From the NCBI RefSeq assembly GCF_024298845.1, contig NZ_CP101156.1, positions 2,356,001 to 2,420,000 on the forward strand: a stretch of 64,000 nt of DNA. The letters are read 5' to 3'. The translations under genes and the position numbers were made by a program. Positions 1-64,000 of the stretch are shown here, in pieces. The notes below the pieces were generated by a model. It saw only the letters and a list, made by a program, of their open reading frames with translations, did not search any database and was not told the DNA's origin. Origin of the DNA: Natronosalvus amylolyticus. GTDB lineage: Archaea; Halobacteriota; Halobacteria; Halobacteriales; Natrialbaceae. Position 1 is the first letter of the stretch. Each line of letters opens with the position of its first letter.

Positions 1-456
1 AGTTTCCGGTATGACTGGATCAAAACGGAACAGGTGACGCTGGTAATGCTCGGTGCGCTCGCTCCCGACTTCGTGAAGATCGGGCTCTTCGTTCCAGACT
101 GGCGCGTCGCCCACCTGCTCGGAGTGCCGTTCTCGTGGTCGCCATTGCACACCCTCTTCGGCACCGTGATCGTCATCCTCCTCATATCACTTCTGCTGGC
201 CCCCAGATATCGGAAACAGGCGATCATCCTGCTGGCTATCGGCGTTGTCACTCACCTCGTCCTCGACATCGCCCTCTTGACACCCACGGGTGAGGCTTAC
301 GCCGTATTCTGGCCGCTCTCGAGCTACCGGCCGCCCTCGAGTGGGCTCTATCTCAGCAGCGATCGGTGGCCCGCCCTGGTGGCCGGCACCATCGCCGTGG
401 CTCTCTGGGCTGGACGACGGTATTGGAGTGAGTCAGAAGCCTCGAGTGGTCTGTAA
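1..456 (+). CDS. Membrane-bound metal-dependent hydrolase (YdjM/DUF457 type), 5' part missing
   Basis: The reading frame is open from base 1 to the stop at 456, so the gene starts upstream of the window; a GTG at 34 is internal and no better start is visible. The 151 visible residues hold about four hydrophobic segments. They also hold features of the YdjM/DUF457 family of inner-membrane metal-dependent hydrolases: GALAPDFVKIG near the start, HTLFG, and THLVLDIALL with a trailing FWPLS. The conserved His and Asp residues in these blocks are the likely metal ligands. The substrate is unknown for the family. The next gene runs convergently and the 40 bases after the stop are AT-rich. The family call is by motif recognition. 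Confidence 0.6.
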   Translation, partial: SFRYDWIKTEQVTLVMLGALAPDFVKIGLFVPDWRVAHLLGVPFSWSPLHTLFGTVIVILLISLLLAPRYRKQAIILLAIGVVTHLVLDIALLTPTGEAYAVFWPLSSYRPPSSGLYLSSDRWPALVAGTIAVALWAGRRYWSESEASSGL

Positions 457-495
457 CCCTCACTCAATCAATTTGTAAAAAGCAATTATAGCGGC

Positions 496-750
496 TCAGT
501 TGGTACTATCTTCGTGTTCGCGCGGATCTTCAACGAGTTCGAATAAACGCGTTCCCTCATGGACACACTCGACGTAGCCAGCTGCTTCGAGTACCTCGAG
601 GCGATTGTAAATGGTGTTTCTCGAGTAACTGGTCCAGTCGACGAGCGCCCCCTTCGTCGCCCGACCATGCTGTAACTCATCAAGAATCTCCTGATCAGCT
701 GGCCGAAGGTCGTCAGCATCCATCGATACGTGCTGTTGTGCAACCGCCAT
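496..750 (-). CDS. Small winged-helix regulator (PhiH1-repressor-like)
   Basis: A protein of about 84 residues with a single winged helix: RPADQEILDEL (helix 1), then TSYSRNTIYNRLEVLEAAGY (recognition helix and wing entry) and a short beta wing ending FELVED. This is the layout of the small PhiH1/PadR-like repressors common in haloarchaeal plasmids and proviruses. I chose the ATG at 750; an ATG at 723 would still give a whole domain, and a TTG at 765 is less likely. An AT-rich TATA-like stretch (GATATATGC) lies just upstream, so the mRNA is probably nearly leaderless. It is transcribed away from the 925-2621 cluster, and the 808-822 dyad lies between them, which suits a local repressor. The target is inferred. 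Confidence 0.65.
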   Translation of the reverse strand: MAVAQQHVSMDADDLRPADQEILDELQHGRATKGALVDWTSYSRNTIYNRLEVLEAAGYVECVHEGTRLFELVEDPREHEDSTN

Positions 751-807
751 ATGCATATATCCCAATCGTACGCACTTAGACTTGTCTTATCAAACAGTTA
801 ATAAGCA

Positions 808-822
808 TGTGCAGACTGCACA
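808..822. promoter_or_regulatory. Perfect dyad TGTGCA-N3-TGCACA
   Basis: A perfect 6-bp inverted repeat with a 3-base spacer lies in the divergent gap between the regulator ending at 750 and the cluster starting at 925. It is followed by an AT-rich block (AAGTTTTAAT, 823-832). The position suits an operator for the winged-helix protein next to it. A related hexamer pair with a 5-base spacer occurs upstream of the RHH/PIN pair near 46.5 kb. Binding is inferred. Confidence 0.45.
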
Positions 823-924
823 AGTTTTAATACCTCATCTCGTTTCTCTACAGATAGCACAGGACGCCACCAAAATCTGTGGCCTGGTGCTAGAGACACC
901 AGACCTGTGCCTTGGATTAAGGCA

Positions 925-1281
925 ATGACAACTACTACGACCACGCACGAAACCATTTCGGCTGAACCACGAACGAACATCCCACTCGAGCTACCAGGCT
1001 CCCAGTACACCTACCTCGGAGAGGACACTGAAGGCGGGCACCATCACCTCGAGGAACGATCCTCGACGATCTACGTGACCGACCAGCCACCGGAACGGTA
1101 CCTCCCCTCCAACGCCCCAATCTACTGGTTCCGCGTTCAGGGAGTCCTCGAGCACGTCGAATCACTTCCTCCACGAGCAGTCCGTGACTGGGTTGCCTAT
1201 GTCGACCAGAAACGCGGGTGGACGAAGCCACCACTGCTGATCGACGCCTCGATCGCCCACCCCAGCGAGGTGAGCCGATGA
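925..1281 (+). CDS. Hypothetical protein, first gene of the coiled-coil cluster
   Basis: A 118-residue protein from the ATG at 925 (a GTG at 907 in frame is also possible). It begins with a Thr run and then has a globular-looking part with YWFRVQGVLEHVE and VRDWVAYVDQ. I do not recognise the family. Its stop overlaps the ATG of the next small gene at 1278, and three more genes follow with overlapping stops and starts, so 925-2621 is very likely one transcript. Similar clusters of tiny genes ahead of a coiled-coil protein are typical of haloarchaeal plasmid-derived regions, which is context and not proof of function. Confidence 0.55.
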   Translation: MTTTTTTHETISAEPRTNIPLELPGSQYTYLGEDTEGGHHHLEERSSTIYVTDQPPERYLPSNAPIYWFRVQGVLEHVESLPPRAVRDWVAYVDQKRGWTKPPLLIDASIAHPSEVSR

Positions 1282-1388
1282 AGTCCTCGAGGCGAGTCAC
1301 CCGGATCACCCTCGAGTTCGAGCATCCCGTTACCCCCGGCGACCTCGAGCAGGCGTACTGCAGGCTCCTCGAGGAGGTGGGACAGTGA
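1278..1388 (+). CDS. 36-residue hypothetical protein
   Basis: A very short gene starting at ATG 1278 inside the last codons of the previous gene and ending at TGA 1386-1388. The product begins MKSSRRVTRITLEFEHP and ends with an acidic helix. The third codon positions are GC-rich and both ends overlap neighbours by four bases (ATGA at 1278, GTGA at 1385), which argues for a real translationally coupled gene. No domain is recognisable at this length. Confidence 0.5.
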   Translation: MKSSRRVTRITLEFEHPVTPGDLEQAYCRLLEEVGQ

Positions 1389-1642
1389 CCGACCTGGTCC
1401 TCGAGTGGACGCCACACGGTGGCCGCTCACGAAAACTCGTGTTCGAACACCAGCCCAACGCAGACTGCCCGTGGGCACGAGTCGAATACGAACGTCGGGA
1501 TGGCACCTGGCGCGCCGTTGGCTGTGAGTGTCTCGAGTCAGTCACCCTCTCGAGTGCGGATGGAGAGGGGCTCCCAGTCACACCCACCGATAACCAACCC
1601 GCTTCGCGTCCAGCGACAACGGAGGTCGAAGACGATGACTGA
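1385..1642 (+). CDS. Hypothetical 85-residue protein
   Basis: Starts at GTG 1385, which shares GTGA with the previous stop, and ends in the TGA that overlaps the ATG at 1635. The first half (LVLEWTPHGGRSRKLVFEHQ, then CPWARVEYERRDGTWRAVGCE) looks like a compact beta sheet with two Cys residues; the tail is Pro/Thr/Asp-rich and disordered. I do not recognise the family. It is part of the 925-2621 cluster. Confidence 0.5.
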   Translation: MTDLVLEWTPHGGRSRKLVFEHQPNADCPWARVEYERRDGTWRAVGCECLESVTLSSADGEGLPVTPTDNQPASRPATTEVEDDD

Positions 1643-2621
1643 GGGTCTCGAGGCGCTTCGCGAGCGACTCACTGCACTCGAGGCGGATAACCGCCGACTA
1701 TCGGATGGGGTCGAAACCCTCGAAACGGACCTCCAGGAGACGGAGCGGAAACTCGAGCGAACAGAGACGAAACTCGAACAGACGGAGACGAAACTCGAGC
1801 GAACAGCAAACACACTCGAGCAGACACGGACGGCCCTCGAGCCAAAACAGATGGCTGCACTCGAGTCAGAACGGATTATGGAGATAGAGGCCGAAAACGA
1901 GCGATTGCGAGACCGCCTCGAGGCGTGTGAGGCAGAAACCACGGGGACGAAAGCCCTCGCCGAGGCCACAGCCAAACGGACGGGCTCGAACAAGCGCCGT
2001 ATCGAGGAACTCCAGGCACGCGAACTCGAGAAAGGAGCCCACCTGCTCGCCGAGGGTGTCGACCCCGGGGAATTGGACATCGAGGGTGACCACCTCGAGC
2101 GATTCACCAAAGAGGACGGTCGAACGTACGTGAGACTCCCCGAACACGAGGACCCGCTCGAGCGTGGTGGCTCGCCAACGCTCACTCACGGTGATCTCCT
2201 CCCGATCCAGCAACTCGCCCGCATGGACGATGAGATGCTCCGCTCGACCACCAACGCCCTGCCCACGCGACTCGCCGCAAACCTCTGGAAAGCACGCGTA
2301 GACTCGAGTGTCGGTGACAACCCCTGGGAGAACGGCTGCAAATCGATCAAAGAGTACGTCAAAGCGAGTGATCTCAAACACTGGATTCGTCGCCAGGAGC
2401 GTGGTGTCAGTGATTCGTATGCCAAAAAGCTCGTCTCGAGGACCATCGACGCCCTCCTCGACCTCTCGAACAATCGCGTGGCCATCCGCAAACGCACCGA
2501 GCGAAAGAACGGCCTCGAGTATACCGAACGCCGGCTGATCATCCCAACCGATGCGGAGATCCCCGGTGAGACTGGGGGCTCGAGTCCACAGCCACCGGAG
2601 ACAGCTGACGTCCTCGGATGA
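1635..2621 (+). CDS. Coiled-coil protein with a basic C-terminal domain; source of the repeated 3' end
   Basis: A 328-residue protein from ATG 1635. Residues about 1-115 form a long coiled coil with near-perfect heptads (LERTETKLEQTETKLERT). Residues 150-230 are mixed charge. Residues 230-290 hold a domain with NPWENGCKSIKEYVK, WIRRQERGVSDSYAKKLVSR and a basic helix that could bind DNA. The tail ends with ERRLIIPTDAEIPGET and PPETADVLG. The function is unknown to me. The point of interest is that the last 165 bases of this gene plus about 185 bases downstream recur four more times up to 9.1 kb, each time next to a toxin-antitoxin cassette. Some copies still encode the ETADVLG-like C-terminus in frame. 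It is the only complete copy. Confidence 0.65.
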   Translation: MTEGLEALRERLTALEADNRRLSDGVETLETDLQETERKLERTETKLEQTETKLERTANTLEQTRTALEPKQMAALESERIMEIEAENERLRDRLEACEAETTGTKALAEATAKRTGSNKRRIEELQARELEKGAHLLAEGVDPGELDIEGDHLERFTKEDGRTYVRLPEHEDPLERGGSPTLTHGDLLPIQQLARMDDEMLRSTTNALPTRLAANLWKARVDSSVGDNPWENGCKSIKEYVKASDLKHWIRRQERGVSDSYAKKLVSRTIDALLDLSNNRVAIRKRTERKNGLEYTERRLIIPTDAEIPGETGGSSPQPPETADVLG

Positions 2622-2805
2622 CCATGGACACCCCTAACTGAGATCCCTCGAGAGAGGACCCACATCTCACACGAAAAACTGAACCACGCACTCGAGCGGT
2701 CTGTTGGTGGGTTGGTTACTGGATAGTGGGTCACTCGAGCAGTCCGCGGCAGTCATACAACGGGACACCACCATACTGTGTCCCGAAGACGACGACTGTC
2801 CACGG
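2455..2805 (+). repeat. Cassette repeat, copy 1 (parent: gene 3' end plus flank)
   Basis: This is the parental copy. Bases 2455-2621 encode the tail of the coiled-coil protein; 2622-2805 is non-coding. Landmarks used to align the copies are GGTGAGACTGGGGGCTCGAG, CTCGAGAGAGGAC, TGAACCACGCACTCGAGCGG, TCTGTTGGTGGGTTGG, CACTCGAGCAGTCC and the terminal GACGACTGTCCACGG at 2791-2805. The first MNT/HEPN cassette begins right after it. Confidence 0.85.
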
Positions 2806-2847
2806 CAGAGACACGGCCAGAATCTCGAGCGATCAATGCTCACCCAC

Positions 2848-2862
2848 GTGGAATAATATAAG
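2848..2862 (+). promoter_or_regulatory. Probable archaeal BRE/TATA element for the first MNT/HEPN pair
   Basis: GTGGAATAATATAAG reads as a purine-rich BRE followed by an AT-rich TATA box, about 25-30 bases ahead of the ATG at 2887. That spacing suits a transcript with little or no leader. It lies outside the repeat, so the cassette would carry its own promoter. Confidence 0.45.
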
Positions 2863-2886
2863 CCAGTTCCGGACAAATGGGGATTC

Positions 2887-3303
2887 ATGGGACAGGCCAC
2901 CGTGGATCTCGAGGCAGTTCGTGATCATCTCCGAACCACGGGAGTTACCTATGCGGTTTTGTTCGGATCGTATGCGAGCGGGAACCCAACAGAAAGCTCT
3001 GATGTCGATATTTGTGTTCGCTTCCCCGATGACTGGACTCGACACGAGCGATTTCGCCAGCGAAACCGCATCGATGCACATCTTCAGCGGTGCGCAGAGG
3101 CGTTCGTCGACGTCAGCGATCTCCAAGCGTTGCCGGACGAAATCGCACTGAACGCTCTCGAGAAGGGGACGATTCTCTATGGTGATGAGACGGTCAAAGC
3201 CACCGATCAGCGCCGCCTCAAAAATCGCCTCGAGGACTCGGAAGCATCTCGCATCGAAGAACGGCGATCGTTCGTTGATCGCCTCGCTGAAGGTGACGTT
3301 TAA
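2887..3303 (+). CDS. Minimal nucleotidyltransferase, MntA-type antitoxin
   Basis: A 138-residue protein with the MNT signature LFGSYASGNPTESSDVDI at about residues 25-42: the GS pair followed by the D-x-D metal-binding motif. In characterised MntA/HepT systems the MNT protein adds AMP to a tyrosine next to the HEPN active site and so silences the toxic RNase. Its stop overlaps the ATG of the HEPN gene (ATGG at 3303), so the two are translationally coupled, as is usual for this pair. The C-terminal 40 residues are a charged helix. It starts 82 bases after the end of repeat copy 1. Activity is inferred from the family. Confidence 0.85.
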   Translation: MGQATVDLEAVRDHLRTTGVTYAVLFGSYASGNPTESSDVDICVRFPDDWTRHERFRQRNRIDAHLQRCAEAFVDVSDLQALPDEIALNALEKGTILYGDETVKATDQRRLKNRLEDSEASRIEERRSFVDRLAEGDV

Positions 3304-3731
3304 TGGTCGACGAGGACGTCATCATCACGAAACTGGAACAGGTGAACCAGTATACGAACGAATTGAAACAAATGCGTGGTGTCTCTCGAAAAGAGTACCT
3401 CGATGATTTTGTCCTCCAACGGGCTGTGGAACGTTCGCTGATGAATGTAATCCAATCGTGTATTGACCTGGCAGCCCATATTCGGGCTGACAACAGCCAC
3501 ACATCTGCAGAAACCTCGCGAGATGAGATCGATGCAGTAGTCCAAGCAGAGATACTAACTGAGCCAACAGGAAAGAAACTCGAGGAGGCTGTTGGATTTC
3601 GAAATCTCCTCGCCCATCGGTACGGTGAAATTGACCACGATGTCGTCTACGATGTTCTGCAAGACGATCTCCAATGGTTTGAGCAGTTTCAACAGGAAGT
3701 TGCCCAGTGGTTGCAAACAGAAAGAGAATGA
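3303..3731 (+). CDS. HEPN (DUF86/HepT-type) RNase toxin
   Basis: A 142-residue all-helical protein with the HEPN active-site motif R-x4-H-x-Y seen as FRNLLAHRYGEID at about residues 99-111, preceded by the usual helix LMNVIQSCIDLAAHI. DUF86/HepT proteins are dimeric RNases controlled by AMPylation of the motif tyrosine by the partner MNT protein, and the Tyr is present here. It overlaps the MNT gene by one base and ends with a Glu/Gln-rich helix. The next gene is convergent. Together with the preceding gene it forms the first cassette of the repeat array. Confidence 0.85.
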   Translation: MVDEDVIITKLEQVNQYTNELKQMRGVSRKEYLDDFVLQRAVERSLMNVIQSCIDLAAHIRADNSHTSAETSRDEIDAVVQAEILTEPTGKKLEEAVGFRNLLAHRYGEIDHDVVYDVLQDDLQWFEQFQQEVAQWLQTERE

Positions 3732-3856
3732 ATACCCAATTAATTCAACACTCTTGTGAAACCCATTGTTAGTGAACGGCCTTTTGCGATTTCTCGATTA
3801 TGACAATCTCGATTGTGGAGCGGTCAGGACACCTTATTCAACGATGTACGCTCTCC

Positions 3857-4390
3857 TCATTCGTCGTAACGGTGCTCGAGAACCACTGCTTCGAGTGCCT
3901 GGAGAATAATTTCCGCCTCAAGCGGAGACAGGTCGAGTTCGCGGGCCATGATTCGGTGGTTGACAGTGCCATCGACGTACTCGTGAGCGTACTCGAGGGC
4001 GGTTGCAAGGCCGTCGATCCCATGTCGGTCGAGATAGACATCGATGTCTCCATCAGTCTCACGACGACCAACTGCGTCGACGAGTTCGGCCGTGATCACA
4101 CGTGTTTCGCCATTTGTGCTGAGTGTGATCGAAAGCGGTTCAGTGCCAAACTCGTATGGGCGCTCCTCACGCGTCTTCGTTACGAGACCCGCGTCCTCGA
4201 GTTTTCGAACGTACTCGTAGGCAGTTCCCTGGGGGATCTCGAGGTCAGTGATGAGGTTCTCGACGGTTGCCCCATCCGACTGAAGCACGTAGACGTATAT
4301 CTGGGCCAGCGAGGGATTCTCCAGGAGGTCAATGAGCGTTCTGAGTTGCTCAATTGGTGGCGTCTCAGGAGGGGTCGTTGATTGAGACAT
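3857..4390 (-). CDS. Helix-turn-helix regulator (TrmB/MarR-like)
   Basis: A 177-residue protein. Residues 20-80 form a winged helix: LAQIYVYVLQSDGATVENLI, PQGTAYEYVRKLEDAGLV and a short wing before FGTEPLSITLS. The C-terminal half (about 95-177) is a helical domain with DVYLDRHGIDGLATALEYAHEY that probably dimerises or binds a ligand. Haloarchaeal relatives are annotated as transcriptional regulators of unknown target. It faces the MNT/HEPN pair tail to tail and is the last gene before repeat copy 2, so it looks like cargo of the same cassette rather than the pair's own repressor. Confidence 0.65.
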   Translation of the reverse strand: MSQSTTPPETPPIEQLRTLIDLLENPSLAQIYVYVLQSDGATVENLITDLEIPQGTAYEYVRKLEDAGLVTKTREERPYEFGTEPLSITLSTNGETRVITAELVDAVGRRETDGDIDVYLDRHGIDGLATALEYAHEYVDGTVNHRIMARELDLSPLEAEIILQALEAVVLEHRYDE

Positions 4391-4540
4391 CTTGATTATG
4401 AATTATACGCTATTCGTAATAGCTCTTCTGTTGGTCAGCTATCAGCCGATACGACTTGTTCCCGAAAAACACTCCGTTGTCGTTCACACATTGTACAAAA
4501 ATACAGGCTTACATAGGCCCCCTTGGGAGCGACACCACCT

Positions 4541-4842
4541 CGCACAGCGGCCATCCAAACGCCGGTTGATTATTCCAACCGATGTGGAGATCCCCGGTGA
4601 GACTGGGGGCTCGAGCGAGCACACACAGCCCCCGGAGACAGCTGACGTCCTCGGGTGACCACGACACCACCGAATAACCTCCCTCGAGAGAGGACCACCA
4701 TCTCTCACACGAAAAACTGAACCACGTACTCGAGCGATCTGTTGGTGGGTTGGCTACTGGAGGGTGGGTCACTCGAGCAGTCCTCGGCAGTCTTTCAAGC
4801 GGACATCTCGGGACCGGGCACCGAAGACGACGGTTGTCCACG
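4541..4842 (+). repeat. Cassette repeat, copy 2
   Basis: Matches copy 1 from the segment encoding RRLIIPTDVEIPGETGGSS through the stop at about 4658 and the downstream flank to GACGACGGTTGTCCACG at 4842. The coding frame is intact in this segment, although the body of the gene is missing upstream of about 4541. The rest of the intergenic stretch 4391-4540 is AT-rich and holds no recognisable gene. The next MNT gene starts 81 bases after the repeat end. Confidence 0.85.
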
Positions 4843-4922
4843 AGCTATCGAGCCACTCCAGAGAACGGTGATCCTCCAGAAACTATTTGGAATACTGTGT
4901 TGTAAGAGCAAACGTGTTAGGT

Positions 4923-5600
4923 ATGACAAAACATTCACAGTCAGCAGACGATACCGCAACACTTGCCCTCCCTATACCAGCCCAACACCCGGAGTTGTTT
5001 CGGCACAAAGCGACGAATGATATCCTTCGGCTACTCGTCGATAACCCATATGAGACGTTCACGATCCGTGAATTGAGTCGACTCACCGATCACTCGACGT
5101 ATTCGACGAAGAGCGCCGTCGATGTCCTGGAGGCGAACGGTCTTGTCAGTGCACCGGCTGAAGGGAACCGACGCCCAGTAGGAATTAACCGCGATCTCCT
5201 GTCCAAACCGGACGATCCTGTCCTGCAGATCCCACAGCCGGAGTTTCACCATCCAGTCCAAGCGGCGATTGAAAAACTTCGATCGGAACTGGATGACGTC
5301 CGAGGCATCCTCGTGTTTGGAAGTGTCGCTCGAGGCCAGGCCGACCGCCAAAGTGATATCGACCTCTGGGTTCTCGTGGCTGGTTCTCAAGCGGAACGAC
5401 ACCGGGGAAACGAGATTGCAAAGGAGCTGAGTCAGCGCCCGTTCGACGGCGACCGGTATACCTTCCAAGTACTCGTCGAAACCCTTGATTCTGCAAGAGG
5501 CTATGCTGATCAGCTTTCAGAGATCTTCACAGACGCCATCACACTGTACGAAACGGAGGCGCTCGAGGCGCTCAAACGCGAGGTGTTGACCAGTGGCTGA
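4923..5600 (+). CDS. Winged-helix and nucleotidyltransferase fusion, MNT antitoxin
   Basis: A 225-residue protein from ATG 4923 (an upstream TTG at 4887 is unlikely). Residues 22-90 are a winged helix: ILRLLVDNPYETFTIRELSR and STYSTKSAVDVLEANGLVS. Residues 110-210 are the MNT domain, with VFGSVARGQADRQSDIDLWV at about 133-152 giving GS and D-x-D. The HTH-MNT architecture is known for antitoxins that also repress their own operon. The stop overlaps the GTG of the HEPN gene at 5593. It is the second cassette of the array and starts 81 bases after repeat copy 2. DNA binding is inferred from the fold. Confidence 0.8.
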   Translation: MTKHSQSADDTATLALPIPAQHPELFRHKATNDILRLLVDNPYETFTIRELSRLTDHSTYSTKSAVDVLEANGLVSAPAEGNRRPVGINRDLLSKPDDPVLQIPQPEFHHPVQAAIEKLRSELDDVRGILVFGSVARGQADRQSDIDLWVLVAGSQAERHRGNEIAKELSQRPFDGDRYTFQVLVETLDSARGYADQLSEIFTDAITLYETEALEALKREVLTSG

Positions 5601-6099
5601 AGATGCGGGCTCGATTCTCGAGACGCTCGATCGGGCCGAGGACGCTTTTTCTGGCTATCCTGCCGGCGAACCCACATACGAAACTGGCCTTAATCCAGAG
5701 GCAAACCAACCACCGGCGATCCAGCTTCGGAAAGCGTGCCGGCTGCTTGAAGCCTGTCGAACGCTCCGTGAACACAACGGCTACCACACGAGCGTGATCG
5801 AGATGTCCTTTGCTGCCATCGAGCGTACCCTCGAGTTCTATGCGTTGTTGGCTTCGAACGACACAGTCAACAATTTCCAAAACCACAAGCGAGCGTACGA
5901 TCGAGCTGCGGCACTCGGTGTTCTCACCGACGAGACGGCACACCGGCTCAAAACGCTGTATCTCGACAATCGGTCTGCAGCGTACTATCGGAGTACAGTT
6001 GCGACAAAAGGGCAAGCAGAGACGATGTTTGCGCTCGCAGTAGCAATGCATGATCACGTAAAGCGGTTCCAGCCAGCAGGCATACGAATGCCAGTGTGA
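5593..6099 (+). CDS. HEPN-family protein, partner of the HTH-MNT protein
   Basis: A 168-residue helical protein from GTG 5593, overlapping the MNT gene by eight bases. The order of helices (AIQLRKACRLLEACRTLREH, then FAAIERTLEFYALLAS, then LYLDNRSAAYYRSTVATK) is that of HEPN proteins paired with HTH-MNT antitoxins. It does not show the canonical R-x4-H-x-Y motif: at the expected place it has NRSAAYYRS with two tyrosines and no His. It is therefore either a non-canonical or inactive HEPN, or uses other residues. The size and pairing support the family call. This ends the second cassette; repeat copy 3 follows after about 130 bases. Confidence 0.65.
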   Translation: MAEDAGSILETLDRAEDAFSGYPAGEPTYETGLNPEANQPPAIQLRKACRLLEACRTLREHNGYHTSVIEMSFAAIERTLEFYALLASNDTVNNFQNHKRAYDRAAALGVLTDETAHRLKTLYLDNRSAAYYRSTVATKGQAETMFALAVAMHDHVKRFQPAGIRMPV

Positions 6100-6230
6100 C
6101 GAGGCACGCTCTCGAACGGATTGAGTGGCTCGCGAGTAACTGGGTGAACCGCTTCGGGGGGTCAAGTCTCCGAGGCACTCGGCCTGCTACGCTGGGGAGG
6201 GTCTAGCTGTGAACAGCAGGATTCTCCCGC

Positions 6231-6534
6231 AGTCATGCGAACGAACGCCCTCGAGTACACCGAACGCCGATTGATCATCCCCGACGATGTGGAAATCCCC
6301 GGCGAGACAGGTCCCTCGAGGACACAGCCCCCGGACACCTGGCGTCCTCGGGTGACCATGGACACCCCCGAATAACCTCTCTCGAGAGAGGATCAACATC
6401 TCACTCGAATACCTGAAACATGCACTCGAGCGGTCTGTTGGTGGGTTGGGTACTGGAGGGTGGCCCGCTCGAGAAGTCTGTGGCAGTCACACGACGAGAT
6501 ACCCAAACCAACAACCGAAGACGACTGCCCACGG
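6231..6534 (+). repeat. Cassette repeat, copy 3
   Basis: Begins near CGAACGAACGCCCTCGAG, continues through the segment encoding RRLIIPDDVEIPGET, and ends at GACGACTGCCCACGG (6520-6534). A small deletion in the ETADVLG region breaks the reading frame at about 6340, so this tail is a pseudogene fragment. The stretch 6100-6230 before it has no recognisable gene. The next MNT start is 78 bases after the repeat end. Confidence 0.85.
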
Positions 6535-6611
6535 AAATCCAAGCAGATCTGGAAATGCCATCCCCACCCGAGACAAACGATTTTAACGATTCCCTGTGTA
6601 CATTCGAGGTA

Positions 6612-7076
6612 ATGGGGTCGACACCGCCTTCAGATCACGGCACGAACACACCTCTCGAGAGTGAGATCGATCTCGAACGTCTCACCCGTGTACTCGAGAG
6701 GTACCCGGTTCGCCTCGCGGTTCTGTTCGGCTCGACAGTTCACGGGACGGCTACTGACCAAAGCGATATCGATATTGCCGTCGCGTTTGAGGCTGATCTC
6801 GGCCCAGATGAACGACTCGAGCAACGCATCTCCCTCACCGTGTCACTCACTGATTCGCTTGGAACCGACGCCATTGATGTTGCTGACCTCGAGGCAATCC
6901 ACCCTGGTGTTGGCCTGGCGGCGCTCGAAAACGGCTACGTGATTATCGAAAATCCCACCCTCCGTGAACGTCTCAAAGAAGACTATGAGAACTCGTATCC
7001 AGAAGCGGAGGAAACCCATGAGGAGCGCATGCGTCGGTTTGATTCGCTGCTGAACCGGTTGGAGGGCCAGGTGTGA
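6612..7076 (+). CDS. Minimal nucleotidyltransferase, MntA-type antitoxin
   Basis: A 154-residue protein from ATG 6612; the frame is open further upstream but that part is repeat sequence, so the ATG outside the repeat is preferred. The MNT motif VLFGSTVHGTATDQSDIDIA (about residues 36-55) gives GS and D-x-D. A second conserved block DAIDVADLEAIHPGVGLAAL follows. It overlaps the next gene by four bases (GTGTGA). It resembles the 2887 gene in length and layout (both have an LE..G.ILYG/VIIE segment after the catalytic core) but is clearly diverged, so it was probably acquired separately rather than duplicated here. Confidence 0.85.
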   Translation: MGSTPPSDHGTNTPLESEIDLERLTRVLERYPVRLAVLFGSTVHGTATDQSDIDIAVAFEADLGPDERLEQRISLTVSLTDSLGTDAIDVADLEAIHPGVGLAALENGYVIIENPTLRERLKEDYENSYPEAEETHEERMRRFDSLLNRLEGQV

Positions 7077-7525
7077 ACGTCTCCTCCCGAGAGGAAATTC
7101 GCATTCTTGAAAAAGCTGCCTACATCGAAGAGGCACTGACGGTGTTGGCCCGAAAACAAGCACTCGATGCAGAGACCTATCAAAATAATCGAGAAGAACG
7201 AGCTATCGTCGAACGCGAATTCCAGACAGCTATTGAGGCGTGTCTCGACATTGCGGGTATCCTCATTGTTGGTGCAGACGCACCAATGCCCGAAACGTAT
7301 GCTGGCCGGTTTACTACCCTCTACGAGCTAGATCTCCTCTCACACGAAACCAGTGAACTGATGCGACAAGCTGCAGGATTTCGGAACGTCCTTGCCCATA
7401 ACTACGGGTCTGATATCGACGATACAGCCGTCTATCGGCACCTGCAAACTGAACTCGAGTGGTTTGTTCGGTACCTCCGGGAAATAAAAGACGTCCTTGA
7501 ACACTCGTCAGCAGAAAATAGCTGA
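7073..7525 (+). CDS. HEPN (DUF86/HepT-type) RNase toxin
   Basis: A 150-residue helical protein from GTG 7073, coupled to the MNT gene by a four-base overlap. The active-site motif is FRNVLAHNYGSDID at about residues 103-116, an intact R-x4-H-x-Y. The preceding helix FQTAIEACLDIAGILIVG and the following HLQTELEWFVRYLREIK are typical of DUF86. As for the first cassette, AMPylation of the motif Tyr by the MNT partner is the expected control, by analogy with characterised MntA/HepT pairs. Just after its stop lies a truncated toxin on the other strand. Confidence 0.85.
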   Translation: MNVSSREEIRILEKAAYIEEALTVLARKQALDAETYQNNREERAIVEREFQTAIEACLDIAGILIVGADAPMPETYAGRFTTLYELDLLSHETSELMRQAAGFRNVLAHNYGSDIDDTAVYRHLQTELEWFVRYLREIKDVLEHSSAENS

Positions 7526-7532
7526 AGTTCCT

Positions 7533-7625
7533 AATGGGATTGCTCACATACCCACGTTCTCGAAGGAGATGCTCGAAAACCCGCCCGACGTGCTCGTCGA
7601 GCAAGAGATGAATACTCTCGGTCAC
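7533..7625 (-). pseudogene. Truncated DUF5615-type PIN-like toxin
   Basis: The 31 codons from 7625 read MTESIHLLLDEHVGRVF then HLLRERGY. This is the start of DUF5615 proteins, PIN-like toxins paired with DUF433, in which the LLDE acid is catalytic. After GYVS the frame runs into the antisense of the HEPN gene, so about 70-80 residues, including the other catalytic acids, are missing. The break lies at about 7525-7535, at the 3' edge of the HEPN gene. Its start overlaps the stop of the DUF433 gene by four bases, which fits the original two-gene operon. Confidence 0.7.
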
Positions 7626-7897
7626 GAGACCGGCTCTTTCGGCTGCAAGCCATCGTCGTGCACGCGCTCAAACGCCTCCGCGTTTTCCCGCTCGAAGCCT
7701 TTCATTTCCTCGATATTGGCATAATAATATGAAAGGGCTTCATAGACGGACGCCAGCGAGATATCGTACTGGTCAGCGACATACGCTGGGGTCTGCCCAC
7801 CACCGACCACTTTCCCGGCGATGTGTCGGACGCCAATCCGGGTTCCCTCGATCCGAGGTTCCCCGCCAAGGATGTCTTCATCGGCGACGATCGTCAT
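7622..7897 (-). CDS. DUF433 (VapB-like) antitoxin
   Basis: A 91-residue protein with the DUF433 hallmark: DILGGEPRIEGTRIGVRHIA (about residues 8-27), then a helix-turn-helix segment VADQYDISLASVYEALSYYY. DUF433 proteins are DNA-binding antitoxins paired with DUF5615 PIN-like toxins. Here the toxin is cut short, so this antitoxin is orphaned on this evidence. It could still repress its own promoter or neutralise a related toxin elsewhere. The gene lies between the third MNT/HEPN pair and repeat copy 4, facing the pair. Confidence 0.8.
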   Translation of the reverse strand: MTIVADEDILGGEPRIEGTRIGVRHIAGKVVGGGQTPAYVADQYDISLASVYEALSYYYANIEEMKGFERENAEAFERVHDDGLQPKEPVS

Positions 7898-7966
7898 AGT
7901 GCTCTAGTCGGGTTGCGTTCGTTTATCTGTTTTTGTGAGAGGCAGAATCGGAGTGGATCCCCATCC

Positions 7967-8313
7967 TCGAGTTCTCGAAGCATCGCCTCGCGGTTCGCAA
8001 ACGCATCGAACGAACGCCCGTGGGTACACCGAACACCGGTTGGTCATCCCGGTAGATGCAGAGATCCCCCGCGAGGCAGAAAACTCGAGTGAGACCACAC
8101 CACCAGAGACAGCTGACATCCTCGAGTGACCCTGGACACCCCGAAATACCCTCCCTCGAGAGAGGACCCATCTCTCACACGAATACCTGAACCACGCACT
8201 CGAGCGGTCTGTTAGTGGGTTGGGTACTGGATAGTGGATCGCTCGAGCAGTCCTCGGCAGTCGTACAACGGGACACCCTCAGACCGGTCACCGAGGACGA
8301 CGGTTGTCTACGG
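7967..8313 (+). repeat. Cassette repeat, copy 4
   Basis: One of the most complete copies. It starts near TCCTCGAGTTCTCGAAGCAT, matching copy 1 at 2455, runs through the segment encoding HRLVIPVDAEIP and PPETADILE with its stop at 8129, and ends at GACGACGGTTGTCTACGG (8296-8313). The frame is open from 7935 to the stop but shifted at its start relative to the parent. The stop codon of the PIN toxin on the other strand lies seven bases beyond the repeat end. No other gene is visible in 7898-8319. Confidence 0.85.
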
Positions 8314-8319
8314 ATATTA

Positions 8320-8709
8320 TCACAACAAATCGGTGGGTGAGAGAGCACCAGCTTCCTGGAGTTCCCCATCAAATGAAACAAGCTCAGCGTCGTGACCTTG
8401 TGCACACGCGAGGATAAGACAGTCAAGTGGATACAGTAAGGTCTCTTGCTGCAAGCGGTTTGCATCCATCATATCAGACGCATCTGGGATGACGATACTG
8501 ACATCTTGAGTAATCTCGTCTTGGATGGACTGGGCAGCAGGGAGTTCGAGCCGATTTTTCTTGGTAAGAACGGTTCGGAGTTCCATGAGATTGAGTGTTG
8601 ATGTTAAAAACTCATGTTCAGTGTTCAAAAGTTCCGCGGCAATCTCACCGCTCTCCGGCTCATCGGTGACAATGGCGACGAAGAGATTGGTATCTAGAAA
8701 AATCCTCAT
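8320..8709 (-). CDS. PIN-domain RNase toxin (VapC type)
   Basis: A 129-residue PIN protein. The acids expected for Mg-dependent RNase activity are visible: D6 in FLDTNLFVA, E43 in LNLMELRTVL, D95 in YPLDCLILACA and D114 in SFDGEL. The length is standard for VapC. It overlaps the small gene upstream by four bases (ATGA), the usual antitoxin-toxin order. VapC toxins cleave specific tRNAs or rRNA; which target applies here cannot be told. This pair is the fourth cassette and the only one entirely on the minus strand. Confidence 0.85.
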   Translation of the reverse strand: MRIFLDTNLFVAIVTDEPESGEIAAELLNTEHEFLTSTLNLMELRTVLTKKNRLELPAAQSIQDEITQDVSIVIPDASDMMDANRLQQETLLYPLDCLILACAQGHDAELVSFDGELQEAGALSPTDLL

Positions 8710-8858
8710 GTCCGCTCGCGAAGACGCCGGACTTCCTCAACGGAGTCAATGTCAAGTTCGTTAGCCAGTCCGCGAAGACGGTCGCCTAATGGTGGGCGAT
8801 CTTCATTGATTTCCTTTGACTGAGTGAACTCAGTGACGTCATCAGCGTAGACTCCCAT
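8706..8858 (-). CDS. Short antitoxin of the PIN toxin (VapB-like)
   Basis: A 50-residue protein from ATG 8858, where an AT-rich TATA-like stretch (TTTTATCTAT) lies about 20-30 bases upstream. Longer in-frame starts run into repeat copy 5 and are rejected. It reads MGVYADDVTEFTQ and ends with a helix DIDSVEEVRRLRER; the C-terminal part fits short haloarchaeal antitoxins that wrap the PIN domain. No clear AbrB or RHH DNA-binding motif is seen, so autoregulation is uncertain. The four-base overlap with the toxin supports the assignment. Confidence 0.65.
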   Translation of the reverse strand: MGVYADDVTEFTQSKEINEDRPPLGDRLRGLANELDIDSVEEVRRLRERT

Positions 8859-8908
8859 GGCAATATACACGAAGTCAATAGATAAAACAGTTCGGCACGT
8901 CCCCTCCT

Positions 8909-9112
8909 CGAACTGTCGGACCATTGCCTTGCGGTTCGCAAGCGCACCGAGCGAAAGAACGGTCTCGAGTACACCGAACGCCGGCAGATTATAAAAAGTC
9001 GAACGGTCTGTTGGTGGGTTGGCTACTGGAGGGTGGGTCACTCGAGCAGTCCTCGGCAGTCGTACAACGGGACACCCTCAGACTGGTCTCCGAAGATGAC
9101 GACTGTTCACGG
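8909..9112 (+). repeat. Cassette repeat, copy 5 (internal deletion)
   Basis: Starts at TCCTCGAACTGTCGGACCAT like copies 1 and 4 and keeps CGCACCGAGCGAAAGAACGG and TACACCGAACGCCGGC. It then jumps, after ATTATAAAAAGTCGAA, straight to CGGTCTGTTGGTGGGTTGG and ends at GACGACTGTTCACGG (9098-9112). About 150 bases in the middle, including the stop region, are missing. It closes the cassette array; the surface-protein gene ends 40 bases further on. Confidence 0.8.
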
Positions 9113-9152
9113 GCTCGATGGTGCCTGCTACCTTTGCTCGAGATGCCAATAT

Positions 9153-10529
9153 TCACTCCGGGATATACGGGTCTAGGTACCCTTGGGAATACACCACGGC
9201 GACGCCTGCGGCCACGGTTGCAACCAGTCCGATCGAAATCAAGAGCCAGGGCGTCCCGCTTTCCTCGTCGATGGTGGATTCCGGATCCGGCGTTTGTTCG
9301 CCGTCATCGGCTTCCGAGCCTTCAGCATCGTCGACTCCAGAGTCGGTGTCGCCTGAATCTGCGTCAGCTCCTGGACCCTCGGCGTCGTCAGACCCCGAGT
9401 CGGTGTCGCCCGAATCATCGTCGGCTCCCGAGTCGGTCCCACTTGAATCGTCGTCAGCCCCCGAATCGGCCTCGTCTGCATCGTCGTCCGAACCGGATTC
9501 CACCTCGGTGACGGTCACCGTACCCACTGACTCGTCGTCCAGCGAGATGGGTACCGTTCCTGGGTGATAAAGCGCGGCGTCGAATACGACCGTCTCGGAA
9601 CTTCCGCCGGCGAGGGAAACGCTCTCGTTGTCCACCTCCTCGCCATCGACGAGCAGTTTCACTTCGTACGAGCCCGTCTCGTCACCAACGTTCGTCACGG
9701 TCCCTGACACCGTGATCTCCTCGCCTACCTCGATCTCGGTCGGCTCGAGCGCGAGTTCGGAGAGTTCGAACGCGGCGGGGTCATCATCGTCCGGCGGCGA
9801 TGGTGGCGCTGGCGGTGCTGGTGGGGGACTCGAGGAGTCGTCGTCACTCGAGGCCGTCGAAAGCGACAGGCGGTGGTCACCGGCCGGGAGAGTGATTACA
9901 AGCGTGCCGTTCGAGCTGGCGTCGACCTCCTCGTCAATGGCGTCCGAATCCAGGCTCTCGATCGAGATCGAATCGCCCTCCTCGAGACCGGTGTCGTGGA
10001 TGGTTAACGTGACGGAGTCGTTTGCCTCGTACGCCAGGTCTGCCACGTCGTCGACCTCGAAGTCAATATCTCCGAATAAGAGTGCCTCGAGCGAGCCGTT
10101 GATCGTCATCCCTGGGGTGTCCGCGGGATCGATCAGGACGTCGTTCGCCGATGCGTTGACTGCCGCGACACAGGTGCGGTCGTTATCACGTTCTTCCAGC
10201 CGGAGTTCGGCCGCACCAGCCGCCACAAATGAGACGTTCGCAATATCCGCGCCCTCGAGCGAGACGGTCTCGTTGTCCGGGAACGTGGGATATGCCTCAT
10301 CGGCACCGGTGGCGTTGTCAGTGACTTCGAGACCGCTATCGGTCACGTACACCGGGCCGCCGCCGGACCCGTCGGCACACTCGAGAGACTGGTCGGCCGC
10401 AAGTGTCGGACCAGCCAGCCCGACCGTCAAAGCGCCGACTGCGAGCAAGCAGACGAGCAGGGCCACGAAGAGCCGCCTCGATCGGCTCGCGTTCGCCAAT
10501 TCTCGGTCACGTATCGAGTTCGATGCCAC
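9153..10529 (-). CDS. Secreted/anchored CARDB-domain protein with Asp-rich stalk (module 1)
   Basis: A 458-residue protein from GTG 10529. Residues 1-45 are a signal region (RRLFVALLVCLLAVGAL then AGPTLAAD). Residues 48-230 form a beta-rich domain with two Cys (SLECADGSGGGPVYVTDSGL and DRTCVAAVNAS). A Pro-rich hinge follows (PPPAPPAPPSPP). Residues 255-345 are a CARDB-like adhesion fold (VGEEITVSGTVTNVGDETG). Residues 350-425 are an Asp/Ser/Gly stalk, and a C-terminal TM (LLISIGLVATVAAGVAVVY) anchors it. The start overlaps the stop of the beta-repeat gene upstream, so the two form one operon. A paralogous pair lies at 19257-22056. Surface display is well supported; the partner or ligand is unknown. 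Confidence 0.75.
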   Translation of the reverse strand: MASNSIRDRELANASRSRRLFVALLVCLLAVGALTVGLAGPTLAADQSLECADGSGGGPVYVTDSGLEVTDNATGADEAYPTFPDNETVSLEGADIANVSFVAAGAAELRLEERDNDRTCVAAVNASANDVLIDPADTPGMTINGSLEALLFGDIDFEVDDVADLAYEANDSVTLTIHDTGLEEGDSISIESLDSDAIDEEVDASSNGTLVITLPAGDHRLSLSTASSDDDSSSPPPAPPAPPSPPDDDDPAAFELSELALEPTEIEVGEEITVSGTVTNVGDETGSYEVKLLVDGEEVDNESVSLAGGSSETVVFDAALYHPGTVPISLDDESVGTVTVTEVESGSDDDADEADSGADDDSSGTDSGADDDSGDTDSGSDDAEGPGADADSGDTDSGVDDAEGSEADDGEQTPDPESTIDEESGTPWLLISIGLVATVAAGVAVVYSQGYLDPYIPE

Positions 10530-10530
10530 G

Positions 10531-11946
10531 TCATGGCCCCCCGTTCGAGAATTCGGTTTTGGTCGTCCGTATCGTCGCTACCCATCGAGTGTCTCGACTG
10601 TTATCGACGCCCGACGTGATCGAAACCTCGAGAGAATCGTTGCTATCGTCGAAGCCAATATCGACGCTTCCCAGCTCCTCGTCTTCAAATTCGCTGACGA
10701 TTCTGGTATGGATCGTCGACATCGTTCCGTCGTTCGTCACGGATCCATCGATGTGCCAGGACGCCCCCTCGTGGAAGAGCGTTCGTCCAAGGATCTGTGC
10801 GGTGAACGCTATCGAGCAGTCGACAGGTACCTCGATTCGTTCTTCCTCGCCGTCGAGGAACAACTCAACCTGCTGGTTACTGGCCGAGGTCTCGTTCCGG
10901 AGGACGTACGTCGATGCTTGTGCATCGCCAGCCGTTTCGAAACTGCCACTCGCGTAGGCGAACTGGCCGTGCATATCGGCTTTGGCCTCATCCCCACCGG
11001 GAATGGTTGCGAACCTCGAGTTTACCTCATTCCGATGGCCGCCACCGATCGTTCCGTACATGGGGATACCAGGCATGTTCGACGTCATCGTTGCATTGTC
11101 GGCGCCACCCGATATCGTCGAAAACGGCTGGGAAGCGTTGTTCTGAACACCGCCGCCAACCGTCGACCAGAGCTCATCCGCCACGTTTTCCTGACCGCCG
11201 CCAACTGTCGCGTGATGATTGTTGGTCGCATTATTTTCCCCGCCACCAATCGACGCGTAGTCGGTTCCAGCCGCGTTATCCGCCCCACCGGCGACCGTCG
11301 CAAACTCTCCCTCCGCGGTGTTGTCACCACCCCCGGAGATTGTCGCGGAATTTCCGTGGACTTTGTTCGTCAACCCGCCGCCGACCGTCCCGTAGATGCC
11401 CGTAACCTCGTTGCCATCGTCGCTGCCGAAGTCACCGCCACCGCCAGATATCGTCGCCCCGCTGACGTCCCCGACGCTGTTGTTCGGGTGGCCAGCGACG
11501 ATATTTCCGGCCTCGCTCGGATCGTCGGCGTCCTGGACGGCGAGTTCGAACACGTTCGAATCGGTTTCGGAGACACCCGTAATCGACGTTGTATACAGCT
11601 CATCGAGCGGCCGGTCTTCGGTCCCGAGTTGTCCCTGTGACTCCACCTGACTCGCCGAGGCCGATGTCACACCTAGACCAACCAGGCCGGCAAGGCCGAT
11701 CCCAGTCAGCGCCGAACGGCGACTGACAGACGGGCCTCCCGCTGGTTTATCACAGACCTCGTCGGGAGTATCCCCATCGAGTTGTTCGAGTTTCGCCCGC
11801 TGTGCCTCGAGTCGGTCTGCTTGCCGTTCGATCGTCTCCCGTTGGCTCTCGAGTACTGACTCGAGAGTGTCGATCCGGTCTTCGAGAGACGGGTCGTCTG
11901 TTTCCATTGAACGCTGCCTCGGCTCTGAGTGGCGTCGATCAGTCAT
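10531..11946 (-). CDS. Coiled-coil, Tat signal and YadA-head-like beta-repeat protein (module 1)
   Basis: A 471-residue protein (an ATG at 11907 is an alternative start). Residues 20-62 are a coiled coil (LESVLESQRETIERQADRL). A twin-arginine segment SRRSALTGIGLAGLVGLG lies at about 75-95, followed by ASASQ, so the coil sits ahead of the signal. GTEDRPLDELYT follows. Residues 160-330 carry about nine imperfect 14-15 residue repeats of the form ATVGGGxxNxA, the pattern of left-handed beta-roll heads of trimeric autotransporters such as YadA. A C-terminal beta domain (350-471) may be a cap. Export by Tat is typical of haloarchaea. No membrane anchor is seen after the signal; it may depend on its operon partner. 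Confidence 0.65.
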   Translation of the reverse strand: MTDRRHSEPRQRSMETDDPSLEDRIDTLESVLESQRETIERQADRLEAQRAKLEQLDGDTPDEVCDKPAGGPSVSRRSALTGIGLAGLVGLGVTSASASQVESQGQLGTEDRPLDELYTTSITGVSETDSNVFELAVQDADDPSEAGNIVAGHPNNSVGDVSGATISGGGGDFGSDDGNEVTGIYGTVGGGLTNKVHGNSATISGGGDNTAEGEFATVAGGADNAAGTDYASIGGGENNATNNHHATVGGGQENVADELWSTVGGGVQNNASQPFSTISGGADNATMTSNMPGIPMYGTIGGGHRNEVNSRFATIPGGDEAKADMHGQFAYASGSFETAGDAQASTYVLRNETSASNQQVELFLDGEEERIEVPVDCSIAFTAQILGRTLFHEGASWHIDGSVTNDGTMSTIHTRIVSEFEDEELGSVDIGFDDSNDSLEVSITSGVDNSRDTRWVATIRTTKTEFSNGGP

Positions 11947-12432
11947 CGGCGACCACCCCGTCTAACGGAACGAGATTCTGGACGGTCACACGAGGCACAG
12001 CCTACACTGGCTCGAGTTCTCCGTCGGCGAGACGGGCGTAATCGAACAGACGAACAATGCTTCCAGCGACCGCCCGTCTGTCCCGAATGGGTCTTGGACC
12101 TCCTTCGCGTACGTTGAAGGGAGTTCGTATCGAGGCAGTCAATCGACCGATCCGTGCCAAACCGTTCTTGTAAAGGTGGAATAACAGTCATAGTTTCGTC
12201 CACGTGCCAGCGCGTCCAGTTCGACCGGCGACGGCGATGCCAACGGACTAGCCCTGGCTCGAGTTCACCAATACTTGCGACGATACCGCCTTCATGTTAC
12301 GGCACACTACAGTGTTTCACGGCGTGACATCCTCCCCGTGGTATACAGTGACCCGTGGAATTCTCGCAGTTCTCTTTAAATTAGAGAGGCCAGATTTAAC
12401 TAACAGTGGTGAGTATGCCCTTATAGTAACAA
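11947..12432. other. Intergenic stretch with possible decayed small ORFs and an IS-end-like motif
   Basis: No confident gene. A plus-strand frame (about 11963-12185) has coding-like codon use and reads SVGETGVIEQTNN and WTSFAYVEGSS before its stop at about 12185, but has no good start. A minus-strand frame from 12203 begins with QERFGTDRSIDCLD, which resembles QRFGTNCVID in the small gene ahead of module 2, so it may be the decayed counterpart. TGACATCCTCCCC at 12325-12337 resembles the right-end hairpin start of IS200/IS605 elements here, without the rest of the element. An AT-rich stretch at 12370-12430 would hold the Fic gene promoter. Confidence 0.3.
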
Positions 12433-13608
12433 ATGTACTTCAGGGAGTTATCCGAAGAGGCACCTGGGCGACTTATACCATATGATCAGCGACCATATTA
12501 TAAACCCGACCCACTCCCACCTGAGGGCGGATTTCAACTCGAGAAAGAATTCTATGAGATCCTGTCGGAGGCGACGTTCTGGCTCGGAAAGCTCAGCGGG
12601 TTCAGTCTACAGACTGATTTCGCACCAGTGTTGTACACGTCTTTGCTTCGTAAAGAAGCGATAGAATCGTCCGAAATCGAGGGGGCAAATATCGATTACA
12701 ACGCGTTGTATAGTTTCGAGACTCGATCGCTGGACGGTGATGGTTCAGTCGACGAGCAAGCGACAGCTTCGGATGAAACGAAAGATGTGCAAGAAGTCCT
12801 CAACTACGAACGAGCACTCAAAAGCGGGATCAACGCACTTGACCAGGGTGAGGGAATCTCCATCGAACTGTTGCATACCCTCCATGAAATGCTCCTTTTC
12901 GATGTTCCAGAAACTCGCCGAGATACAGACACCATCGGTGAGTTCAAGACAGTCCCGAATCACTTAGGAGAGTTCGTCCCACCCGTTCCGAGCGCAGTTG
13001 ACGGGCTAATGGATGCGTTAATGACGTATATCCGAACAGGTGGAAGTTACCATCCGCTGATCGATATTGCACTCACGCATTATCAGTTCGAGACAGTTCA
13101 TCCATACGGAGATGGTAACGGCCGACTCGGGCGTCTACTCATCACATTACAACTGTATGATCAAGCGTACCTCGAGCAGCCAATCCTGTATCTGAGCGAA
13201 TATTTCAATCGCCACAAAGAGACGTATGTCGATCGAATGAACGCTGTCCGCAAGCACGGAGAGTGGGACGCTTGGCTCGAGTTCTTCGTAACGGGCCTCC
13301 GGCATCAGGCCGAGGAAGCCTTGCTTCGCTCCCGAGAGTTACACACCTTGCAAAAGGAGTACGAAGACGAATACGTCGACATCTCAACTACCTCTGCTCG
13401 GTTGGCGTGTAAGCTCTTCGAGCAGCCGTATCTAACCGCAGGCGTTGTCCAGGAGTTGCTCGGTGTCACGGCTCCGACCGCTTATCGAGCGATCAACAAA
13501 CTCGAGGAAGCGGGTGTCCTCGAGGAAACGACTGGGAAAGAACGGAACCGAGAATACCGTGCAAGGGAAATCTTCGAGATTCTCGAACAGCCACCACAAA
13601 CATACTGA
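12433..13608 (+). CDS. Fic-domain protein with winged helix (class II, self-inhibited)
   Basis: A 391-residue protein. An N-terminal helix carries the inhibitory motif SSEIEGANI at about residues 77-85, as in class II Fic proteins. The catalytic motif HPYGDGNGRLGR is complete at about 218-229. The C-terminal 65 residues form a winged helix (VVQELLGVTAPTAYRAINKL). Fic enzymes transfer AMP, or other nucleotide groups, from NTPs to protein hydroxyls. This architecture is frequent on mobile DNA, where it may act as a regulator or a toxin-like factor. The gene stands alone; an IS-end remnant lies after it. Function beyond AMP transfer is unknown. Confidence 0.85.
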   Translation: MYFRELSEEAPGRLIPYDQRPYYKPDPLPPEGGFQLEKEFYEILSEATFWLGKLSGFSLQTDFAPVLYTSLLRKEAIESSEIEGANIDYNALYSFETRSLDGDGSVDEQATASDETKDVQEVLNYERALKSGINALDQGEGISIELLHTLHEMLLFDVPETRRDTDTIGEFKTVPNHLGEFVPPVPSAVDGLMDALMTYIRTGGSYHPLIDIALTHYQFETVHPYGDGNGRLGRLLITLQLYDQAYLEQPILYLSEYFNRHKETYVDRMNAVRKHGEWDAWLEFFVTGLRHQAEEALLRSRELHTLQKEYEDEYVDISTTSARLACKLFEQPYLTAGVVQELLGVTAPTAYRAINKLEEAGVLEETTGKERNREYRAREIFEILEQPPQTY

Positions 13609-13724
13609 ACAAAGAACGCCCTCGAGTACTCAAAACGTCGACTAATAAACGAGAGTTCCTCCGGTATGCTACCGGTTCTCCTTGAGTGCGGTTTGGAACC
13701 TCGAACGCCACACTCGGCGGAAAT

Positions 13725-13778
13725 CCGATGGACGGATTCCACGTCCTTCAGGGCGTGGAGGAGGTCAAGTACTCAACC
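13725..13778 (+). repeat. Solo right-end hairpin of an IS200/IS605 (IS1341-type) element
   Basis: GATTCCACGTCCTTCAGG then GCGTGGAGGAGGTCAAG folds into a hairpin (CCACG-TCCTTCAGGG-CGTGG). It is the reverse complement of the TGACCTCCTCC/CTGAAG ends found next to the tnpB genes in this window. No tnpB is present on its left, so it is a remnant, or a stand-alone guide-RNA-type end. Confidence 0.5.
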
Positions 13779-13806
13779 GTAGAACCTCAAGTACCTCCAT
13801 GGACGC

Positions 13807-15018
13807 TCAAAGAATCGACTCGAGAACCTCACGCAACCTGTCAGTGTCAACCTCGAGGTCGCTGTGTCGAAATTCGCCGCCTGCTTGGGCGTGGGGGAGA
13901 CAGGAGACGTACTCGTAGTCGATATCCAGCAGGTTCGCCAGGACGTAGTGGTGAATGTTTTCCTCGGCGTCGAGAACCATCTCGAGGAGTGTCGGATCCT
14001 CGCCAAAGATAACGTTCGAGAGGCCAGCACCATAGGGGCCGACAACCATCTCCGCATTTGAAAAGAGACGAACCTGGTCGCTAAATGATAGCCGGCCGGG
14101 TTCGTAGACTTCGAACGCATACTCCTCGAGGACCTCGAGTACCTCACGTCGGTTGTGGAGACGTCGCCGTGGAGCATCGGCCCGTGAAATGAAGATTCGG
14201 TCGCCAAACGAGCCCGATCCAGGTGATACATTTTGTCGCATACGATTGCGAACCCACTGGAGATCACGCATGGACGGGTACGTAGGTATCTGACTCCAGG
14301 TCAGAAAACGGTGTGATGGGACCAACAACTGCTGGACGTGAACCGGATCGCTCCCCGTCTGCTGGAGAGACTCAAGTGGATACCCCAGCAGCGACAGGGA
14401 CTCTCGCTGCCAGCTACTCAACTCCCCTCTGATGATGAGTGTCGGCTCTTCACCCGTTTCTCTCATGTAGGCTTCGTAGGCCCAGAGCTTCGGGAGGACT
14501 TCGAACGTCCAGTGGCCGAATCCGGTGAAAAAACCCGTGAGCAAGAACCCCGAGTCGACCGTTGACGTGGGCCTGGTTCGAGCATACGATCCCAAGATTG
14601 CATCGGTAAGTGAGACGTTAGCGGCGAACGTCTCGCGTTCTTTCCACCCGTCCTGACGTGCTTTTGCCGTCCCGATCGCCGATGGCGAGATGTATCGCCC
14701 ATCGAGATTGATGATCGGCTCGGATCCAATCAGCACCGCATCCTGAAACTCACAAACATCCCGTGGGGTGGCGATTGCCTGGCCATCGACGGCTGGTATG
14801 AAAGCAGGGTGTGGGGGGTCGTGCAAGCCATCGTATCGGAACTGTGATTTAGCACCCTCTTCAACGCGGATGACATCTGACGCACGAGAATACACCGCAT
14901 CGTCCTCCTCAACCAGAAGGCGCCGGCGAAAGGGCTCCTTCGCGCCCGCGAGGCCCAACCCCAGTACCCCATCCTTGCGATACTTATACCGCGCCCGCTC
15001 GAGGAAATCTGGAGCCAT
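13807..15018 (-). CDS. Glycosyltransferase family 61-like protein
   Basis: A 403-residue protein from ATG 15018, ten codons after the stop of the neighbouring sulfatase gene would allow. The central region FLLTGFFTGFGHWTFEVLPK (about 165-185) and the C-terminal block SFSDQVRLFSNAEMVVGPYG followed by AGLSNVIF are typical of GT61/DUF563 transferases. There the GAGL..NVIF segment binds the nucleotide sugar. It is cytoplasmic, with no signal. It overlaps functionally with the sulfatase-fold gene just upstream (two-base gap) and the epimerase beyond, so it probably adds a sugar to a surface glycan or an S-layer glycan. The acceptor is unknown. Confidence 0.75.
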   Translation of the reverse strand: MAPDFLERARYKYRKDGVLGLGLAGAKEPFRRRLLVEEDDAVYSRASDVIRVEEGAKSQFRYDGLHDPPHPAFIPAVDGQAIATPRDVCEFQDAVLIGSEPIINLDGRYISPSAIGTAKARQDGWKERETFAANVSLTDAILGSYARTRPTSTVDSGFLLTGFFTGFGHWTFEVLPKLWAYEAYMRETGEEPTLIIRGELSSWQRESLSLLGYPLESLQQTGSDPVHVQQLLVPSHRFLTWSQIPTYPSMRDLQWVRNRMRQNVSPGSGSFGDRIFISRADAPRRRLHNRREVLEVLEEYAFEVYEPGRLSFSDQVRLFSNAEMVVGPYGAGLSNVIFGEDPTLLEMVLDAEENIHHYVLANLLDIDYEYVSCLPHAQAGGEFRHSDLEVDTDRLREVLESIL

Positions 15019-15019
15019 G

Positions 15020-16432
15020 TTACAGATACCCCATCTGTGCAAGCTGTCGTTTTCGTTCCCCATTGACTACCTGTTCTGCCTGTGGTTCGCACTCGAGCGC
15101 CATCCGTTTGCTCGCGAGGATATCTGATTCGAAAAGCGTGGTATCTTCGATTGGAAACCCCTCCAACTCATCGGCCGTCGTTCGCTTTACTCGAGTCTCG
15201 GTGTCGAGATCGAGGTCGAATACTGCCGTCCTGCCGAGGCTGTCCCAGCGGATCTTCCGTTGATCGGTATACGCACACCTGATCAGTCGATCCCAGTAGG
15301 CACCGCCTGCGTCCTCGCCCGTATGGCCGATCACTTCGCCAGTAATCGGCTCGTCGCCGAAGGAGTACCTCTCACCGTGAGCGAGGCGTACGAGTAACTC
15401 CCCGAGTTCGAGGTGGCTGACCAGTTTCGACTCCGTATACGGATACCCATCGGGCGGATTGATGAGAACGAGCGGGACATGAAGAATTGCCTCACTGAGA
15501 CTCGAGTGGTGCTCGAAACGCTCCTCATCGGCCGCCGACCCGAGGTTTTCGCCGTGATCTGCGGTGATGACAATCGTAGTCGGATGTTCGGTTCGCCGCT
15601 GGATTTCGTCGATCCATGCATCCACCTGCCGATCGAGGTACTCGATCGATGCCGAGTACAGTTGTTCGTAATTTCGGACGTACTCGTGATGCTGTCCCGG
15701 ATTACGGTTGACCTCTTTGGCTGATGGCCCACCTTTCGACGTCCACGAGTTTGGAACCGAGTGGAGTTCGCGGTTCAATCCCCGATGATGGTACATTGGA
15801 ACGTGCGCATCCATCAGATTGAGAAACGCGAACACCGGACGGTCGGTGCACTCTGTAGTGAGAATTCTGGATGTCGCTTCCGAGAGAGCCTTTTTTGTGC
15901 CCTTATCCTGGATTTCGGGCCATGGCCAGCCGGAAAACAAGAGGTCGTACGGATTCACTTTCGCTAGCACACCGTTGGTGAGGCTGCGGATTGGATGAGC
16001 GTCCTGCAGCGCCCGTCTGACATACTCGAGGTGGCCAACGTCCCAGAGGTCAGGATCTCTCGGGGAGAGAGCGTGATCGAACTGAAGAGCACCTGCGTGG
16101 GGTACCTGCGAAAACTCTTCGAAGAAGGAATCGAACCCATAGTACCGACTGGCATATGCGTTCGTACTGACGCCGATTCGAGCGTGATCGGGCAAGTCCT
16201 CGAGAAACGTCTCCGTCAGGTCAATACGCGTAAAGTCTCGAGCGTGAGTGTGAACGCCGTGGACGTGCGGGAGTTCGCCAGTGAACATACTCGCGTGGCT
16301 CGGTACGCTCCATCCGCTGGCGGCGCGACACTGGTGGTACACTACCTCAGCCCGTTCAGTCAGTCGAGGCGCAAACTCGTCGAAATAATCCTTGCGAACA
16401 GTATCGAGACAGAGCAAAACGACGTTTCTCAC
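15020..16432 (-). CDS. Sulfatase/alkaline-phosphatase-superfamily protein
   Basis: A 470-residue protein with the superfamily start VVLLCLDTVRKDYFDEFAPR, a core SGWSVPSHASMFTGELPHVH at about 39-58 and ITADHGENLG at about 282-291; the DT and ADHGEN residues are metal ligands. The formylglycine motif C/S-x-P-x-R is altered to S-V-P-S-H: Ser is present but the Arg is His. This fits the haloarchaeal 'sulfatase' group whose substrate is unsettled and may be a phospho-group transferase. No signal peptide, so it acts in the cytoplasm. It lies in a minus-strand glycan operon between the epimerase and GT61 genes. Confidence 0.75.
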   Translation of the reverse strand: MRNVVLLCLDTVRKDYFDEFAPRLTERAEVVYHQCRAASGWSVPSHASMFTGELPHVHGVHTHARDFTRIDLTETFLEDLPDHARIGVSTNAYASRYYGFDSFFEEFSQVPHAGALQFDHALSPRDPDLWDVGHLEYVRRALQDAHPIRSLTNGVLAKVNPYDLLFSGWPWPEIQDKGTKKALSEATSRILTTECTDRPVFAFLNLMDAHVPMYHHRGLNRELHSVPNSWTSKGGPSAKEVNRNPGQHHEYVRNYEQLYSASIEYLDRQVDAWIDEIQRRTEHPTTIVITADHGENLGSAADEERFEHHSSLSEAILHVPLVLINPPDGYPYTESKLVSHLELGELLVRLAHGERYSFGDEPITGEVIGHTGEDAGGAYWDRLIRCAYTDQRKIRWDSLGRTAVFDLDLDTETRVKRTTADELEGFPIEDTTLFESDILASKRMALECEPQAEQVVNGERKRQLAQMGYL

Positions 16433-16586
16433 GGGAGTGCCTCCAGCAGAGTTCGTTCTCTGATAGCATTCGGTGAGTGTCCGAATGTGGGCTCCTTGTG
16501 AGCGACTGTTCGGACGCTTGCTCGATTTCGTTCCTCACTGCGTGTCCATCCCCGTAAATTCTGAGACCGTACCACACTCAGATCTC

Positions 16587-17590
16587 TCATATCAGCTGGT
16601 TTTTCCACGTTTCGGGCGTCTCGTCGGTGACGATCTCGAGGTCAAGGTGGTACTCAAACTCTCTAGTTCCCTGTTCGTCGATCCAGTCGACCATCTCGAC
16701 GAGTCCATCTCGGAGAGTGTACTGTGGACGGTACCCGAGCAACTCACGCGCCTTATCAGCTGAACAGTTCGCGAGTTTCACTTCCTGAGGCCGATCACGA
16801 ACGTAGACAGGATCCAGGTCGAAATCGATTATGTCGGCAATCGTCTCCGCCAGGGAGTTGATTGACACGAACTCATCGTCGGGGCCGACGTTGATCGTCT
16901 CGCCACAAACGTCTTCCCGGAAAGCGAGTTTCGCGAGCGGGCGAACGACATCGGCCACATACGAAAAACACCGCTTTTGCTCGCCATCGCCGTAGATGAT
17001 TGGCTGTTGTCCCTGGAGCATCCGGTTGATAAAAATAGATGCAACGTTCCGGAAGGGGTCATCGTAGCGCTGTCGGGGCCCGATGATGTTGTGAGGAACA
17101 ACGACCACATACTCGAACCCGTGACACTCAGCCATAACCCTCGTCAGTTCCTCGGCGGCAACCTTGCTGGCCGCGTAGGGATCTTGCGGTCTCGGCTCCA
17201 TCTCCTCTCTAAACGGAAGTTCGTTCTCGCCATAGCGCGACATACTCGAGCAGTAGACGAACCGGTCAACGCCCTCGGCTGCCGTCGCAGCGAGCGTTGC
17301 AGATGTTGCCTGGTAAATACTCTCGGTGATGGCTGCAGGAGCGAACACGCTTGCGCCCTCATACGAGAGCCCTGCTGTGTGGTATACGACATCGGACCCC
17401 CAATCGCCGTTTTCATTGCCTCGACGTCAGTGCAGTCTACGCGATGAAACGCTGCCCCCTCAGGGACGTTCTCCATGTAGCCCCCCACTAGGGTGTCATT
17501 GCCCGCCACCTCGTGGCCTCGCTCGAGGAACCATTCGGCAAGATGGCTTCCAAGAAACCCCCCAATGCCAGTAATAAATATTCTGGCCAT
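16587..17590 (-). pseudogene. NAD-dependent sugar epimerase/dehydratase, frameshifted
   Basis: Two overlapping frames make one extended SDR protein. The first (from ATG 17590) has FITGIGGFLGSHLAEWF, a G-x-x-G-x-x-G NAD fold, up to VEAMKTAIGG. The second continues SDVVYHTAGLSYEGASVFAP, then YAASKVAAEEL (the YxxxK catalytic pair), and ends near 16587. The break is at a run of five C's (17397-17401): one base is missing relative to an uninterrupted frame. A homopolymer error in the assembly or a young pseudogene are both possible. Intact relatives make nucleotide sugars for surface glycans, which fits the operon. Confidence 0.75.
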
Positions 17591-17893
17591 GGCGGTCATT
17601 GTAACTCATACATAATAAATTGTGATTATGCTGACACACATGAGATTCAAAATCTCAATACAGTACCCACAGGCACAAAACACAGGAAGAGACCACCAAT
17701 TTCCTCGATTGTCAGTACCCACGGGTGACTTCTCAAATGATTGAACTCGAGGGTATTTTCTTCGAATTCCTGTAAACTCGTGGGCTCCCACTCCGGTAGC
17801 GGATCAGGGAAGATGCTCGAGCCAGGGTTGAAGATTAAAGAAACAATGAATTTTCCCGAACGCTTACTACCTCATAGGCTCGTTGCAACGTAT

Positions 17894-19135
17894 ATGTCAC
17901 ACACAGACACCGTCATCATCGGTGGCGGTGTCGCAGGCTGTTCGCTCGCGTACCTCCTCGAGCAGCGAGGGGTGGCCGTGACACTGCTCGAGAAAGGAGA
18001 GATCGGTGGGCTCCTCCGTGAGATTGAGTTTGACAGCGGATACTATTGCGACTCGGCACCACATCTGTTGTTTTACGATGAAGAAAACGAACCCGAGGTG
18101 GGCGAACTCTTCTCACAACTTACCGACCTGACCCACCACGACTTCTACGCTGCGACGTACCCACAGGGGACACTGAATGAACCCCATCACTACCCGGTGA
18201 GCGAAGAAAACATCGACCGGTGGACCGATGCCGAAGAGATACGTAAAGAACTCGCTTCCGCACCCGGTCAATCCGATGCCGAACACTTCGAGGAGTACGT
18301 GCTCGACCAGGTCGGCCCGACACTATACGAGCGGTACTATCGCAATTATACCGAGAAACACTGGGGAATCGACCCAGAACAGATTGTCGGCGACTGGTTC
18401 GACTTCAAGATCAACTTCCCCGAAACAGAACGTGATTTCTTCGGCAACGGGGCTTACTACCCAGATGCAACGTACGCAGACGTACTCGCCGAGATGATCA
18501 CAGACTGTGAGGTCGTTTTCAAAGGGGCAACAGGGCTGATCACAGACGACGACCAAGTCGAGGGCGTCCGAACCGAAAGCGGTGACGTGGTCACTGGGGA
18601 CAACTACGTGAGCACCATCGATCCAAGTATCTTGGTCGATTCGGGCGACCAACTTCGCTACCGGAGTATGGTTATCCTTGGTGTCCACATTGTGGCCGAC
18701 GAACGCCCGTTTCCGCCCCACGTTGACTGGGGATACTTTCCGAACGACTACGCGTTCACCCGACTCACCGATTACGGATTCACCCCACAGTCGCTTCCGG
18801 ACGGCGAGTACATCCTGACGGCAGAGTTCCCCTGTTTCATAGACGACGACCGCTGGGCACACCCGGACGATTGGTTCGAACACTACCTCGTGGAATTTCT
18901 CGAAGCGCAAGGAATCAACGTCGAAGTGATCGCCGCTGAGATCAGACGTGCCCCACGGGCGTACCCGCTTCCACTCGCTGAGGAACTCGAAACATTCGAG
19001 CGGCTGCAGGCCCAGCTCTCGTCGTACGAAAATCTATTCACCCTGGGTCGCACGAGCACGTACGAGTACATCTGGATCAAAGATATCGTCAAGCGTGCGT
19101 ATGAGGTCGCCGACGAAATCAAAGCTGTAGACTAG
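17894..19135 (+). CDS. FAD flavoprotein, UDP-galactopyranose-mutase-like
   Basis: A 413-residue protein from ATG 17894; the frame is open from 17741 but the FAD fold begins right after this ATG (DTVIIGGGVAGCSLAYLLEQ, dinucleotide-binding GxGxxG). E at about 33 (LLEKGEIGG) would hold the ribose. Residues 155-175 (LYERYYRNYTEKHWG) match the active-site region of UDP-galactopyranose mutases (YTEKxWG). The C-terminal GRTSTYEYIWIKD is the second FAD contact. The family isomerises UDP-galactopyranose to the furanose form or oxidises related sugars. It is transcribed away from the epimerase and next to module 2, consistent with glycan synthesis. The exact substrate is unclear. Confidence 0.7.
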   Translation: MSHTDTVIIGGGVAGCSLAYLLEQRGVAVTLLEKGEIGGLLREIEFDSGYYCDSAPHLLFYDEENEPEVGELFSQLTDLTHHDFYAATYPQGTLNEPHHYPVSEENIDRWTDAEEIRKELASAPGQSDAEHFEEYVLDQVGPTLYERYYRNYTEKHWGIDPEQIVGDWFDFKINFPETERDFFGNGAYYPDATYADVLAEMITDCEVVFKGATGLITDDDQVEGVRTESGDVVTGDNYVSTIDPSILVDSGDQLRYRSMVILGVHIVADERPFPPHVDWGYFPNDYAFTRLTDYGFTPQSLPDGEYILTAEFPCFIDDDRWAHPDDWFEHYLVEFLEAQGINVEVIAAEIRRAPRAYPLPLAEELETFERLQAQLSSYENLFTLGRTSTYEYIWIKDIVKRAYEVADEIKAVD

Positions 19136-19256
19136 CCGTAGTTCCATCGGAGACGATACGACCTTGGACGTCTGAGCCGGTTTGGCTGAACTCTCGAATC
19201 GTCAATATCCCCGGCTTCGAGTAGTGTTGATTCAACAATATGAGAGAATTCCGCCT

Positions 19257-20528
19257 CTAGAGTCGCTCTCGGAGCACGTAACCGATCCCGCCGAGAGCGC
19301 CGATTGCCACGACGAAGCCGACGATCGTGCCGAAGCCGACCCCTGATGGATCGTCGTCTTCCGTCTCACCCTCTATCTCAGTACTATCGCCGTCTCCGGC
19401 GTCGCTGGAGTCGTCATCGCTAGATTCGCCCCCTCCGACATCTGCCGTGTCGTCGCTTGTCGTATCAGCGTCATCGTCGTCGCTCGTCTCAGCCCCCTCA
19501 TCGTCGTCGCTCGTCTCGGCCCCGTCATCGTCTTCCGGTGGCTCCACAGCGACGACGGAGACGGTGGTGACCGTTTCGATGCCGACATCGAACTCGCCCT
19601 CGGCGTCGAATGCGTGGACGAACTCGAGGGTCGTCTCCTCACCGCCTTCGAGCGTCACGTTCGTTTCATCGACTACCGAACCGTCGACGAGCAATTCGAT
19701 CGTCTCCGTCCCGGCTTCGTCGCCGACATTTTCGATGCTCACGATCACCGATAACGGTTCGCCGACCTCGAGTTTCGTCGGATCGACCGATTCGTTGTGG
19801 ATCTCGAACGCGGCCGGTTCGGCGGGGTCGGGCGGCGATGGCGCTGGCATCGGCGGTGGTGGGGGTGAGGAGCCGCCGTCGTCGTCGACTTCTACTGACG
19901 CGGATAGGGCGACCTCACCAGCGGGGATTTCGAAGGTGACTGCGCCGTCACCGTCAACCTCGGCTTCGAGAGTTGCGTCACCGTCAGTCACCACCGTATC
20001 GCCCTCTTCGAGCCCGGTGTCGTGGATCGTGAGCATGAAGGACTCGCTGGCGTTCGAGACGACATCCATTTGCCCGTCCTCAAGGTCGCCGTCACCGATG
20101 GCCAGTCCATTGACCGTGCCGTTGACGGTCACGACGGTGCCGTTTTCAGGCGTGATCGTGACGGGGTGGGTGCTCGCGTTGATGGCCGCGAAACAGGTTC
20201 GCCCCGGTTTATGATCTTCGAGTCGAAGCTGTGCCTCGCCGGCGGCACTGAACGAGACGTTAGTGTCGTTGATCCCACGAAGTTCGACAGTCTCGTTATC
20301 GGGAAACACGGGATAGCCCTCGTCGGCGGCGGTAGCGTTGTCCTCGAGCTCGAGGCCGCTGTCGGTGACGTAGACTGGGCCGCCACCGTCGCCAGCGGTG
20401 CACTCGATGTCGACGAGATTCGAATCGGCCGTTACCGTTCCCGGAACGGCGACGACGAGCCCAAGAACGATCACGACGGCGAGGAACACCGCCGCCGGTC
20501 GAGTTCCGCTGAACCGCCGATCACTCAT
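19257..20528 (-). CDS. Secreted/anchored CARDB-domain protein with Asp-rich stalk (module 2)
   Basis: A 423-residue paralogue of the 9153-10529 product. From ATG 20528 it has a signal (TRPAAVFLAVVIVLGLVVAV) and the same N-domain (GGPVYVTDSGLELEDNATAA; a Cys pair). It then has a Pro-rich hinge (SPPPPPMPAPSPPDP), a CARDB-like domain (VGEPLSVIVSIENVGDEAG), an Asp/Ser/Thr-rich stalk and a C-terminal TM (GTIVGFVVAIGALGGIGYVL). ATG 20528 overlaps the stop of the upstream gene (ATGAGTGA), as in module 1, so the two-gene unit is conserved. The last residues (VLRERL) are basic, giving an inside-positive anchor. Choosing ATG 20528 over an upstream frame is based on the overlap and the signal. Confidence 0.75.
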   Translation of the reverse strand: MSDRRFSGTRPAAVFLAVVIVLGLVVAVPGTVTADSNLVDIECTAGDGGGPVYVTDSGLELEDNATAADEGYPVFPDNETVELRGINDTNVSFSAAGEAQLRLEDHKPGRTCFAAINASTHPVTITPENGTVVTVNGTVNGLAIGDGDLEDGQMDVVSNASESFMLTIHDTGLEEGDTVVTDGDATLEAEVDGDGAVTFEIPAGEVALSASVEVDDDGGSSPPPPPMPAPSPPDPAEPAAFEIHNESVDPTKLEVGEPLSVIVSIENVGDEAGTETIELLVDGSVVDETNVTLEGGEETTLEFVHAFDAEGEFDVGIETVTTVSVVAVEPPEDDDGAETSDDDEGAETSDDDDADTTSDDTADVGGGESSDDDSSDAGDGDSTEIEGETEDDDPSGVGFGTIVGFVVAIGALGGIGYVLRERL

Positions 20529-22056
20529 GGGAATCGGATGTTGGTACCGCGGCCGACGAAGCCTGCTCGTCGTCAGTTCCATCAGTGACAGTTACGTCAC
20601 CGTCTCCGCTGTCAGAAGTCATTACTGTCGTCTCTTCACCACTCGGTAGGTCGAACGTCACGAACTGGAATCCGGATTGGACGGTGTCCCCGTCATCGTC
20701 TAGCAATTCAACGACGAGATCACTAGAGTTACTCGTGGTTCGGGGGTTGACGTTCGTCAACGGCGTGACCACCGTCACGTACTGGTCGTAAAAGTAGTTC
20801 TCGTGCTCGATACTGATTCGGTAGCGCTCCTCAGTGCTATTCCATTCGGCACTGCTAACGTTGACGGCGTTTTCGACCGTCCCATCGGAGTTGATCCACC
20901 CCTTTGCGATCGGGCCGGCGGTTCGTTGTGGCGTCTCGTCTGCAAAGGCGAGCGTCCCACCGAGAACGGTATCGCCGGTGGTCTCGTGATCGCCATCGGT
21001 TTTGCTGTCACCCTGAGAGTACACCCCGTGGCCGGCTCCCGACATGTCCATCCCGCGAACACCCCACCCTTCCGGTGAGTGGTTTCGACCCAGGACTCCG
21101 TACGCCGTGCCGCTATCGGCTGTTGCTAGCCCGAAGACGCCTCCGGCGTCCGACACGCCCTCGTCTTCACCGCTCCGATCCGTAATGCCAGAGACACCGA
21201 TGCCCGAACTGATGAACGAATCGTGATCGTAGTCGTCGGAGACGACCATCCCGGTTACGCCCCGCCCGGTTTTGGATTCCGTGATCCCCCGCACTCCATG
21301 GGTGGTATTCTCACCGGTGGCTCTCCCTTCTACGCCAGCAGGAACGATCTCAGGAGTCCCTGTATTGTCTGCGTCCGCATCAGTTCTCCCTTCGACACCC
21401 TTGGTTTCTGCTGTGACGGTATCTGCGGTCGCGTGACCCTTGACACCGGTCGCCCCGTCAGTGTCCCCAGCTGTTGTCCCGCCGACCCCTATTGCCGAGC
21501 CACTGTCGGCGGTCGCCGTTCCTCTGACCCCGTACGCGTCTTGACTTTCGGAGTCCGTGATGCCCGAAATCCCGTACGTTTCACCGAGCGCCGCCGTCGA
21601 CCGCCCTTCGATTGCGGTCGTGCCGTCGGCGTCGATGTCGGTTTCTGAGGTGATCTCGGTGGCCTCGAGATCGATCGTGTACAACGCATTGAGTGGGCGA
21701 TCCTCGGTACCGACCTGTCCGTGAGGCTGTGGCTGTGCGCTCACAGATCCGGCACCGAGTCCGAGCAACGCGAGCGCGCCACCGGCCTGTAACGCACGTC
21801 GGCGGGTTACTGGTACCGAACTCCCACCACTGGACGTCCCCGTCGTCGACCGCTCAGCGAGTTCCTCGAGCCGGGAGTTCTGGCGTTCGATAGTCGCTTG
21901 TTGATCTGCGACGAGCGCTTCGAGCCGCTCGAGTCTGTCATCGATTGCTGCATCCGGTTGTGAGGGAGTGGGTTCCATAGTTTGGTTGTGAGTACGTTCG
22001 ATGTCTGCGCTGGCCGATGGATCGGTTCCTGCAGGGTTTTCCTCACTCATCCGCAC
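20521..22056 (-). CDS. Coiled-coil, Tat signal and Gly-x-Gly beta-repeat protein (module 2)
   Basis: A 511-residue paralogue of the 10531-11946 product, with the same plan. It has a coiled coil (RLERLEALVADQQATIERQN, about 42-61), a twin-arginine segment (TRRRALQAGGALALLGLGAG) and the shared motif GTEDRPLNALYT. A long repeat domain follows (about 140-370) with units of the type YGVxGxxxxxxG: AYGVRGTATAD, THGVRGITESKTGRGVTG, GWGVRGMDMSGAGHGVYS. The repeats differ from the ATVGGG type of module 1, so the head has been exchanged while coil, signal and C-terminal domain are kept. ATG 22050 is an alternative start. It is probably a surface fibre or adhesin head, by inference. Confidence 0.65.
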   Translation of the reverse strand: MRMSEENPAGTDPSASADIERTHNQTMEPTPSQPDAAIDDRLERLEALVADQQATIERQNSRLEELAERSTTGTSSGGSSVPVTRRRALQAGGALALLGLGAGSVSAQPQPHGQVGTEDRPLNALYTIDLEATEITSETDIDADGTTAIEGRSTAALGETYGISGITDSESQDAYGVRGTATADSGSAIGVGGTTAGDTDGATGVKGHATADTVTAETKGVEGRTDADADNTGTPEIVPAGVEGRATGENTTHGVRGITESKTGRGVTGMVVSDDYDHDSFISSGIGVSGITDRSGEDEGVSDAGGVFGLATADSGTAYGVLGRNHSPEGWGVRGMDMSGAGHGVYSQGDSKTDGDHETTGDTVLGGTLAFADETPQRTAGPIAKGWINSDGTVENAVNVSSAEWNSTEERYRISIEHENYFYDQYVTVVTPLTNVNPRTTSNSSDLVVELLDDDGDTVQSGFQFVTFDLPSGEETTVMTSDSGDGDVTVTDGTDDEQASSAAVPTSDSHE

Positions 22057-22261
22057 TCATCTCCGTTGATTCACCAGCGGTCACATCCTCGAACGTTTCG
22101 AGGGGGGACTCGACGTCTATCACGCAATTCGTGCCGAAGCGCTGGTCGCGTATCGATCCTCCCTCCGTCTCCGTCGGGAGCACGCTTGTCGGGTTCCGGG
22201 TGGTTCGGGTAAGTGCACTGGCCCATATTTCTGTCTGCGGCTGGTTTGATTTCCGTAACAT
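22043..22261 (-). CDS. Small hypothetical protein ahead of module 2
   Basis: A 72-residue frame ending at 22043, overlapping the start of the beta-repeat gene. It reads EGGSIRDQRFGTNCVIDVES then an acidic tail. A similar string, QERFGTDRSIDCLD, lies on the minus strand at about 12160 ahead of module 1, which suggests a conserved short leader gene that has decayed there. No domain is recognised. The rest of the stretch 22262-22461 holds only a coding-like fragment ending near 22313 (PKEWVISIQIGHELGEPL) with no start. Confidence 0.4.
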   Translation of the reverse strand: MLRKSNQPQTEIWASALTRTTRNPTSVLPTETEGGSIRDQRFGTNCVIDVESPLETFEDVTAGESTEMSADE

Positions 22262-22461
22262 ACTCGGGATGCGTAACTAACACCTATAATGTTCAGCTAA
22301 CTGTAACGTAATCTCCTAGATTACTCTAGGGTAACCGGCCAGCCCTTGAGCATCGACCATCGCGAGGCCTGCCCCCGGCGATTCGGCGGTCAACGGCTCG
22401 CCGAGTTCGTGACCGATCTGGATCGAGATCACCCACTCCTTCGGGGATTCGATTGAATGGA

Positions 22462-22797
22462 CTACCCCTCGGATACTGCCACGTTCACGATATCATCAGG
22501 AGTGAAAAGAGAGACGTTATCTCGAGCGGATGCTCTCTGTTTTAAATCGGCAGAAAACCCGGATCGAGAGAAACAACAGTAATGATACTCGAGTTCGGTA
22601 TCTTGTGGTGGTGTCCACCGTATCTGGTCTGCAGACCGCTCGAGAGCAGCCAAATCGCCTTCCGTCATCGTTCTCGAGGTAAATTTACATTCACCAACGA
22701 CAAGTGTCCCGTCGCTTGCGAGACCAACAACATCGACTTCGTGTTGCTGGTGCCACCAGTAACCGATTCCACGGTACGCTTTTGGAAGTGAACTACT
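22462..22797 (-). pseudogene. C-terminal fragment of an AAA/DUF234 ATPase
   Basis: On the minus strand the frame reads YRGIGYWWHQQHEVDVVGLA, GECKFTSRTM and QIRWTPPQDTELEYHYCCFS, ending at 22462. This is the DUF234 nuclease-like tail of archaeal AAA ATPases. Compare YGEHEIDIVGLA and FAECKWTNEPVG in the intact gene at 39175-40566. The fragment is cut at about 22797, where the tnpB element begins, so the element inserted into, or recombined with, the ATPase gene; the N-terminal two thirds are absent. Confidence 0.7.
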
Positions 22798-24180
22798 CCT
22801 GCCTACTCTGCCGCTTACACGGCTTCCTTGAGGCAGGAGCTTCCTGTTTCAACGACACGACTTGCAGACACAGAACGAGCGTCCACAGCGTCCACGAGAA
22901 CTCCGTTCTCGTGTGGCCCATCAGAACCTTCGGTTCTGAGGACGGTCGCAGTCTTCACAGGCGTACCTTTGGAGTGAACCACTCCTAGTTTCTCCAGACC
23001 ACGCGATTTCACGTTCAATGCGGCGTTCCAATCTCTATCCAACTCGAACCCACACGATGGGCACGAGTGTTCGCGAACCCACAGCGGCTTCGCAGTCTCT
23101 ACCCCACAACACGCACACTCTTTCGTCGTGCCGCGAGCAGTCACTTCCACGTAGTGTGTGCCGTGCTTGTCACAGTGGTGTTCAAGAATCGAACGGAAAT
23201 CGCTCCATCCGACCTCGGATTTGTTCCGAGCGTTCCCCTCGGATTCGAGCATCGACTTCACGTCGAGGTTCTCAACGAACACAGCGTCGTACGCTGTCGC
23301 GTAAAAGTGCGCGAGCTTGTGCTTGTAATCGCGCTTTTTGTTCGACATCCGAGCGTGAACCTCGGCCACTCGACGGCGCTGTTTCTCCCAGTTGTTCGAC
23401 TCATATTGCTTGCGAGAGAGCGAGCGTTGCTCGCGTTCGAGTCGCTCTCGCTCATCTGATAAGTCGAGTCGCCCAATGGAAAGCCCATCAGAATCGTGAA
23501 CGAAGTTGAGCACACCGAGGTCGAGACCAACCGTGTCCTCTGCATCGATGGCTTCTGGGTCTGGTTTCTCTGGTTCATCGGTGCTGATGCAGAACGAGGC
23601 ATACCACGCTCCTGTCGGCTCTTTCTTCACCGTGACCTCTTTGATAGCGTCGTGCTCTGGCAGGTTTCGGTGGAGTCGGATTGGAATTTCGAGGGTTTCA
23701 CCGCGAACCTTTTTGAGTCGCAGAATTGCTCGGTCTCTCGGGCCACTCTTCGTGTCGAGTTCGAAGCCCGATTGCCGATACGTGAAACTCCGGTACTCAC
23801 GCGGTTTCTTCCAGTTCAACGAGCCAACGCTGTATCCCTTGGCTTTCAGTTTGCCGAGGTTGTTGATGTTGGTTCGGATGCGTTCGACGGCTTTCTGTAA
23901 CACGGTGGAGTAGACTTGTTTCAGGTCGCTCCACTGTTGTTTGAGTCTGGGGAGGTCGTCTCGGACTTGCCAGACGCGCTGTCGAAGCGTGCCGTCGTCT
24001 TCTGGTAGCTTGTTGAATTCGTGGAGTGCGTGGTTGTACACTTGTCGCACGGTGTTACGAGTCCAGTCGAGTCTCTCCCGCTGTTCGCTCGCCGGGAAGA
24101 GTCGGTATTTTGGACTGTACACCATGTGACTCTTCTCCTGCTAGTGGTTGTGGTTAGTTAAGCGCTTTGATTAGATTCGT
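22798..24180 (-). mobile_element. IS200/IS605-type element with tnpB only (IS1341 type)
   Basis: The unit contains the tnpB at 22815-24125 with end sequences. The right end (left side here, 22800-22850) has the self-complementary CCTGCC ... GGCAGG around the tnpB stop. The left end lies in the AT-rich stretch after 24125. No tnpA is present, so movement would need one in trans, for example the tnpA at 35868. It truncates the DUF234 ATPase fragment. Exact ends are approximate. Confidence 0.6.
22815..24125 (-). CDS. tnpB: TnpB-type RNA-guided nuclease
   Basis: A 436-residue TnpB. RuvC-like motif I is TVGLDLGVLNFVH (Asp at about 203). The motif II Glu is in AVFVENLDVKSM, and the motif III Asp in FELDRDWNAALN. 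A zinc finger (CACCG ... CPSCG) lies between motifs II and III. All three catalytic acids are present, so it may be active. TnpB proteins are guided by an omega RNA made from the element's 3' end and cut double-stranded DNA next to a short TAM. The N-terminus (VYSPKYRLFPASEQRERLDW) is complete. Codon use is similar to its surroundings. The role in element retention is known for the family; activity here is inferred. Confidence 0.85.
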   Translation of the reverse strand: MVYSPKYRLFPASEQRERLDWTRNTVRQVYNHALHEFNKLPEDDGTLRQRVWQVRDDLPRLKQQWSDLKQVYSTVLQKAVERIRTNINNLGKLKAKGYSVGSLNWKKPREYRSFTYRQSGFELDTKSGPRDRAILRLKKVRGETLEIPIRLHRNLPEHDAIKEVTVKKEPTGAWYASFCISTDEPEKPDPEAIDAEDTVGLDLGVLNFVHDSDGLSIGRLDLSDERERLEREQRSLSRKQYESNNWEKQRRRVAEVHARMSNKKRDYKHKLAHFYATAYDAVFVENLDVKSMLESEGNARNKSEVGWSDFRSILEHHCDKHGTHYVEVTARGTTKECACCGVETAKPLWVREHSCPSCGFELDRDWNAALNVKSRGLEKLGVVHSKGTPVKTATVLRTEGSDGPHENGVLVDAVDARSVSASRVVETGSSCLKEAV

Positions 24181-24360
24181 TTGATATGTGTGCGGGCGCT
24201 GTATCCCCGCCTTACTCACTCACTGCACGTTGGTTCGTTCGCTCCTTGAGAACGGGGGCTTAGCGCCCTCTCTTTCAGCTAAATGCAGATTCTAGCACCT
24301 CGAGTTCCGCTTCTCGGTTGACGAAACGAGTGTGAGCCATAGTCTGTGTATGTGAACCAC

Positions 24361-25830
24361 TGAGTTGACATCCTCCCCGCCCTGAAGGGCGAGGATTCCC
24401 GAGCGTTGGGATATTAAGGTTTGCAACCCACCTGTTCGCTCGGTGCGAAATGCCCCGAGGTTTGATTGAACAGGTAGGCTACTGGCCGTGCCAAACGACC
24501 GTTACTCATATCCCTCGTAGGGGGATTCTGAGTTATCTTTCTGCGAATGTTCACCGCACCATTCACATCCGCGTTCATCGTCACACCACACGACTCGCAA
24601 ACGTACAACCCACGCTCCACGCGATTCGCGTCACGCTTCCGGCCACAGCACGAACACGTCTTCGACGTGTCGCGCTCGCTCGTGCGGTCTACGAGGATGC
24701 CGTTTTCTTCGGCCTTGTATTCGAGCAAGCGGGTGAAGCGGTCGAACTCCCAACCGTGGAGTTTCTTGTTCCCACGTTTACCCCAGTTCCGTGAGTCGCC
24801 GTTCTCGTCTTCACGAATCTTGCTCAAGTCGCCTATGGCGATGCGACCGACCGCGTGGTTGATGCACTGCCTAACGATATGCTTGGCGAGGGCGTGCAGG
24901 AAGTGGCCTTTCCGACGCGAGAGTTTCTGTCGGGCGCGGAGCGCACGGCGTGACGGGCCGTTCTCGCCTTCGGTGTCGTACTCGTCGCGGGTGAAGTAGT
25001 GTTTGTCCTGTTTCAACACGTTCCCCGGATACAACTCCGCATCACCGTCGTCGTAGGCGATGGCGAGGTAGTTCTTGATACCGAGGTCGATTCCTGCGGT
25101 GTTGTCACCGGGTGCGTCTTCGACGGGAATTTCGACCTTGCAGACGAGGTGGAGTTTCCAGCGGTCGCCGTTCCATACGGCGCGTACTTGTTGGATGTTC
25201 TCCACGGTTACATCCGGTCGTGTCTCGTATTCGGCGAGGATGAAGTCTGAGCGGTGCTGTTTGAGGTTGAAGCCTTTGGATAGGCGGAGTTGATTGTGTT
25301 TGGAATCGTGCTTGATACCCATCTGTTTCCACGTGACGGTGGAGCGTGGGTGGTTGTCGCCTCGCTTTCGGTAGCCGGGTGGATTTGCATCTGTGTCGCC
25401 GTTCTTGCGCTTTTTGAACCAGCCGTTGAACGACTCAGCAAGCTCTTCTAGAACTCGCTGACTTGACTGAGAATGTAGGTCACTGTATCGTTCGTGGTCT
25501 TTTAATTCGCGCTTGAGGTCGGCTTCGGATGGTATCTCGCCGGTTTCATCCCACTCTTGTTGGGTGTGATAGCGGGCAACGTTCCACAGTTTCGAGGCTG
25601 AGTGCCCGCACTGGTCGAGGTCGTCACTCACTTGGGAGTGGTTGACGATTCTCGCTCGATAGGTGCGGGTTGTCTCCAGCATCAGACTGTGTTCATAATC
25701 ATTTATGGAATGTTCCGTATTAAAGATGGTGGTTGAGCGTGGAATATCCAGCCGTGCAGCCATCGGTGGAGGGTGTCATCCAGTGACGGCGCGTATCCCC
25801 GCCGTAAACGGCGAGGTTTTGCGCCTGCTC
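24361..25830 (-). mobile_element. Second IS200/IS605-type element with tnpB only
   Basis: Right end at 24361-24413: TGACATCCTCCCCGCCCTGA with AGGGCGAGG forms the typical hairpin, followed by the end of tnpB at 24414. The left part reaches beyond 25763 into CCCCGCCGTAAACGGCGAGG (25793-25812), a second hairpin that may be another end. The 24126-24360 gap between the two elements holds GTTCGCTCCTTGAGAACGGG and GCTTAGCGCCC, a palindromic motif that recurs at about 51.3 kb. Exact borders are approximate. Confidence 0.6.
24414..25682 (-). CDS. tnpB: TnpB-type protein of a second subfamily
   Basis: A 422-residue TnpB-like protein from ATG 25682 (the frame runs upstream to 25763). RuvC motif I is AGIDLGIKNYLAIAY. 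Motif II reads RIAIGDLSKIRED, where the usual acid before D-L is Gly, so the catalytic Glu may be shifted or replaced by the Asp. Motif III is NADVNGAVNIRRK. Zinc-binding Cys pairs are CSCCG and CESCG. The subfamily differs from the 22815 protein (no shared N-terminus), so the two tandem elements are independent arrivals, not a duplication. Cleavage activity is less certain here. Confidence 0.8.
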   Translation of the reverse strand: MLETTRTYRARIVNHSQVSDDLDQCGHSASKLWNVARYHTQQEWDETGEIPSEADLKRELKDHERYSDLHSQSSQRVLEELAESFNGWFKKRKNGDTDANPPGYRKRGDNHPRSTVTWKQMGIKHDSKHNQLRLSKGFNLKQHRSDFILAEYETRPDVTVENIQQVRAVWNGDRWKLHLVCKVEIPVEDAPGDNTAGIDLGIKNYLAIAYDDGDAELYPGNVLKQDKHYFTRDEYDTEGENGPSRRALRARQKLSRRKGHFLHALAKHIVRQCINHAVGRIAIGDLSKIREDENGDSRNWGKRGNKKLHGWEFDRFTRLLEYKAEENGILVDRTSERDTSKTCSCCGRKRDANRVERGLYVCESCGVTMNADVNGAVNIRRKITQNPPTRDMSNGRLARPVAYLFNQTSGHFAPSEQVGCKP

Positions 25831-25940
25831 ACCCCATAATCCTGCCAATTATCTAAATCCTGATTTTACTAATTACGATTTTACTAACCGTGATTTGATG
25901 CCGACCTATCGGCTAATTGGTTTCTCTCCTCAAGGACAAA

Positions 25941-27119
25941 CTAGTCATCTCGAGAGCCAATCACTCGTCGTACCCTCGTCCAAATCGAACGTGAGCGAGT
26001 TGAGTGTGGCTCAGCGGTATCGCCAGATTCCCTAGACCTCGACACCCGGCCTTCTTCGTACTCTTTGATGGTCGTCTCCAAGTGCCGAATGTGGTTGTTC
26101 TTCTCCTCAAGAGTCGCTTCCAGATCTGTAACTCGACGTTCGAGAATCGCGTTTTTTCGCTCGAGATACTGCACCTTTCGCGTTCTTAGGTGTTGTTCTC
26201 CGGCTTTTTGGCTTGCTTTCCTCGAATCCTCTCGCGGTTCGTCGTGTGGCTCGTAGTACGCACTCGTGTGCTCGATCGAACGCTCGAGTGTCCGTTCACC
26301 ATACGTTGCACCATCCCCGTAGTGAACGTCATCCCACTTGGCTCGAGCAAGCCCGGACTGACGAAATAGCTGGTCCATCTGGTTGTGATTGCCACCGGTC
26401 CAAAACGCCAGCAAGCAACAGAGGGCGATATCGGCTTCTGAGTGACTATCATACCCAACAGTCGACCCACTCCAGAGTCGGTTGAACTTCTCACCGTTGG
26501 AAGCTGCTCGAGCTTTCTCGAGTACCGCTTCGTTTGAGAGCGTGCTTGACCCTCTATCGTGACCACTCGAGGTTCCCCCACCACTCGAATTCTGGTCAAC
26601 GTACTCACGGTGTACGTTCTCGAGTTCTGCCTGTCTGGGCTCGATTTCAGTTGGAAGTCCGGGAACGTGCTCACCGGTCACCGTGAAGTATCGAGCACGT
26701 TCGTAGAGTTCGATATTTCCGCGCCGATTCCTGCCTTGAGGGAGTTCACCGTTGACGATAACGTGATACCCAGTACCCGATGGAGAGATTTCGGTATACG
26801 AATCAAGCTGTTGTACAATCGACTTCATCTCAGGATCTGGACGTCCTGTCTCAGGATCGCGACAGTCATCCAGATCGATCCCGACGTAGGGATCATCGTC
26901 GGTGAACACAAATCCGATTCCATCACACCCACCCGATTGGAAATACTCGAGGGCACTGTCGAAATCACTCCACGTACTATCATCTGTCGAGGAGCCAAAT
27001 GACCTAGTCTGTGGGTCGATCGGGACTTTGGTAGACTTCCCGTTACGTTTCTCATTGCGCCAACAAAGCCACTGATCTCGAGCTCGCATCGCTTCTGGAA
27101 TTGCTATTTTGTCTATCAT
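25941..27119 (-). CDS. AEP-type primase-polymerase of a plasmid or virus
   Basis: A 392-residue protein from ATG 27119 (TTG 27128 also possible). The N-terminal 170 residues hold CDGIGFVFTDDDPYVGIDLD followed by DCRD, the acidic metal site of archaeo-eukaryotic primases. TEISPSGTGYHVIVNGELPQ and NIELYERARYFTVTG follow, as in bifunctional primase/polymerases of plasmids and phages such as NrS-1. Residues 205-290 (ALCCLLAFWTGGNHNQMDQL) resemble the small helical domain that follows the primase core in this group. The tail is a coiled coil (LERKNAILERRVTDLEATLE). It shares the operon with the VirB4 gene (stop overlap at 27125), which ties replication to conjugation. Confidence 0.75.
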   Translation of the reverse strand: MIDKIAIPEAMRARDQWLCWRNEKRNGKSTKVPIDPQTRSFGSSTDDSTWSDFDSALEYFQSGGCDGIGFVFTDDDPYVGIDLDDCRDPETGRPDPEMKSIVQQLDSYTEISPSGTGYHVIVNGELPQGRNRRGNIELYERARYFTVTGEHVPGLPTEIEPRQAELENVHREYVDQNSSGGGTSSGHDRGSSTLSNEAVLEKARAASNGEKFNRLWSGSTVGYDSHSEADIALCCLLAFWTGGNHNQMDQLFRQSGLARAKWDDVHYGDGATYGERTLERSIEHTSAYYEPHDEPREDSRKASQKAGEQHLRTRKVQYLERKNAILERRVTDLEATLEEKNNHIRHLETTIKEYEEGRVSRSRESGDTAEPHSTRSRSIWTRVRRVIGSRDD

Positions 27120-27124
27120 CTCAA

Positions 27125-29260
27125 TCAATCAGAGAACGCATTGTTCTGCTGACCGTCGCCCCCGGGACGGTCAGCGATAGAATCCACCGTCTCCTCAGCC
27201 CGATGTGAGAGAGACTCACGACCCCTTGATTTCGGGTCGAAGTCGATGACGGCAGTTTCATTTTCCATCGCCCGGACCTCGATACCTCGCCACTCGCCAT
27301 CGACCCCTACAAGGGCTTCCGCGTAGCCTGTTCGCTCATTCCCGGGCATCGCCTCCTGGACGAAGCGCATCTGCGCGGAGTTGAGGCCAAACTCTTCAGC
27401 CCAACCGGTGTCCATCCCATCGAGGTGGTGGAATTGCTTGATCGCACACTGGTCAATAATCGCTTCTGATTCGGGGTGTTGGAAGAACTCGTCGACGGTC
27501 TGGGTCACGAGCCTGATTGAAAGATTATGGTGGCGATGGTGGCGAAACACGACCTCGAGGTACTCGAGACTCGCTGCATCTTGCATGATGTACCTGGCTT
27601 CGTCGATGACGAAGACGACCTCTTTGTCCGTTTCCTTGGCTCGCTCATACACCAGCGATATCAATAGCTGCATGATCAAGCTCGTACTGCCACCGAGGCT
27701 GCCTTCCTGTTGAGCCAAATCGAGGTAGATCACCTTCTCATCGCGAATATCGAATTCGGTCTCTCGGCCGAGGTTTTCATATCGCCCACTCGCTGTAAAC
27801 GGACGGAGTTGGTCGATTAACCAGGTTGCATCATTACCAATCTTGATCGATTCCTTGTGCGTCCGAACAACGTACGCTAGCGGGTCTTCGACCATCTCAA
27901 CGAGAATATCGAGGACGTCACGCATCGTCGGGCTCTCGTTGTCGTGTGTCGCGATATCGTCGGTGATACCCTTCTGTGAATAGGCTTTCTCGATCGCTAA
28001 CTCGAGTGTTGTGCGTCGATCACCCAGTTGGATCCCCCGGTGGGCGAAGTAGTTCGTCAAGAAACTCATGACGCTATCGAGTTTCTCTCGATATGGGCTT
28101 GCGTCTTCACCCATTGCTCGCTGAACGCGCTCTGGCGTTGGCTTCAACTCGAGCGGATTGAGACCCATATTCCCGCCGATGGTGATCCGTTCGCCACCTA
28201 AGCCCTCAGCAACACCGGCCCAGTTATTCAACGGTTCGAGGATAATGCCGATCCGGTCTTCGCTCTGTTCGATCGACCGGATAAAGTTTTGCTTCGAGCC
28301 AAAGGACTTGCCGGACCCAGGATCGCCAATGGTGAACATTGCATACCCGTTTTCTCGAGCAAAGGGGTCGATGACGACCGGGCTTTGGTTTTTCCAGTGC
28401 GAACCGAATTCGACGCCATCATCTTCGAGAATCGTTGCATTGTGAGCTGAAGCAAACAGTGCACCGACAGCTCCGCCGAGTGCAGTTGCTTCACGGCCGA
28501 ACGGATTGGTTCCGATTGGTGATGTTGCCTGGATCGCAAGATCTTGCTTACAGATGGCCGTCTTCGGTGAGAGTCCGGCAGGTTGTTCGCGAAGGCGACT
28601 CCGAATCGTGCGGACGCCCTCTCGAAGTTCATCGCGCGTATCAGCGCGTACGGTGATGAACAGTGCCTGTTCGAACACACGGCTGCCGTTCTCGACGCTT
28701 TTGTACGTCGACATCGCCTCGATTGCTCGATCCTGTAAATACGAGCCACGAACGCTTCGCTCGAGGTCCGCATCAGCCTGCAGATCATCGGCAATCCGCT
28801 GGAGTTCATCTCGAGCCTGCTCTTGATTTCGCGGTCTGAGATGGACAGTGAGGTCGAACTCGACACTAGTCAGCTCGAACAGTTCGTTTAGGTACCCGTC
28901 TTTCGGGTAATCAGGATACTCTGCGATGTACAGCGTCGACGTCCACTGCTCGCCAACACGGGCCGTCCGTGTACCCCACTCGATCGCAGCAGGGGCAACG
29001 AGATTCTGATGACGCTCAGCGATATCGTCGAGGGCCGCTTCCTCTTCAGCCCCTTCGTTCAGCGTTGATTCCTCGAGTAACTCGGTGAGACTGACTTCCT
29101 CAATATCGTCCGTTTGCAATCGATCCCAGCCAATTTTCACGACCAGCGTCACCAGCGCAGTGACACCGAGATAGAGGGCCAATCCCGACTGCGTCGATGG
29201 ATCCGGGAGCGTCGATGAAACCTCCAATAGGGACCCAAGAAACGAAACACCAGAGATCAC
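27125..29260 (-). CDS. VirB4/TraC-like conjugation ATPase (C-terminal motor part)
   Basis: A 711-residue ATPase from GTG 29260, overlapping the stop of the preceding gene. It has an N-terminal TM (LALYLGVTALVTLVVKIGW), Walker A GDPGSGKS in FTIGDPGSGKSFGSKQNF (about 320), Walker B VVFVIDEARYIM (about 560) and the motif QTVDEFFQHPE typical of VirB4/TraC. VirB4 proteins are hexameric motors that assemble the pilus and feed substrate to the channel. The part before Walker A includes the second half of the VirB4 N-terminal domain; the rest is on the previous gene, so VirB4 is split in two. Membrane-associated, in the conjugation operon. Confidence 0.85.
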   Translation of the reverse strand: MISGVSFLGSLLEVSSTLPDPSTQSGLALYLGVTALVTLVVKIGWDRLQTDDIEEVSLTELLEESTLNEGAEEEAALDDIAERHQNLVAPAAIEWGTRTARVGEQWTSTLYIAEYPDYPKDGYLNELFELTSVEFDLTVHLRPRNQEQARDELQRIADDLQADADLERSVRGSYLQDRAIEAMSTYKSVENGSRVFEQALFITVRADTRDELREGVRTIRSRLREQPAGLSPKTAICKQDLAIQATSPIGTNPFGREATALGGAVGALFASAHNATILEDDGVEFGSHWKNQSPVVIDPFARENGYAMFTIGDPGSGKSFGSKQNFIRSIEQSEDRIGIILEPLNNWAGVAEGLGGERITIGGNMGLNPLELKPTPERVQRAMGEDASPYREKLDSVMSFLTNYFAHRGIQLGDRRTTLELAIEKAYSQKGITDDIATHDNESPTMRDVLDILVEMVEDPLAYVVRTHKESIKIGNDATWLIDQLRPFTASGRYENLGRETEFDIRDEKVIYLDLAQQEGSLGGSTSLIMQLLISLVYERAKETDKEVVFVIDEARYIMQDAASLEYLEVVFRHHRHHNLSIRLVTQTVDEFFQHPESEAIIDQCAIKQFHHLDGMDTGWAEEFGLNSAQMRFVQEAMPGNERTGYAEALVGVDGEWRGIEVRAMENETAVIDFDPKSRGRESLSHRAEETVDSIADRPGGDGQQNNAFSD

Positions 29261-30357
29261 TTATCTTCCCTCCGTTGGTGGCTGAGTAGTGGTTGTTCAC
29301 GAACCGCATTTGCTGTCTCATCGTACGCGTGTTTCTCGCCGTTCCAGAACTCGGTTGCAAGGATGAACAACTCGACTGTACTTATTCGTCGAGCACTCCA
29401 ACCGGGAACTTTCTGGATGAACTCGGCCTGAATCGTTCGACATCGATTCTCGAGTTTGTCAAACATCGCTGCCCGAACCTCAGCATCAGCCATATTCTCT
29501 CGGCGAGTCACGAACGGATTGAACAGAAAGCCGATCACCGGAAACGAGGTGAGTTTCTCTGCTGGGGATAGTTCGTCCTGATACCGATTATATACCTCGA
29601 GCGGGGTGACTTCGACGCCGATAAAGTAGCGTAACTGGTGAGTCCCGGCGAGTTCACGAGGGCGTTTCTCTCGATACTCCTCGAGCAATGATTCGAACAC
29701 TGGATTTTGCTCGACGTCCTCATCGGTCAGTCGGTCATCGATCTGGTCGATCATCGTCTCCACTGGAAACGGTCGTGTCGTTGCGTGGAACGTGAGTGGG
29801 AAATCGAGTTCTCTGTTCGCGAACTCTTCACCCAGACGCTGGATCTGTGCCCAATCACCAGACATAGCAAAGTCCATGTTTCCAGGATCGATCTCGAGGA
29901 AGGCCTCCATCGAGCCATCAGATCGCTCTATGGCTCCAGCGCCCGGCCAGGCACGTTCGATGCTGGTGAGGTCTTGCGTACGCTCATCGGGGCGAAACGG
30001 CGTGTAGCTCACGAGACCGCCCCCAGTGGTCGGCTCACTCGAGGCATCACCTGTCTCCGAACTGTAGGTGAATCGTGGGCGCTTGCAGTAGTGGCGATAG
30101 ACATCTGCCAGCCACGTCGAGGCAGGGAGATGACTTGGAGAGGCATAGACGATAGCCGCGCCAACAATAATGCCGAAGAAGACAAACGGAAGGACAACAC
30201 CATCGAGGCCGGTAAACCCACCGACGAGGAGTCCAACAATGGGAAATCCAAGCAGAACGTAGACATCCCCTTCTGCGATGTTCAGCAGTGGAATCCGACT
30301 CTGCTCCCCCAATTCGTCCATAATACGCCGCCCAGCCGCATCGTTTTCTTGAGACAT
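29257..30357 (-). CDS. VirB3/PrgI-like membrane segment with VirB4 N-terminal domain
   Basis: A 366-residue protein with two adjacent TMs near the start (VYVLLGFPIVGLLVGGFTGL and VVLPFVFFGIIVGAAIVYAS), as in PrgI/VirB3 proteins. A soluble part follows (EAFLEIDPGNMDFAMSGDWA; LRYFIGVEVTPLEVYNRYQD) that corresponds to the VirB4 N-terminal region. It overlaps the ATPase gene start by four bases, so the two are made together and probably form one unit. The start ATG is two bases after the previous stop. A fused VirB3-VirB4N arrangement is known in Gram-positive and archaeal systems; which it is here is inferred. Confidence 0.65.
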   Translation of the reverse strand: MSQENDAAGRRIMDELGEQSRIPLLNIAEGDVYVLLGFPIVGLLVGGFTGLDGVVLPFVFFGIIVGAAIVYASPSHLPASTWLADVYRHYCKRPRFTYSSETGDASSEPTTGGGLVSYTPFRPDERTQDLTSIERAWPGAGAIERSDGSMEAFLEIDPGNMDFAMSGDWAQIQRLGEEFANRELDFPLTFHATTRPFPVETMIDQIDDRLTDEDVEQNPVFESLLEEYREKRPRELAGTHQLRYFIGVEVTPLEVYNRYQDELSPAEKLTSFPVIGFLFNPFVTRRENMADAEVRAAMFDKLENRCRTIQAEFIQKVPGWSARRISTVELFILATEFWNGEKHAYDETANAVREQPLLSHQRREDK

Positions 30358-30359
30358 TT

Positions 30360-31496
30360 TCAGTAGTACCCCGGATCGTTCTCGGTTCGTCGATACGCCT
30401 TGACACCCTCTTGCCCGTAGGCGTCAGTCGCAACGTTATCGTGAGACGTCTGGCTCCCACCAGCACTCGAGGCTGTATTCGAAGAGACTCCTCGGTCACG
30501 CATCTTTGAGGCGACCGTGTATCCAGCCGCGGCTTTTGGGCCCCAGAGTGCAGCAGAGGAGGCTGCAGCAGGCCCAGCAATCGCACCTGCGCCGACAACG
30601 GCCCCAGCAGTGAGTGTGGCCTTCGTCGTGCCACCGATAATCTTCGTCGTCATCGGCGTCGCATACTTGAACAGCTTCCAAACGATGATGATCGACAAAA
30701 TAGGGAGTGTAACGGCGATGAGATAGCTCAAGAAGTCACTTCCAGGGACGATGGCACCGCTCGAGCCTTCGCCGAACAACAAGTCGTATCCCCTGAACAA
30801 CAATGAAACAGGAATCGGCATCACAGCCAACGGGACGAACTTCATGCAAACCGTCCGGGCTATATCAGAGACGACAGGGATATTCCCATACGCTAGGGCG
30901 ATTCCGATCGGCATTGCGTAGACGAAGATGTACAGCAAAATCTCTCGGAGGAAAAACAATGCCTGGAGAACCCACATCGCGGTGGCTCCAACGCCGGCTA
31001 AGAATAACGCAAGGATCGGGTTGGATACGGCAGCACTAAGAAGAGACTTCATTGCAGACGTAACCGCAGAGACATCCGGAATCAACGCTATAGTGAAGCC
31101 GTCGACAAGGTAGAGCGCCAGGACAGCAATCCAGTACCACGTAACAATCAAGAACGCACCCGTCCACGCGCTACGGGTGGCTTTTCGAGATTCGTATACA
31201 CTTCCAATATTGAAGATCCGGATCGCGTGTCGGCCCTGGACACACATCACCAGCAACAGCAAAGAGATGATCATGATGTCGCCGGTCACAAGCGACCCAT
31301 AGATTTGTTCCCAGGGAGCGTTGCTTGGTTGGCCAAACACGAACGTGCCGTCCGTCTCTGGGGTTGTCGTTCCAAATATCTGTGCAGTGATGGCATTGTA
31401 TCCATCTATCAATCCTTCTTGAAACCATTGGATGAGCTTGTCAATTGCGTCCTCAAACCATTTGATCCCGACATCAGAGAGCGACCAAGCAAGCAT
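30360..31496 (-). CDS. VirB6/TrbL-like polytopic membrane protein
   Basis: A 378-residue protein from ATG 31496, whose A is the last base of the preceding stop (TAATG). About seven to eight hydrophobic segments are visible, for example IMIISLLLLVMCVQGRHAI, AFLIVTWYWIAVLALYLV and LIAVTLPILSIIIVWKLF. After the membrane part comes a Gly/Ala/Ser-rich cytoplasmic tail with AGAVVGAGAIAGPAAASSAA. The layout is that of VirB6/TrbL channel proteins of type IV secretion. Loops are short, with one long hydrophilic stretch at the N-terminus. Placement between the lipoprotein and the VirB3/4 gene fits. Sequence identity to bacterial VirB6 is not expected to be recognisable. Confidence 0.65.
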   Translation of the reverse strand: MLAWSLSDVGIKWFEDAIDKLIQWFQEGLIDGYNAITAQIFGTTTPETDGTFVFGQPSNAPWEQIYGSLVTGDIMIISLLLLVMCVQGRHAIRIFNIGSVYESRKATRSAWTGAFLIVTWYWIAVLALYLVDGFTIALIPDVSAVTSAMKSLLSAAVSNPILALFLAGVGATAMWVLQALFFLREILLYIFVYAMPIGIALAYGNIPVVSDIARTVCMKFVPLAVMPIPVSLLFRGYDLLFGEGSSGAIVPGSDFLSYLIAVTLPILSIIIVWKLFKYATPMTTKIIGGTTKATLTAGAVVGAGAIAGPAAASSAALWGPKAAAGYTVASKMRDRGVSSNTASSAGGSQTSHDNVATDAYGQEGVKAYRRTENDPGYY

Positions 31497-32350
31497 TACG
31501 CAGGACCCTCGATTTCGACTTGACACTCACCCAAATCCGAAGTAAGATAATGAACATGATATTCTGTCAGATGAATTTTAGCGGAATGTGTCGAAGTAAA
31601 TTCGACACTAAACTGCCCTTCCTCGCCAACCGTTTCACATCGATTATAGATTCTGGAAGGAGAGAAGGGTACATTATTACTGTAGATGCGAACGGCCTTT
31701 CCGGGTGGGATTATGACCTCATCAGCATCCCTACTAAAGTCGTTCTCCAGATCGTAGATACCACTGACACCAGTCTCATCGTAGCTATCGCGAGTTGGGT
31801 ACGGGACATCACCCCTGAATCGAAGCGTGGTGATGGCTGTCGGCCCAGACCCGGAGTTAGTAACATAGAGGATCGCATCCCCCTCCATAGCAAACCTGTT
31901 TGCCCCCTCGTACATCTCCTCAGGGTAATCTCGAGCCAGGCGAAGATCGATAAACTCGAGGTTCGGTTCGAAGGCCATCACAACCGAACCAAGGGTCTCA
32001 TCATCGTCGAGGGCGATGAACTCGTAGTCACCGGGCGTGTATGCAAAGCCAAGGTCGATTCTTGTCCGGGAGACCCCAGCATCGATTTGGCGCCAGGCAA
32101 ACAGTTCACCAGTGGGATCAATGACGTTCAATCGAGTGGCTACATCGCGCTCGAGGTCGATGACTAACTGTGTTTCATCGAGGGTAATTGATTGAATCGG
32201 GCCACGTTCGTCATCCTCGAAGGTCGAATCTGTGTTCCCATCTCGATCCTCCGAATCATTGCTTCCTGTGCATCCAGCAAGGGCAGCCACGATTCCAGTT
32301 GTTACTCCAGTGAGGGCGGTTCGTCTGCAAATAGTCTGTTCTATCGTCAT
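31496..32350 (-). CDS. Tat-exported lipoprotein of the conjugation operon
   Basis: A 284-residue protein with an N-terminal twin-arginine lipobox signal: RRTALTGVTTGIVAALAGCT, with Cys at residue 27 as the lipid site. It is followed by an acidic linker (NDSEDRDGNTDSTFED) and beta-rich domains (ETQLVIDLERDVATRL; DEVIIPPGKAVRIYSNNV). In haloarchaea most lipoproteins leave by Tat. Its role is unknown; as part of the operon it may form the outer face of the secretion channel. Overlaps both neighbours (ATGA with the upstream gene, TAATG with the next). Nothing in the sequence names a bacterial equivalent such as VirB7. Confidence 0.65.
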   Translation of the reverse strand: MTIEQTICRRTALTGVTTGIVAALAGCTGSNDSEDRDGNTDSTFEDDERGPIQSITLDETQLVIDLERDVATRLNVIDPTGELFAWRQIDAGVSRTRIDLGFAYTPGDYEFIALDDDETLGSVVMAFEPNLEFIDLRLARDYPEEMYEGANRFAMEGDAILYVTNSGSGPTAITTLRFRGDVPYPTRDSYDETGVSGIYDLENDFSRDADEVIIPPGKAVRIYSNNVPFSPSRIYNRCETVGEEGQFSVEFTSTHSAKIHLTEYHVHYLTSDLGECQVEIEGPA

Positions 32351-34113
32351 GGTGTATCTTTGATTTTCAGGAAGGTGCCGACGCGTTGTGCAGCGTAAAG
32401 GGCGACAGCAAACGGGAGGGCATACCGGATGACGTCAACCAGCAGAACGAACCAGCCAGTTGCCGTTCCCAGCGGGTGCCACGTTTCGGTTGCTGTATCG
32501 CCGATATAGGCAGGCTGGTGTGACCGCCACGAGCCTGGGTGATAGGTTGCGGTGTAGATCCCTGGTTGGGTCACCGTAACTTCGACACGGCCAGAGAGAT
32601 CCGTCCGCACGATCTCGTTACCGACAGTGATGTACCCCGATCGGGAATCCTGCCCAATGACCGATAACCGAGGGTCATCAGCCCAGTTCTCGAGGGTAAT
32701 TGGCGACCCCGTTTCGACATCACGGAGTTCGATCAGGAACGTGGCCGTTTCCGCACTCGAGTCGAGACGTTCGATGGTGAGTTCACTCTCGCGGATCTCG
32801 CGTTCGGTGCTCCCATCCGGTTCAATGAGGTCCGCATGAACGCCACGGACGATTCCAGCCACCGCGATTTCGTCTCGGTCAATCGTATCATACCGGAGGG
32901 CGAGACCAGACGAATCCGTGTACGTGCCAGAAACAACGTCAATCTCGACGTTTTCGTGAATCGCAGGTTCAGGAGAATCACGCTCTCGACCCCAGACCTC
33001 GAGAATATCCGGGCCATCGCGTATCGGTTCAACCCGTGGGCCAATCGCAGAAGGATACGCATGGACGAATACCGGCCGTACACTGGAGTTGAATACTTCC
33101 TCACCGTGTCGAGTCCCCTGAGTGAGTTCGTCCCAGTCTGTGTCTCGAGCGGTATAATATCGCCAGATGCCGCGGACGTTTACCTCCCCATCGGAAGTAA
33201 GCGTGTAGCCATGCCACGGCTGTGAGGTATAGATGGCAACGCCAGCGTCACCATCTGGGTACCTTGCTTGGTAGACCGATGCCCGTAAGTCATACACGAC
33301 GACGTCGATATCGTGCGTGACCGTGACCGTTTCTTCGATTGTTCGGGTCTCGGTCTGCTCGCTATCGTTGTCGATCGTCGTGGTAACTTCCTCGAGTGCC
33401 GTCTCGATATCCGCCTCGAGGGTCAGCGTTGCTGGCCCACCACGTTCAAAATCGTACTCGAGCAGTGGCGTATGTGTCCCATCAGCCCGTACGTGTACGT
33501 CCCCATCGCGTTTTAGCCGGACTTCCTGAATAGACGTGCTCGTAAGTGAGCGTTCGACCGTCTGATTTTCATGAAGCGGCTGGCGCGAATTCTCGAGGCG
33601 AACTCGATAGTCGACAAATCCACGGACCTCACCGGTTGGTGCAACGTAGTACACAGAATCTGTCGGGTCTAAGTGCGCTTTCGTCGAGGGAAGTATCGCA
33701 AAGATCGTCGCGTGTGCATCAGCAATGGCCACCGAATCGACTCGCTCTGCATGTGAGGGGTAGACGGATGTATCGGTATCCCCAGCCTCGAGGTGAGGAA
33801 ATTCTGCACTCGTCCAGCGTGCAGCGGTATCCGGTGGCTCGCTGAACGTGATGTCGGTACAGGAAGCCAGTTCCTGCATCGCCGTCGGGGTGGTGCCAAA
33901 GCGTTCTTCGTATTCACCAACGCTGAGACACTCATTCGGCTCTTTTGACCACAGGGTCGCTGTCTCGTTCTCATCTAGTTGCACATCGTGACTGAGTTTG
34001 GCTGTGTGTCCGCCCTCGCCAGCACTCGCCGTCGGTAACGTGGTGAAGCTGAGAAACACAGCCACAGCTACCAGTGCCACGATGACTGCAGCCGTTCGAG
34101 CAGGGAGGGCCAT
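32347..34113 (-). CDS. Large surface protein with signal and C-terminal TM, conjugation operon
   Basis: A 588-residue protein from ATG 34113. An N-terminal signal segment (AAVIVALVAVAVFLSFTTLP, then TASAGE) is followed by about 500 residues of beta-rich extracellular sequence. Ser/Thr/Glu-rich parts include a repeat-like segment (LTLEADIETALEEVTTTIDN) and a later Ig-like part (PGIYTATYHPGSW). The C-terminal TM (LGTATGWFVLLVDVIRYALP, FAVALYAAQ) anchors it. It precedes the lipoprotein gene with a four-base overlap and follows the pilin-like gene by 26 bases. Such a protein could act as mating surface factor or channel component. No known family is recognised. Confidence 0.6.
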   Translation of the reverse strand: MALPARTAAVIVALVAVAVFLSFTTLPTASAGEGGHTAKLSHDVQLDENETATLWSKEPNECLSVGEYEERFGTTPTAMQELASCTDITFSEPPDTAARWTSAEFPHLEAGDTDTSVYPSHAERVDSVAIADAHATIFAILPSTKAHLDPTDSVYYVAPTGEVRGFVDYRVRLENSRQPLHENQTVERSLTSTSIQEVRLKRDGDVHVRADGTHTPLLEYDFERGGPATLTLEADIETALEEVTTTIDNDSEQTETRTIEETVTVTHDIDVVVYDLRASVYQARYPDGDAGVAIYTSQPWHGYTLTSDGEVNVRGIWRYYTARDTDWDELTQGTRHGEEVFNSSVRPVFVHAYPSAIGPRVEPIRDGPDILEVWGRERDSPEPAIHENVEIDVVSGTYTDSSGLALRYDTIDRDEIAVAGIVRGVHADLIEPDGSTEREIRESELTIERLDSSAETATFLIELRDVETGSPITLENWADDPRLSVIGQDSRSGYITVGNEIVRTDLSGRVEVTVTQPGIYTATYHPGSWRSHQPAYIGDTATETWHPLGTATGWFVLLVDVIRYALPFAVALYAAQRVGTFLKIKDTP

Positions 34114-34139
34114 GGGAGACTCGCCTAAAGGTGTGTTCC

Positions 34140-34556
34140 TTACCACGGAACGAGATTTACACAGTCTGCGAGCGGGAGCCCCATAACCGAGCCAGCAACG
34201 GTATACAGCGGGCCAAGTACGACCAGAATTACGGCTGACTTCAACGCCGTATGTTTGTGTTGTTTGAGGTCACGTTTCTGATCAACATTCATCGTGAACA
34301 TCTCGACGAGCGAGTCAGCCTGCCACACAACAACCAGGCCCATTATCCCGAGCGCGGTCGTAATCTGGAAGAATCCAGAGATCATTCCAGGGAGGGCTTC
34401 AGCTTCACAGACAACGCTGTCCTGTGCGAGTACTGGATCAACGGCAACCAACGAGAGGAGCGCTGTTATCGTGAGTGCCTGTCGAGTGACTCGAGTTCCG
34501 GTTGTCTGGGTATCGGTTCGGTCGAAGTCGATTGTGGAGGAGTCCGAAGATTGCAT
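34140..34556 (-). CDS. VirB2/TrbC-like pilin candidate
   Basis: A 138-residue protein from ATG 34556. It has a signal-like segment (ALTITALLSLVAVDPVLAQD, about 28-47), then two hydrophobic stretches (GFFQITTALGIMGLVVVWQA and ALKSAVILVVLGPLYTVAGS) with a charged turn between (NVDQKRDLKQHKHT). Two Cys are placed at SVVCEAEA and LADCVNL. This is the layout of VirB2/TrbC-like pilins, and its place as first gene of the operon supports it. The gene begins right next to the IS element right end at 34562, so the original promoter is probably displaced; transcription may now come from the element or be lost. Confidence 0.6.
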   Translation of the reverse strand: MQSSDSSTIDFDRTDTQTTGTRVTRQALTITALLSLVAVDPVLAQDSVVCEAEALPGMISGFFQITTALGIMGLVVVWQADSLVEMFTMNVDQKRDLKQHKHTALKSAVILVVLGPLYTVAGSVMGLPLADCVNLVPW

Positions 34557-34635
34557 AGGTGCTTTGACCTCCTCCCGCACCTGAAGTCGCGGGAATCCCA
34601 CCATGGAATTTCAGGCCGAGCGCGGCCCTAAGGTT

Positions 34636-35871
34636 TCAAGACGCATGCGTTCCACGCGTCACTTGCTGGGTGTCAGCATCGGCGTGGCTGTCTTGCGGGC
34701 CGGTCAAACGGCCCCCTTCCTCAGCCGAGTCATCGCCACTCATGTGTTCTCTTGAATGGCTCTCTCCGCTGAGGTGGCGATCTGCTATATTGAGTGCGGC
34801 GTTGACGTCCGCGTGGTACTCCGAGACCCAACACGCCGAGTTGGAACACGTGAACGTCGCTTGATCAGGGCGGTAGCCCTGTTCCCCACAACAGTGGCAC
34901 GTCTTCGAGGTGTACGCGGGATTAACCGTCGCCACACGAATTCCTTTCTCAGCCGCCTTGTAGCGGAGTTGGGCGTGCATCTTCGCAAAGCCCCATCCGT
35001 GAAGTCGGCGGTTCATGAACGCGCCGTAGTCCATGTTCTCACGGATGTGCGTCAAGTCTTCCAGAACTAACACGGGGTTCTCGAACTGGTCGGCGTAGGC
35101 GACGGCCTCCGACGTGACCGTGTGAAGAATGTCGTCTATCTGTCGCCAGAGTGTATCCCCGTAGGACTCTACGATACGTTCGCTTCTGCGTTGCTGAAGA
35201 CGTCGAGTCGCCGTGAAATACGTCTCACGAAGTTGTCGAACTCGCTTACCTTCGTCGTTCCAGAGGTTGGGTTCAGTCGGGGAGTCGCGCTCGTTACGGT
35301 GACACACCGTTATCAAAGAGGCTTCCCCGATGTCTACCCCAATCGGCGTTTCAGACGCCGAACTGGCTCGTTCCTCCACGTCCCGTGTGGCGACGATGTG
35401 GAAGTACCACACACCATCGCGGTCGAACAGCCGACACTCGCCCATCTTTGCGTCCCCCGCGTGCAACGCTTCCAGCCACTCTCGCTGTTCGGGATTCGGT
35501 TGGGCAGGCAACCAGAGATGGTAGTCGTTGTGATGCGGGATTTTGACGTACCACTCGATGGCGTTCTGTGGCTTGTGGTCGAGTTTTGGGCCTTCGTTCG
35601 TGAACCGGACAGGGTGGTCGTCGTGAAGTTCCTTAGCGTCGTAACTCCCGCCACAAAGTTGTGGGACGTACTTTTTGAGCGCGTTCTTCGCGTACCCGCT
35701 CAGGTCGTAGTTGACCACCACGTCGTTGGCCGCCGACTGTGAGGTGCAATTCGCGTTGAACGCGGCTTCAAGGGCGTCTTGGTACGCCTGTTTCGTCTCA
35801 CAGAGTTTTCGGTGCTTGTGGGCGTTCGGTTCCACAAGCTTGAGTTCCAGCGTCTCGGTGAGTTCGGTCAC
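34636..35871 (-). CDS. tnpB: TnpB-type RNA-guided nuclease of the complete element
   Basis: A 411-residue TnpB from GTG 35871. RuvC motif I PIGVDIGEASLITV, motif II LVLEDLTHIRENMDYG (acid present) and motif III YHADVNAALNIADR are visible. Zinc Cys pairs are CHCCG and CSNSAC. The N-terminus VTELTETLELKLVEPNAHKH is typical of the haloarchaeal ISH-type family. The C-terminal tail is long, acidic and Gly-rich and carries no motif. Overlap of the GTG with the tnpA stop means coupled translation. Catalytic acids look intact. Confidence 0.85.
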   Translation of the reverse strand: MTELTETLELKLVEPNAHKHRKLCETKQAYQDALEAAFNANCTSQSAANDVVVNYDLSGYAKNALKKYVPQLCGGSYDAKELHDDHPVRFTNEGPKLDHKPQNAIEWYVKIPHHNDYHLWLPAQPNPEQREWLEALHAGDAKMGECRLFDRDGVWYFHIVATRDVEERASSASETPIGVDIGEASLITVCHRNERDSPTEPNLWNDEGKRVRQLRETYFTATRRLQQRRSERIVESYGDTLWRQIDDILHTVTSEAVAYADQFENPVLVLEDLTHIRENMDYGAFMNRRLHGWGFAKMHAQLRYKAAEKGIRVATVNPAYTSKTCHCCGEQGYRPDQATFTCSNSACWVSEYHADVNAALNIADRHLSGESHSREHMSGDDSAEEGGRLTGPQDSHADADTQQVTRGTHAS

Positions 35872-36257
35872 GTATCCCCCTCCTCCTGACGCTGGATATA
35901 GTCTTGAACCGTTTCGCTTGAGACGTGCCCTGCTGTTCCCGCGTAGTAGCCACGCGCCCACTTGATTTTCTCGCCGTCGTGGTCGGCGTAGCGGTGGTTG
36001 TATTTCCGCGAACTGATGCCTTTGAACCAGTTGGCGAGCAGCGACGGCGCGTGCTTCGGTGGACTACTCACGAACAGGTGAACGTGGTCGGGTTGGACGG
36101 TAAGGTCGATTATGTCCAATCCTTTTTCGTCGGCGATTTCGTGGAGGATTCGACGCACACGGTCTTCGACCTCGTTACCCAGTACCGAGTTGCGGTACTT
36201 GGGCAACCACACTATGTGGTAGCTAAGGTTGTAAGTCGCGTGCCGTGTGGTCTTCAT
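35868..36257 (-). CDS. tnpA: Y1 HUH transposase TnpA of IS200/IS605
   Basis: A 129-residue Y1 transposase. The HUH motif is in VQPDHVHLFVSSPP (about 56-69), the catalytic Tyr in ETVQDYIQRQEEG (about 119), and the N-terminus is YNLSYHIVWLPKYRNSVL. These proteins excise and insert the element as single-stranded circles between subterminal hairpins. Complete in length and motif, so it could drive this element and may also mobilise the tnpB-only elements nearby in trans. It overlaps tnpB by four bases. Confidence 0.9.
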   Translation of the reverse strand: MKTTRHATYNLSYHIVWLPKYRNSVLGNEVEDRVRRILHEIADEKGLDIIDLTVQPDHVHLFVSSPPKHAPSLLANWFKGISSRKYNHRYADHDGEKIKWARGYYAGTAGHVSSETVQDYIQRQEEGDT

Positions 36258-36300
36258 CCGTACTGTATACTATGGCTAGTACTAGCTTAAAACTACCTAA

Positions 36301-36600
36301 TGGCGTGGGAAATCCAGCGGTTCGTAGCAACGCGGATCGGACGTACTATGCCTACCGCTCGACCCGCGCCTGAAGACGAGGGTATGCGCTCGCACTATGT
36401 ATCACGCCAGCAAATGAACGCACAAACAAGGGAGAGAATCGCTACTCCGGAGCGAGATCACACTGTCGTCTGTTTCAACTGGTATCCAGACCGAGAGACC
36501 TGCAACAAATGCACATCCGCAAAGTCATAAATAACCAGTAATCACATTCATTTTGTGGTGAATCTCATTATCCATAGGTTGATTAAATATCTTTCTAGTT
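36301..36600. repeat. IS-end remnant and decayed DNA
   Basis: CGCGCCTGAAGACGAGGG followed by TATGCGCTCGCACTATGTAT and CA (36365-36406) also occurs with few changes at 42637-42677, where it follows a hairpin start. The stretch 36407-36530 can be read as a short frame ending CFNWYPDRETCNKCTSAKS with a CxxC-like Cys pair, possibly the end of an old gene. The stretch to 36761 is AT-rich with no gene seen. Confidence 0.4.
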
Positions 36601-36761
36601 TTAAACTGTGGAATTATTAGGATATATTTCGCTGAGAGTCTTACGGACAGTCAGAAGGCGACCGATGGAAACTAGCGGATCTAGGAAGAGGATGTGCACT
36701 CGAGAAACAGCTCTTCAACGTCGAAACAAAATATATTGCGCACTCGGTTAGGGCGGGGATG

Positions 36762-37235
36762 TCAATCTGTTTCTTCGTCAAGTCGGAACGTTGCACGTAC
36801 TGATTCTGGGAGTGGTGGTCGTGGAGCCATTTCGTGCCGTTCAATTTTCTCGTGCTTTCGCGTTTTCTGGTGGACGGCTCGCGCCACTGGGACGCCCTTA
36901 AGATAGTTGAAGTCCCCAAGGATGTCGACACCGTATTCAGTAAAGCCGTAAAATTTCCATGGCAAGCCGCGCTTTTCTTTGTTTGGGGGATGCTCGTAGA
37001 TTGCAAGCAGGTCTGCTTCAACCAGCACGTCCAGTTGCTCTTGCACAGTCTTTTTTGATTTGCTCGGAATGAAATGGTTAATTTCATCGGCTGACGCGAG
37101 GATTTTCGGGTGCCCCACGAGCGCCTGAATAATGCTGTGTCGAGTTTCCTGTGACAGCAGCGCCATCAGTTCACGCTGACGCTCTAAGGGATTTTCTGCG
37201 TGCTCGCCTGTGGAGAACGTGGAGATGTCGGCCAT
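36762..37235 (-). CDS. ArsR-like winged-helix regulator
   Basis: A 157-residue protein from ATG 37235. Residues 15-90 are a winged helix of ArsR type: RQRELMALLSQETRHSIIQA, then KKTVQEQLDVLVEADLLAIY and a wing with WKFYGFTEYG. The C-terminal 45 residues are basic and disordered. Haloarchaeal relatives control nearby stress or mobile genes. It is divergent from the 37337 gene with 101 bases between, holding two ACCA-N3-TGGT dyads, so it probably controls both. The signal is unknown. Confidence 0.7.
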   Translation of the reverse strand: MADISTFSTGEHAENPLERQRELMALLSQETRHSIIQALVGHPKILASADEINHFIPSKSKKTVQEQLDVLVEADLLAIYEHPPNKEKRGLPWKFYGFTEYGVDILGDFNYLKGVPVARAVHQKTRKHEKIERHEMAPRPPLPESVRATFRLDEETD

Positions 37236-37296
37236 TGTCAACTGAAGTTACGTTATCAGGCCACATAAATACAATGGGTTGACTTAACATAGTCAG

Positions 37297-37332
37297 ACCA
37301 ATATGGTTAAATTGGTTTCTGACCATACTGGT
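37297..37332. promoter_or_regulatory. Two ACCA-N3-TGGT dyads in a divergent promoter
   Basis: ACCA-ATA-TGGT (37297-37307) and ACCA-TAC-TGGT (37322-37332) are 25 bases apart, so they are on nearly the same face of the helix. The second ends four bases before the ATG at 37337, so the plus-strand transcript must be almost leaderless, and a bound protein would block the start. They lie between the ArsR-like gene and the 37337 gene, hence probable operators of the ArsR-like protein. Confidence 0.5.
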
Positions 37333-37336
37333 TAGT

Positions 37337-38083
37337 ATGGACAGAATACCGGAGAACACCGAAGAACTCACAGATTTTATCCTGAACGATCTTCTCTATG
37401 GCCTCGAACTCGATCCAGTAGACAGTGAACAACTTCTATTGTATATGCAAGAGCGGCATGAGCACCTCTTTGGCCCACATTCGACGTATTTTGTGTTGGG
37501 TAGCTACGAACCACCGTTCAAATATCGTCTCGACGAAGCGCTTGATGTACTGAACCATCGCCACGATGCCTACGCGTATTTGCTCGCGACGCAGCCCGAT
37601 CTCGAGGTGTCAGACGACATTCCGGATCTCAAAGTAAAATTCTTTTTACACGCCCTCTACGCAGATTCGATCCCACTGGTCCTTGAACACGATACAGGTG
37701 GGGCAGTCGTCGAATTTGGGCGTGTTGAACGCCCATGGCTGCTCGACCGTACGTATCTCTTCCCTCGGGCGCAGGAGGAACATTATAAAGATGACTCCCT
37801 CCTCACAACACAAGATGCGATACATGCTCGGGCCGTCGAGCTAGCATATCATGCTGATGATCTCGACAGGGAACTTTCTACACTCGCTGAATGCGCTCGT
37901 AACCACGGGCTGGACATTTCGGTGCAAGATCTTAAAGCGTATTTGCAGTCTGAACTCGGTGGTCGAACTCCGTCATATAGCGGAGTCATAACTGATTCTC
38001 TCGTTCACCTCAGCTCATTAAACCAGTGTTTTTCCTGGACTACGGCTGAGGAACTCAAAGAGCAATTGTCAAATGTTCCCTGA
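37337..38083 (+). CDS. Hypothetical protein, divergent from the ArsR-like gene
   Basis: A 248-residue protein starting right next to a dyad operator. It reads RIPENTEELTDFILNDLLYG at the start and has helical parts with charged faces (HRHDAYAYLLATQPD; IHARAVELAYHADDLDREL). No motif, signal or TM is seen and I do not recognise the family. Tight control by the adjacent regulator suggests a protein whose overproduction matters, but this is inference. It ends 42 bases before an HTH gene in the same direction. Confidence 0.5.
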   Translation: MDRIPENTEELTDFILNDLLYGLELDPVDSEQLLLYMQERHEHLFGPHSTYFVLGSYEPPFKYRLDEALDVLNHRHDAYAYLLATQPDLEVSDDIPDLKVKFFLHALYADSIPLVLEHDTGGAVVEFGRVERPWLLDRTYLFPRAQEEHYKDDSLLTTQDAIHARAVELAYHADDLDRELSTLAECARNHGLDISVQDLKAYLQSELGGRTPSYSGVITDSLVHLSSLNQCFSWTTAEELKEQLSNVP

Positions 38084-38125
38084 ATATGCGATAATTATAT
38101 TGCGCACTCGATCATATTTCTACAC

Positions 38126-38647
38126 ATGGGTAACCGAGACGATGAACACGGTCCGCCACCATCGGACTTTTCGGAGGAACTCGACGACCGTCTTCGTTCT
38201 GCACCAACTGATGAACGGGTATATCGAGTCGCTCTCGAACTGTATGAGCCCACTCGAGTATCCGAGATCGCATCACGTGCTGAGTGTTCAAAGAACGCTG
38301 CACGCCGTCACCTGAACCGCTTAACCGATATCGGACTGTTGACCCGCGTTATGAACAATCCTGAGGCATTTGAGCGGAATGAATCCTATTTCGAATGGCG
38401 TCGACTCAACCGACTCGCCCAGTTGAGTGAAGAGGAGTACAAAAGTCGGCTTGGGGAACTCCTCTCCGAAAATGATGCCTATCGAGAGAAATATGATGCT
38501 GAGAAACCAGGTGAGATCGACCCGCTCGAGTACGGAGATCCCGAACGCGTTTGGTTGGATCTGAACAATTGGGCGGCAATCCAGACGTCGATTCGTGACC
38601 TCCGTCGATCACAAGAAAACGGAGCGGTCGATGAAGGGGTAGTCTGA
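38126..38647 (+). CDS. HTH protein of a two-gene pair (first copy)
   Basis: A 173-residue protein. Residues 25-75 hold a winged helix: ERVYRVALELYEPTRVSEIA and KNAARRHLNRLTDIGLLTRV. The second half is a coiled, acidic region with LSEEEYKSRLGELLSENDAY, then a conserved WLDLNNWAAIQTSIRDLR. It matches the plan of the 43156-43740 product (winged helix, then IRNLKSDIKHYRNEYDV and WIAISQWRALEENLKLAQ). Its stop is two bases ahead of the next gene's GTG. The family appears in haloarchaeal accessory DNA as DUF7342-type HTH proteins. As the first gene of the pair it is probably the antitoxin or repressor. Confidence 0.65.
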   Translation: MGNRDDEHGPPPSDFSEELDDRLRSAPTDERVYRVALELYEPTRVSEIASRAECSKNAARRHLNRLTDIGLLTRVMNNPEAFERNESYFEWRRLNRLAQLSEEEYKSRLGELLSENDAYREKYDAEKPGEIDPLEYGDPERVWLDLNNWAAIQTSIRDLRRSQENGAVDEGVV

Positions 38648-38649
38648 GC

Positions 38650-39108
38650 GTGGATCATGGAACGCACGACCGAGACACGAACCATGCACTTCTACGCGAA
38701 ATAGCCTCTTTGCTCGCGGATGAATCATGGATTGCACAGATTTCTGTCTTTCCATCGAACCGCCCCGAATCAATTGTCATATTTCCCGTTTCTCAGTATT
38801 ACCCGCCCGAGCACATTGCAGAGATCTATGTCGAGATTCAATCATACACGAACGGCGATTTCCACATTACCTATTTCGAAGATCATCACGGGGTTGACTG
38901 GGTATGTAGATGGGATCGGCATGAAAGCCCAGACTATACTCGAGATCACTTTCATGCACCTCCGGATGCACAACACGCAGATGGCGAAAGCCGAGATTAT
39001 CCACGTGAATTGTTGACCGTGATTTCACAGGTGGTGACATCCTGGGTGTACAACCGAATCGAGGCCCTCTGGGAAGAAGTGGAGAAGTCGAATTCTTCCT
39101 GTAGCTGA
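38650..39108 (+). CDS. Partner protein with HFHxPPxA motif (first copy)
   Basis: A 152-residue protein from GTG 38650, two bases after the HTH gene. The core has VEIQSYTNGDFHITYFEDHH, then YTRDHFHAPPDAQHADGESR at about 104-123. The partner of the second pair (42676-43155) shares PDQHFHEPPKASSETAVQSC and a similar helical end (VISQVVTSWVYNRIEALWEE versus LVARAILKIWRRGYET). The two pairs thus share gene order and a signature of two His residues followed by two Pro. I know no function; a toxin partner is the simplest reading. Confidence 0.55.
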   Translation: MDHGTHDRDTNHALLREIASLLADESWIAQISVFPSNRPESIVIFPVSQYYPPEHIAEIYVEIQSYTNGDFHITYFEDHHGVDWVCRWDRHESPDYTRDHFHAPPDAQHADGESRDYPRELLTVISQVVTSWVYNRIEALWEEVEKSNSSCS

Positions 39109-39144
39109 ACGGTATATTGGCCTTTCCACAGGGGGAACAGCTAA

Positions 39145-39167
39145 GTCATTATTGCGATAATCATTAT
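39145..39167 (+). promoter_or_regulatory. Near-palindromic operator ahead of the AAA/DUF234 ATPase
   Basis: TCATTATTGCGATAATCA, an imperfect 18-base palindrome, ends seven bases before the ATG at 39175. A second copy with one mismatch in its arms (TCATTATCGCGGTAATGA) lies at the same distance from the broken ATPase start at 40609. The conservation of site and spacing marks it as a real control site, perhaps bound by the winged helix inside the ATPase itself. Confidence 0.55.
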
Positions 39168-39174
39168 CTAGAGT

Positions 39175-40566
39175 ATGACCTTCTATGATCGGTGCAACGA
39201 ACTCGAGGCCCTCGAGACTGCAGCTGCATCACCGGACTATGAGTTTTATGTGGTCTATGGCCGACGTCGCGTCGGGAAGACCGAATTGCTCAAAACCTTT
39301 TGTGCTGATCGACCACATATCTATTTCCTCGCTGCTCAGGAGTCAGAACACCGCCAGCGTGAGAAGTTTATCGAGCAAGTTGCCGACTACTTCGATGATC
39401 GTATCCCCCGAATCGAGGGGTGGGACGATGCGTTCGACTATCTCGGAGAAAAGATCGCTGACGAACAGATTGTGGTTGTCATCGATGAATTTCCGTATCT
39501 GATCGAAGAAAACGACTCCCTACCATCGTATGTGCAGTCGTTTGTCGACGAACGACTCCAGGACACAGATTCGATGCTCGTCCTCTGTGGCTCGAGCGTG
39601 AGTACGATGGAGTCAGAAGTTCTCGGTCACAAGAGTCCCCTGCACGGCCGTCGTACGGGTCAGATCGATCTACAGCCGTTCTCGTTCAAACAAGCCCGAG
39701 AGGCGATTGCATACGAGTTCGAAGAAGCAATCCAATCGTACGCAGTCACCGGTGGTACGCCGATGTATCTCACTCGCTTTGATTATGAGTGTTCACTCAA
39801 TGACAATATCCGAACGCATATCCTATCTCCAACGGGGATCCTCTACAACGAACCGGAGTTCCTCTTGCGCACTGAATTGCGAAATCCTTCGCGATACATG
39901 AGTATCCTCGAAGCGGTCGCGTTAGGACACACAACGCCGAATGAAATTTCGGGAGGGACCGGTATTGACGTTGGGCCACTGTCGAAATACCTGCAGACAC
40001 TTCGCCGGCTTCGCCTCCTTGATCGTGAGGTGCCCATCACGGAATCTAGGAAGAAGTCGAAGCGATCGCGCTATCACATCGCGGACGAATTCCTCCGCTT
40101 CTGGTTTCGATATGTCGAGCCGAACCGCTCGAGTATTGAGGAAGCACCCGACATCGTCTTAGAAGGCACTATCCAGCCAGACCTTCCCAACCACGTTGCA
40201 CCGACGTTTGAGGATATCTGTCGGGAAGCAATCTGGGAAGCGATTCGTAGTAGCGAAATCGAGCCCTACTCCGAAGTTGGCCGCTGGTGGTATGGCGAAC
40301 ACGAAATTGATATCGTGGGCTTGGCACCGAACACTGACCGGATCCTGTTCGCCGAATGTAAGTGGACGAACGAACCGGTCGGGTACTCGCTCGTCAACGA
40401 CCTCCGAGATAAAGCTGAAAACGTCAGGTGGGGCCCGGGAACACGAAGTGAGCAGTATGCGCTTTTCTCGAAATCCGGTTTTGTCGACGGACTCGAACAG
40501 GACGTAGAAGACAATGAGAAGTGGTTGTTCTTCGACCTCAGTAACCTCAACTCAATTCTCTCATGA
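39175..40566 (+). CDS. AAA ATPase with winged helix and DUF234 nuclease-like tail
   Basis: A 463-residue protein of the archaeal MCA-type ATPase group. It has Walker A VVYGRRRVGKTELLK (about 26-40), Walker B VVVIDEFPYLIEEN (about 102-115), a winged helix (GGTGIDVGPLSKYLQTLRRL, about 262-281), and a DUF234 tail with EHEIDIVGLA and FAECKWTNEPVG, the E..D..ExK of a restriction-endonuclease-like fold. The role of the family is unsettled; mobility, defence and regulation have been proposed. It has its own operator (39145-39167). A fragment of another member lies at 22462 and a broken start at 40609, so the region has held at least three. Confidence 0.8.
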   Translation: MTFYDRCNELEALETAAASPDYEFYVVYGRRRVGKTELLKTFCADRPHIYFLAAQESEHRQREKFIEQVADYFDDRIPRIEGWDDAFDYLGEKIADEQIVVVIDEFPYLIEENDSLPSYVQSFVDERLQDTDSMLVLCGSSVSTMESEVLGHKSPLHGRRTGQIDLQPFSFKQAREAIAYEFEEAIQSYAVTGGTPMYLTRFDYECSLNDNIRTHILSPTGILYNEPEFLLRTELRNPSRYMSILEAVALGHTTPNEISGGTGIDVGPLSKYLQTLRRLRLLDREVPITESRKKSKRSRYHIADEFLRFWFRYVEPNRSSIEEAPDIVLEGTIQPDLPNHVAPTFEDICREAIWEAIRSSEIEPYSEVGRWWYGEHEIDIVGLAPNTDRILFAECKWTNEPVGYSLVNDLRDKAENVRWGPGTRSEQYALFSKSGFVDGLEQDVEDNEKWLFFDLSNLNSILS

Positions 40567-40578
40567 GAGTGGTTATAG

Positions 40579-40689
40579 GTCATTATCGCGGTAATGATTA
40601 TTAGGGGTATGACCTTCTACGATCGTGGCAACGAACACGAAGCCCTCGAGGCTGCAGCCGTATCACCGGGCTACGAGTTTTGTTTTTGA
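40579..40689 (+). pseudogene. Duplicated operator and start of an AAA/DUF234 ATPase, truncated
   Basis: The 111 bases repeat the operator and first 26 codons of the gene at 39175, with changes: MTFYDRGNEHEALEAAAVSP then GYEF, cut by a TGA at 40687. The operator-to-ATG distance is the same as in the intact copy. The remainder of the gene is missing and the tnpB right end starts at about 40740. This is either a remnant of a tandem duplication or of a second paralogue. Confidence 0.7.
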
Positions 40690-40737
40690 ACAACGTCCTC
40701 GAGAGTGAAGAGCTGTAAATCGTCACGTGCTGAGACG

Positions 40738-41600
40738 GCTTGACATCCTCCACACGACTGAAGTCGTGGGATTCCTCGCGTTGGGGGGTCTGGCATCAGC
40801 ACCAGCCCCCACGGAGGCAACTTTCTCCTACGCCGACCGTAGGATACTCTGGTCTGTATGCTCCTCGTTGGGACGGTAAGCGCGTGGTGACGCCGACCAT
40901 CGGTGGTCGTCCCACTTGAGGCATACGGGCCGTGCCATCGGCCGTGGTACGTCTGCTTTGTGGCGTTGACGAGACACGAGATGTCTCGTTCGCCAATCAG
41001 AACTCTCCGAGTTCTGATGACGACGGAGGAACGTCTCCGACGCCGTGAGGTCCGCGTGGCCCTCGAAGCCACACGGACAGGTGAGCGTGTCTTGGTGGCG
41101 AGTCGTCAGGTCGGTTGAACCGCACTGCGGGCACTCTTGGCTGGTCCACGCTTCGGGGCGAACTTCGACGGTGATACCGAACTCCTCGGCAGTACACGCC
41201 AGCCGGTCGATGAACGCCCGGAACGCCCAGAAGTTGTGCGTCTTCTGGTTCGCCCGGACCGACCAGTGCGTCTCCAGTACGTCCGTGAGGTCGCCGACGT
41301 ACACCGTTGAGACGCCCTGGTCGTACAGCCGCTCGAAGAGGTCGCGCCCTTCGTACAGATACTGCTGGCCGGTTGTAGTCGTACAGGCGACGATGTTGTT
41401 TGCACCGATATCCAGAGCGGCGGTTTCGTCCGCCAGTGGTGAATCCTGTCGAGAATTGTCCGTTGTGACAGGCTGAATGGCTCTGAATCGGTCTTCCAAC
41501 TCGTCGTAGTACAGTTCCAACCGACCGGGCTTGCCGTCCCACTTGGGACGGCCGCGTACTTCGAGGCGCAGCCGTTCGGTGTGGCCGAGACCGAACTCGA
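40738..41600 (-). mobile_element. 5'-truncated tnpB element (pseudogene) with right-end hairpin
   Basis: The right end TGACATCCTCCACACGACTG with AAGTCGTGGGATTCC (40743-40777) forms the usual hairpin. The tnpB frame (40828 to about 41600) has [20 protein letters not shown] (motif I), [14 protein letters not shown] (motif II) and [14 protein letters not shown] (motif III) with Cys pairs CPQCGS and CPCG. It lacks the first 150-200 residues: upstream of about 41600 the sequence is a piece of the RPA-like gene. The acids of all motifs are present, but without the N-terminal domain it is not a functional nuclease. Confidence 0.7.
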
Positions 41601-41845
41601 CTGGCGATCCGCTTTCCGATGACCGGTCGCGTATACCCACCGTTGACGTCCGCTGCCAACCGTTGTGCCTGCCGATTGACCTGGCCCAACTTCGCTCGTC
41701 CAAGTTTCTCTCGGGGATCGACTTCCTTGATTGGCCGCCGATCACGACACGTCTGTTCAACTACAGCTCTCGTTCGCTCCGCTCGTCCCTCTTGTTGACC
41801 GAATGCTGCCTGTACGCTAATTCGCTCGAGTTCTTCCTCTCTGGC
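41598..41845 (-). pseudogene. Duplicated fragment of the RPA-like gene
   Basis: About 248 bases match the gene at 44050-44898 (its 44420-44669 part) with few differences. The frame still reads [20 protein letters not shown] then VIGKRIAS, as in the full gene. It joins directly onto the truncated tnpB at about 41600 and onto a short unrelated frame at about 41845. The other 600 bases are missing. Confidence 0.7.
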
Positions 41846-41994
41846 ATCACGAAGTCCGCCCCCGTGTCGATCAGCGCCTGGGTGACCTTCGTCTGGTAGA
41901 ACTCGCTCTCTCCACCCTTCTCGACGTACTCTCTCATCGCTTCGAGAAACTGTCCTGTCCCGTCAGTTGGATCCGTTATTCGTCGTCGCGCCAA
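41839..41994 (-). pseudogene. Truncated small ORF behind the RelE-like gene
   Basis: From TTG 41994 the frame reads ITDPTDGTGQFLEAMREYVE and KVTQALIDTGADFVMPE, then enters the duplicated RPA fragment. The first 50 codons look coding and start just inside the stop of the RelE-like gene, so they may be the start of a third gene of that operon cut by the RPA-fragment duplication. Family unknown. Confidence 0.35.
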
Positions 41995-42275
41995 GAGACC
42001 CAGACCTCGCGGTAGTTCCCGAGTTCGCGGTATTCCTTCTTCCGCTCGAAGACGTCGATGGCGTAGATCATCTCGTTGTCCTTGTCCCAGTCAACCAGTA
42101 CGCGGAAATCACCGACTCGGAGCTTGTACCCGGGGTGGTTCTTCAGGCGGTCGAGAAAGTGATTTGGGAAGTCGCCGATGTCTTCGAGTTTGTTGATGAC
42201 GCGCTTTGCGTCTTCTGTCTCGAACTGCTCAACCGTCGAGAAGAAGGTCTCTGTCAGAACGACGTTATTCGCCAC
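41976..42275 (-). CDS. RelE/ParE-family toxin
   Basis: A 99-residue protein from GTG 42275, ten bases after the antitoxin stop. It has the RelE/ParE fold signatures: AKRVINKLEDIGDFPNHFLD (helices), LKNHPGYKLRVGDFRVLVDW (the RVGDFRVLVD strand pair) and IYAIDVFERKKEYRE at the end. RelE cleaves mRNA at the ribosome; ParE blocks gyrase. The Arg and Tyr positions suggest RelE type, but the distinction is not certain. The RHH antitoxin is upstream, the usual order. Confidence 0.8.
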   Translation of the reverse strand: MANNVVLTETFFSTVEQFETEDAKRVINKLEDIGDFPNHFLDRLKNHPGYKLRVGDFRVLVDWDKDNEMIYAIDVFERKKEYRELGNYREVWVSWRDDE

Positions 42276-42285
42276 TTGTCGGCCC

Positions 42286-42567
42286 TTATTCCTCCTTGGC
42301 GTCTTCGAGGCCGAGTCGATCCTTTGCTTCCGAGATCGACATCGTGCGTCCCGCTGCCACGTCCGCGTACCCCTGGGAGAGGCCCTCCTGCGCACCGGGC
42401 GTCAGAATCGGCTCCGTCGTGTCGCGCAGTACCTCTCGAATGAATTCCGACCGATTGGTGTAATTCAACTCCTCTGCGAGTTCGTCGAGTTCTTCCAGAA
42501 GTCGTTTGGGGACTTTGACGTTGAGCTTGACCATCTCGCCGTTGTTCTCGCCCGCGTCCGTACTCAT
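42286..42567 (-). CDS. Ribbon-helix-helix antitoxin of the RelE-like toxin
   Basis: A 93-residue protein from ATG 42567. The beta strand VKLNVKVPKRLLEELDELAE and the two helices NYTNRSEFIREVLRD make an RHH (CopG-like) DNA-binding fold. The C-terminal half (QGYADVAAGRTMSISEAKDR) would hold the toxin. The frame upstream of 42567 is open but not supported. It precedes the RelE-like gene by ten bases, so the pair is an operon that probably represses itself. Confidence 0.8.
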   Translation of the reverse strand: MSTDAGENNGEMVKLNVKVPKRLLEELDELAEELNYTNRSEFIREVLRDTTEPILTPGAQEGLSQGYADVAAGRTMSISEAKDRLGLEDAKEE

Positions 42568-42619
42568 GTATCGTGGTACCCGCGTGGTACACATAGAACT
42601 ATCGCTCACTCGTTCCACA

Positions 42620-42677
42620 GATAGTTCCTATCTCCTCCAGCACCTGAAGACGCGGGTATGCGCTCACACTATGTATC
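42620..42677 (+). repeat. Solo IS200/IS605-type end
   Basis: CTATCTCCTCCAGCACCTGA then AGACGCGGGTATGCGCTCAC and ACTATGTATCA: the hairpin start with the CTGAAG loop and a 40-base tail that matches 36365-36406. No tnpB is attached. It ends at the stop of the HFH-motif gene. Confidence 0.45.
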
Positions 42678-43155
42678 ATGGAGGATCCGTAGCTGCATTG
42701 AGCGTAGCAAGATCACCTGTTTCGTACCCACGTCGCCAAATCTTCAATATTGCTCGAGCGACCAATCGCGGTTCTGTGACCTGAATACAAGATTGTACTG
42801 CCGTTTCAGAAGACGCCTTGGGCGGCTCGTGAAAGTGTTGGTCTGGCGAATGAGGGTTTGGATGCATGTCGAATCGCCAGTTCACATCATCCTCGTCAAC
42901 AGAGTGGAAACGGTAGGCTCCTGAGGAGTACCATGTGCAATCAAGTCGGCACCAGTCTGCGTTACCGATTCCATCTTTGAACCAAATACGAAGCTCTTGT
43001 GGACGAAGAACACTGTCAAAGTCGGCCACTTCAACGAGTGGTTCTTCCCGAAGAAACAAATCCCGAATCATTCGCATCGACGTCACATCGGGTTTTCCAA
43101 GATCAGATGCACACTCCTCTGGAGGGATACCAACAACATCGTCTTCTTCCATCAA
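42676..43155 (-). CDS. Partner protein with HFHxPPxA motif (second copy)
   Basis: A 159-residue protein, immediately after the HTH gene in the same direction with no gap. Core: ELRIWFKDGIGNADWCRLDC, WYSSGAYRFHSVDEDD, PDQHFHEPPKASSETAVQSC at about 118-137, then LVARAILKIWRRGYETGD. It corresponds to the 38650-39108 product but is better conserved in the central beta region. No catalytic motif of a known toxin family is recognised. Coupling to an HTH protein in both copies supports a regulated or toxic product. Confidence 0.6.
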   Translation of the reverse strand: MMEEDDVVGIPPEECASDLGKPDVTSMRMIRDLFLREEPLVEVADFDSVLRPQELRIWFKDGIGNADWCRLDCTWYSSGAYRFHSVDEDDVNWRFDMHPNPHSPDQHFHEPPKASSETAVQSCIQVTEPRLVARAILKIWRRGYETGDLATLNAATDPP

Positions 43156-43740
43156 TTACACCGGAATATTTCCCGTGGCGTTCGCAAATGCCCCTCGAGA
43201 GTTCCCTCCAGAGTCTACCTCTTCACCATCTGGGTTAAAGTCGTACAGTGAGAGGGCTGCCTGTGCGAGTTTCAAGTTTTCTTCGAGGGCCCGCCACTGT
43301 GAGATTGCGATCCATCCGTCACCATCGTCAGCGTCGAGTTCTAGTGCAAGATCGTCCGGATCCATCACGTCATATTCGTTTCTGTAGTGCTTGATGTCCG
43401 ATTTCAGATTTCGAATTCCCTCGACGAGCTCTTCTTTTGTTAATTCCGAATGTAGCTCTTGGATTCGCCCCATCGCAACGGTTTCTCGAGAGCGTTTGTA
43501 TCTCGTTCCCTGTCCAGTGTCATCACTCTGGGCGAAGCCAGCTTCGGTGAGTGTATTCAGGTGTTTGCGTGCACTTGGTTCACTGACTCGAGCACGCTCA
43601 GCGATTGATTTCGCATACTGATATTGGGTCGTCGTCATCAACACCTCTTTGACCCTATCAAACGGGGATGTCTCTTCTTTCCACTCCTCAACGACTGCCT
43701 CGTTGAGATTGCCCTCCCAAAACCTTTCTCTACTATTCAT
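43156..43740 (-). CDS. HTH protein of a two-gene pair (second copy)
   Basis: A 194-residue protein from ATG 43740. Winged helix: QYAKSIAERARVSEPSARKH then LNTLTEAGFAQSDD, with a preceding conserved block FDRVKEVLMTTTQYQYAKS. The second half is helical (MGRIQELHSELTKEELVEGI, WIAISQWRALEENLKLAQAA). It has the same order and domain plan as the 38126-38647 product. It is adjacent to its partner gene without a gap and preceded by an AT-rich promoter region and a hairpin cluster. Role as repressor/antitoxin is inferred. Confidence 0.65.
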   Translation of the reverse strand: MNSRERFWEGNLNEAVVEEWKEETSPFDRVKEVLMTTTQYQYAKSIAERARVSEPSARKHLNTLTEAGFAQSDDTGQGTRYKRSRETVAMGRIQELHSELTKEELVEGIRNLKSDIKHYRNEYDVMDPDDLALELDADDGDGWIAISQWRALEENLKLAQAALSLYDFNPDGEEVDSGGNSRGAFANATGNIPV

Positions 43741-43813
43741 TGTACTCACACAATATATACGGAGAGGAGACAAATATAGCTTTTTGCTAAAGAACTATAT
43801 TTTTGAGTCTAGC

Positions 43814-43970
43814 GCTGCCAGAAGACAGGAGCGAAAGCCCGGCAGCGTGGTTCGAAAATCTCTGATTTTCGTCATCAAGTGAAACATCCAGTTTCGCGGA
43901 CATCGCGAAGCTCCGCTTCGCTCAGTCACGAAAGAGCTCGCTCTTTCGAACGAAAACGGCCGTAGGCCGT
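43814..43970. repeat. Cluster of five short palindromes between two genes
   Basis: In 157 bases: GCTGCC/GGCAGC (43814/43841), GAAAATC-TCT-GATTTTC (43854-43870), GCGAAGC-TCC-GCTTCGC (43905-43921), CGAAAGAGC-TC-GCTCTTTCG (43929-43948) and ACGGCC-GTA-GGCCGT (43956-43970). The rest of the 43741-44049 stretch holds no gene. They could be terminators for the RPA-like gene, a REP-like cluster, or a structured RNA. Confidence 0.45.
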
Positions 43971-44049
43971 GAGCAGCCCGGAACGTGGAGGTGGGTGGGG
44001 CAGTGGGTAGTGGGTGATCGGGCACCAATAAAAAGAGTCCGCTACGGGC

Positions 44050-44898
44050 CTATTCCCACCAGCGGCCGCGCTCTGGGAATACGATTTCCGACCAATGGGT
44101 CAACGCAATCGAGCACCGTCCATTGTACCAGTTCTTCGCTGCCGCCCTGAACCGCACCCACTCACCTTCCTGCACCATCGTCTGATTGCTCTTCGCCCAG
44201 ATCGTAAACTTCGTTCGCCCAGTTTCGTCTTCAAGCAACCCAACCTGTTGAATCGCTGGACTCGAGGGTTCCCACAACTCGATCACACGACCCTCGACAC
44301 TGACCTCGCCTCGCCTGATCGACTCGAGTCTCCCAATCGGCACGATCGTCCCAGCCTCATGCTGCATCTCTTCTTTCGTATCCATCACCGCCTCGAACAT
44401 GTCCGCGCCCTCGAGAAACCGACTGGCAATCCGCTTTCCGATGACCGCTCTCGTGTACCCACCGTTGACGTCCGCTGCCAACCGCTGTGCCTGCCGATTG
44501 ACCTGGCCCAACTGCCCCCTCTCGAGTTTCTCCCGAGGATCGACTTCCTTGACTGGCCGCTGATCACGATACCTCTGTTCAACCACTGCTCTCGTTCGCT
44601 CTGCTCGTCCCTCCTGTCGACCGAACGCTGCCTGTACACTGATTCGCTCGAGTTCTTCCTCTCTGGCTCGAATGCGCTCTTCCTGGGCCAGGGTCACGCC
44701 ATAGATCCGATCTTCGCTCGTGTCGACCATCCCCTCTGGGTGGTTTGCATCGACCTTCGCCTGAATCTCCATCTCCACCGTAGCCCGGAACTCCGGAGTC
44801 TCGTCGACGATGTCCTCATGCTCCGCTTGACCCGCTTCCTGCTCGTACGCCTGTTCATCGACCGAAACGACCTTATTAACTGATTGCTTACTAGACAT
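44050..44898 (-). CDS. RPA-like single-strand DNA-binding (OB-fold) protein
   Basis: A 282-residue protein from ATG 44898. The C-terminal 100 residues hold an OB fold: VEGRVIELWEPSSPAIQQVG, LEDETGRTKFTIWAKSNQTM, and ALTHWSEIVFPE. The N-terminal 150 residues are helical and charged, with [20 protein letters not shown], a part also duplicated at 41598-41845. Haloarchaeal plasmids often encode such RPA-type proteins near their replication genes. It lies next to a long perfect inverted repeat (44991-45042). Binding is inferred from the fold. A different product name such as 'DNA-binding protein' would also fit. Confidence 0.65.
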   Translation of the reverse strand: MSSKQSVNKVVSVDEQAYEQEAGQAEHEDIVDETPEFRATVEMEIQAKVDANHPEGMVDTSEDRIYGVTLAQEERIRAREEELERISVQAAFGRQEGRAERTRAVVEQRYRDQRPVKEVDPREKLERGQLGQVNRQAQRLAADVNGGYTRAVIGKRIASRFLEGADMFEAVMDTKEEMQHEAGTIVPIGRLESIRRGEVSVEGRVIELWEPSSPAIQQVGLLEDETGRTKFTIWAKSNQTMVQEGEWVRFRAAAKNWYNGRCSIALTHWSEIVFPERGRWWE

Positions 44899-44990
44899 TG
44901 GATTATACGTCCAAAGGCGCTCACTCGGCGTCTTTCCGACACCACGACTCTCCAGCCCTGGCTCTCTCGCTGTCCAACTCATCCATCACA

Positions 44991-45042
44991 CGCGTCTCGC
45001 TCGCGCCTTCGCAAGCGCCCGTCAGGGCGCGAGCGAGACGCG
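44991..45042. repeat. 17-bp perfect inverted repeat with 18-base loop
   Basis: Left arm CGCGTCTCGCTCGCGCC (44991-45007) and right arm GGCGCGAGCGAGACGCG (45026-45042) are exact complements; the loop is itself self-complementary in part. It lies 90 bases upstream of the RPA-like gene. The stretch to 45550 has no gene but several shorter inverted repeats of the same flavour (GAGCGAACG / CGTTCGC at about 45288-45310). A replication-origin hairpin or a transcription-control structure are possible. Confidence 0.55.
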
Positions 45043-45551
45043 CCGATGACAGATCCAACCAGTAACGCGCGGCGCTTCAATCGGAGCGAGCGGCCAGTTT
45101 TAAGCCGTTTTCGCGTCTGAGCGCGAGCGATGACCGAAAGCGCGCTTAATACTGGCACCCGAAGAGCGAGAGTGAGTGGAGGACAGAAGCGGCGAGCGGG
45201 ACGTGCCGTCATTGAGCAGGGAACAACCTCCTTCGACAGCCAGCTGATTAGTCCACGTGGGTGGGATCGAAAGGGGGCTGACGCGCTGAGCGAACGTTTG
45301 CGTTCGCGATGCTCGGAAGTCGCGAAGCGTCTTCCGTTGCTCGAGGAACCCCGATGACGCAAGCACCGCAACGGAGTGAGGCACACAGCGAGATATTCGC
45401 GAGTCAACGAGCGAAGGCCATCGAGACGCTTGCGTCTCGCCAGACGCGGGACTCGAGGGCGCCAGGGGTTTTCTGTCAGCAGTATAGTGTGCGGCTGAGA
45501 AGATCTACAGATAGGCAAGGCGAGTGCCTCGGGGCTCGACCCCGAGGCGGT

Positions 45552-46124
45552 TCACTCTAGCAGAGTAAGAAGTTGATTCACATAGGGACTGTTTTCCCAG
45601 CTTCGATGCGGACTGATTGACTCGATAAGCGTTCGTGCCTCTGTATGGCTCATATACCCGTTGCGGGCATAGTCACAGATGAGCCGGGGTGTAGGGATGA
45701 TTCGTGGGCCGGTGAGTACGGCGTGCACGAGCGCGAAGTTCGTCCCGCCGAACTCGTCAGTCAGGAAGCCATCGGCCGCAACCGCGTTCGCAAGCACAAT
45801 ACCGTCCGTTTCGCCATCATCGAGCCCAAACGTTGGACGTGACTCAGGCGTGTCCGATCGTTCGTACGGGTCCTCGACAGTGTAATAGTCTCGAGCAGCG
45901 AGAACGTTCGTCGCTGCCGCTCCGTGAATATCGTGGTACTGAGCGAGATCACGGAGTTCTGAAACGACTTCTGGTGGAACGAGAACCTCACACGAGGTAA
46001 GCAGATACTGGAGTGGATCCGGTGACGTATCTGTATCGTATCGTTCATCGGCACGAGGAACAGCGAGACTCACAAGGGTGCTGGTATCGGCGACTACTGT
46101 TCGAAGTCGTAACCCGCCGCTCAT
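45552..46124 (-). CDS. PIN-domain RNase, VapC-like
   Basis: A 190-residue PIN protein, longer than typical VapC. The acids are D13 (VADTSTLVSLA), E54 (PPEVVSELRD), D103 (FGLDDGETDGIVLA) and D118 (FLTDEFGGTN). Its start overlaps the stop of the RHH gene by four bases, so the two form a toxin-antitoxin pair. The insertion (about 25-45) and the long tail with ICDYARNGYMSHTEARTLIE suggest a specialised substrate. Haloarchaeal PINs of this size are common on mobile DNA. Confidence 0.8.
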   Translation of the reverse strand: MSGGLRLRTVVADTSTLVSLAVPRADERYDTDTSPDPLQYLLTSCEVLVPPEVVSELRDLAQYHDIHGAAATNVLAARDYYTVEDPYERSDTPESRPTFGLDDGETDGIVLANAVAADGFLTDEFGGTNFALVHAVLTGPRIIPTPRLICDYARNGYMSHTEARTLIESISPHRSWENSPYVNQLLTLLE

Positions 46125-46501
46125 TGCTCACTAGACGTGTCAGACGCGCTCGTAGGATCTACTGTTGTGGTATCACCAGCATAGATGTCGAAATCATCCG
46201 GTGGCGCAAGATCGAACGGTTCACTCTCTAAGTCTGCTTTGAGGAGGCGAAGGCGCTGTGCGGTTTCTGCGCCGACTAGCTGTTTGACTGTCTCGAACTC
46301 AAGTTGGTCGTCGTAGTACCGCTCGGCAACTAGATCTTGGAACGTTTCACTCTCCGCTGTATCCTCCAGATACTCGCGGATGGCTTCCACGAGTAGGTCC
46401 GTTCGGTCTTTATCGAAAAGGCTAGCGACAGCATCCAATCGCTCAACGAGGTACTCCGGAGACTGGAAATGGACACGTCGAGGCCCGTCACTTGTGCTCA
46501 T
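46121..46501 (-). CDS. Ribbon-helix-helix antitoxin of the PIN protein
   Basis: A 126-residue protein: RRVHFQSPEYLVERLDAVAS then DKDRTDLLVEAIREYLED is the RHH DNA-binding part. The second half (LVAERYYDDQLEFETVKQLV; SEPFDLAPPDDFDIYAG) would wrap the toxin. It has two dyads just upstream (46506-46522 and 46547-46563), the usual place for antitoxin binding. The four-base overlap with the PIN gene supports the pair. Confidence 0.8.
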   Translation of the reverse strand: MSTSDGPRRVHFQSPEYLVERLDAVASLFDKDRTDLLVEAIREYLEDTAESETFQDLVAERYYDDQLEFETVKQLVGAETAQRLRLLKADLESEPFDLAPPDDFDIYAGDTTTVDPTSASDTSSEQ

Positions 46502-46505
46502 TGTA

Positions 46506-46564
46506 TGTGCAAGTTCTGCACACAGGCCAATAACGTTTTCGACTCATGCACATAGCTTGTGCAT
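46506..46564. promoter_or_regulatory. Two operators TGTGCA-N5-TGCACA / TGCACA-N5-TGTGCA
   Basis: The first dyad (46506-46522) starts five bases before the ATG at 46501 (minus strand). The second, ATGCACA-TAGCT-TGTGCAT (46546-46564), is 41 bases away, so about four turns. Both are perfect. RHH proteins bind such paired dyads. A similar hexamer pair with three-base spacing lies at 808-822. Confidence 0.6.
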
Positions 46565-47092
46565 AGATGGGGGCGAGTCGCGGGGCTCGAGGGTACCAGG
46601 GGCTTTCGTCGTATTCTACAGGCAGTTGACCTCCTCCCGCGCCTGAAGTCCTGTCTCTTACCCATAACTCAGCATCAGCGAGAAAAACAAGTAGATACGT
46701 CTGAAATCAAAGAATTGGCCAGAATGTCAACTGTGGGATCGAAAGGGGCCGACCGGTGGGCGAAGCCCGGCTCCGGAAGCACTGCAGTCGAACGAAGTGA
46801 GACGAAGCGCACAGCGTGGGCCGCGCGAGTTGAGCGGTCGAGGGCTTTCAAACGAATTGACTCGAGCAAGCCTGTAACTCTACCCGACAATCCATCAAAT
46901 AATAAACCTCATAGCATGCCCACATAGCACACGCTTCAGCGCGTCTGTCGAGAGTTAAGACAGTTCAATGGAGTCGAATAGACACTTATTACGAAGGACT
47001 CTAGTTACGGTATATTGGAGTTCCTCGAGTGAGGCGATCTCGCTCTCGTGAGTGGTGATGCAGTCGCTTTGGGTCTCCGTATTTGAGTATCA
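46565..47092. other. Intergenic stretch with an IS end and decayed DNA
   Basis: TTGACCTCCTCCCGCGCCTG at 46625-46644 is the start of an IS200/IS605 right end that breaks off before its second arm. The segment GTGGGATCGAAAGGGG (46733-46748) also occurs at about 45260, in a similarly GC-rich block. No gene was recognised. The last 160 bases are AT-richer and should hold the promoter of the ATPase gene at 47093. Confidence 0.35.
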
Positions 47093-50000
47093 ATGGCGAC
47101 AGAAAAACACACACCGCCACCAGATAGTGAATCGACTTCTCCGTCTGCGGATACAGAGATCGAGACAGATGCAAATGTAGCTGTAGCGAGAAAATCGGTC
47201 TCGAAAGGAGAGACAGACTCGAAGACGACGGATACGTTGTTGACTGAGGACAATTCAAAGAGCCAAACAAAGCAGGCCGAAAGCGATCCCGAACTACTGG
47301 ATACGCCAGAATCGACGTCCAAATCCGACACAGAGTTGCGAACGTATCTCGAGATACGGCCGTCGACGAAGGCGCTCAATGTATCGGCGGTGGCACAGGC
47401 GATGGAGTTGCTTTACAGTCGATTGGAAGCAGCCACAAAGAGCGGGCTCTGGAATACACTTCGAGGGAGGGCTAAGGCACCGCTTGTCGAGTGGCTGCTC
47501 GTTGCTGATGGGAGATCAGATACGAGTATTCGCTATCTTGTCGGGACGACAGACGAAGCGTTTCTCGATGATCTCGAGGCGATTTGTCGGACGTGCCTGC
47601 CGAATTCGTATGAACTCATGCAGGTGCAGTGGCATCCACGGTGTCTCGAAGACGCCCTGGAAGCAACATTGGACCAACCAAAATCGAGGCCGGCCTCGAG
47701 CTCACGTTCCAGTAGCGAACCCACGATAGACCCAGATAGAGACGAAGATCCACCATACGTAGCTGGCGTCGAATATCGCGGGCATGCCCACCTGGGTCGA
47801 GATTGGCTGACTTCGTTCAAGACGTTCGAAGAGGTATTGCCCACAGGGATGGAGACAGCCCAGCCTGAACAACATACACACGAGTCGCGACGGGTGCCAC
47901 TGGCGACGCTCATAGAGACGTTGTGTGAGGCGGCTGTGCCGGTTATGTATCAGGTTATCTGTCGTCCTGCAGGCTCTGTTCAGTCAACGGCCGATTCCTA
48001 TCAGATCGAACTCGAGGGCGGGATAGTCACGACAGGGGACAAGATAGCCGATTTCATGTTTTCGGGTACGGAGCCAAAAGACCCTGAGACAGTCGAACCC
48101 ACACCGGCCTATCGAGATCGACTCGAGTCACTCACGCGTCGGGATCACCGACATCCGTTTCAGGTATCAATTCGAGCGGTTACACTCTCGAGGGAGAATC
48201 CACAGAGAGCAAAAGAAACCGCCCACCAACTCTCCGGGGCGTTCGATCACCTCAGTGGGGCGTTTCACGAGATTTACGGCCACGTCGTTACTGATGATGA
48301 TCTCCACAACCAATCTCTGCCACCTGGCAGCACGATATACAAGCAACTCACTGACCGGGTTTGTAACGAGATAACCTACGATACACTCAAAAACCGACCA
48401 CCATGGAGAGCATACGAGAGCCGGGGATTGGTTATGTCGACTGCAGAACTCCCTACTGTTTGCTTACTCGATGGCGTTGGATTGACTGGCCATGGCCAAC
48501 GGGCACTCGAGGCACGACACTCAGAGCGGACGGGACTTCCATTGCCACCACCACAGATATTGGACCGCTATTCTGGAGTTGGGCAAGCACTGTGCGTTCC
48601 GTTGACCGATGATCGCCAGCCCCACTCACAACCGTTTGTGTTGCCACCTGCGCTCCAGGATCGACATCTGATCGTCATCGGCGATACGGGCTCTGGAAAG
48701 TCCGTCCTCACAACGACTGCCCTCCTTTCGAACGTCGAGGCCACAACAGGCCCAGAGATCCTGTTCGATTACAAAGGTGGGGGAACGGCCACTGAATTGC
48801 TCGAGGCCCACTACGCGCGGCGTGGGGGCCTCGGTGACGTCCAGTATTTCGACCTGACAAAGACCCTTCCTGCACTCTCGATATTCACCATCAGACCATT
48901 GCTCGAGGCAGGGCTCTCTCGTGAGGAAGCGCGGTCACGCATCGCCGGCCATTATGAAGAGATTCTGTCGGGGTTGATGGGTGAAGAACAGTATTATAGC
49001 GCAACGGAGTCCACGAAGGCGATTCGAAATCACCTCCGGGCGTTATTCGACCCGATTCACGGCACAGAGACGGTCTCTCACAAAGACCTCTACGATGCAT
49101 TGCAACTGACGCTGAGTGACCGGACACCACCATCGACATCCGATGAGCGCCTTAGCGCGTATTTTGCGGGCTTACTCGAGCGTGATCGAGACGTCTTCAA
49201 TATGGTATTGGGTGGGGCTGTCGCTCGAGTCGAGACCATTGCCACCGATGACCGACTCGCACCGTTGTTCGATCACGTCTACGTTCCCGAAGAGGAGGAA
49301 ACGGCAGACGCACAAATCGCAGACCGAGACGCTCCTCAAAACCAAACAGACGCTACTCGAGAAACCACACAAACAGACCGGGACGACGAAGACCACAGAG
49401 GCCACGAGTCTGTACAAACAGACGTCACAAACGGAGAACACACGGGCGACGCTCGAGAGACCAACGAACTGGAGCCTCGGGTGGGGCGTGAAATCTCGAT
49501 CGAAGATATCGGCAAGTCTGATGAAGAGCGTGACCCCTACTTCGATTTTACCGAGATTATCGACGAAGATGTCATAATCGTCTTCGATTTTGGTGGGATG
49601 GAAGAGCGAGTAAAGCGTGCCCTGACGATGGTGTTGCTCTCGAATCTCTGGATTGCGCTTAAAGCACGCACTGAGGAAAGCGACGGCGACGAAACTCGAG
49701 AATCACCACAAGTCAACCTGTATCTCGAGGAAGCGAAAGACGTCGCAACGACACAGTTGGTCGATACACTGTTGTCACAGGGGCGTTCGTTCGGCCTCTC
49801 TCTCATGTTGGGCGTGCAGTTTCCGGGCCAACTCCGTTCGGCCGATCCATCGAATCAGACGTACGAAGAGGCGCTCAACGAGATCGGCACGTTCGTCGTC
49901 GGCAACGTGAGTATTGAAGCAGACCTCCCAAAGGCGCTGGCTACCGACGATGTGCCACCCGAAAAAGTTGCTCGACGGCTTGCAGCAATGCGTCACGGTG

Positions 50001-51220
50001 AGTGGCTGGTCCGCCCAGCCGCCGAGTTCGGGGAACCTGCACCTCGTCCATTCCTCGGACGCTCACTCACCCCACCGGCCGGCCACCCAGTAAGCGATCA
50101 ACCCCTTGAAGGCAAACAGTACCAGTCGTTCAAAGCGGCGTTCGACCTCATGTCTATCGAGACCTGGGACAACGCAGGGCTGGCATACGAATCAGACCCG
50201 GTTCTCGCCGACCAGACCGATGGTACTGCAACCGATGATGAAACGCCCGAAGAAGACCAGTCTCTGCGCGTTGACTCGTTATTACCACACTCAAAGCGAT
50301 TGCCTGAGTGTGTATACTACAACGAGGAGATTCATGCCCTTTGTTGTCGATCCTGTCGGAACCGCTATGATCCCACAATCGAGGGAATAAAACGCGCAAT
50401 TACCTGTTGTCACACCCTCGAGGAAGTCGACCCTGCAGATATCCCCGTCTGTGAAATCAACCTCAAACTCACGACCGAAGAGCGAGAAGAATCCCCGTGG
50501 ACCGACCGACAGCTACTGTTCTTACAGACGGTCTACAACGCCCAGCAACTCCGATGTGACCCACTCGAGTACGACTTGCTTCGTGACTCGATGATCCGCC
50601 TCCAGGAGTACGTCGGAATCGATACCGAAGCGATTGCCCCACTGCTGGAAGCAGACGTCCTTCGCCACGATGCAGATCACCCTCATCGCCTCTACTCCGT
50701 CTCGCCTGAAGGACGAACAGTCATTGGCGAGAGCTACCGACAGGGCGTCGATTACGGGCATGGAGAAGGCGACCTCGAAGAGTCCTCACAACACGTCTTC
50801 GGCATCGAAGTTACCCGACAGTACCTCGAGGCCACCTACGTTGATGACCCTGATTCGACGGTGACTGAGATTATCCCCTATTATGACATCGATGGCAACC
50901 ATCGTCTCGACCTCGCTGGTGTTGATGGCGATGGAGAGATCGTCATCACAGCAGAAGTCGAACGGATCAACAACGACGTCCACCGTGCCGTCCCCGCCGA
51001 TTTCGATAAGATGGCTGCCTGTGAACCCGAAGAAGCCATCTGGATCGTTATGAAGCAGGCCGATGGACACAAAGTCCTCTCTGCGCTTAACAATCCACCC
51101 GAGGGGCCGCCTCGAGTCACCAAAACGTATGCGAAAACGACACCACCCCAGCAGTTCCGCATTGACACACCTGGGTTGACTGCGGTCTATCCGGCTGAGT
51201 GGCTCAGAGACCAGTACTGA
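47093..51220 (+). CDS. Coupling-type conjugation ATPase with extra C-terminal domains
   Basis: A 1375-residue HerA/TraG-family ATPase. Residues 1-90 are acidic and disordered. Walker A is LIVIGDTGSGKSVLTTT (about 530) with FDYKGGGTATELLEAHY after it. Walker B is QVNLYLEEAKDVATTQ (about 875), and QGRSFGLSLMLGVQFPGQLR and NVSIEADLPKALATDD follow. The Asp/Glu/Thr insert at 735-800 is low complexity. Residues 1090-1140 hold a Cys cluster (CVYYNEEIHALCCRSCRNRY; CCHTL). The last 150 residues have HRLDLAGVDGDGEIVITAEV, which resembles a PD-(D/E)xK core. Coupling proteins select DNA for the T4SS channel. The nuclease-like tail is unusual. No TM is visible, unlike VirD4. Confidence 0.75.
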   Translation: MATEKHTPPPDSESTSPSADTEIETDANVAVARKSVSKGETDSKTTDTLLTEDNSKSQTKQAESDPELLDTPESTSKSDTELRTYLEIRPSTKALNVSAVAQAMELLYSRLEAATKSGLWNTLRGRAKAPLVEWLLVADGRSDTSIRYLVGTTDEAFLDDLEAICRTCLPNSYELMQVQWHPRCLEDALEATLDQPKSRPASSSRSSSEPTIDPDRDEDPPYVAGVEYRGHAHLGRDWLTSFKTFEEVLPTGMETAQPEQHTHESRRVPLATLIETLCEAAVPVMYQVICRPAGSVQSTADSYQIELEGGIVTTGDKIADFMFSGTEPKDPETVEPTPAYRDRLESLTRRDHRHPFQVSIRAVTLSRENPQRAKETAHQLSGAFDHLSGAFHEIYGHVVTDDDLHNQSLPPGSTIYKQLTDRVCNEITYDTLKNRPPWRAYESRGLVMSTAELPTVCLLDGVGLTGHGQRALEARHSERTGLPLPPPQILDRYSGVGQALCVPLTDDRQPHSQPFVLPPALQDRHLIVIGDTGSGKSVLTTTALLSNVEATTGPEILFDYKGGGTATELLEAHYARRGGLGDVQYFDLTKTLPALSIFTIRPLLEAGLSREEARSRIAGHYEEILSGLMGEEQYYSATESTKAIRNHLRALFDPIHGTETVSHKDLYDALQLTLSDRTPPSTSDERLSAYFAGLLERDRDVFNMVLGGAVARVETIATDDRLAPLFDHVYVPEEEETADAQIADRDAPQNQTDATRETTQTDRDDEDHRGHESVQTDVTNGEHTGDARETNELEPRVGREISIEDIGKSDEERDPYFDFTEIIDEDVIIVFDFGGMEERVKRALTMVLLSNLWIALKARTEESDGDETRESPQVNLYLEEAKDVATTQLVDTLLSQGRSFGLSLMLGVQFPGQLRSADPSNQTYEEALNEIGTFVVGNVSIEADLPKALATDDVPPEKVARRLAAMRHGEWLVRPAAEFGEPAPRPFLGRSLTPPAGHPVSDQPLEGKQYQSFKAAFDLMSIETWDNAGLAYESDPVLADQTDGTATDDETPEEDQSLRVDSLLPHSKRLPECVYYNEEIHALCCRSCRNRYDPTIEGIKRAITCCHTLEEVDPADIPVCEINLKLTTEEREESPWTDRQLLFLQTVYNAQQLRCDPLEYDLLRDSMIRLQEYVGIDTEAIAPLLEADVLRHDADHPHRLYSVSPEGRTVIGESYRQGVDYGHGEGDLEESSQHVFGIEVTRQYLEATYVDDPDSTVTEIIPYYDIDGNHRLDLAGVDGDGEIVITAEVERINNDVHRAVPADFDKMAACEPEEAIWIVMKQADGHKVLSALNNPPEGPPRVTKTYAKTTPPQQFRIDTPGLTAVYPAEWLRDQY

Positions 51221-51348
51221 ACAGTGTAGTCATCTGGCTACATTCTCGAGGCTGACCGACCTCGTTGGAGGCAACGAACTACCTCACCGTACTCGCCCAC
51301 GGCTTGCTCCGTTCGCTCCTTAGGCAGGGGCGTAGCGCCCAAGTCCAA

Positions 51349-51984
51349 TTAAACGCCATCTTCTTCGAGATTCGCCGCAAGTCGTGACTGGAGCGCGGCG
51401 TTTATCGGAATCAAAAGGAGCCACGTCAGAATCCCGAAGCTGGGATCGAACGCCGCGACGATTATCGCCAGGAGAAACACAAACGGGGACGCGAGATACC
51501 TAGCTGCTTGAATCTTCACAGCTCGAGACGCAAGTCCTTCTTCAACGAGTTGTTTCCACGACGCGTACGACCAGAGGAGTGCAAGAGTGAACCCGGTAAG
51601 TGCGAGCGTGCCCGACAGAAACATGATTCCGAGCTGACCTGGGTACGTCGCAAAGACGCTCGAGGCGAACGGGACGAACGCGACCATGAGGAGAAACAAG
51701 AGATTGAGCCACACTACTCCCCTGTCGTGTTTCACGATGTGGACGAAGACGCGACGGTGGTTGACCCAGTATGACGCAATGACAAGGAAGCTCAGGACGA
51801 AGCCGAAGAACTCGTGCCATTGCTCGAGGATGAGATCAGGGAGAACCGAAATCTGGCTTCCCACCGGAATGTCCGGAACAGTGATTTCGAGCACCAACAA
51901 CGTGATGGCGATAGCGATGACGCCGTCGCTCAACGCGAGTAATCGATCCGTTTCATCTGACTCTTGACGAAATGATAACACCAT
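51349..51984 (-). CDS. TMEM175-like (DUF1211) potassium-channel-type membrane protein
   Basis: A 211-residue protein with the family start RLLALSDGVIAIAITLLVLE (about 14-33), a match to the FSDGVxAIAITLLV signature in which the Phe is replaced by Leu, and five more hydrophobic segments (FFGFVLSFLVIASYWVNHRR; VWLNLLFLLMVAFVPFASSV; ASPFVFLLAIIVAAF). TMEM175 proteins are K+-selective or proton-leak channels. The order of segments and the HRRVF turn are typical. It is convergent with the ATPase gene. The gap between has GTTCGCTCCTTAGGCAGGGG and CGTAGCGCCC, similar to 24230-24275. Confidence 0.8.
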   Translation of the reverse strand: MVLSFRQESDETDRLLALSDGVIAIAITLLVLEITVPDIPVGSQISVLPDLILEQWHEFFGFVLSFLVIASYWVNHRRVFVHIVKHDRGVVWLNLLFLLMVAFVPFASSVFATYPGQLGIMFLSGTLALTGFTLALLWSYASWKQLVEEGLASRAVKIQAARYLASPFVFLLAIIVAAFDPSFGILTWLLLIPINAALQSRLAANLEEDGV

Positions 51985-52344
51985 GGATTGGCAAACGCCA
52001 CCAATTTACAAACAATTGTTCGTCGATTTTCACACGTGTGTTCCGGACTGTCGTTCGGTTCTCACCAGTTACAGTTACAATTAAAGGGAGTACTGGTGGT
52101 GAGTCCTTCCTCTGGATGTTGCACGTGTTTTCTGCCAGCTACCGGACAGATAGAACGAGGTATGGAAGATACACAGCGCGTATACAGCACAAGATTCGGC
52201 TCGATCGACGAAAGTGGTGATCGCTCAGAATGGGGGAACGTAGTTACCGGAACTGCAATCGAGCTATCAGCCATCTCTAAAAAATGGCGCTTCGCTTTTC
52301 GGGCGATTCGAATGCATCACAGGGATAGTGTGAAAAATTGCCGC
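51985..52344. other. Intergenic stretch with a possible short ORF
   Basis: No confident gene. An ATG at 52162 on the plus strand opens MEDTQRVYSTRFGSIDESGD then WGNVVTGTAIELSAISKKW, which looks coding up to about 52290 and then runs into the antisense of the hydrolase. It may be a short gene or a remnant. The first 100 bases hold the probable promoter region of the membrane gene. Confidence 0.3.
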
Positions 52345-53187
52345 TTAGTCCGCGTCGCTGATGAAGGACAGCACCTCGTCGGTGAAGCGGTCTGGTGCGA
52401 CGAAATGTGCCGCGTGTCCGTGCCCATCGAAGGTAGCGAGGCGACTGTTCGGTAACGTGTCGTGGAGTTCCTCAGCGCTCTCTTTGAGCCACCCGCTCTC
52501 GCTCCCTGTGGGAAGTAACGTCGGCGTGGATAAGTCTTCGAACGGTGTGAGATCATACTCCCGCCTCTCCGCACCCGCTTCTAACTCGGGCAAGAGTGTT
52601 TGTTGGAATGTCTCCACGTACCGGCCCCACATCGGTCCCGAGCGAATCGCGTCGAGTTCGTCCGACTCGAATTTGGCTATATCGTCGAGGAAGAGTATGA
52701 GTGCCTGCTCGTTCTGCCCCGCCTCTAACAACGCCATCATCTCTCCGACCGTCTCCTCTATGCGGGCTAAACGCTCCTCGGAGATGATGGGAGGCTCGTA
52801 TAGGATCACACTCCGTAGATTGTCGATTCGCGGGGCCGCACCCAGTGCAACGAGAGCGCCATAGGAATGGCCGATGAGCGTCACTGCGTTGTCGATCGAC
52901 TCGACAACCGCGACCACGTCGTCGAACTGTGGTTCTGCTGTCCCACTGTACTCGTCAGGGGAGCCGCTGTCACCGTGATACCGTCGGTCCATGGCATGGA
53001 CCGTAGTGTGTTCTGCGAACTTCGAACGGACATCGCCGACTTCCCAGACCGCACGATCAGTGACGGACCCATGAACAAGGACGGACGGCGGCCCACTCCC
53101 CGACCGCTCGTACACGATTTCAGTCCCATCTGTGGACGTCACTGTCGCTATCTCTTTGCCTTCATCGGACTCTGTTACTTCAGTCAT
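52345..53187 (-). CDS. Alpha/beta-hydrolase
   Basis: A 280-residue protein from ATG 53187. It has an oxyanion block SVLVHGSVTDRAVWEV, DRRYHGDSG, the nucleophile elbow TLIGHSYGALVALG (Ser at about 114), and the catalytic His in TFDGHGHAAHFVAPDRF near the end. The acid is probably in LLPTGSESGW or the strand before it. No signal, so cytoplasmic. Substrate unknown; the fold fits esterase, haloperoxidase-type or thioesterase roles. The ATG was chosen because the upstream frame has no support. Confidence 0.8.
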   Translation of the reverse strand: MTEVTESDEGKEIATVTSTDGTEIVYERSGSGPPSVLVHGSVTDRAVWEVGDVRSKFAEHTTVHAMDRRYHGDSGSPDEYSGTAEPQFDDVVAVVESIDNAVTLIGHSYGALVALGAAPRIDNLRSVILYEPPIISEERLARIEETVGEMMALLEAGQNEQALILFLDDIAKFESDELDAIRSGPMWGRYVETFQQTLLPELEAGAERREYDLTPFEDLSTPTLLPTGSESGWLKESAEELHDTLPNSRLATFDGHGHAAHFVAPDRFTDEVLSFISDAD

Positions 53188-53211
53188 GTGGCTTCTCACC
53201 CAATAGAGCAC

Positions 53212-54828
53212 TATGCGAACTAATCACATAGGTGCAACTGATGACGGATTTGCAGAGGTTGAAAGAAACCTAGTCAGTGAGAGATAGGTCTGCCAATCCG
53301 ACGCAGATCACTCGGAGCAAGCGAAGTCTATTTGCATCATCCAAGCTCTATATCCAGCAGCCAACACTTTTCATCTAGCGAAGATTTCAACAAAGTCGAC
53401 TGGACCACATACCAACACACAACTATTCTACAAACACCCCTCGAGGGAGGTCCTGAATTGACAAGGGTTTGTCTCCGGAATGCATAATCGTCGACCGCGG
53501 CCGCAAGTAGTGTGTGAAAATTTGTGTCAGGGTAAACTAGGACTCTCAAGGGTAAGGAAAAACATCTCGAGTGCTGCTTCAATCAGTGTATCAACGTCTC
53601 GAGTCACACTCGAGAGTCGGAATCGATACCTCGAGCAAAGTACCTGATCATCGAAAACTCGTGAGGCACCGTACAAGATTCCAATAATTATACTCGTCCT
53701 GGTCGTGGTCCCCATCGGTAGAATGGGGGCCCAGAGTCACAGTCATCCTGATCGGGTTGCTCTTTCTGGTGAACTTGTAGCTACTGTCTCTGGTGTACAA
53801 CCTATTGGAGACACTCGAGAAACTCGAGGCCGCATTCTGAACGCGTCGTTCCATCGATATCGAGATGACCAGGAGCCTCGACCAAATCCCTCAGAGCCAC
53901 AAAGGACGTGTGAGGCCGTATATGGGGTGTCGAGAGGCCTGAAAACTCGCTCGAGGCACGAGAAACAATTCAGTTAGGGAGAAACTCCAGAATTCGAGTA
54001 CTCAGTTGGAGGCACAAACAGACTCGAGCAATCCCATTCATCGATGAAACCTCCATTTGACCAAATATCACCCCCGAATTTAGGAAACAAATTCACTTTC
54101 GAACCATAAAATCGATAGACAGAGGCCGATTATGGAAAACAAGACAGTCTATTGAGGACTCAATAGTTTCGATTATTAGTACACTCTAATCACACCGTAG
54201 AAGAGTCGAGACGTCGTTTCTCGAGGAGTCCACTCCGGTCAAGCTTGAGGTTCGCTTCCTCGAGACATTCTCACGAAGAGCCACCCAAAACCGATAGCCG
54301 AAGGCCGATTATGAACTCCGCAACAACCGCTTTTGCACCCCCACTCGAGTCTCCCAAACTCACCCGACCACATCTCACACCCATACGACCGCTCAACGCT
54401 TCCCTCGACTCGAGAGGTCTCCCATCCACTCCCCCCAAGCCTAGTTCTACCGCTCGAGGGTGGCACAAACGTATTTGCGGAGTTACTACGTCTTTATGCG
54501 AGAGGTCTGGTGACGGTTCGTTGCATTACAAAAGGGATCGCCTCATGTACTGAACGTGACTACTCATCCCGGGAGAAGACTATATATAGAACGCTATTTC
54601 AAGCAAATCAGAGACAGTTGGCGTTCTCGCGTAACTATTCACAACACTCACCAAACCACTCTCGAGAGAGGGACTACATCTCAAACCGAACACGGAACCA
54701 CAGTCGATCGGCCTGGTGGTGGGTTGTGTGCTGGTAATTAATGAACAGGTCTATTGCAGCCATTGTCAGAGAGACACCACTCAACCCAAATATCATAAAT
54801 ATCTATACTTGCACATACTAACTATACT
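53212..54828. other. Gene-poor stretch of 1.6 kb with a partial cassette repeat
   Basis: No gene was recognised on either strand; the open frames have no coding-like codon use or motif. A degenerate direct repeat, CGATAGaCagAGGCCGATTATG at 54112-54133 and CGATAGCCGAAGGCCGATTATG at 54292-54313, is 180 bases apart. The part 54658-54736 matches the cassette repeat (see there). TATATATAG at 54582-54590 and an AT-rich stretch ahead of 54829 would be promoter DNA. The region looks like decayed accessory DNA. Confidence 0.4.
54658..54736 (+). repeat. Cassette repeat, partial copy 6
   Basis: CTCGAGAGAGGGACTACATC, TCAAACCGAACACGGAACCA, and CCTGGTGGTGGGTTGTGTGC then TGG align with the non-coding flank of copies 1-5 (CTCGAGAGAGGACCCACATC, TGAACCACGCACTC, GTTGGTGGGTTGGTTACTGG) at roughly 75 percent by eye, in the same direction. 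It is 45 kb away from the array and lies 90 bases ahead of the beta-helix protein gene. The neighbouring coding tail is not recognisable. Confidence 0.55.
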
Positions 54829-56916
54829 ATGCGAGAGATATACTGGGCTGTTTTACTCGTATGTGTGGTAGGTGGGTTATTCCTATTTTCAGGTGCGTCA
54901 GGGGCGATATCCCAAGAAGTCAGTGAACAACACACCCTCGAGTATTCATCTGAGGCAGACTACGAGATTGATTCCATGGATGAGTTTGACTACTATAACA
55001 GCCGCGGCTGGGAGGATCAAACAGGCAGTGGTCACGTAGTGGTCGTCTTCAACACTGACCTCAACCTCACAGAAGCACGAGACGATACGATCGTTTACGA
55101 TAACTCAGTACCGTTAATTCTCAAGGGAGATGTGACTCTCGAGGGACTTCAAGCGCCCACAGTCGACGTCAGCGAGGAGGAAGCCAATTTAATGCTGGAC
55201 GAGCTCACTCTGGAAGGTGCCGCTGCGGACGGCCCCGATACTGCGTTGATCGAGAGCGAGGGAGCAGTAAAGTTGCAGAATGTGACAATTAGGGATACAA
55301 TTCACACCGCTGCCTACCCGACTGATGTCTTCGAGGAGACGTACCGCGTCTCGCTGATTGATTCGGGCGATGATGTCGAAGTTGAAGATAGCGAGTTTAT
55401 TCTAGCAGAGCGACCAATCGAAGCGGCAGGTGACGTGACCATCCGCTCGTCGGTTATCAAGAACGCGAGCAGTGGGGGAATCAAGGCCGGTGGCACAGTC
55501 GACGCCCAAGATGTAACGCTAAGCGACATCACTGGTGATAGTGGACTCGCCGGTGAAAACGTCGTTGCTGATCAAGTTACGATCACCGATGTCCGGGCTT
55601 CAAGCGGGGGAGCGATCAGTGCCAGTGAAGACGCCACAATTCGAGACAGCATTATCAATAATGCCCATGCTAGGTACAACGGTGGTGCCGTGGTTGCCGG
55701 GAGCCACCTCCGAATCGAGGACACCCAAATTACTGAGGCAACGTCAAGTCAGTCGAATTCGATTTATGGCTACGACGAACTGACGGTCGTCAACTCCACA
55801 CTCAAGGAGGCAGATGCATTGCAGCCGAGTCTGGCTGGCTACGCCGATGCGTCGGCAACCCTGAAACGTTCCCATCTGGTCAATGTTGAAACCGTTCGAG
55901 CCGAAACGATTACGGCTACGAATGTATTCGTGGATCACACACAAGACTATGCCTTTGATGCACGGGAATTGACGGTCACTGACAGCGAGATTCGCCACAC
56001 TGGTGGACTTAGCGCGAGTAGAGAACTAATCATTCAAAACACACTGGTTCATGATGTCGAGACGGTTGGTGGAAGCGCACCTCGTGGATCGATTATAATC
56101 GTCGGATCGACGCTTACAAATCTTGACGTTATTGATACGTTCAATCCTTACCACAGCCTCGAGATCCGAGAAACGACAATCGTCGGGACCAACAGTCCAC
56201 TAATACCTGAAATAAATGATTTAGACGACCGAACTCTCGACTCGGTCAACGTTATCGATGCCGAGGAACCGGTGTTTGAAGGAACGGTTCCTGATCGAGA
56301 CTCAGTGTTCATCGATACGGCGGGTAACTGGGAGAACTTGAGCCCTGATCTCTACTGGAGTACTGAAGAGCCCTTCGAACAATACCTGCCACCAGTAGCT
56401 GTCATCGATGACGCCACAATTAAAGAGTCGAACGCGGTTCAGGGCGAGGAGATTGTGATTTCGGCAAAGTTAGTTAATCAAGGTGGTTCAGGTAACCTCA
56501 GAGTTGACTTGCGCGACAACGAAACCACACTTAAAACTGAAGCGGTTAGCATTGAGCCTGGAGAAACAGCGACGGTTGATTTCTCGGTCGAGCTTTCGGA
56601 TATGACGATTGGTGACCAGAATCTCACCCTATCCACGTTTGACGATGAGCACAAAATGACGATCTCGGTTGCAGACGATGAAGCAGACGAAGGAGACAAT
56701 GATACCGAGACTGGCTCAGGTGACGATGATACCGGAGCAGATATTAACGGCATCTCCTCGGAACATGGGGACGACGCTGACGAGACGACGAACGATGGCG
56801 ACGGCGACGACGTACCACAATCAATGACAGGAGTTGATGGACTCGCGACAGGCTTCACAGTGTTTGGTGCGGTGTTGGCGCTTCTCGGCGTAAGCTACTA
56901 TCGTGTAAGACGGTAG
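54829..56916 (+). CDS. Beta-helix surface protein with C-terminal TM
   Basis: A 695-residue protein with a signal (WAVLLVCVVGGLFLFSGASG) and a long right-handed beta-helix-like region (about 60-470), with many units such as VTIRSSVIKNASSGGIKAGG and ATIRDSIINNAHARYNGGAV. A CARDB-like beta domain follows (IKESNAVQGEEIVISAKLVN, about 520-610), then an Asp-rich stalk (DNDTETGSGDDDTG) and GLATGFTVFGAVLALLGVSYYRVRR-type end, given here as GFTVFGAVLALLG, a weak match to PGF-CTERM anchors. A role as an adhesin or polysaccharide-binding protein is inferred. It is next to a cassette-repeat copy and ahead of the FtsZ-like gene. Confidence 0.7.
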   Translation: MREIYWAVLLVCVVGGLFLFSGASGAISQEVSEQHTLEYSSEADYEIDSMDEFDYYNSRGWEDQTGSGHVVVVFNTDLNLTEARDDTIVYDNSVPLILKGDVTLEGLQAPTVDVSEEEANLMLDELTLEGAAADGPDTALIESEGAVKLQNVTIRDTIHTAAYPTDVFEETYRVSLIDSGDDVEVEDSEFILAERPIEAAGDVTIRSSVIKNASSGGIKAGGTVDAQDVTLSDITGDSGLAGENVVADQVTITDVRASSGGAISASEDATIRDSIINNAHARYNGGAVVAGSHLRIEDTQITEATSSQSNSIYGYDELTVVNSTLKEADALQPSLAGYADASATLKRSHLVNVETVRAETITATNVFVDHTQDYAFDARELTVTDSEIRHTGGLSASRELIIQNTLVHDVETVGGSAPRGSIIIVGSTLTNLDVIDTFNPYHSLEIRETTIVGTNSPLIPEINDLDDRTLDSVNVIDAEEPVFEGTVPDRDSVFIDTAGNWENLSPDLYWSTEEPFEQYLPPVAVIDDATIKESNAVQGEEIVISAKLVNQGGSGNLRVDLRDNETTLKTEAVSIEPGETATVDFSVELSDMTIGDQNLTLSTFDDEHKMTISVADDEADEGDNDTETGSGDDDTGADINGISSEHGDDADETTNDGDGDDVPQSMTGVDGLATGFTVFGAVLALLGVSYYRVRR

Positions 56917-56966
56917 ATTATCCGTTTGTTCGATAGTTTTCTACGACTGGACTGAAACGTTTCCAT

Positions 56967-57917
56967 ATGGACGATCTGGTCGAAGCAGCCTTGGAGTATG
57001 CGGAGACGAAAGACACTCCCGAACCAGATTCAGCGAGTGAGTTTGGTCAACCCGAGTGTGTGGTTATCGGGTGTGGACCCAAAGGAAGTACTCCGCTCTC
57101 GAGGCTCGAGACTGAACCAATGACCGTAGCGGTTGGGTCAGTAGACACAGTGGAATCGGTAGATGTCGACCACACGATTGAAAACGTAGGTAACACACAT
57201 GTGGCCAGTTTAGACCGGGATGCAGAGATCCAGCTCGAGGGTGTGCTCGAACCTGCCGATTTCGTCATCGTAACCGCTTGTTCGGAGACGCCAGCCAGCA
57301 CCGAACTCGCAAAACAGGTGTGCGAGAAAATCGACGAGGATCAGCAATCGGTTGTAATCGTACTTCGCCCGGAGACAAACTCTATCGAACAGTACCCCGG
57401 GTTGAACGAGGCTGCAGAAAACATCATCCCAATCGATGAATCGCATGCGACCGAGATTTGCAATCCCAACCGGTTGCTGGAAACGAAACGATCGTCCCCT
57501 TTGGATCCAGGTGAGCAGGTCATGGTCGCACTAATCGACGCGTTCGTAAGAACACTCCACGGACCGCTTCCCATCGGGACTGATCTCGCTGCCCTGCACG
57601 AACTGTTCACTGACCGAGGACACTGTCGGCTGTATTACGGGGCCGGACATCGCGGTGAGTTACCAGCGACAGTCATTGACGGTGAGACCAGTGGCTGGCT
57701 TTCAGACGGTCGGCTGGAGCGTGCAGACGGAGCGTTTGGTTTCGTTCGGTTCGGCTCACCGTTCGAACTCCGCGAATTCGAAATAGTCGAAGAGCATCTG
57801 AAAGACCAGTACGCCTCACAAACGATACCGAAAAACCGCTGGGTGGTGACAGGCACATCTGATGAATTGTTTCTCGAGGAGTTTAGCGTACTGTTGGTGA
57901 TATTTGGAGAAGAGTGA
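56967..57917 (+). CDS. FtsZ/tubulin-superfamily protein lacking the GTP-binding glycine motif
   Basis: A 316-residue protein. VVIGCGPKGSTPLSRL matches the first glycine loop of FtsZ. LEPADFVIVTACSETPASTE with LAKQVCEKI follows, where FtsZ has ADMVFVTAGxGGGTGTGxxP: the GGGTGTG is replaced by SETPAST. ENIIPIDESHATEI takes the place of DTLIVIPNDRLLE, and MVALIDAFVRTLHGPLPIGT the place of the helix before the synergy loop. So the fold is likely but GTP hydrolysis is not. Partners and role are unknown; a regulator of FtsZ/CetZ or an independent filament protein are options. It stands 50 bases after the beta-helix gene in the same direction. Confidence 0.6.
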   Translation: MDDLVEAALEYAETKDTPEPDSASEFGQPECVVIGCGPKGSTPLSRLETEPMTVAVGSVDTVESVDVDHTIENVGNTHVASLDRDAEIQLEGVLEPADFVIVTACSETPASTELAKQVCEKIDEDQQSVVIVLRPETNSIEQYPGLNEAAENIIPIDESHATEICNPNRLLETKRSSPLDPGEQVMVALIDAFVRTLHGPLPIGTDLAALHELFTDRGHCRLYYGAGHRGELPATVIDGETSGWLSDGRLERADGAFGFVRFGSPFELREFEIVEEHLKDQYASQTIPKNRWVVTGTSDELFLEEFSVLLVIFGEE

Positions 57918-57928
57918 ATTACTTGGGG

Positions 57929-58172
57929 TCACGCCCCGAGGTACTCGACTTGTTCGTCTGTAGAGGCGGTGTATTCGCGCCATTCACCATGTGCCAGTTC
58001 CACGTAGCCACGCTGGCGCATTAACTCCAACAGTGCAACGATATCGGACCGAGAAGACTCCTCGGCATATCCTTGCTGCTGTCTCCTCGTAGATGACACC
58101 TGGCGTTTTGATTGAATCCTCGAGGATGTCAAGGACGGCTGTCTGTAGGGCGGGAAGTGAGGGTTCACCCAT
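57929..58172 (-). pseudogene. Small winged-helix gene with a one-base frameshift
   Basis: From ATG 58172 the frame reads MGEPSLPALQTAVLDILEDS and IKTPGVIYEETAAR. Then the other frame gives YAEESSRSDIVALLELMRQR and GYVELAHGEWREYTAST before its stop. The two join if one base (an A in AGGATATG, at about 58066-58072) is removed, giving an 80-residue protein of the small haloarchaeal HTH kind. It is an assembly error or a recent loss. It is convergent with the FtsZ-like gene. Confidence 0.6.
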
Positions 58173-58392
58173 TAAGGAGAAAAATCGAGCAACGTATATG
58201 AATGATTGGTGCGCGGAGTGGGAAAGACGGGAGCTACGTGCCGGCATTATTTTATCAGTTGAATAGAATTATAGTATAGTATCGGGTGAAAATCATACAG
58301 GCGACCGTTGTTGAGGAACGGTCACTGGAGAAGCATGGTAGCGATGCTCGGTAGACTGTTACGAGCAAGATCTCCCTCGAGTATATTTAACA

Positions 58393-59331
58393 ATGAAAGC
58401 ACTCATCATCGGTGATATTCACCTTCGGACGACTGGCCGTAATATTGTGGTTGATGACCTTCCAGTCGACGGCTACGATATCGTGATCGCGATTGGAGAC
58501 GTTATCGACGAAAACATCGATCATGCCAAATCAGCTGAAGCAGGCGAGAGGTACGAAACGAAAGGGCGAGCCTTCTTCGAGGCATTAAACGAACGAGGGA
58601 AACCGGTTGTTGCTGTGCCCGGCAATCACGACCCGCTCGCATGTACTGAACGACTCACTGAGGGATTGTCCAACATCGAAGTGTTACACAAGACGACCTA
58701 CGAGGTGCCCGAAACGATAACCGGTACCGAGGACAGACTCACAATAGCAGGTTGGGGCTGTGAGACGTTCGATTTCACACCAGCAATTCCAGCACCGGAG
58801 TATCCAACGATAGCACCGGCACAGTTCGATTCGCATGAGGTTACCCCAGGGGAGATCGCCACCTATATCGAGACGAGAACGGCCAGGTATCTCGCTGGAA
58901 TCGACGATTTCGAAACGCTCGAGGCGGCATTCATCGAGACACCAACTGGCAACTCGACCACTCTCCAGCTATTCACCGAGCGCATCGAACTGCTCGAGGA
59001 ACGGTTTGAAACGGTGTGTGAGATCATGAATCAGGCCCAAAATCGAGTGGTGCTTTGCTCTCACGTCTCACCGTACGGCGTCCCGTTCGACAAACGATCC
59101 AAACACGCACACGATGGACAGTATCACTTCGGGTCGCTGGCACTCAAACTGGCGATTCTCGAGACGGCACCACTTGGCGTAATCTCAGGACATACGCATC
59201 AGGAGGGATTAACCGGAACGGAAACGTCGAACGGATATACGTATCTCTACAACCCTGGCGCTCCGGGAGTGGCCACCCTCGAAGTGGACGCGAACGGTAC
59301 CTTCATCACCGAATCAGTACCAATCGAGTGA
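58393..59331 (+). CDS. Calcineurin-like metallophosphoesterase
   Basis: A 312-residue protein with the metal-site motifs GDIHLRTTGR (D-x-H), IAIGDVIDEN (GD), VPGNHDPLAC (GNHD), CSHVSPYGVP (H) and SGHTHQEGLT (GHTH) in order. The extra length over a minimal phosphoesterase lies between GNHD and the last His pair (about 90-215). Substrate unknown; the fold fits a nucleic-acid or nucleotide phosphodiesterase. It begins a series of housekeeping-looking genes. Confidence 0.85.
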   Translation: MKALIIGDIHLRTTGRNIVVDDLPVDGYDIVIAIGDVIDENIDHAKSAEAGERYETKGRAFFEALNERGKPVVAVPGNHDPLACTERLTEGLSNIEVLHKTTYEVPETITGTEDRLTIAGWGCETFDFTPAIPAPEYPTIAPAQFDSHEVTPGEIATYIETRTARYLAGIDDFETLEAAFIETPTGNSTTLQLFTERIELLEERFETVCEIMNQAQNRVVLCSHVSPYGVPFDKRSKHAHDGQYHFGSLALKLAILETAPLGVISGHTHQEGLTGTETSNGYTYLYNPGAPGVATLEVDANGTFITESVPIE

Positions 59332-59345
59332 GTCGCCTTCTGTCG

Positions 59346-59564
59346 TTACCCGACCCGGTCGAGTCCGGCTTCACCTTTTTTTGACCGAAAATCTTCGATG
59401 GGGACTGCCTTGTCGGGGTTTTTCCCCTCGAGGAAGCGTCTGAATTTCGTGTAACACTCGTCACAGAGACCGATATACGCCGGTTTTTCTTGTGGGTATT
59501 CGGCGTCGCGGTGCCAAAGTTGATGCGTCTGAGACTGTCGGTTCTCACACCGGTCACAAATCAT
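59346..59564 (-). CDS. Small zinc-ribbon protein
   Basis: A 72-residue protein from ATG 59564 with CDRCENRQSQTHQLWH and LCDECYTKFRRFLEGK: four Cys in two CxxC pairs about 30 residues apart, a zinc ribbon. The C-terminus is basic. Families of this size in haloarchaea bind RNA or partner proteins; the target is unknown. The gene lies tail to tail with the metallophosphoesterase. Confidence 0.7.
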   Translation of the reverse strand: MICDRCENRQSQTHQLWHRDAEYPQEKPAYIGLCDECYTKFRRFLEGKNPDKAVPIEDFRSKKGEAGLDRVG

Positions 59565-59640
59565 GGTTCCTCCGGTCGCCAATTGTCAATAGATATAGAA
59601 ATACGTTTCCACTCTTCCCGGGTTCATTTCAATCCCCGAA

Positions 59641-60261
59641 TCACTCATCACTAATTTCGAACACGGCCTCGACGCGCTCGCTAATACGAATCGGTGATGG
59701 CTGGAAATCACTCTCGGGATCAAATTCCAGGGCCTCGTCAACGAGACTCTGAAACCCTTGCTCCGATGTGGTTGTCGTAACGGTACGCACGGGTCCGATA
59801 GAGACACCCTCACATTCTGCAATATGTGCAGCGAGGGAACGGGCCCTCTCGGTTGCGGTCGCCACCGCTTGGCTGCGCAGTTGCTGTGTTTTCTCCTCAC
59901 CTAAAGCAAATCGGACGTCGACAGTCGTTGCTCCGGCATCGATAGCTGTTTCCGCGATTTTAGAAGCAGTTGCCGGTGCACAATCGACTTGCAGCCGTCT
60001 CGTTGCGCGAAACGTGTCGTCTCCCTCTGAACCGAACTGGTTGCTAGGGTCGGCAAGTCGTACTTTCACAAGTCGAATATGATCGTCCGATATTCCTGCA
60101 TCTACTAACGCCTGCCTGATCGTTTCGGCACAATCTTCAGCAGTAGCGGTGGCCACACTCGGGACTGTCGCCGTTCCTCGGGCCTCGAGGTCCACGGTAG
60201 CTTTCGTCGGAAGGGCTTCAGCAGTCCCTGTCGCATCAGTCGTAATCGTCGGCGTCGTCAT
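59641..60261 (-). CDS. SIMPL-domain (DUF541) protein
   Basis: A 206-residue protein from ATG 60261; the upstream frame to 60378 lacks support. It has the SIMPL features: start TTDATGTAEALPTKATVDLE, then AEDCAETIRQALVDAGISDD and HIRLVKVRLADP, a helix AIDAGATTVDVRFALGEEKT, and the conserved RSQAVATATERARSLAAHIA. No signal is visible here although many family members are exported, so it may be cytoplasmic. Function of the family is poorly known (oxidative stress has been suggested). Confidence 0.75.
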   Translation of the reverse strand: MTTPTITTDATGTAEALPTKATVDLEARGTATVPSVATATAEDCAETIRQALVDAGISDDHIRLVKVRLADPSNQFGSEGDDTFRATRRLQVDCAPATASKIAETAIDAGATTVDVRFALGEEKTQQLRSQAVATATERARSLAAHIAECEGVSIGPVRTVTTTTSEQGFQSLVDEALEFDPESDFQPSPIRISERVEAVFEISDE

Positions 60262-60387
60262 ACGATTTCTTTTCAGTCGAAATGTATAAAACCACGTACC
60301 AAAATTTGCTGGGTAGCAGCGAACCAAATCACGGACTTTCCTCTCGACTCGAGTCACCAGACCCGTATCCAGTCCCAACGAAAGTAC

Positions 60388-61050
60388 CTACGACCCGTCC
60401 AAAAGCCGCGTCCCAATTTCGATTGGCAACTCCGTGTTCTCTACTTTCGAAATGACGGCGTCGACATCATATCGCGTGCGTCTAAGTTCCACAGATTGTT
60501 CATCAGTGTCGAGTACTGCGTACGCTGCTCGCGGATCGTCATCTCGAGGTTGTCCGACGCTACCCGGATTGATGAGTAATTTGTCATCGATCGTCGCCGC
60601 GTGTTGGACGTGCGTGTGACCGAGGATGAGTCCACGTCGATCCTCGAGATACTTCGTGAGCGTCTCGAATTCGGGCGGGAAAACGTATCTGTCTTGGATG
60701 TTTGGGTGGTCATGCACGAGTAAAAACTGGTCCTCGGCAACCGTCGATTTTCGAGGGAGCTGTTCCAACCACCGAAGTTGCTCGTGAGAGAGCTGACGCT
60801 TTGCAAACTCGAGTCCGGCTCTGGCCAACGGGTTGGAGTAGACGTGGGGAGTGTGCACCATCCGATCGTGGTTCCCCTGCACGATATCATCGGCTATGTT
60901 CATCACACGGTCGACACAGGCCGCCGGCCACGGGTTGTACCCGACAACGTCACCGACGCACACTACCGAATCGACCGCTGGCATGTCCTCGAGTACCGCC
61001 TCGAGTGCGGGCAAGTTCCCGTGGACGTCTGAGAGAATACCGACGTACAT
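60388..61050 (-). CDS. Calcineurin-like metallophosphoesterase (YfcE/MJ0936 type)
   Basis: A 220-residue protein with ILSDVHGNLPALEAVLEDMP (D-x-H-G-N), VCVGDVVGYNPWP (GD), IVQGNHDRMVHTP (GNHD), LLVHDHPNIQ (H) and ILGHTHVQHAA (GHTH). Complete set of metal ligands. Length and motif spacing match the small family of YfcE and MJ0936, which hydrolyse phosphodiesters. It ends near the SIMPL gene in the same direction (about 130 bases between). It may act on nucleotide substrates. Confidence 0.85.
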   Translation of the reverse strand: MYVGILSDVHGNLPALEAVLEDMPAVDSVVCVGDVVGYNPWPAACVDRVMNIADDIVQGNHDRMVHTPHVYSNPLARAGLEFAKRQLSHEQLRWLEQLPRKSTVAEDQFLLVHDHPNIQDRYVFPPEFETLTKYLEDRRGLILGHTHVQHAATIDDKLLINPGSVGQPRDDDPRAAYAVLDTDEQSVELRRTRYDVDAVISKVENTELPIEIGTRLLDGS

Positions 61051-61180
61051 ACGCGATACCAGTCAGTAGACAGACTAATATGTTGGTTCTAGAAGCCAAG
61101 ATCACGGCGTGAACGGACAGCGATTTTCCAGAAAGATAATATGATTAGGTGCATGTTCATAGGAGAGTGGTGATTTCGGG

Positions 61181-62125
61181 ATGGATGGCGACATCGTAGT
61201 CTCTCGAGGCCCTGACGAACTCGAGTCAATACGGGGTTTGGACGTGAGTATCGAGCTGAAATTTGACTGGGAGCATACGGCACTCTTACGTGGCGAGGTC
61301 AATCTCGAGACCCATCTGCAAAGTGTCGATGTCGATCCCGAACGGATTTGTAGCATCCATCTTCCACCGGGGATAGGCCGAGGTCGGACCGACCTCGAGA
61401 TGGCACTGACGACACACAATCGAGGAACGATTAGCGCGTTCGTCCACGAACAACTCGGTGTCGTCCCGAATGCCCATCTGGTCGTGCATCCGCCGAAGCA
61501 GTTCGTATACAGCGACCAACTGGAGTTGATTGCAACCGTTCTCGAACTTACTGGTCGAGAGATCGCCGTCGAGAATACATCGGTGCCCTCAGACTGGTAT
61601 GCGCCGGAAACGATCGCCTTCTTTGGGTACGTCGGCGAACGCTACGAACGACTTTCCGGGTTGTACCTCACGATCGATAGCGCTCACCTCCCCACAGATG
61701 GAACGACGGCTTCGGTACAATCGGCTGATCATGACGCCATTTCCACCCTCGAAGCTCGCTTAGCAGCGGACGGACTCGAAGTACCGACAGACTTTCGAGA
61801 GCGAATCGATCGACGACTGCAGGCACTCGAGTCGTACCTGCCAGGACAGGACGAACTCGAAGACAGCACTGACATGCCGTATGGGCCAGTGTTGCGTACC
61901 CTCTGTCTGAGCGGTGATCGAACAAAAGAGATTCACCTCAACGATCCACTGACCGACGCCGTTCCTGACCCGACCGGCCACAAGCCCTCCCCGATATTCG
62001 AAGCTGTTCTCGAGTATGCCATCGATCACGAGATAGCGATCGTGCTTGAACCGAGTGAACTCTCACCCAGAACGTTGCGTGAACGAGTGTCCGACTTACG
62101 AGAACTACTCGCTTCGATTTCATAG
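61181..62125 (+). CDS. TIM-barrel protein of the AP-endonuclease/xylose-isomerase fold
   Basis: A 314-residue protein with the barrel strands and metal-site residues CSIHLPPGIG, LVVHPPKQFV, IAVENTSVPSDW (Glu), LYLTIDSAHLPTD (Asp and His) and KEIHLNDPLT (His). These acids and His fit a divalent metal site of endonuclease IV or sugar-phosphate isomerase type. Specificity is unknown. The gene is alone in its direction and is flanked by two phosphoesterases. Confidence 0.7.
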   Translation: MDGDIVVSRGPDELESIRGLDVSIELKFDWEHTALLRGEVNLETHLQSVDVDPERICSIHLPPGIGRGRTDLEMALTTHNRGTISAFVHEQLGVVPNAHLVVHPPKQFVYSDQLELIATVLELTGREIAVENTSVPSDWYAPETIAFFGYVGERYERLSGLYLTIDSAHLPTDGTTASVQSADHDAISTLEARLAADGLEVPTDFRERIDRRLQALESYLPGQDELEDSTDMPYGPVLRTLCLSGDRTKEIHLNDPLTDAVPDPTGHKPSPIFEAVLEYAIDHEIAIVLEPSELSPRTLRERVSDLRELLASIS

Positions 62126-62186
62126 GCAATACACAAGCGAAAAATCCACCACTCAATTCGAAGGATACGATAATTCCGCATGTCGT

Positions 62187-62729
62187 TCAAACCACCGAAC
62201 GTAGGGTGGTGATCCGTTCATCCCGTTCAATTAGCTCAACGACGGTGTCGACGAGAACCGGTTTGTAATCCAGTAACTCGACAGAAACGTTGACACAATT
62301 GGTCGCTGGGTTCACCAGTGGATACGCTTCCGGATGGGTGTTGTGGTGGTGTCCATGGATTACCCACCCATCCCAGAATCGAGGAGCGTTTTCCGGACGG
62401 TGTGTACAACAAAATTCCCGATCGCCCTGGGTGAGAAAATAGTACTGGTGGGTGTGAACGCCATCGACATATCTGCTCGGTGAATCGTGATTTCCCTCGA
62501 TAAAGACGATGCGACCATTGAGTTCGTCAAACCACGCCCGAAGGGCAGCCTCGTCTGCAAAATGGCCCAGATCACCGAGAAAGAAGACGATATCATCGGC
62601 AGAAACGGTCGTATTCCAGTTATCGATGAGGGCCCGATTCATTTCGGTGACGCTATCGAACGGCCGATCGCAGTGCTCGATGATGTTTGCGTGGTCGAGA
62701 TGGAGGTCGGAGACGAGATAGCGCGCCAT
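62187..62729 (-). CDS. Calcineurin-like metallophosphoesterase
   Basis: A 180-residue protein: YLVSDLHLDHANIIEHCDRP (D-x-H), DIVFFLGDLGHFADEAALRA (GD), IVFIEGNHDSPSRY (GNHD), FCCTHRPENAP (H) and WVIHGHHHNTH (GHHH). Full set of metal ligands. The short length and the motif IIEHCDRPF are typical of a small phosphoesterase group in bacteria, archaea and phages. The third phosphoesterase in 4 kb, but sequences differ enough that these are separate families. Confidence 0.85.
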   Translation of the reverse strand: MARYLVSDLHLDHANIIEHCDRPFDSVTEMNRALIDNWNTTVSADDIVFFLGDLGHFADEAALRAWFDELNGRIVFIEGNHDSPSRYVDGVHTHQYYFLTQGDREFCCTHRPENAPRFWDGWVIHGHHHNTHPEAYPLVNPATNCVNVSVELLDYKPVLVDTVVELIERDERITTLRSVV

Positions 62730-62836
62730 GCTGGTGAAAATGGAGTGTGATGGTTCTTGGAACTATCGGGGCACTCGAGGAGATCACATCGTTCGTATCA
62801 TTAAGTTAGTGTATCCCCCGCATTTCATTTGGATAT

Positions 62837-63250
62837 ATGTACGAAGTCAGCGAGAGGCTGTACTACGGTGGCCTTGAGGCAGCAGGGACAGATCTACGTC
62901 GGGACATCGATCACGTGATTCAGCTCACGTACGAGAGCCCGGAAGCCGGGTATCCGGACGACGTTTCGGTACATACGTTTTCGATGATGGATGGACCGCG
63001 GAACGACGAAACTGTATTTTGCGGCGCAGTGTCCAAAGCGGTCGAATTGCTCGAACAGGAATATACTGTGTTAGTTCACTGTTCGGCAGGACGGAGTCGG
63101 TCGACCTGTGTAACAGCAGCGGCATACGCGCGACACGAATCGGTCTCGTTCGAAAACGCGATGGCACGGGTTAGAGAAGCAGGTCCAGTTAATGCACACG
63201 AAGCGCTGTTACGTCGCGGGAAACGCGCCGTGGCCGAAGGTTCGGAGTAG
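62837..63250 (+). CDS. Dual-specificity protein phosphatase
   Basis: A 137-residue protein with the P-loop VLVHCSAGRSRSTCVTAAAY (about 79-98), i.e. HCxxGxxRS, and the general acid in MMDGPRNDE or its vicinity (about 53-60). A cysteine-based phosphatase acting on Ser/Thr/Tyr phosphates or on phospholipid/RNA ends. The family is common in haloarchaea. It is single-domain, soluble and complete in motif. Confidence 0.85.
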   Translation: MYEVSERLYYGGLEAAGTDLRRDIDHVIQLTYESPEAGYPDDVSVHTFSMMDGPRNDETVFCGAVSKAVELLEQEYTVLVHCSAGRSRSTCVTAAAYARHESVSFENAMARVREAGPVNAHEALLRRGKRAVAEGSE

Positions 63251-63353
63251 TGGCTCCTCACGAATCGGCCCATGACGGCGAAATAGAAGACGAAGTGAAT
63301 AACGAGAAAACGTGAATCAGATTTCAAAAGCCGACATCCCTGCTCGAGTCACC

Positions 63354-64000
63354 TCACTCGACGGTAACGCTTTTGGCAAGGTGTCGAGGTTTGTCGATCG
63401 AGCGACCGAGTTCGTTGGCGACCCAGTATGCGACCAGCTGTAACTGGACGTTCGCGACCACGCTGCTCGCGATCGGCTCGAGGTCGGGGACCGAGAGGAC
63501 GTGGTCGGCGTAGCGTTCGACATCGGCGCGGCCGTCGGTGATGGCGACGATCGGGACGCCGCGGGCTTCGACCTCTTTGATGTTGCCGATCGTTTTGTTG
63601 GCGGCGCGGCCCTCGCCGGTAACCAGGGCGAAAACGGGGGTCTGTTCGCCGACGAGTGCCAGCGGGCCGTGTTTGAGTTCGCCGGCGGCGAATCCCTCGG
63701 CGTGTTTGTAGGTGATCTCTTTCATCTTGAGGGCGCCCTCGAGGGCGACCGGGTAGTGCAGGTCGCGACCGATGAAGAAGTACGATTCGGCGTCGCGGTA
63801 GGTTTCGGCGACGGTTCGTGCCTGGGTAGTGTCGAGGACCTGTTGGATGGCGTCGGGGATCGACCGAAGCGATTCGATCAGCTCTCGAGACCGGTGATCG
63901 CTCAGCAGGGCGGCGACCATGGTGAGCGCGACTTGCTGGCTGGCAAAGCTCTTCGTCGCGGCGACGCTGATCTCGGGGCCGGCACGGATGTAACAGACGT
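63354..64000 (-). CDS. glmS: Glutamine-fructose-6-phosphate aminotransferase, C-terminal SIS part (5' beyond window)
   Basis: The frame stays open to the window end, so the start lies beyond 64000. The visible 215 residues are the second SIS domain and the family end: GPEISVAATKSFASQQVALT, FFIGRDLHYPVALEGALKMK, EITYKHAEGFAAGELKHGPL, and the C-terminal DKPRHLAKSVTVE, which carries the active-site loop of GlmS. The enzyme makes glucosamine-6-phosphate from fructose-6-phosphate and glutamine for amino-sugar synthesis, hence for surface glycans. A normal chromosomal gene with intact frame. Confidence 0.95.
   Translation of the reverse strand, partial: VCYIRAGPEISVAATKSFASQQVALTMVAALLSDHRSRELIESLRSIPDAIQQVLDTTQARTVAETYRDAESYFFIGRDLHYPVALEGALKMKEITYKHAEGFAAGELKHGPLALVGEQTPVFALVTGEGRAANKTIGNIKEVEARGVPIVAITDGRADVERYADHVLSVPDLEPIASSVVANVQLQLVAYWVANELGRSIDKPRHLAKSVTVE

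Follow-up and report, generated by a model that had tools for sequence, protein, structure and literature searches.

YadA-type heads are known in the trimeric autotransporter adhesins (TAAs) of Gram-negative bacteria, proteins with an outer-membrane barrel. Capping domains of the Peptidase_S74 and C1q/BclA types are also known from trimeric proteins. PMC7688925 describes TAAs as secreted unfolded, and gives Tat signals as predicted in 48% of its Brucella TAAs, where it considers a role for Tat unlikely, so that the prediction of a Tat signal for a protein resembling TAAs is nothing new in itself. Export of a pre-assembled oligomer is treated in PMC10924467 for the Tat 'hitchhiker' heterodimers.

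Here we describe a gene of the haloarchaeon Natronosalvus amylolyticus that lies in a window (the whole stretch of DNA analysed) of 64,000 nucleotides, positions 2,356,001 to 2,420,000 of contig NZ_CP101156.1. Its product, a 471-aa fibre of the UspA1/YadA type with a signal of the Tat type, a probable trimerisation handle in the cytoplasm and a membrane partner encoded next door, is an unusual form of a known kind. It shares with the type Vc adhesins (YadA, UspA1) head repeats homologous to those of UspA1 and a construction from coil and head modules, but it differs from them in that a barrel was not found, in that the coil stands before and not after the head, and in its Tat-type signal. Peptidase_S74 tail-fibre-like proteins are a second point of comparison, as S74 is common to five relatives of the fibre and a haloarchaeal plasmid encodes a distant relative whose annotation reads 'tail fiber domain-containing protein'; unlike these tail fibres, the 471-aa fibre has another cap, and its family combines a Tat-type signal with a membrane partner. 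With the hitchhiker heterodimers the fibre would share export as a pre-assembled oligomer, whereas in the fibre each chain carries its own signal and the putative assembly element lies before that signal. Among the matches listed in searches of the open-access PMC literature, no title concerned an archaeal fibre of this kind or a coiled coil preceding a Tat signal.

The anatomy of the 471-aa fibre, the translation of its coil, its conservation and its gene pairing are established from the sequence. The features are as follows.

10531..11946, minus strand: fibre gene, 471 aa, with coil, Tat-type signal, UspA1/YadA-like head and C-terminal cap
11776..11889, minus strand: coiled coil, residues 20-57, from heptads and model
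11860..11877, minus strand: RIDTLE, an RhxxhE trimerisation motif, residues 24-29 (motif as defined in PMC3653964)
11653..11724, minus strand: twin-arginine signal, residues 75-98, ending in ASA, with invariant RR and conserved small -3/-1 residues in relatives
10957..11457, minus strand: head repeats, residues 164-330, about 10 units, from pattern count, UspA1 homology and head model
10534..10935, minus strand: C-terminal domain (GDAQASTYVLR...), about 130 residues, common to L074 and L075
9153..10529, minus strand: partner gene, 458 aa, with signal, partner domain, CARDB and C-terminal hydrophobic segment (ends by eye)
9906..10382, minus strand: partner domain, from profile A4
9543..9752, minus strand: CARDB of the 458-aa partner, Pfam PF07705, E=4e-7
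20521..22056, minus strand: second fibre gene, 511 aa, with the same coil type (RLERLE) and Tat start and a GVxG-repeat passenger
19257..20528, minus strand: second partner gene, whose chosen start overlaps the end of the second fibre gene by 8 nt; CARDB E=1.2e-6

The window thus carries two fibre-partner pairs. The listed GTG start of the 458-aa partner lies 1 nt past the fibre stop, and the second fibre had no PDB match at E<=1. Between the pairs, at 13807-17348, are genes that by eye resemble glycosyltransferases, sulfatases and epimerases and are possibly surface glycan genes. Two transposase-like genes (TnpB-type by eye) adjoin the second pair at 22815-25763, and a gene block at 25941-35961 resembles, also by eye, a type IV secretion or conjugation module.

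The pattern [ATSVY][TSAM][VI][GSAP]GGxx[NEDQA] matches the fibre repeats eight times, with five successive spacings of 15, and two degenerate units recognised by eye (near residues 184 and 298) bring the total to about ten. A chance origin of the repeats is rejected by 2000 shuffles of residues 161-335, which averaged 0.013 matches and never gave more than 1. The UspA1 head 3pr7 was found in the PDB by phmmer with the 471-aa fibre at E=1.9e-14, and the match reached E=5.5e-39 with the seven-row profile A3. Neither UspA1_rep nor a YadA anchor was matched by Pfam in the 471-aa fibre at E<=10; the relative L031 has a UspA1_rep match above cutoff. An earlier note on this DNA had read about nine ATVGGGxxNxA units, a head of the YadA/trimeric-autotransporter type and no beta-barrel anchor, and these results agree with it on each point. 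It had named a predicted fold unlike a beta roll as speaking against its view. A monomer model of the head (residues 143-340, from three sequences) reached pLDDT 72.9 and pTM 0.70 and is a beta-solenoid. VIA-align placed the TAA head 3s6l first (Z 12.6, rmsd 9.1), and gave Z 12.0 and rmsd 3.0 with 3p4g, a right-handed solenoid; low-rmsd alignment was to right-handed solenoids and not to left-handed rolls. In its handedness this shallow single-chain model is thus at odds with the homology to UspA1 seen in sequence, and we place no reliance on it. The same three-row model had no Foldseek match at E<=0.001. A single-sequence model of the whole fibre was poor except in the coil (mean pLDDT 46.6), and a fold search with it gave a meaningless result.

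Searches of Pfam, PHROG, phage and PDB sequences with the C-terminal domain of the 471-aa fibre found nothing significant, and by sequence it has no known relatives beyond L074 and L075, which share it; the cap searches also gave no support to an occurrence of the GDAQ/YVLR cap among phage tail fibres. Thirteen family members were scanned with Pfam, L033 as a C-terminal fragment. Peptidase_S74 is above cutoff in 5 of the 13 and absent from the 471-aa fibre, and in L081 the matches to BclA_C and C1q fall below the cutoff.

The distribution of the fibre was followed with an N-terminal profile, A1, run on 391 haloarchaeal genomes. At E<=1e-3 it matched 237 of them, most of the matches listed spanning the Tat part only. 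The family, defined as ORFs in the fetched loci matching A1 at E<1e-8, comprises 23 ORFs in 16 of the 391 genomes; L042|9232 (E=5.1e-8), which has a Tat signal and by eye no coil, was left out. By reading, the passengers have GGG-type head repeats in 16 members and GVxG repeats in four. Those of L085 and L086 resemble one GGG-type member and are not counted among the 16, and that of L079 falls outside both groups (1/23). A first scan of genome contigs for relatives found none and a second found one locus, in Salinarchaeum laminariae. Eight GGG-repeat haloarchaeal ORFs outside the family were inspected: L039 and L041 have a Tat-type signal and no coil, and the other six have neither, the start being doubtful for L034 and L037. 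At L033 (9277-13304) the fibre gene is split by two genes that by eye resemble an IS200/IS605 transposase pair.

In the coil of the 471-aa fibre, heptad positions a are I25, L32, I39, L46 and L53, and positions d are L28, Q35, Q42, Q49 and L56. The single-sequence model has a helix at residues 21-57, with block pLDDT values of 86, 90 and 87 over residues 21-50. Residues 24-29, RIDTLE, fit the RhxxhE pattern R(g)-h(a)-x-x-h(d)-E(e) in the heptad coil. The motif is strict in 20 of the 23 family members (L084-L086 being near copies that count as one), has a K variant in two and is absent from one, L032|7340, the second fibre of the L032 tandem; among the 22 members that bear a motif, 14 have Gln at the second position d. 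R24 is the sole invariant column of a seven-row alignment outside the signal and the GQxGT block. The coils of L082-L086 are short, about two heptads. Four of 12 coil-like 35-mers from outside the family also carry the motif (our own count, leaving out L036, a GGG-repeat protein without it), so that its enrichment in the family is moderate (Fisher p=0.002, relatedness ignored).

A long n-region can reflect a wrong start, as in one case told in PMC10924467. As the cause of the long n-region of the fibre, a wrong start is excluded. There is no ATG, GTG or TTG between codons 14 and 93 of the ORF, and codon 93 lies within the hydrophobic stretch. The coil is moreover conserved with dN below dS (0.09 against 0.23) and, at 85% amino acid identity to the nearest relative, L074, is the best conserved part of the fibre; the repeats are 48% identical. 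Among 19 relatives with the strict motif, the window included, 14 have no start codon between motif and RR, and five (L033, L080, L082, L084 and L085) have one or two. The coil at residues 20-57 precedes RR76-77, as the earlier note had claimed, and translation does not begin after the coil; evidence for a start there was what it had named as speaking against its view.

The fibre gene has a recurrent neighbour, which codes for a membrane protein with an ectodomain; the earlier note had picked up neither this pairing nor the second pair in the window. The partner domain, which is N-terminal, is present in 30 of the 391 genomes, all 16 fibre-family genomes among them (hypergeometric 1.4e-20 for co-occurrence of fibre start and partner domain, relatedness ignored). 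Of the places with a strong partner match (E<1e-37), 20 in all, 19 lie no more than 3.6 kb from a fibre on the same strand; the exception is in G249, where fibre and partner are apart. Conversely, a partner is encoded on the same strand and at most 7 kb away for 22 of 23 fibres, and in 16 of 23 the partner domain starts at most 700 nt downstream of the fibre stop. The exceptions are a 2 kb interval in L080, a transposon in L033 and tandem fibres in L032 and L077; the partner is upstream of the fibre in L082 and L031|7584, and there is none at L079. Among 148 genomes of the phylum, two matched the partner domain among the matches listed, both already known, and its best PDB match is titin (E=0.0095).

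Two variants of the partner were seen. In L031 a dockerin-like tail replaces, by reading, the C-terminal hydrophobic segment; in the same locus (5887-9932) a GLUG-motif protein, GLUG being assigned by Pfam, and the partner by eye share such a tail. L084 has the partner domain in fusion with a kinase (HATPase_c E=4.3e-13, HisKA_7TM E=3.4e-12; a PAS match is sub-threshold). The fusion gene, at 7494-10331 of that locus, lies directly downstream of the fibre gene and is followed by a similar-looking membrane protein, and L085 and L086 are alike. Their partners equal that of L084 in length, and all three belong to genus g63. As L082 and L083, also of g63, have shorter partners, the kinase-type partners of this one genus probably reflect a single fusion event.

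On this evidence we give a probability of about one half to the following reading: the gene encodes a surface fibre of haloarchaea that is probably homotrimeric, with UspA1/YadA-type heads and Tat export; the coil is a cytoplasmic trimerisation handle that is cleaved off, and the partner serves to anchor or to read the fibre. The trimer, the dependence on Tat, the cleavage and the binding of the partner are what we infer here from sequence. Three chains would join in the cytoplasm through the N-terminal coil, with its RhxxhE motif and Gln at d, the C-terminal cap assisting, and the head would fold into a trimer before export. Tat would then carry the folded trimer, with three signals, across the membrane, and signal peptidase would cleave at AxA, so that coil and signal (about 98 residues) would be lost. 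Outside, the partner, with its partner domain, CARDB and C-terminal hydrophobic segment, would hold or read the fibre, the reader in one genus being a 7TM histidine kinase bearing the partner domain. Passage of a pre-folded trimer through Tat, the solution offered by the earlier note, remains a sensible one for this presumed trimer and presumed Tat substrate. Against this reading we count the GGG-repeat proteins outside the family that have no coil (L039 and L041 with a Tat-type signal, six others with neither), the motif-less L032|7340, the short coils of L082-L086, the cap without known relatives, the low-rmsd alignment of the head model to right-handed solenoids, the separation of fibre and partner in G249 and the n-region lengths of other Tat-like genes, described below.

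A more specific version is put forward tentatively. The coil, ahead of a cleavable Tat signal, may be a disposable handle that bundles three signal peptides, brings the passenger to fold as a trimer while still cytoplasmic, presents the homotrimer with its three signals to the Tat receptor and is lost on export; the freed fibre and its partner would form a two-protein surface system, in which the partner would mostly be an anchor and, in one genus, a sensor kinase. As speculation, three signals on one trimer might suit Tat receptors that contain three copies of TatC, a kind considered in PMC13186574.

The preferred reading depends on a Tat signal that is removed. A Sec-type N-terminal signal is absent, since the twin-arginine signal comes after 75 residues with no later start before it. 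RR76-77, the hydrophobic stretch and ASA98 fit the Tat-substrate motif pattern, and the assignment follows from this motif and its conservation in relatives; Pfam TAT_signal gave no match in the 471-aa fibre at E<=10. Other Tat-like genes provided a spoiled control: at least 40 residues precede RR in 12 of 42, most of them by eye miscalled starts or membrane proteins, and this crude count of n-region length showed no clean contrast with the fibre family. After the hydrophobic stretch, A, V or T stands at -3 and A or G at -1 in 22 of 22 displayed members (our own reading), which favours removal of the coil, and the coil is probably cut off on export. Those small residues argue against a rival in which the segment stays uncleaved and anchors the fibre in the membrane, the coil forming a trimeric root in the cytoplasm and the head lying outside; so does the neighbour gene, which encodes a protein with a C-terminal hydrophobic segment. 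Such a root would account for a long coil conserved N-terminal to the hydrophobic stretch, and by eye the 471-aa fibre has no C-terminal anchor; we regard it as unlikely.

It is also unlikely, and slightly more so, that the coil is a targeting or timing element, bound by a chaperone, by part of the Tat machinery or by some other cytoplasmic protein, while the passenger assembles without it. The Tat-type head proteins without a coil are consistent with this, and so are several Tat proteins beside distant partners, sampled here as 14 loci with weaker partner matches (L118-L131; G378, also weak, was left out). Nine of the 14 have nearby a same-strand Tat protein with, as called, at least 32 residues before RR; three of these (L121, L124 and L128) carry RhxxhE by reading, and in several Tat proteins beside distant partners a different helix at the N-terminus (QIREIV, for example) was read instead. 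The occurrence of the trimer motif in 20 of the 23 members of the family and the second-d Gln in 14 of 22 speak against a targeting role and fit the cytoplasmic trimerisation proposed above. Short Tat proteins with N-terminal helices are frequent beside the distant partners, and the genome G294 has five equal-scoring partner places.

That the pair is a viral spike module, domesticated or shared, is improbable. By eye, most of the 14 loci with a distant partner resemble proviruses, with small membrane proteins and large acidic low-complexity proteins, and a Tat protein beside the distant partner of L121 hits a profile of virion structural proteins (E=3.6e-8); the distant partners of L126 and L131, however, sit by eye among ordinary chromosomal genes. 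The L118 distant partner matches a protein of the lemon-shaped Haloferax virus LSV-48N (WWZ16970.1) at E=1e-43, but over query residues 182-574, a region C-terminal to the partner domain and essentially outside it, the domain itself being unmatched; the pair in the window carries no viral evidence. A phage origin of the 471-aa fibre found no support: it had no match among phage records, and profile A3 and the cap profile found no relative in viral contigs.

The surface fibre favoured here places a YadA-type head in cells without an outer membrane, with a different export signal and a candidate anchor. If the model of the coil as a handle is true, it would offer a simple genetic test of Tat carrying a homotrimer with three signals, as well as a removable tag for the export of folded trimers. 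The kinase-fused partner domain would tie a surface fibre to archaeal signalling.
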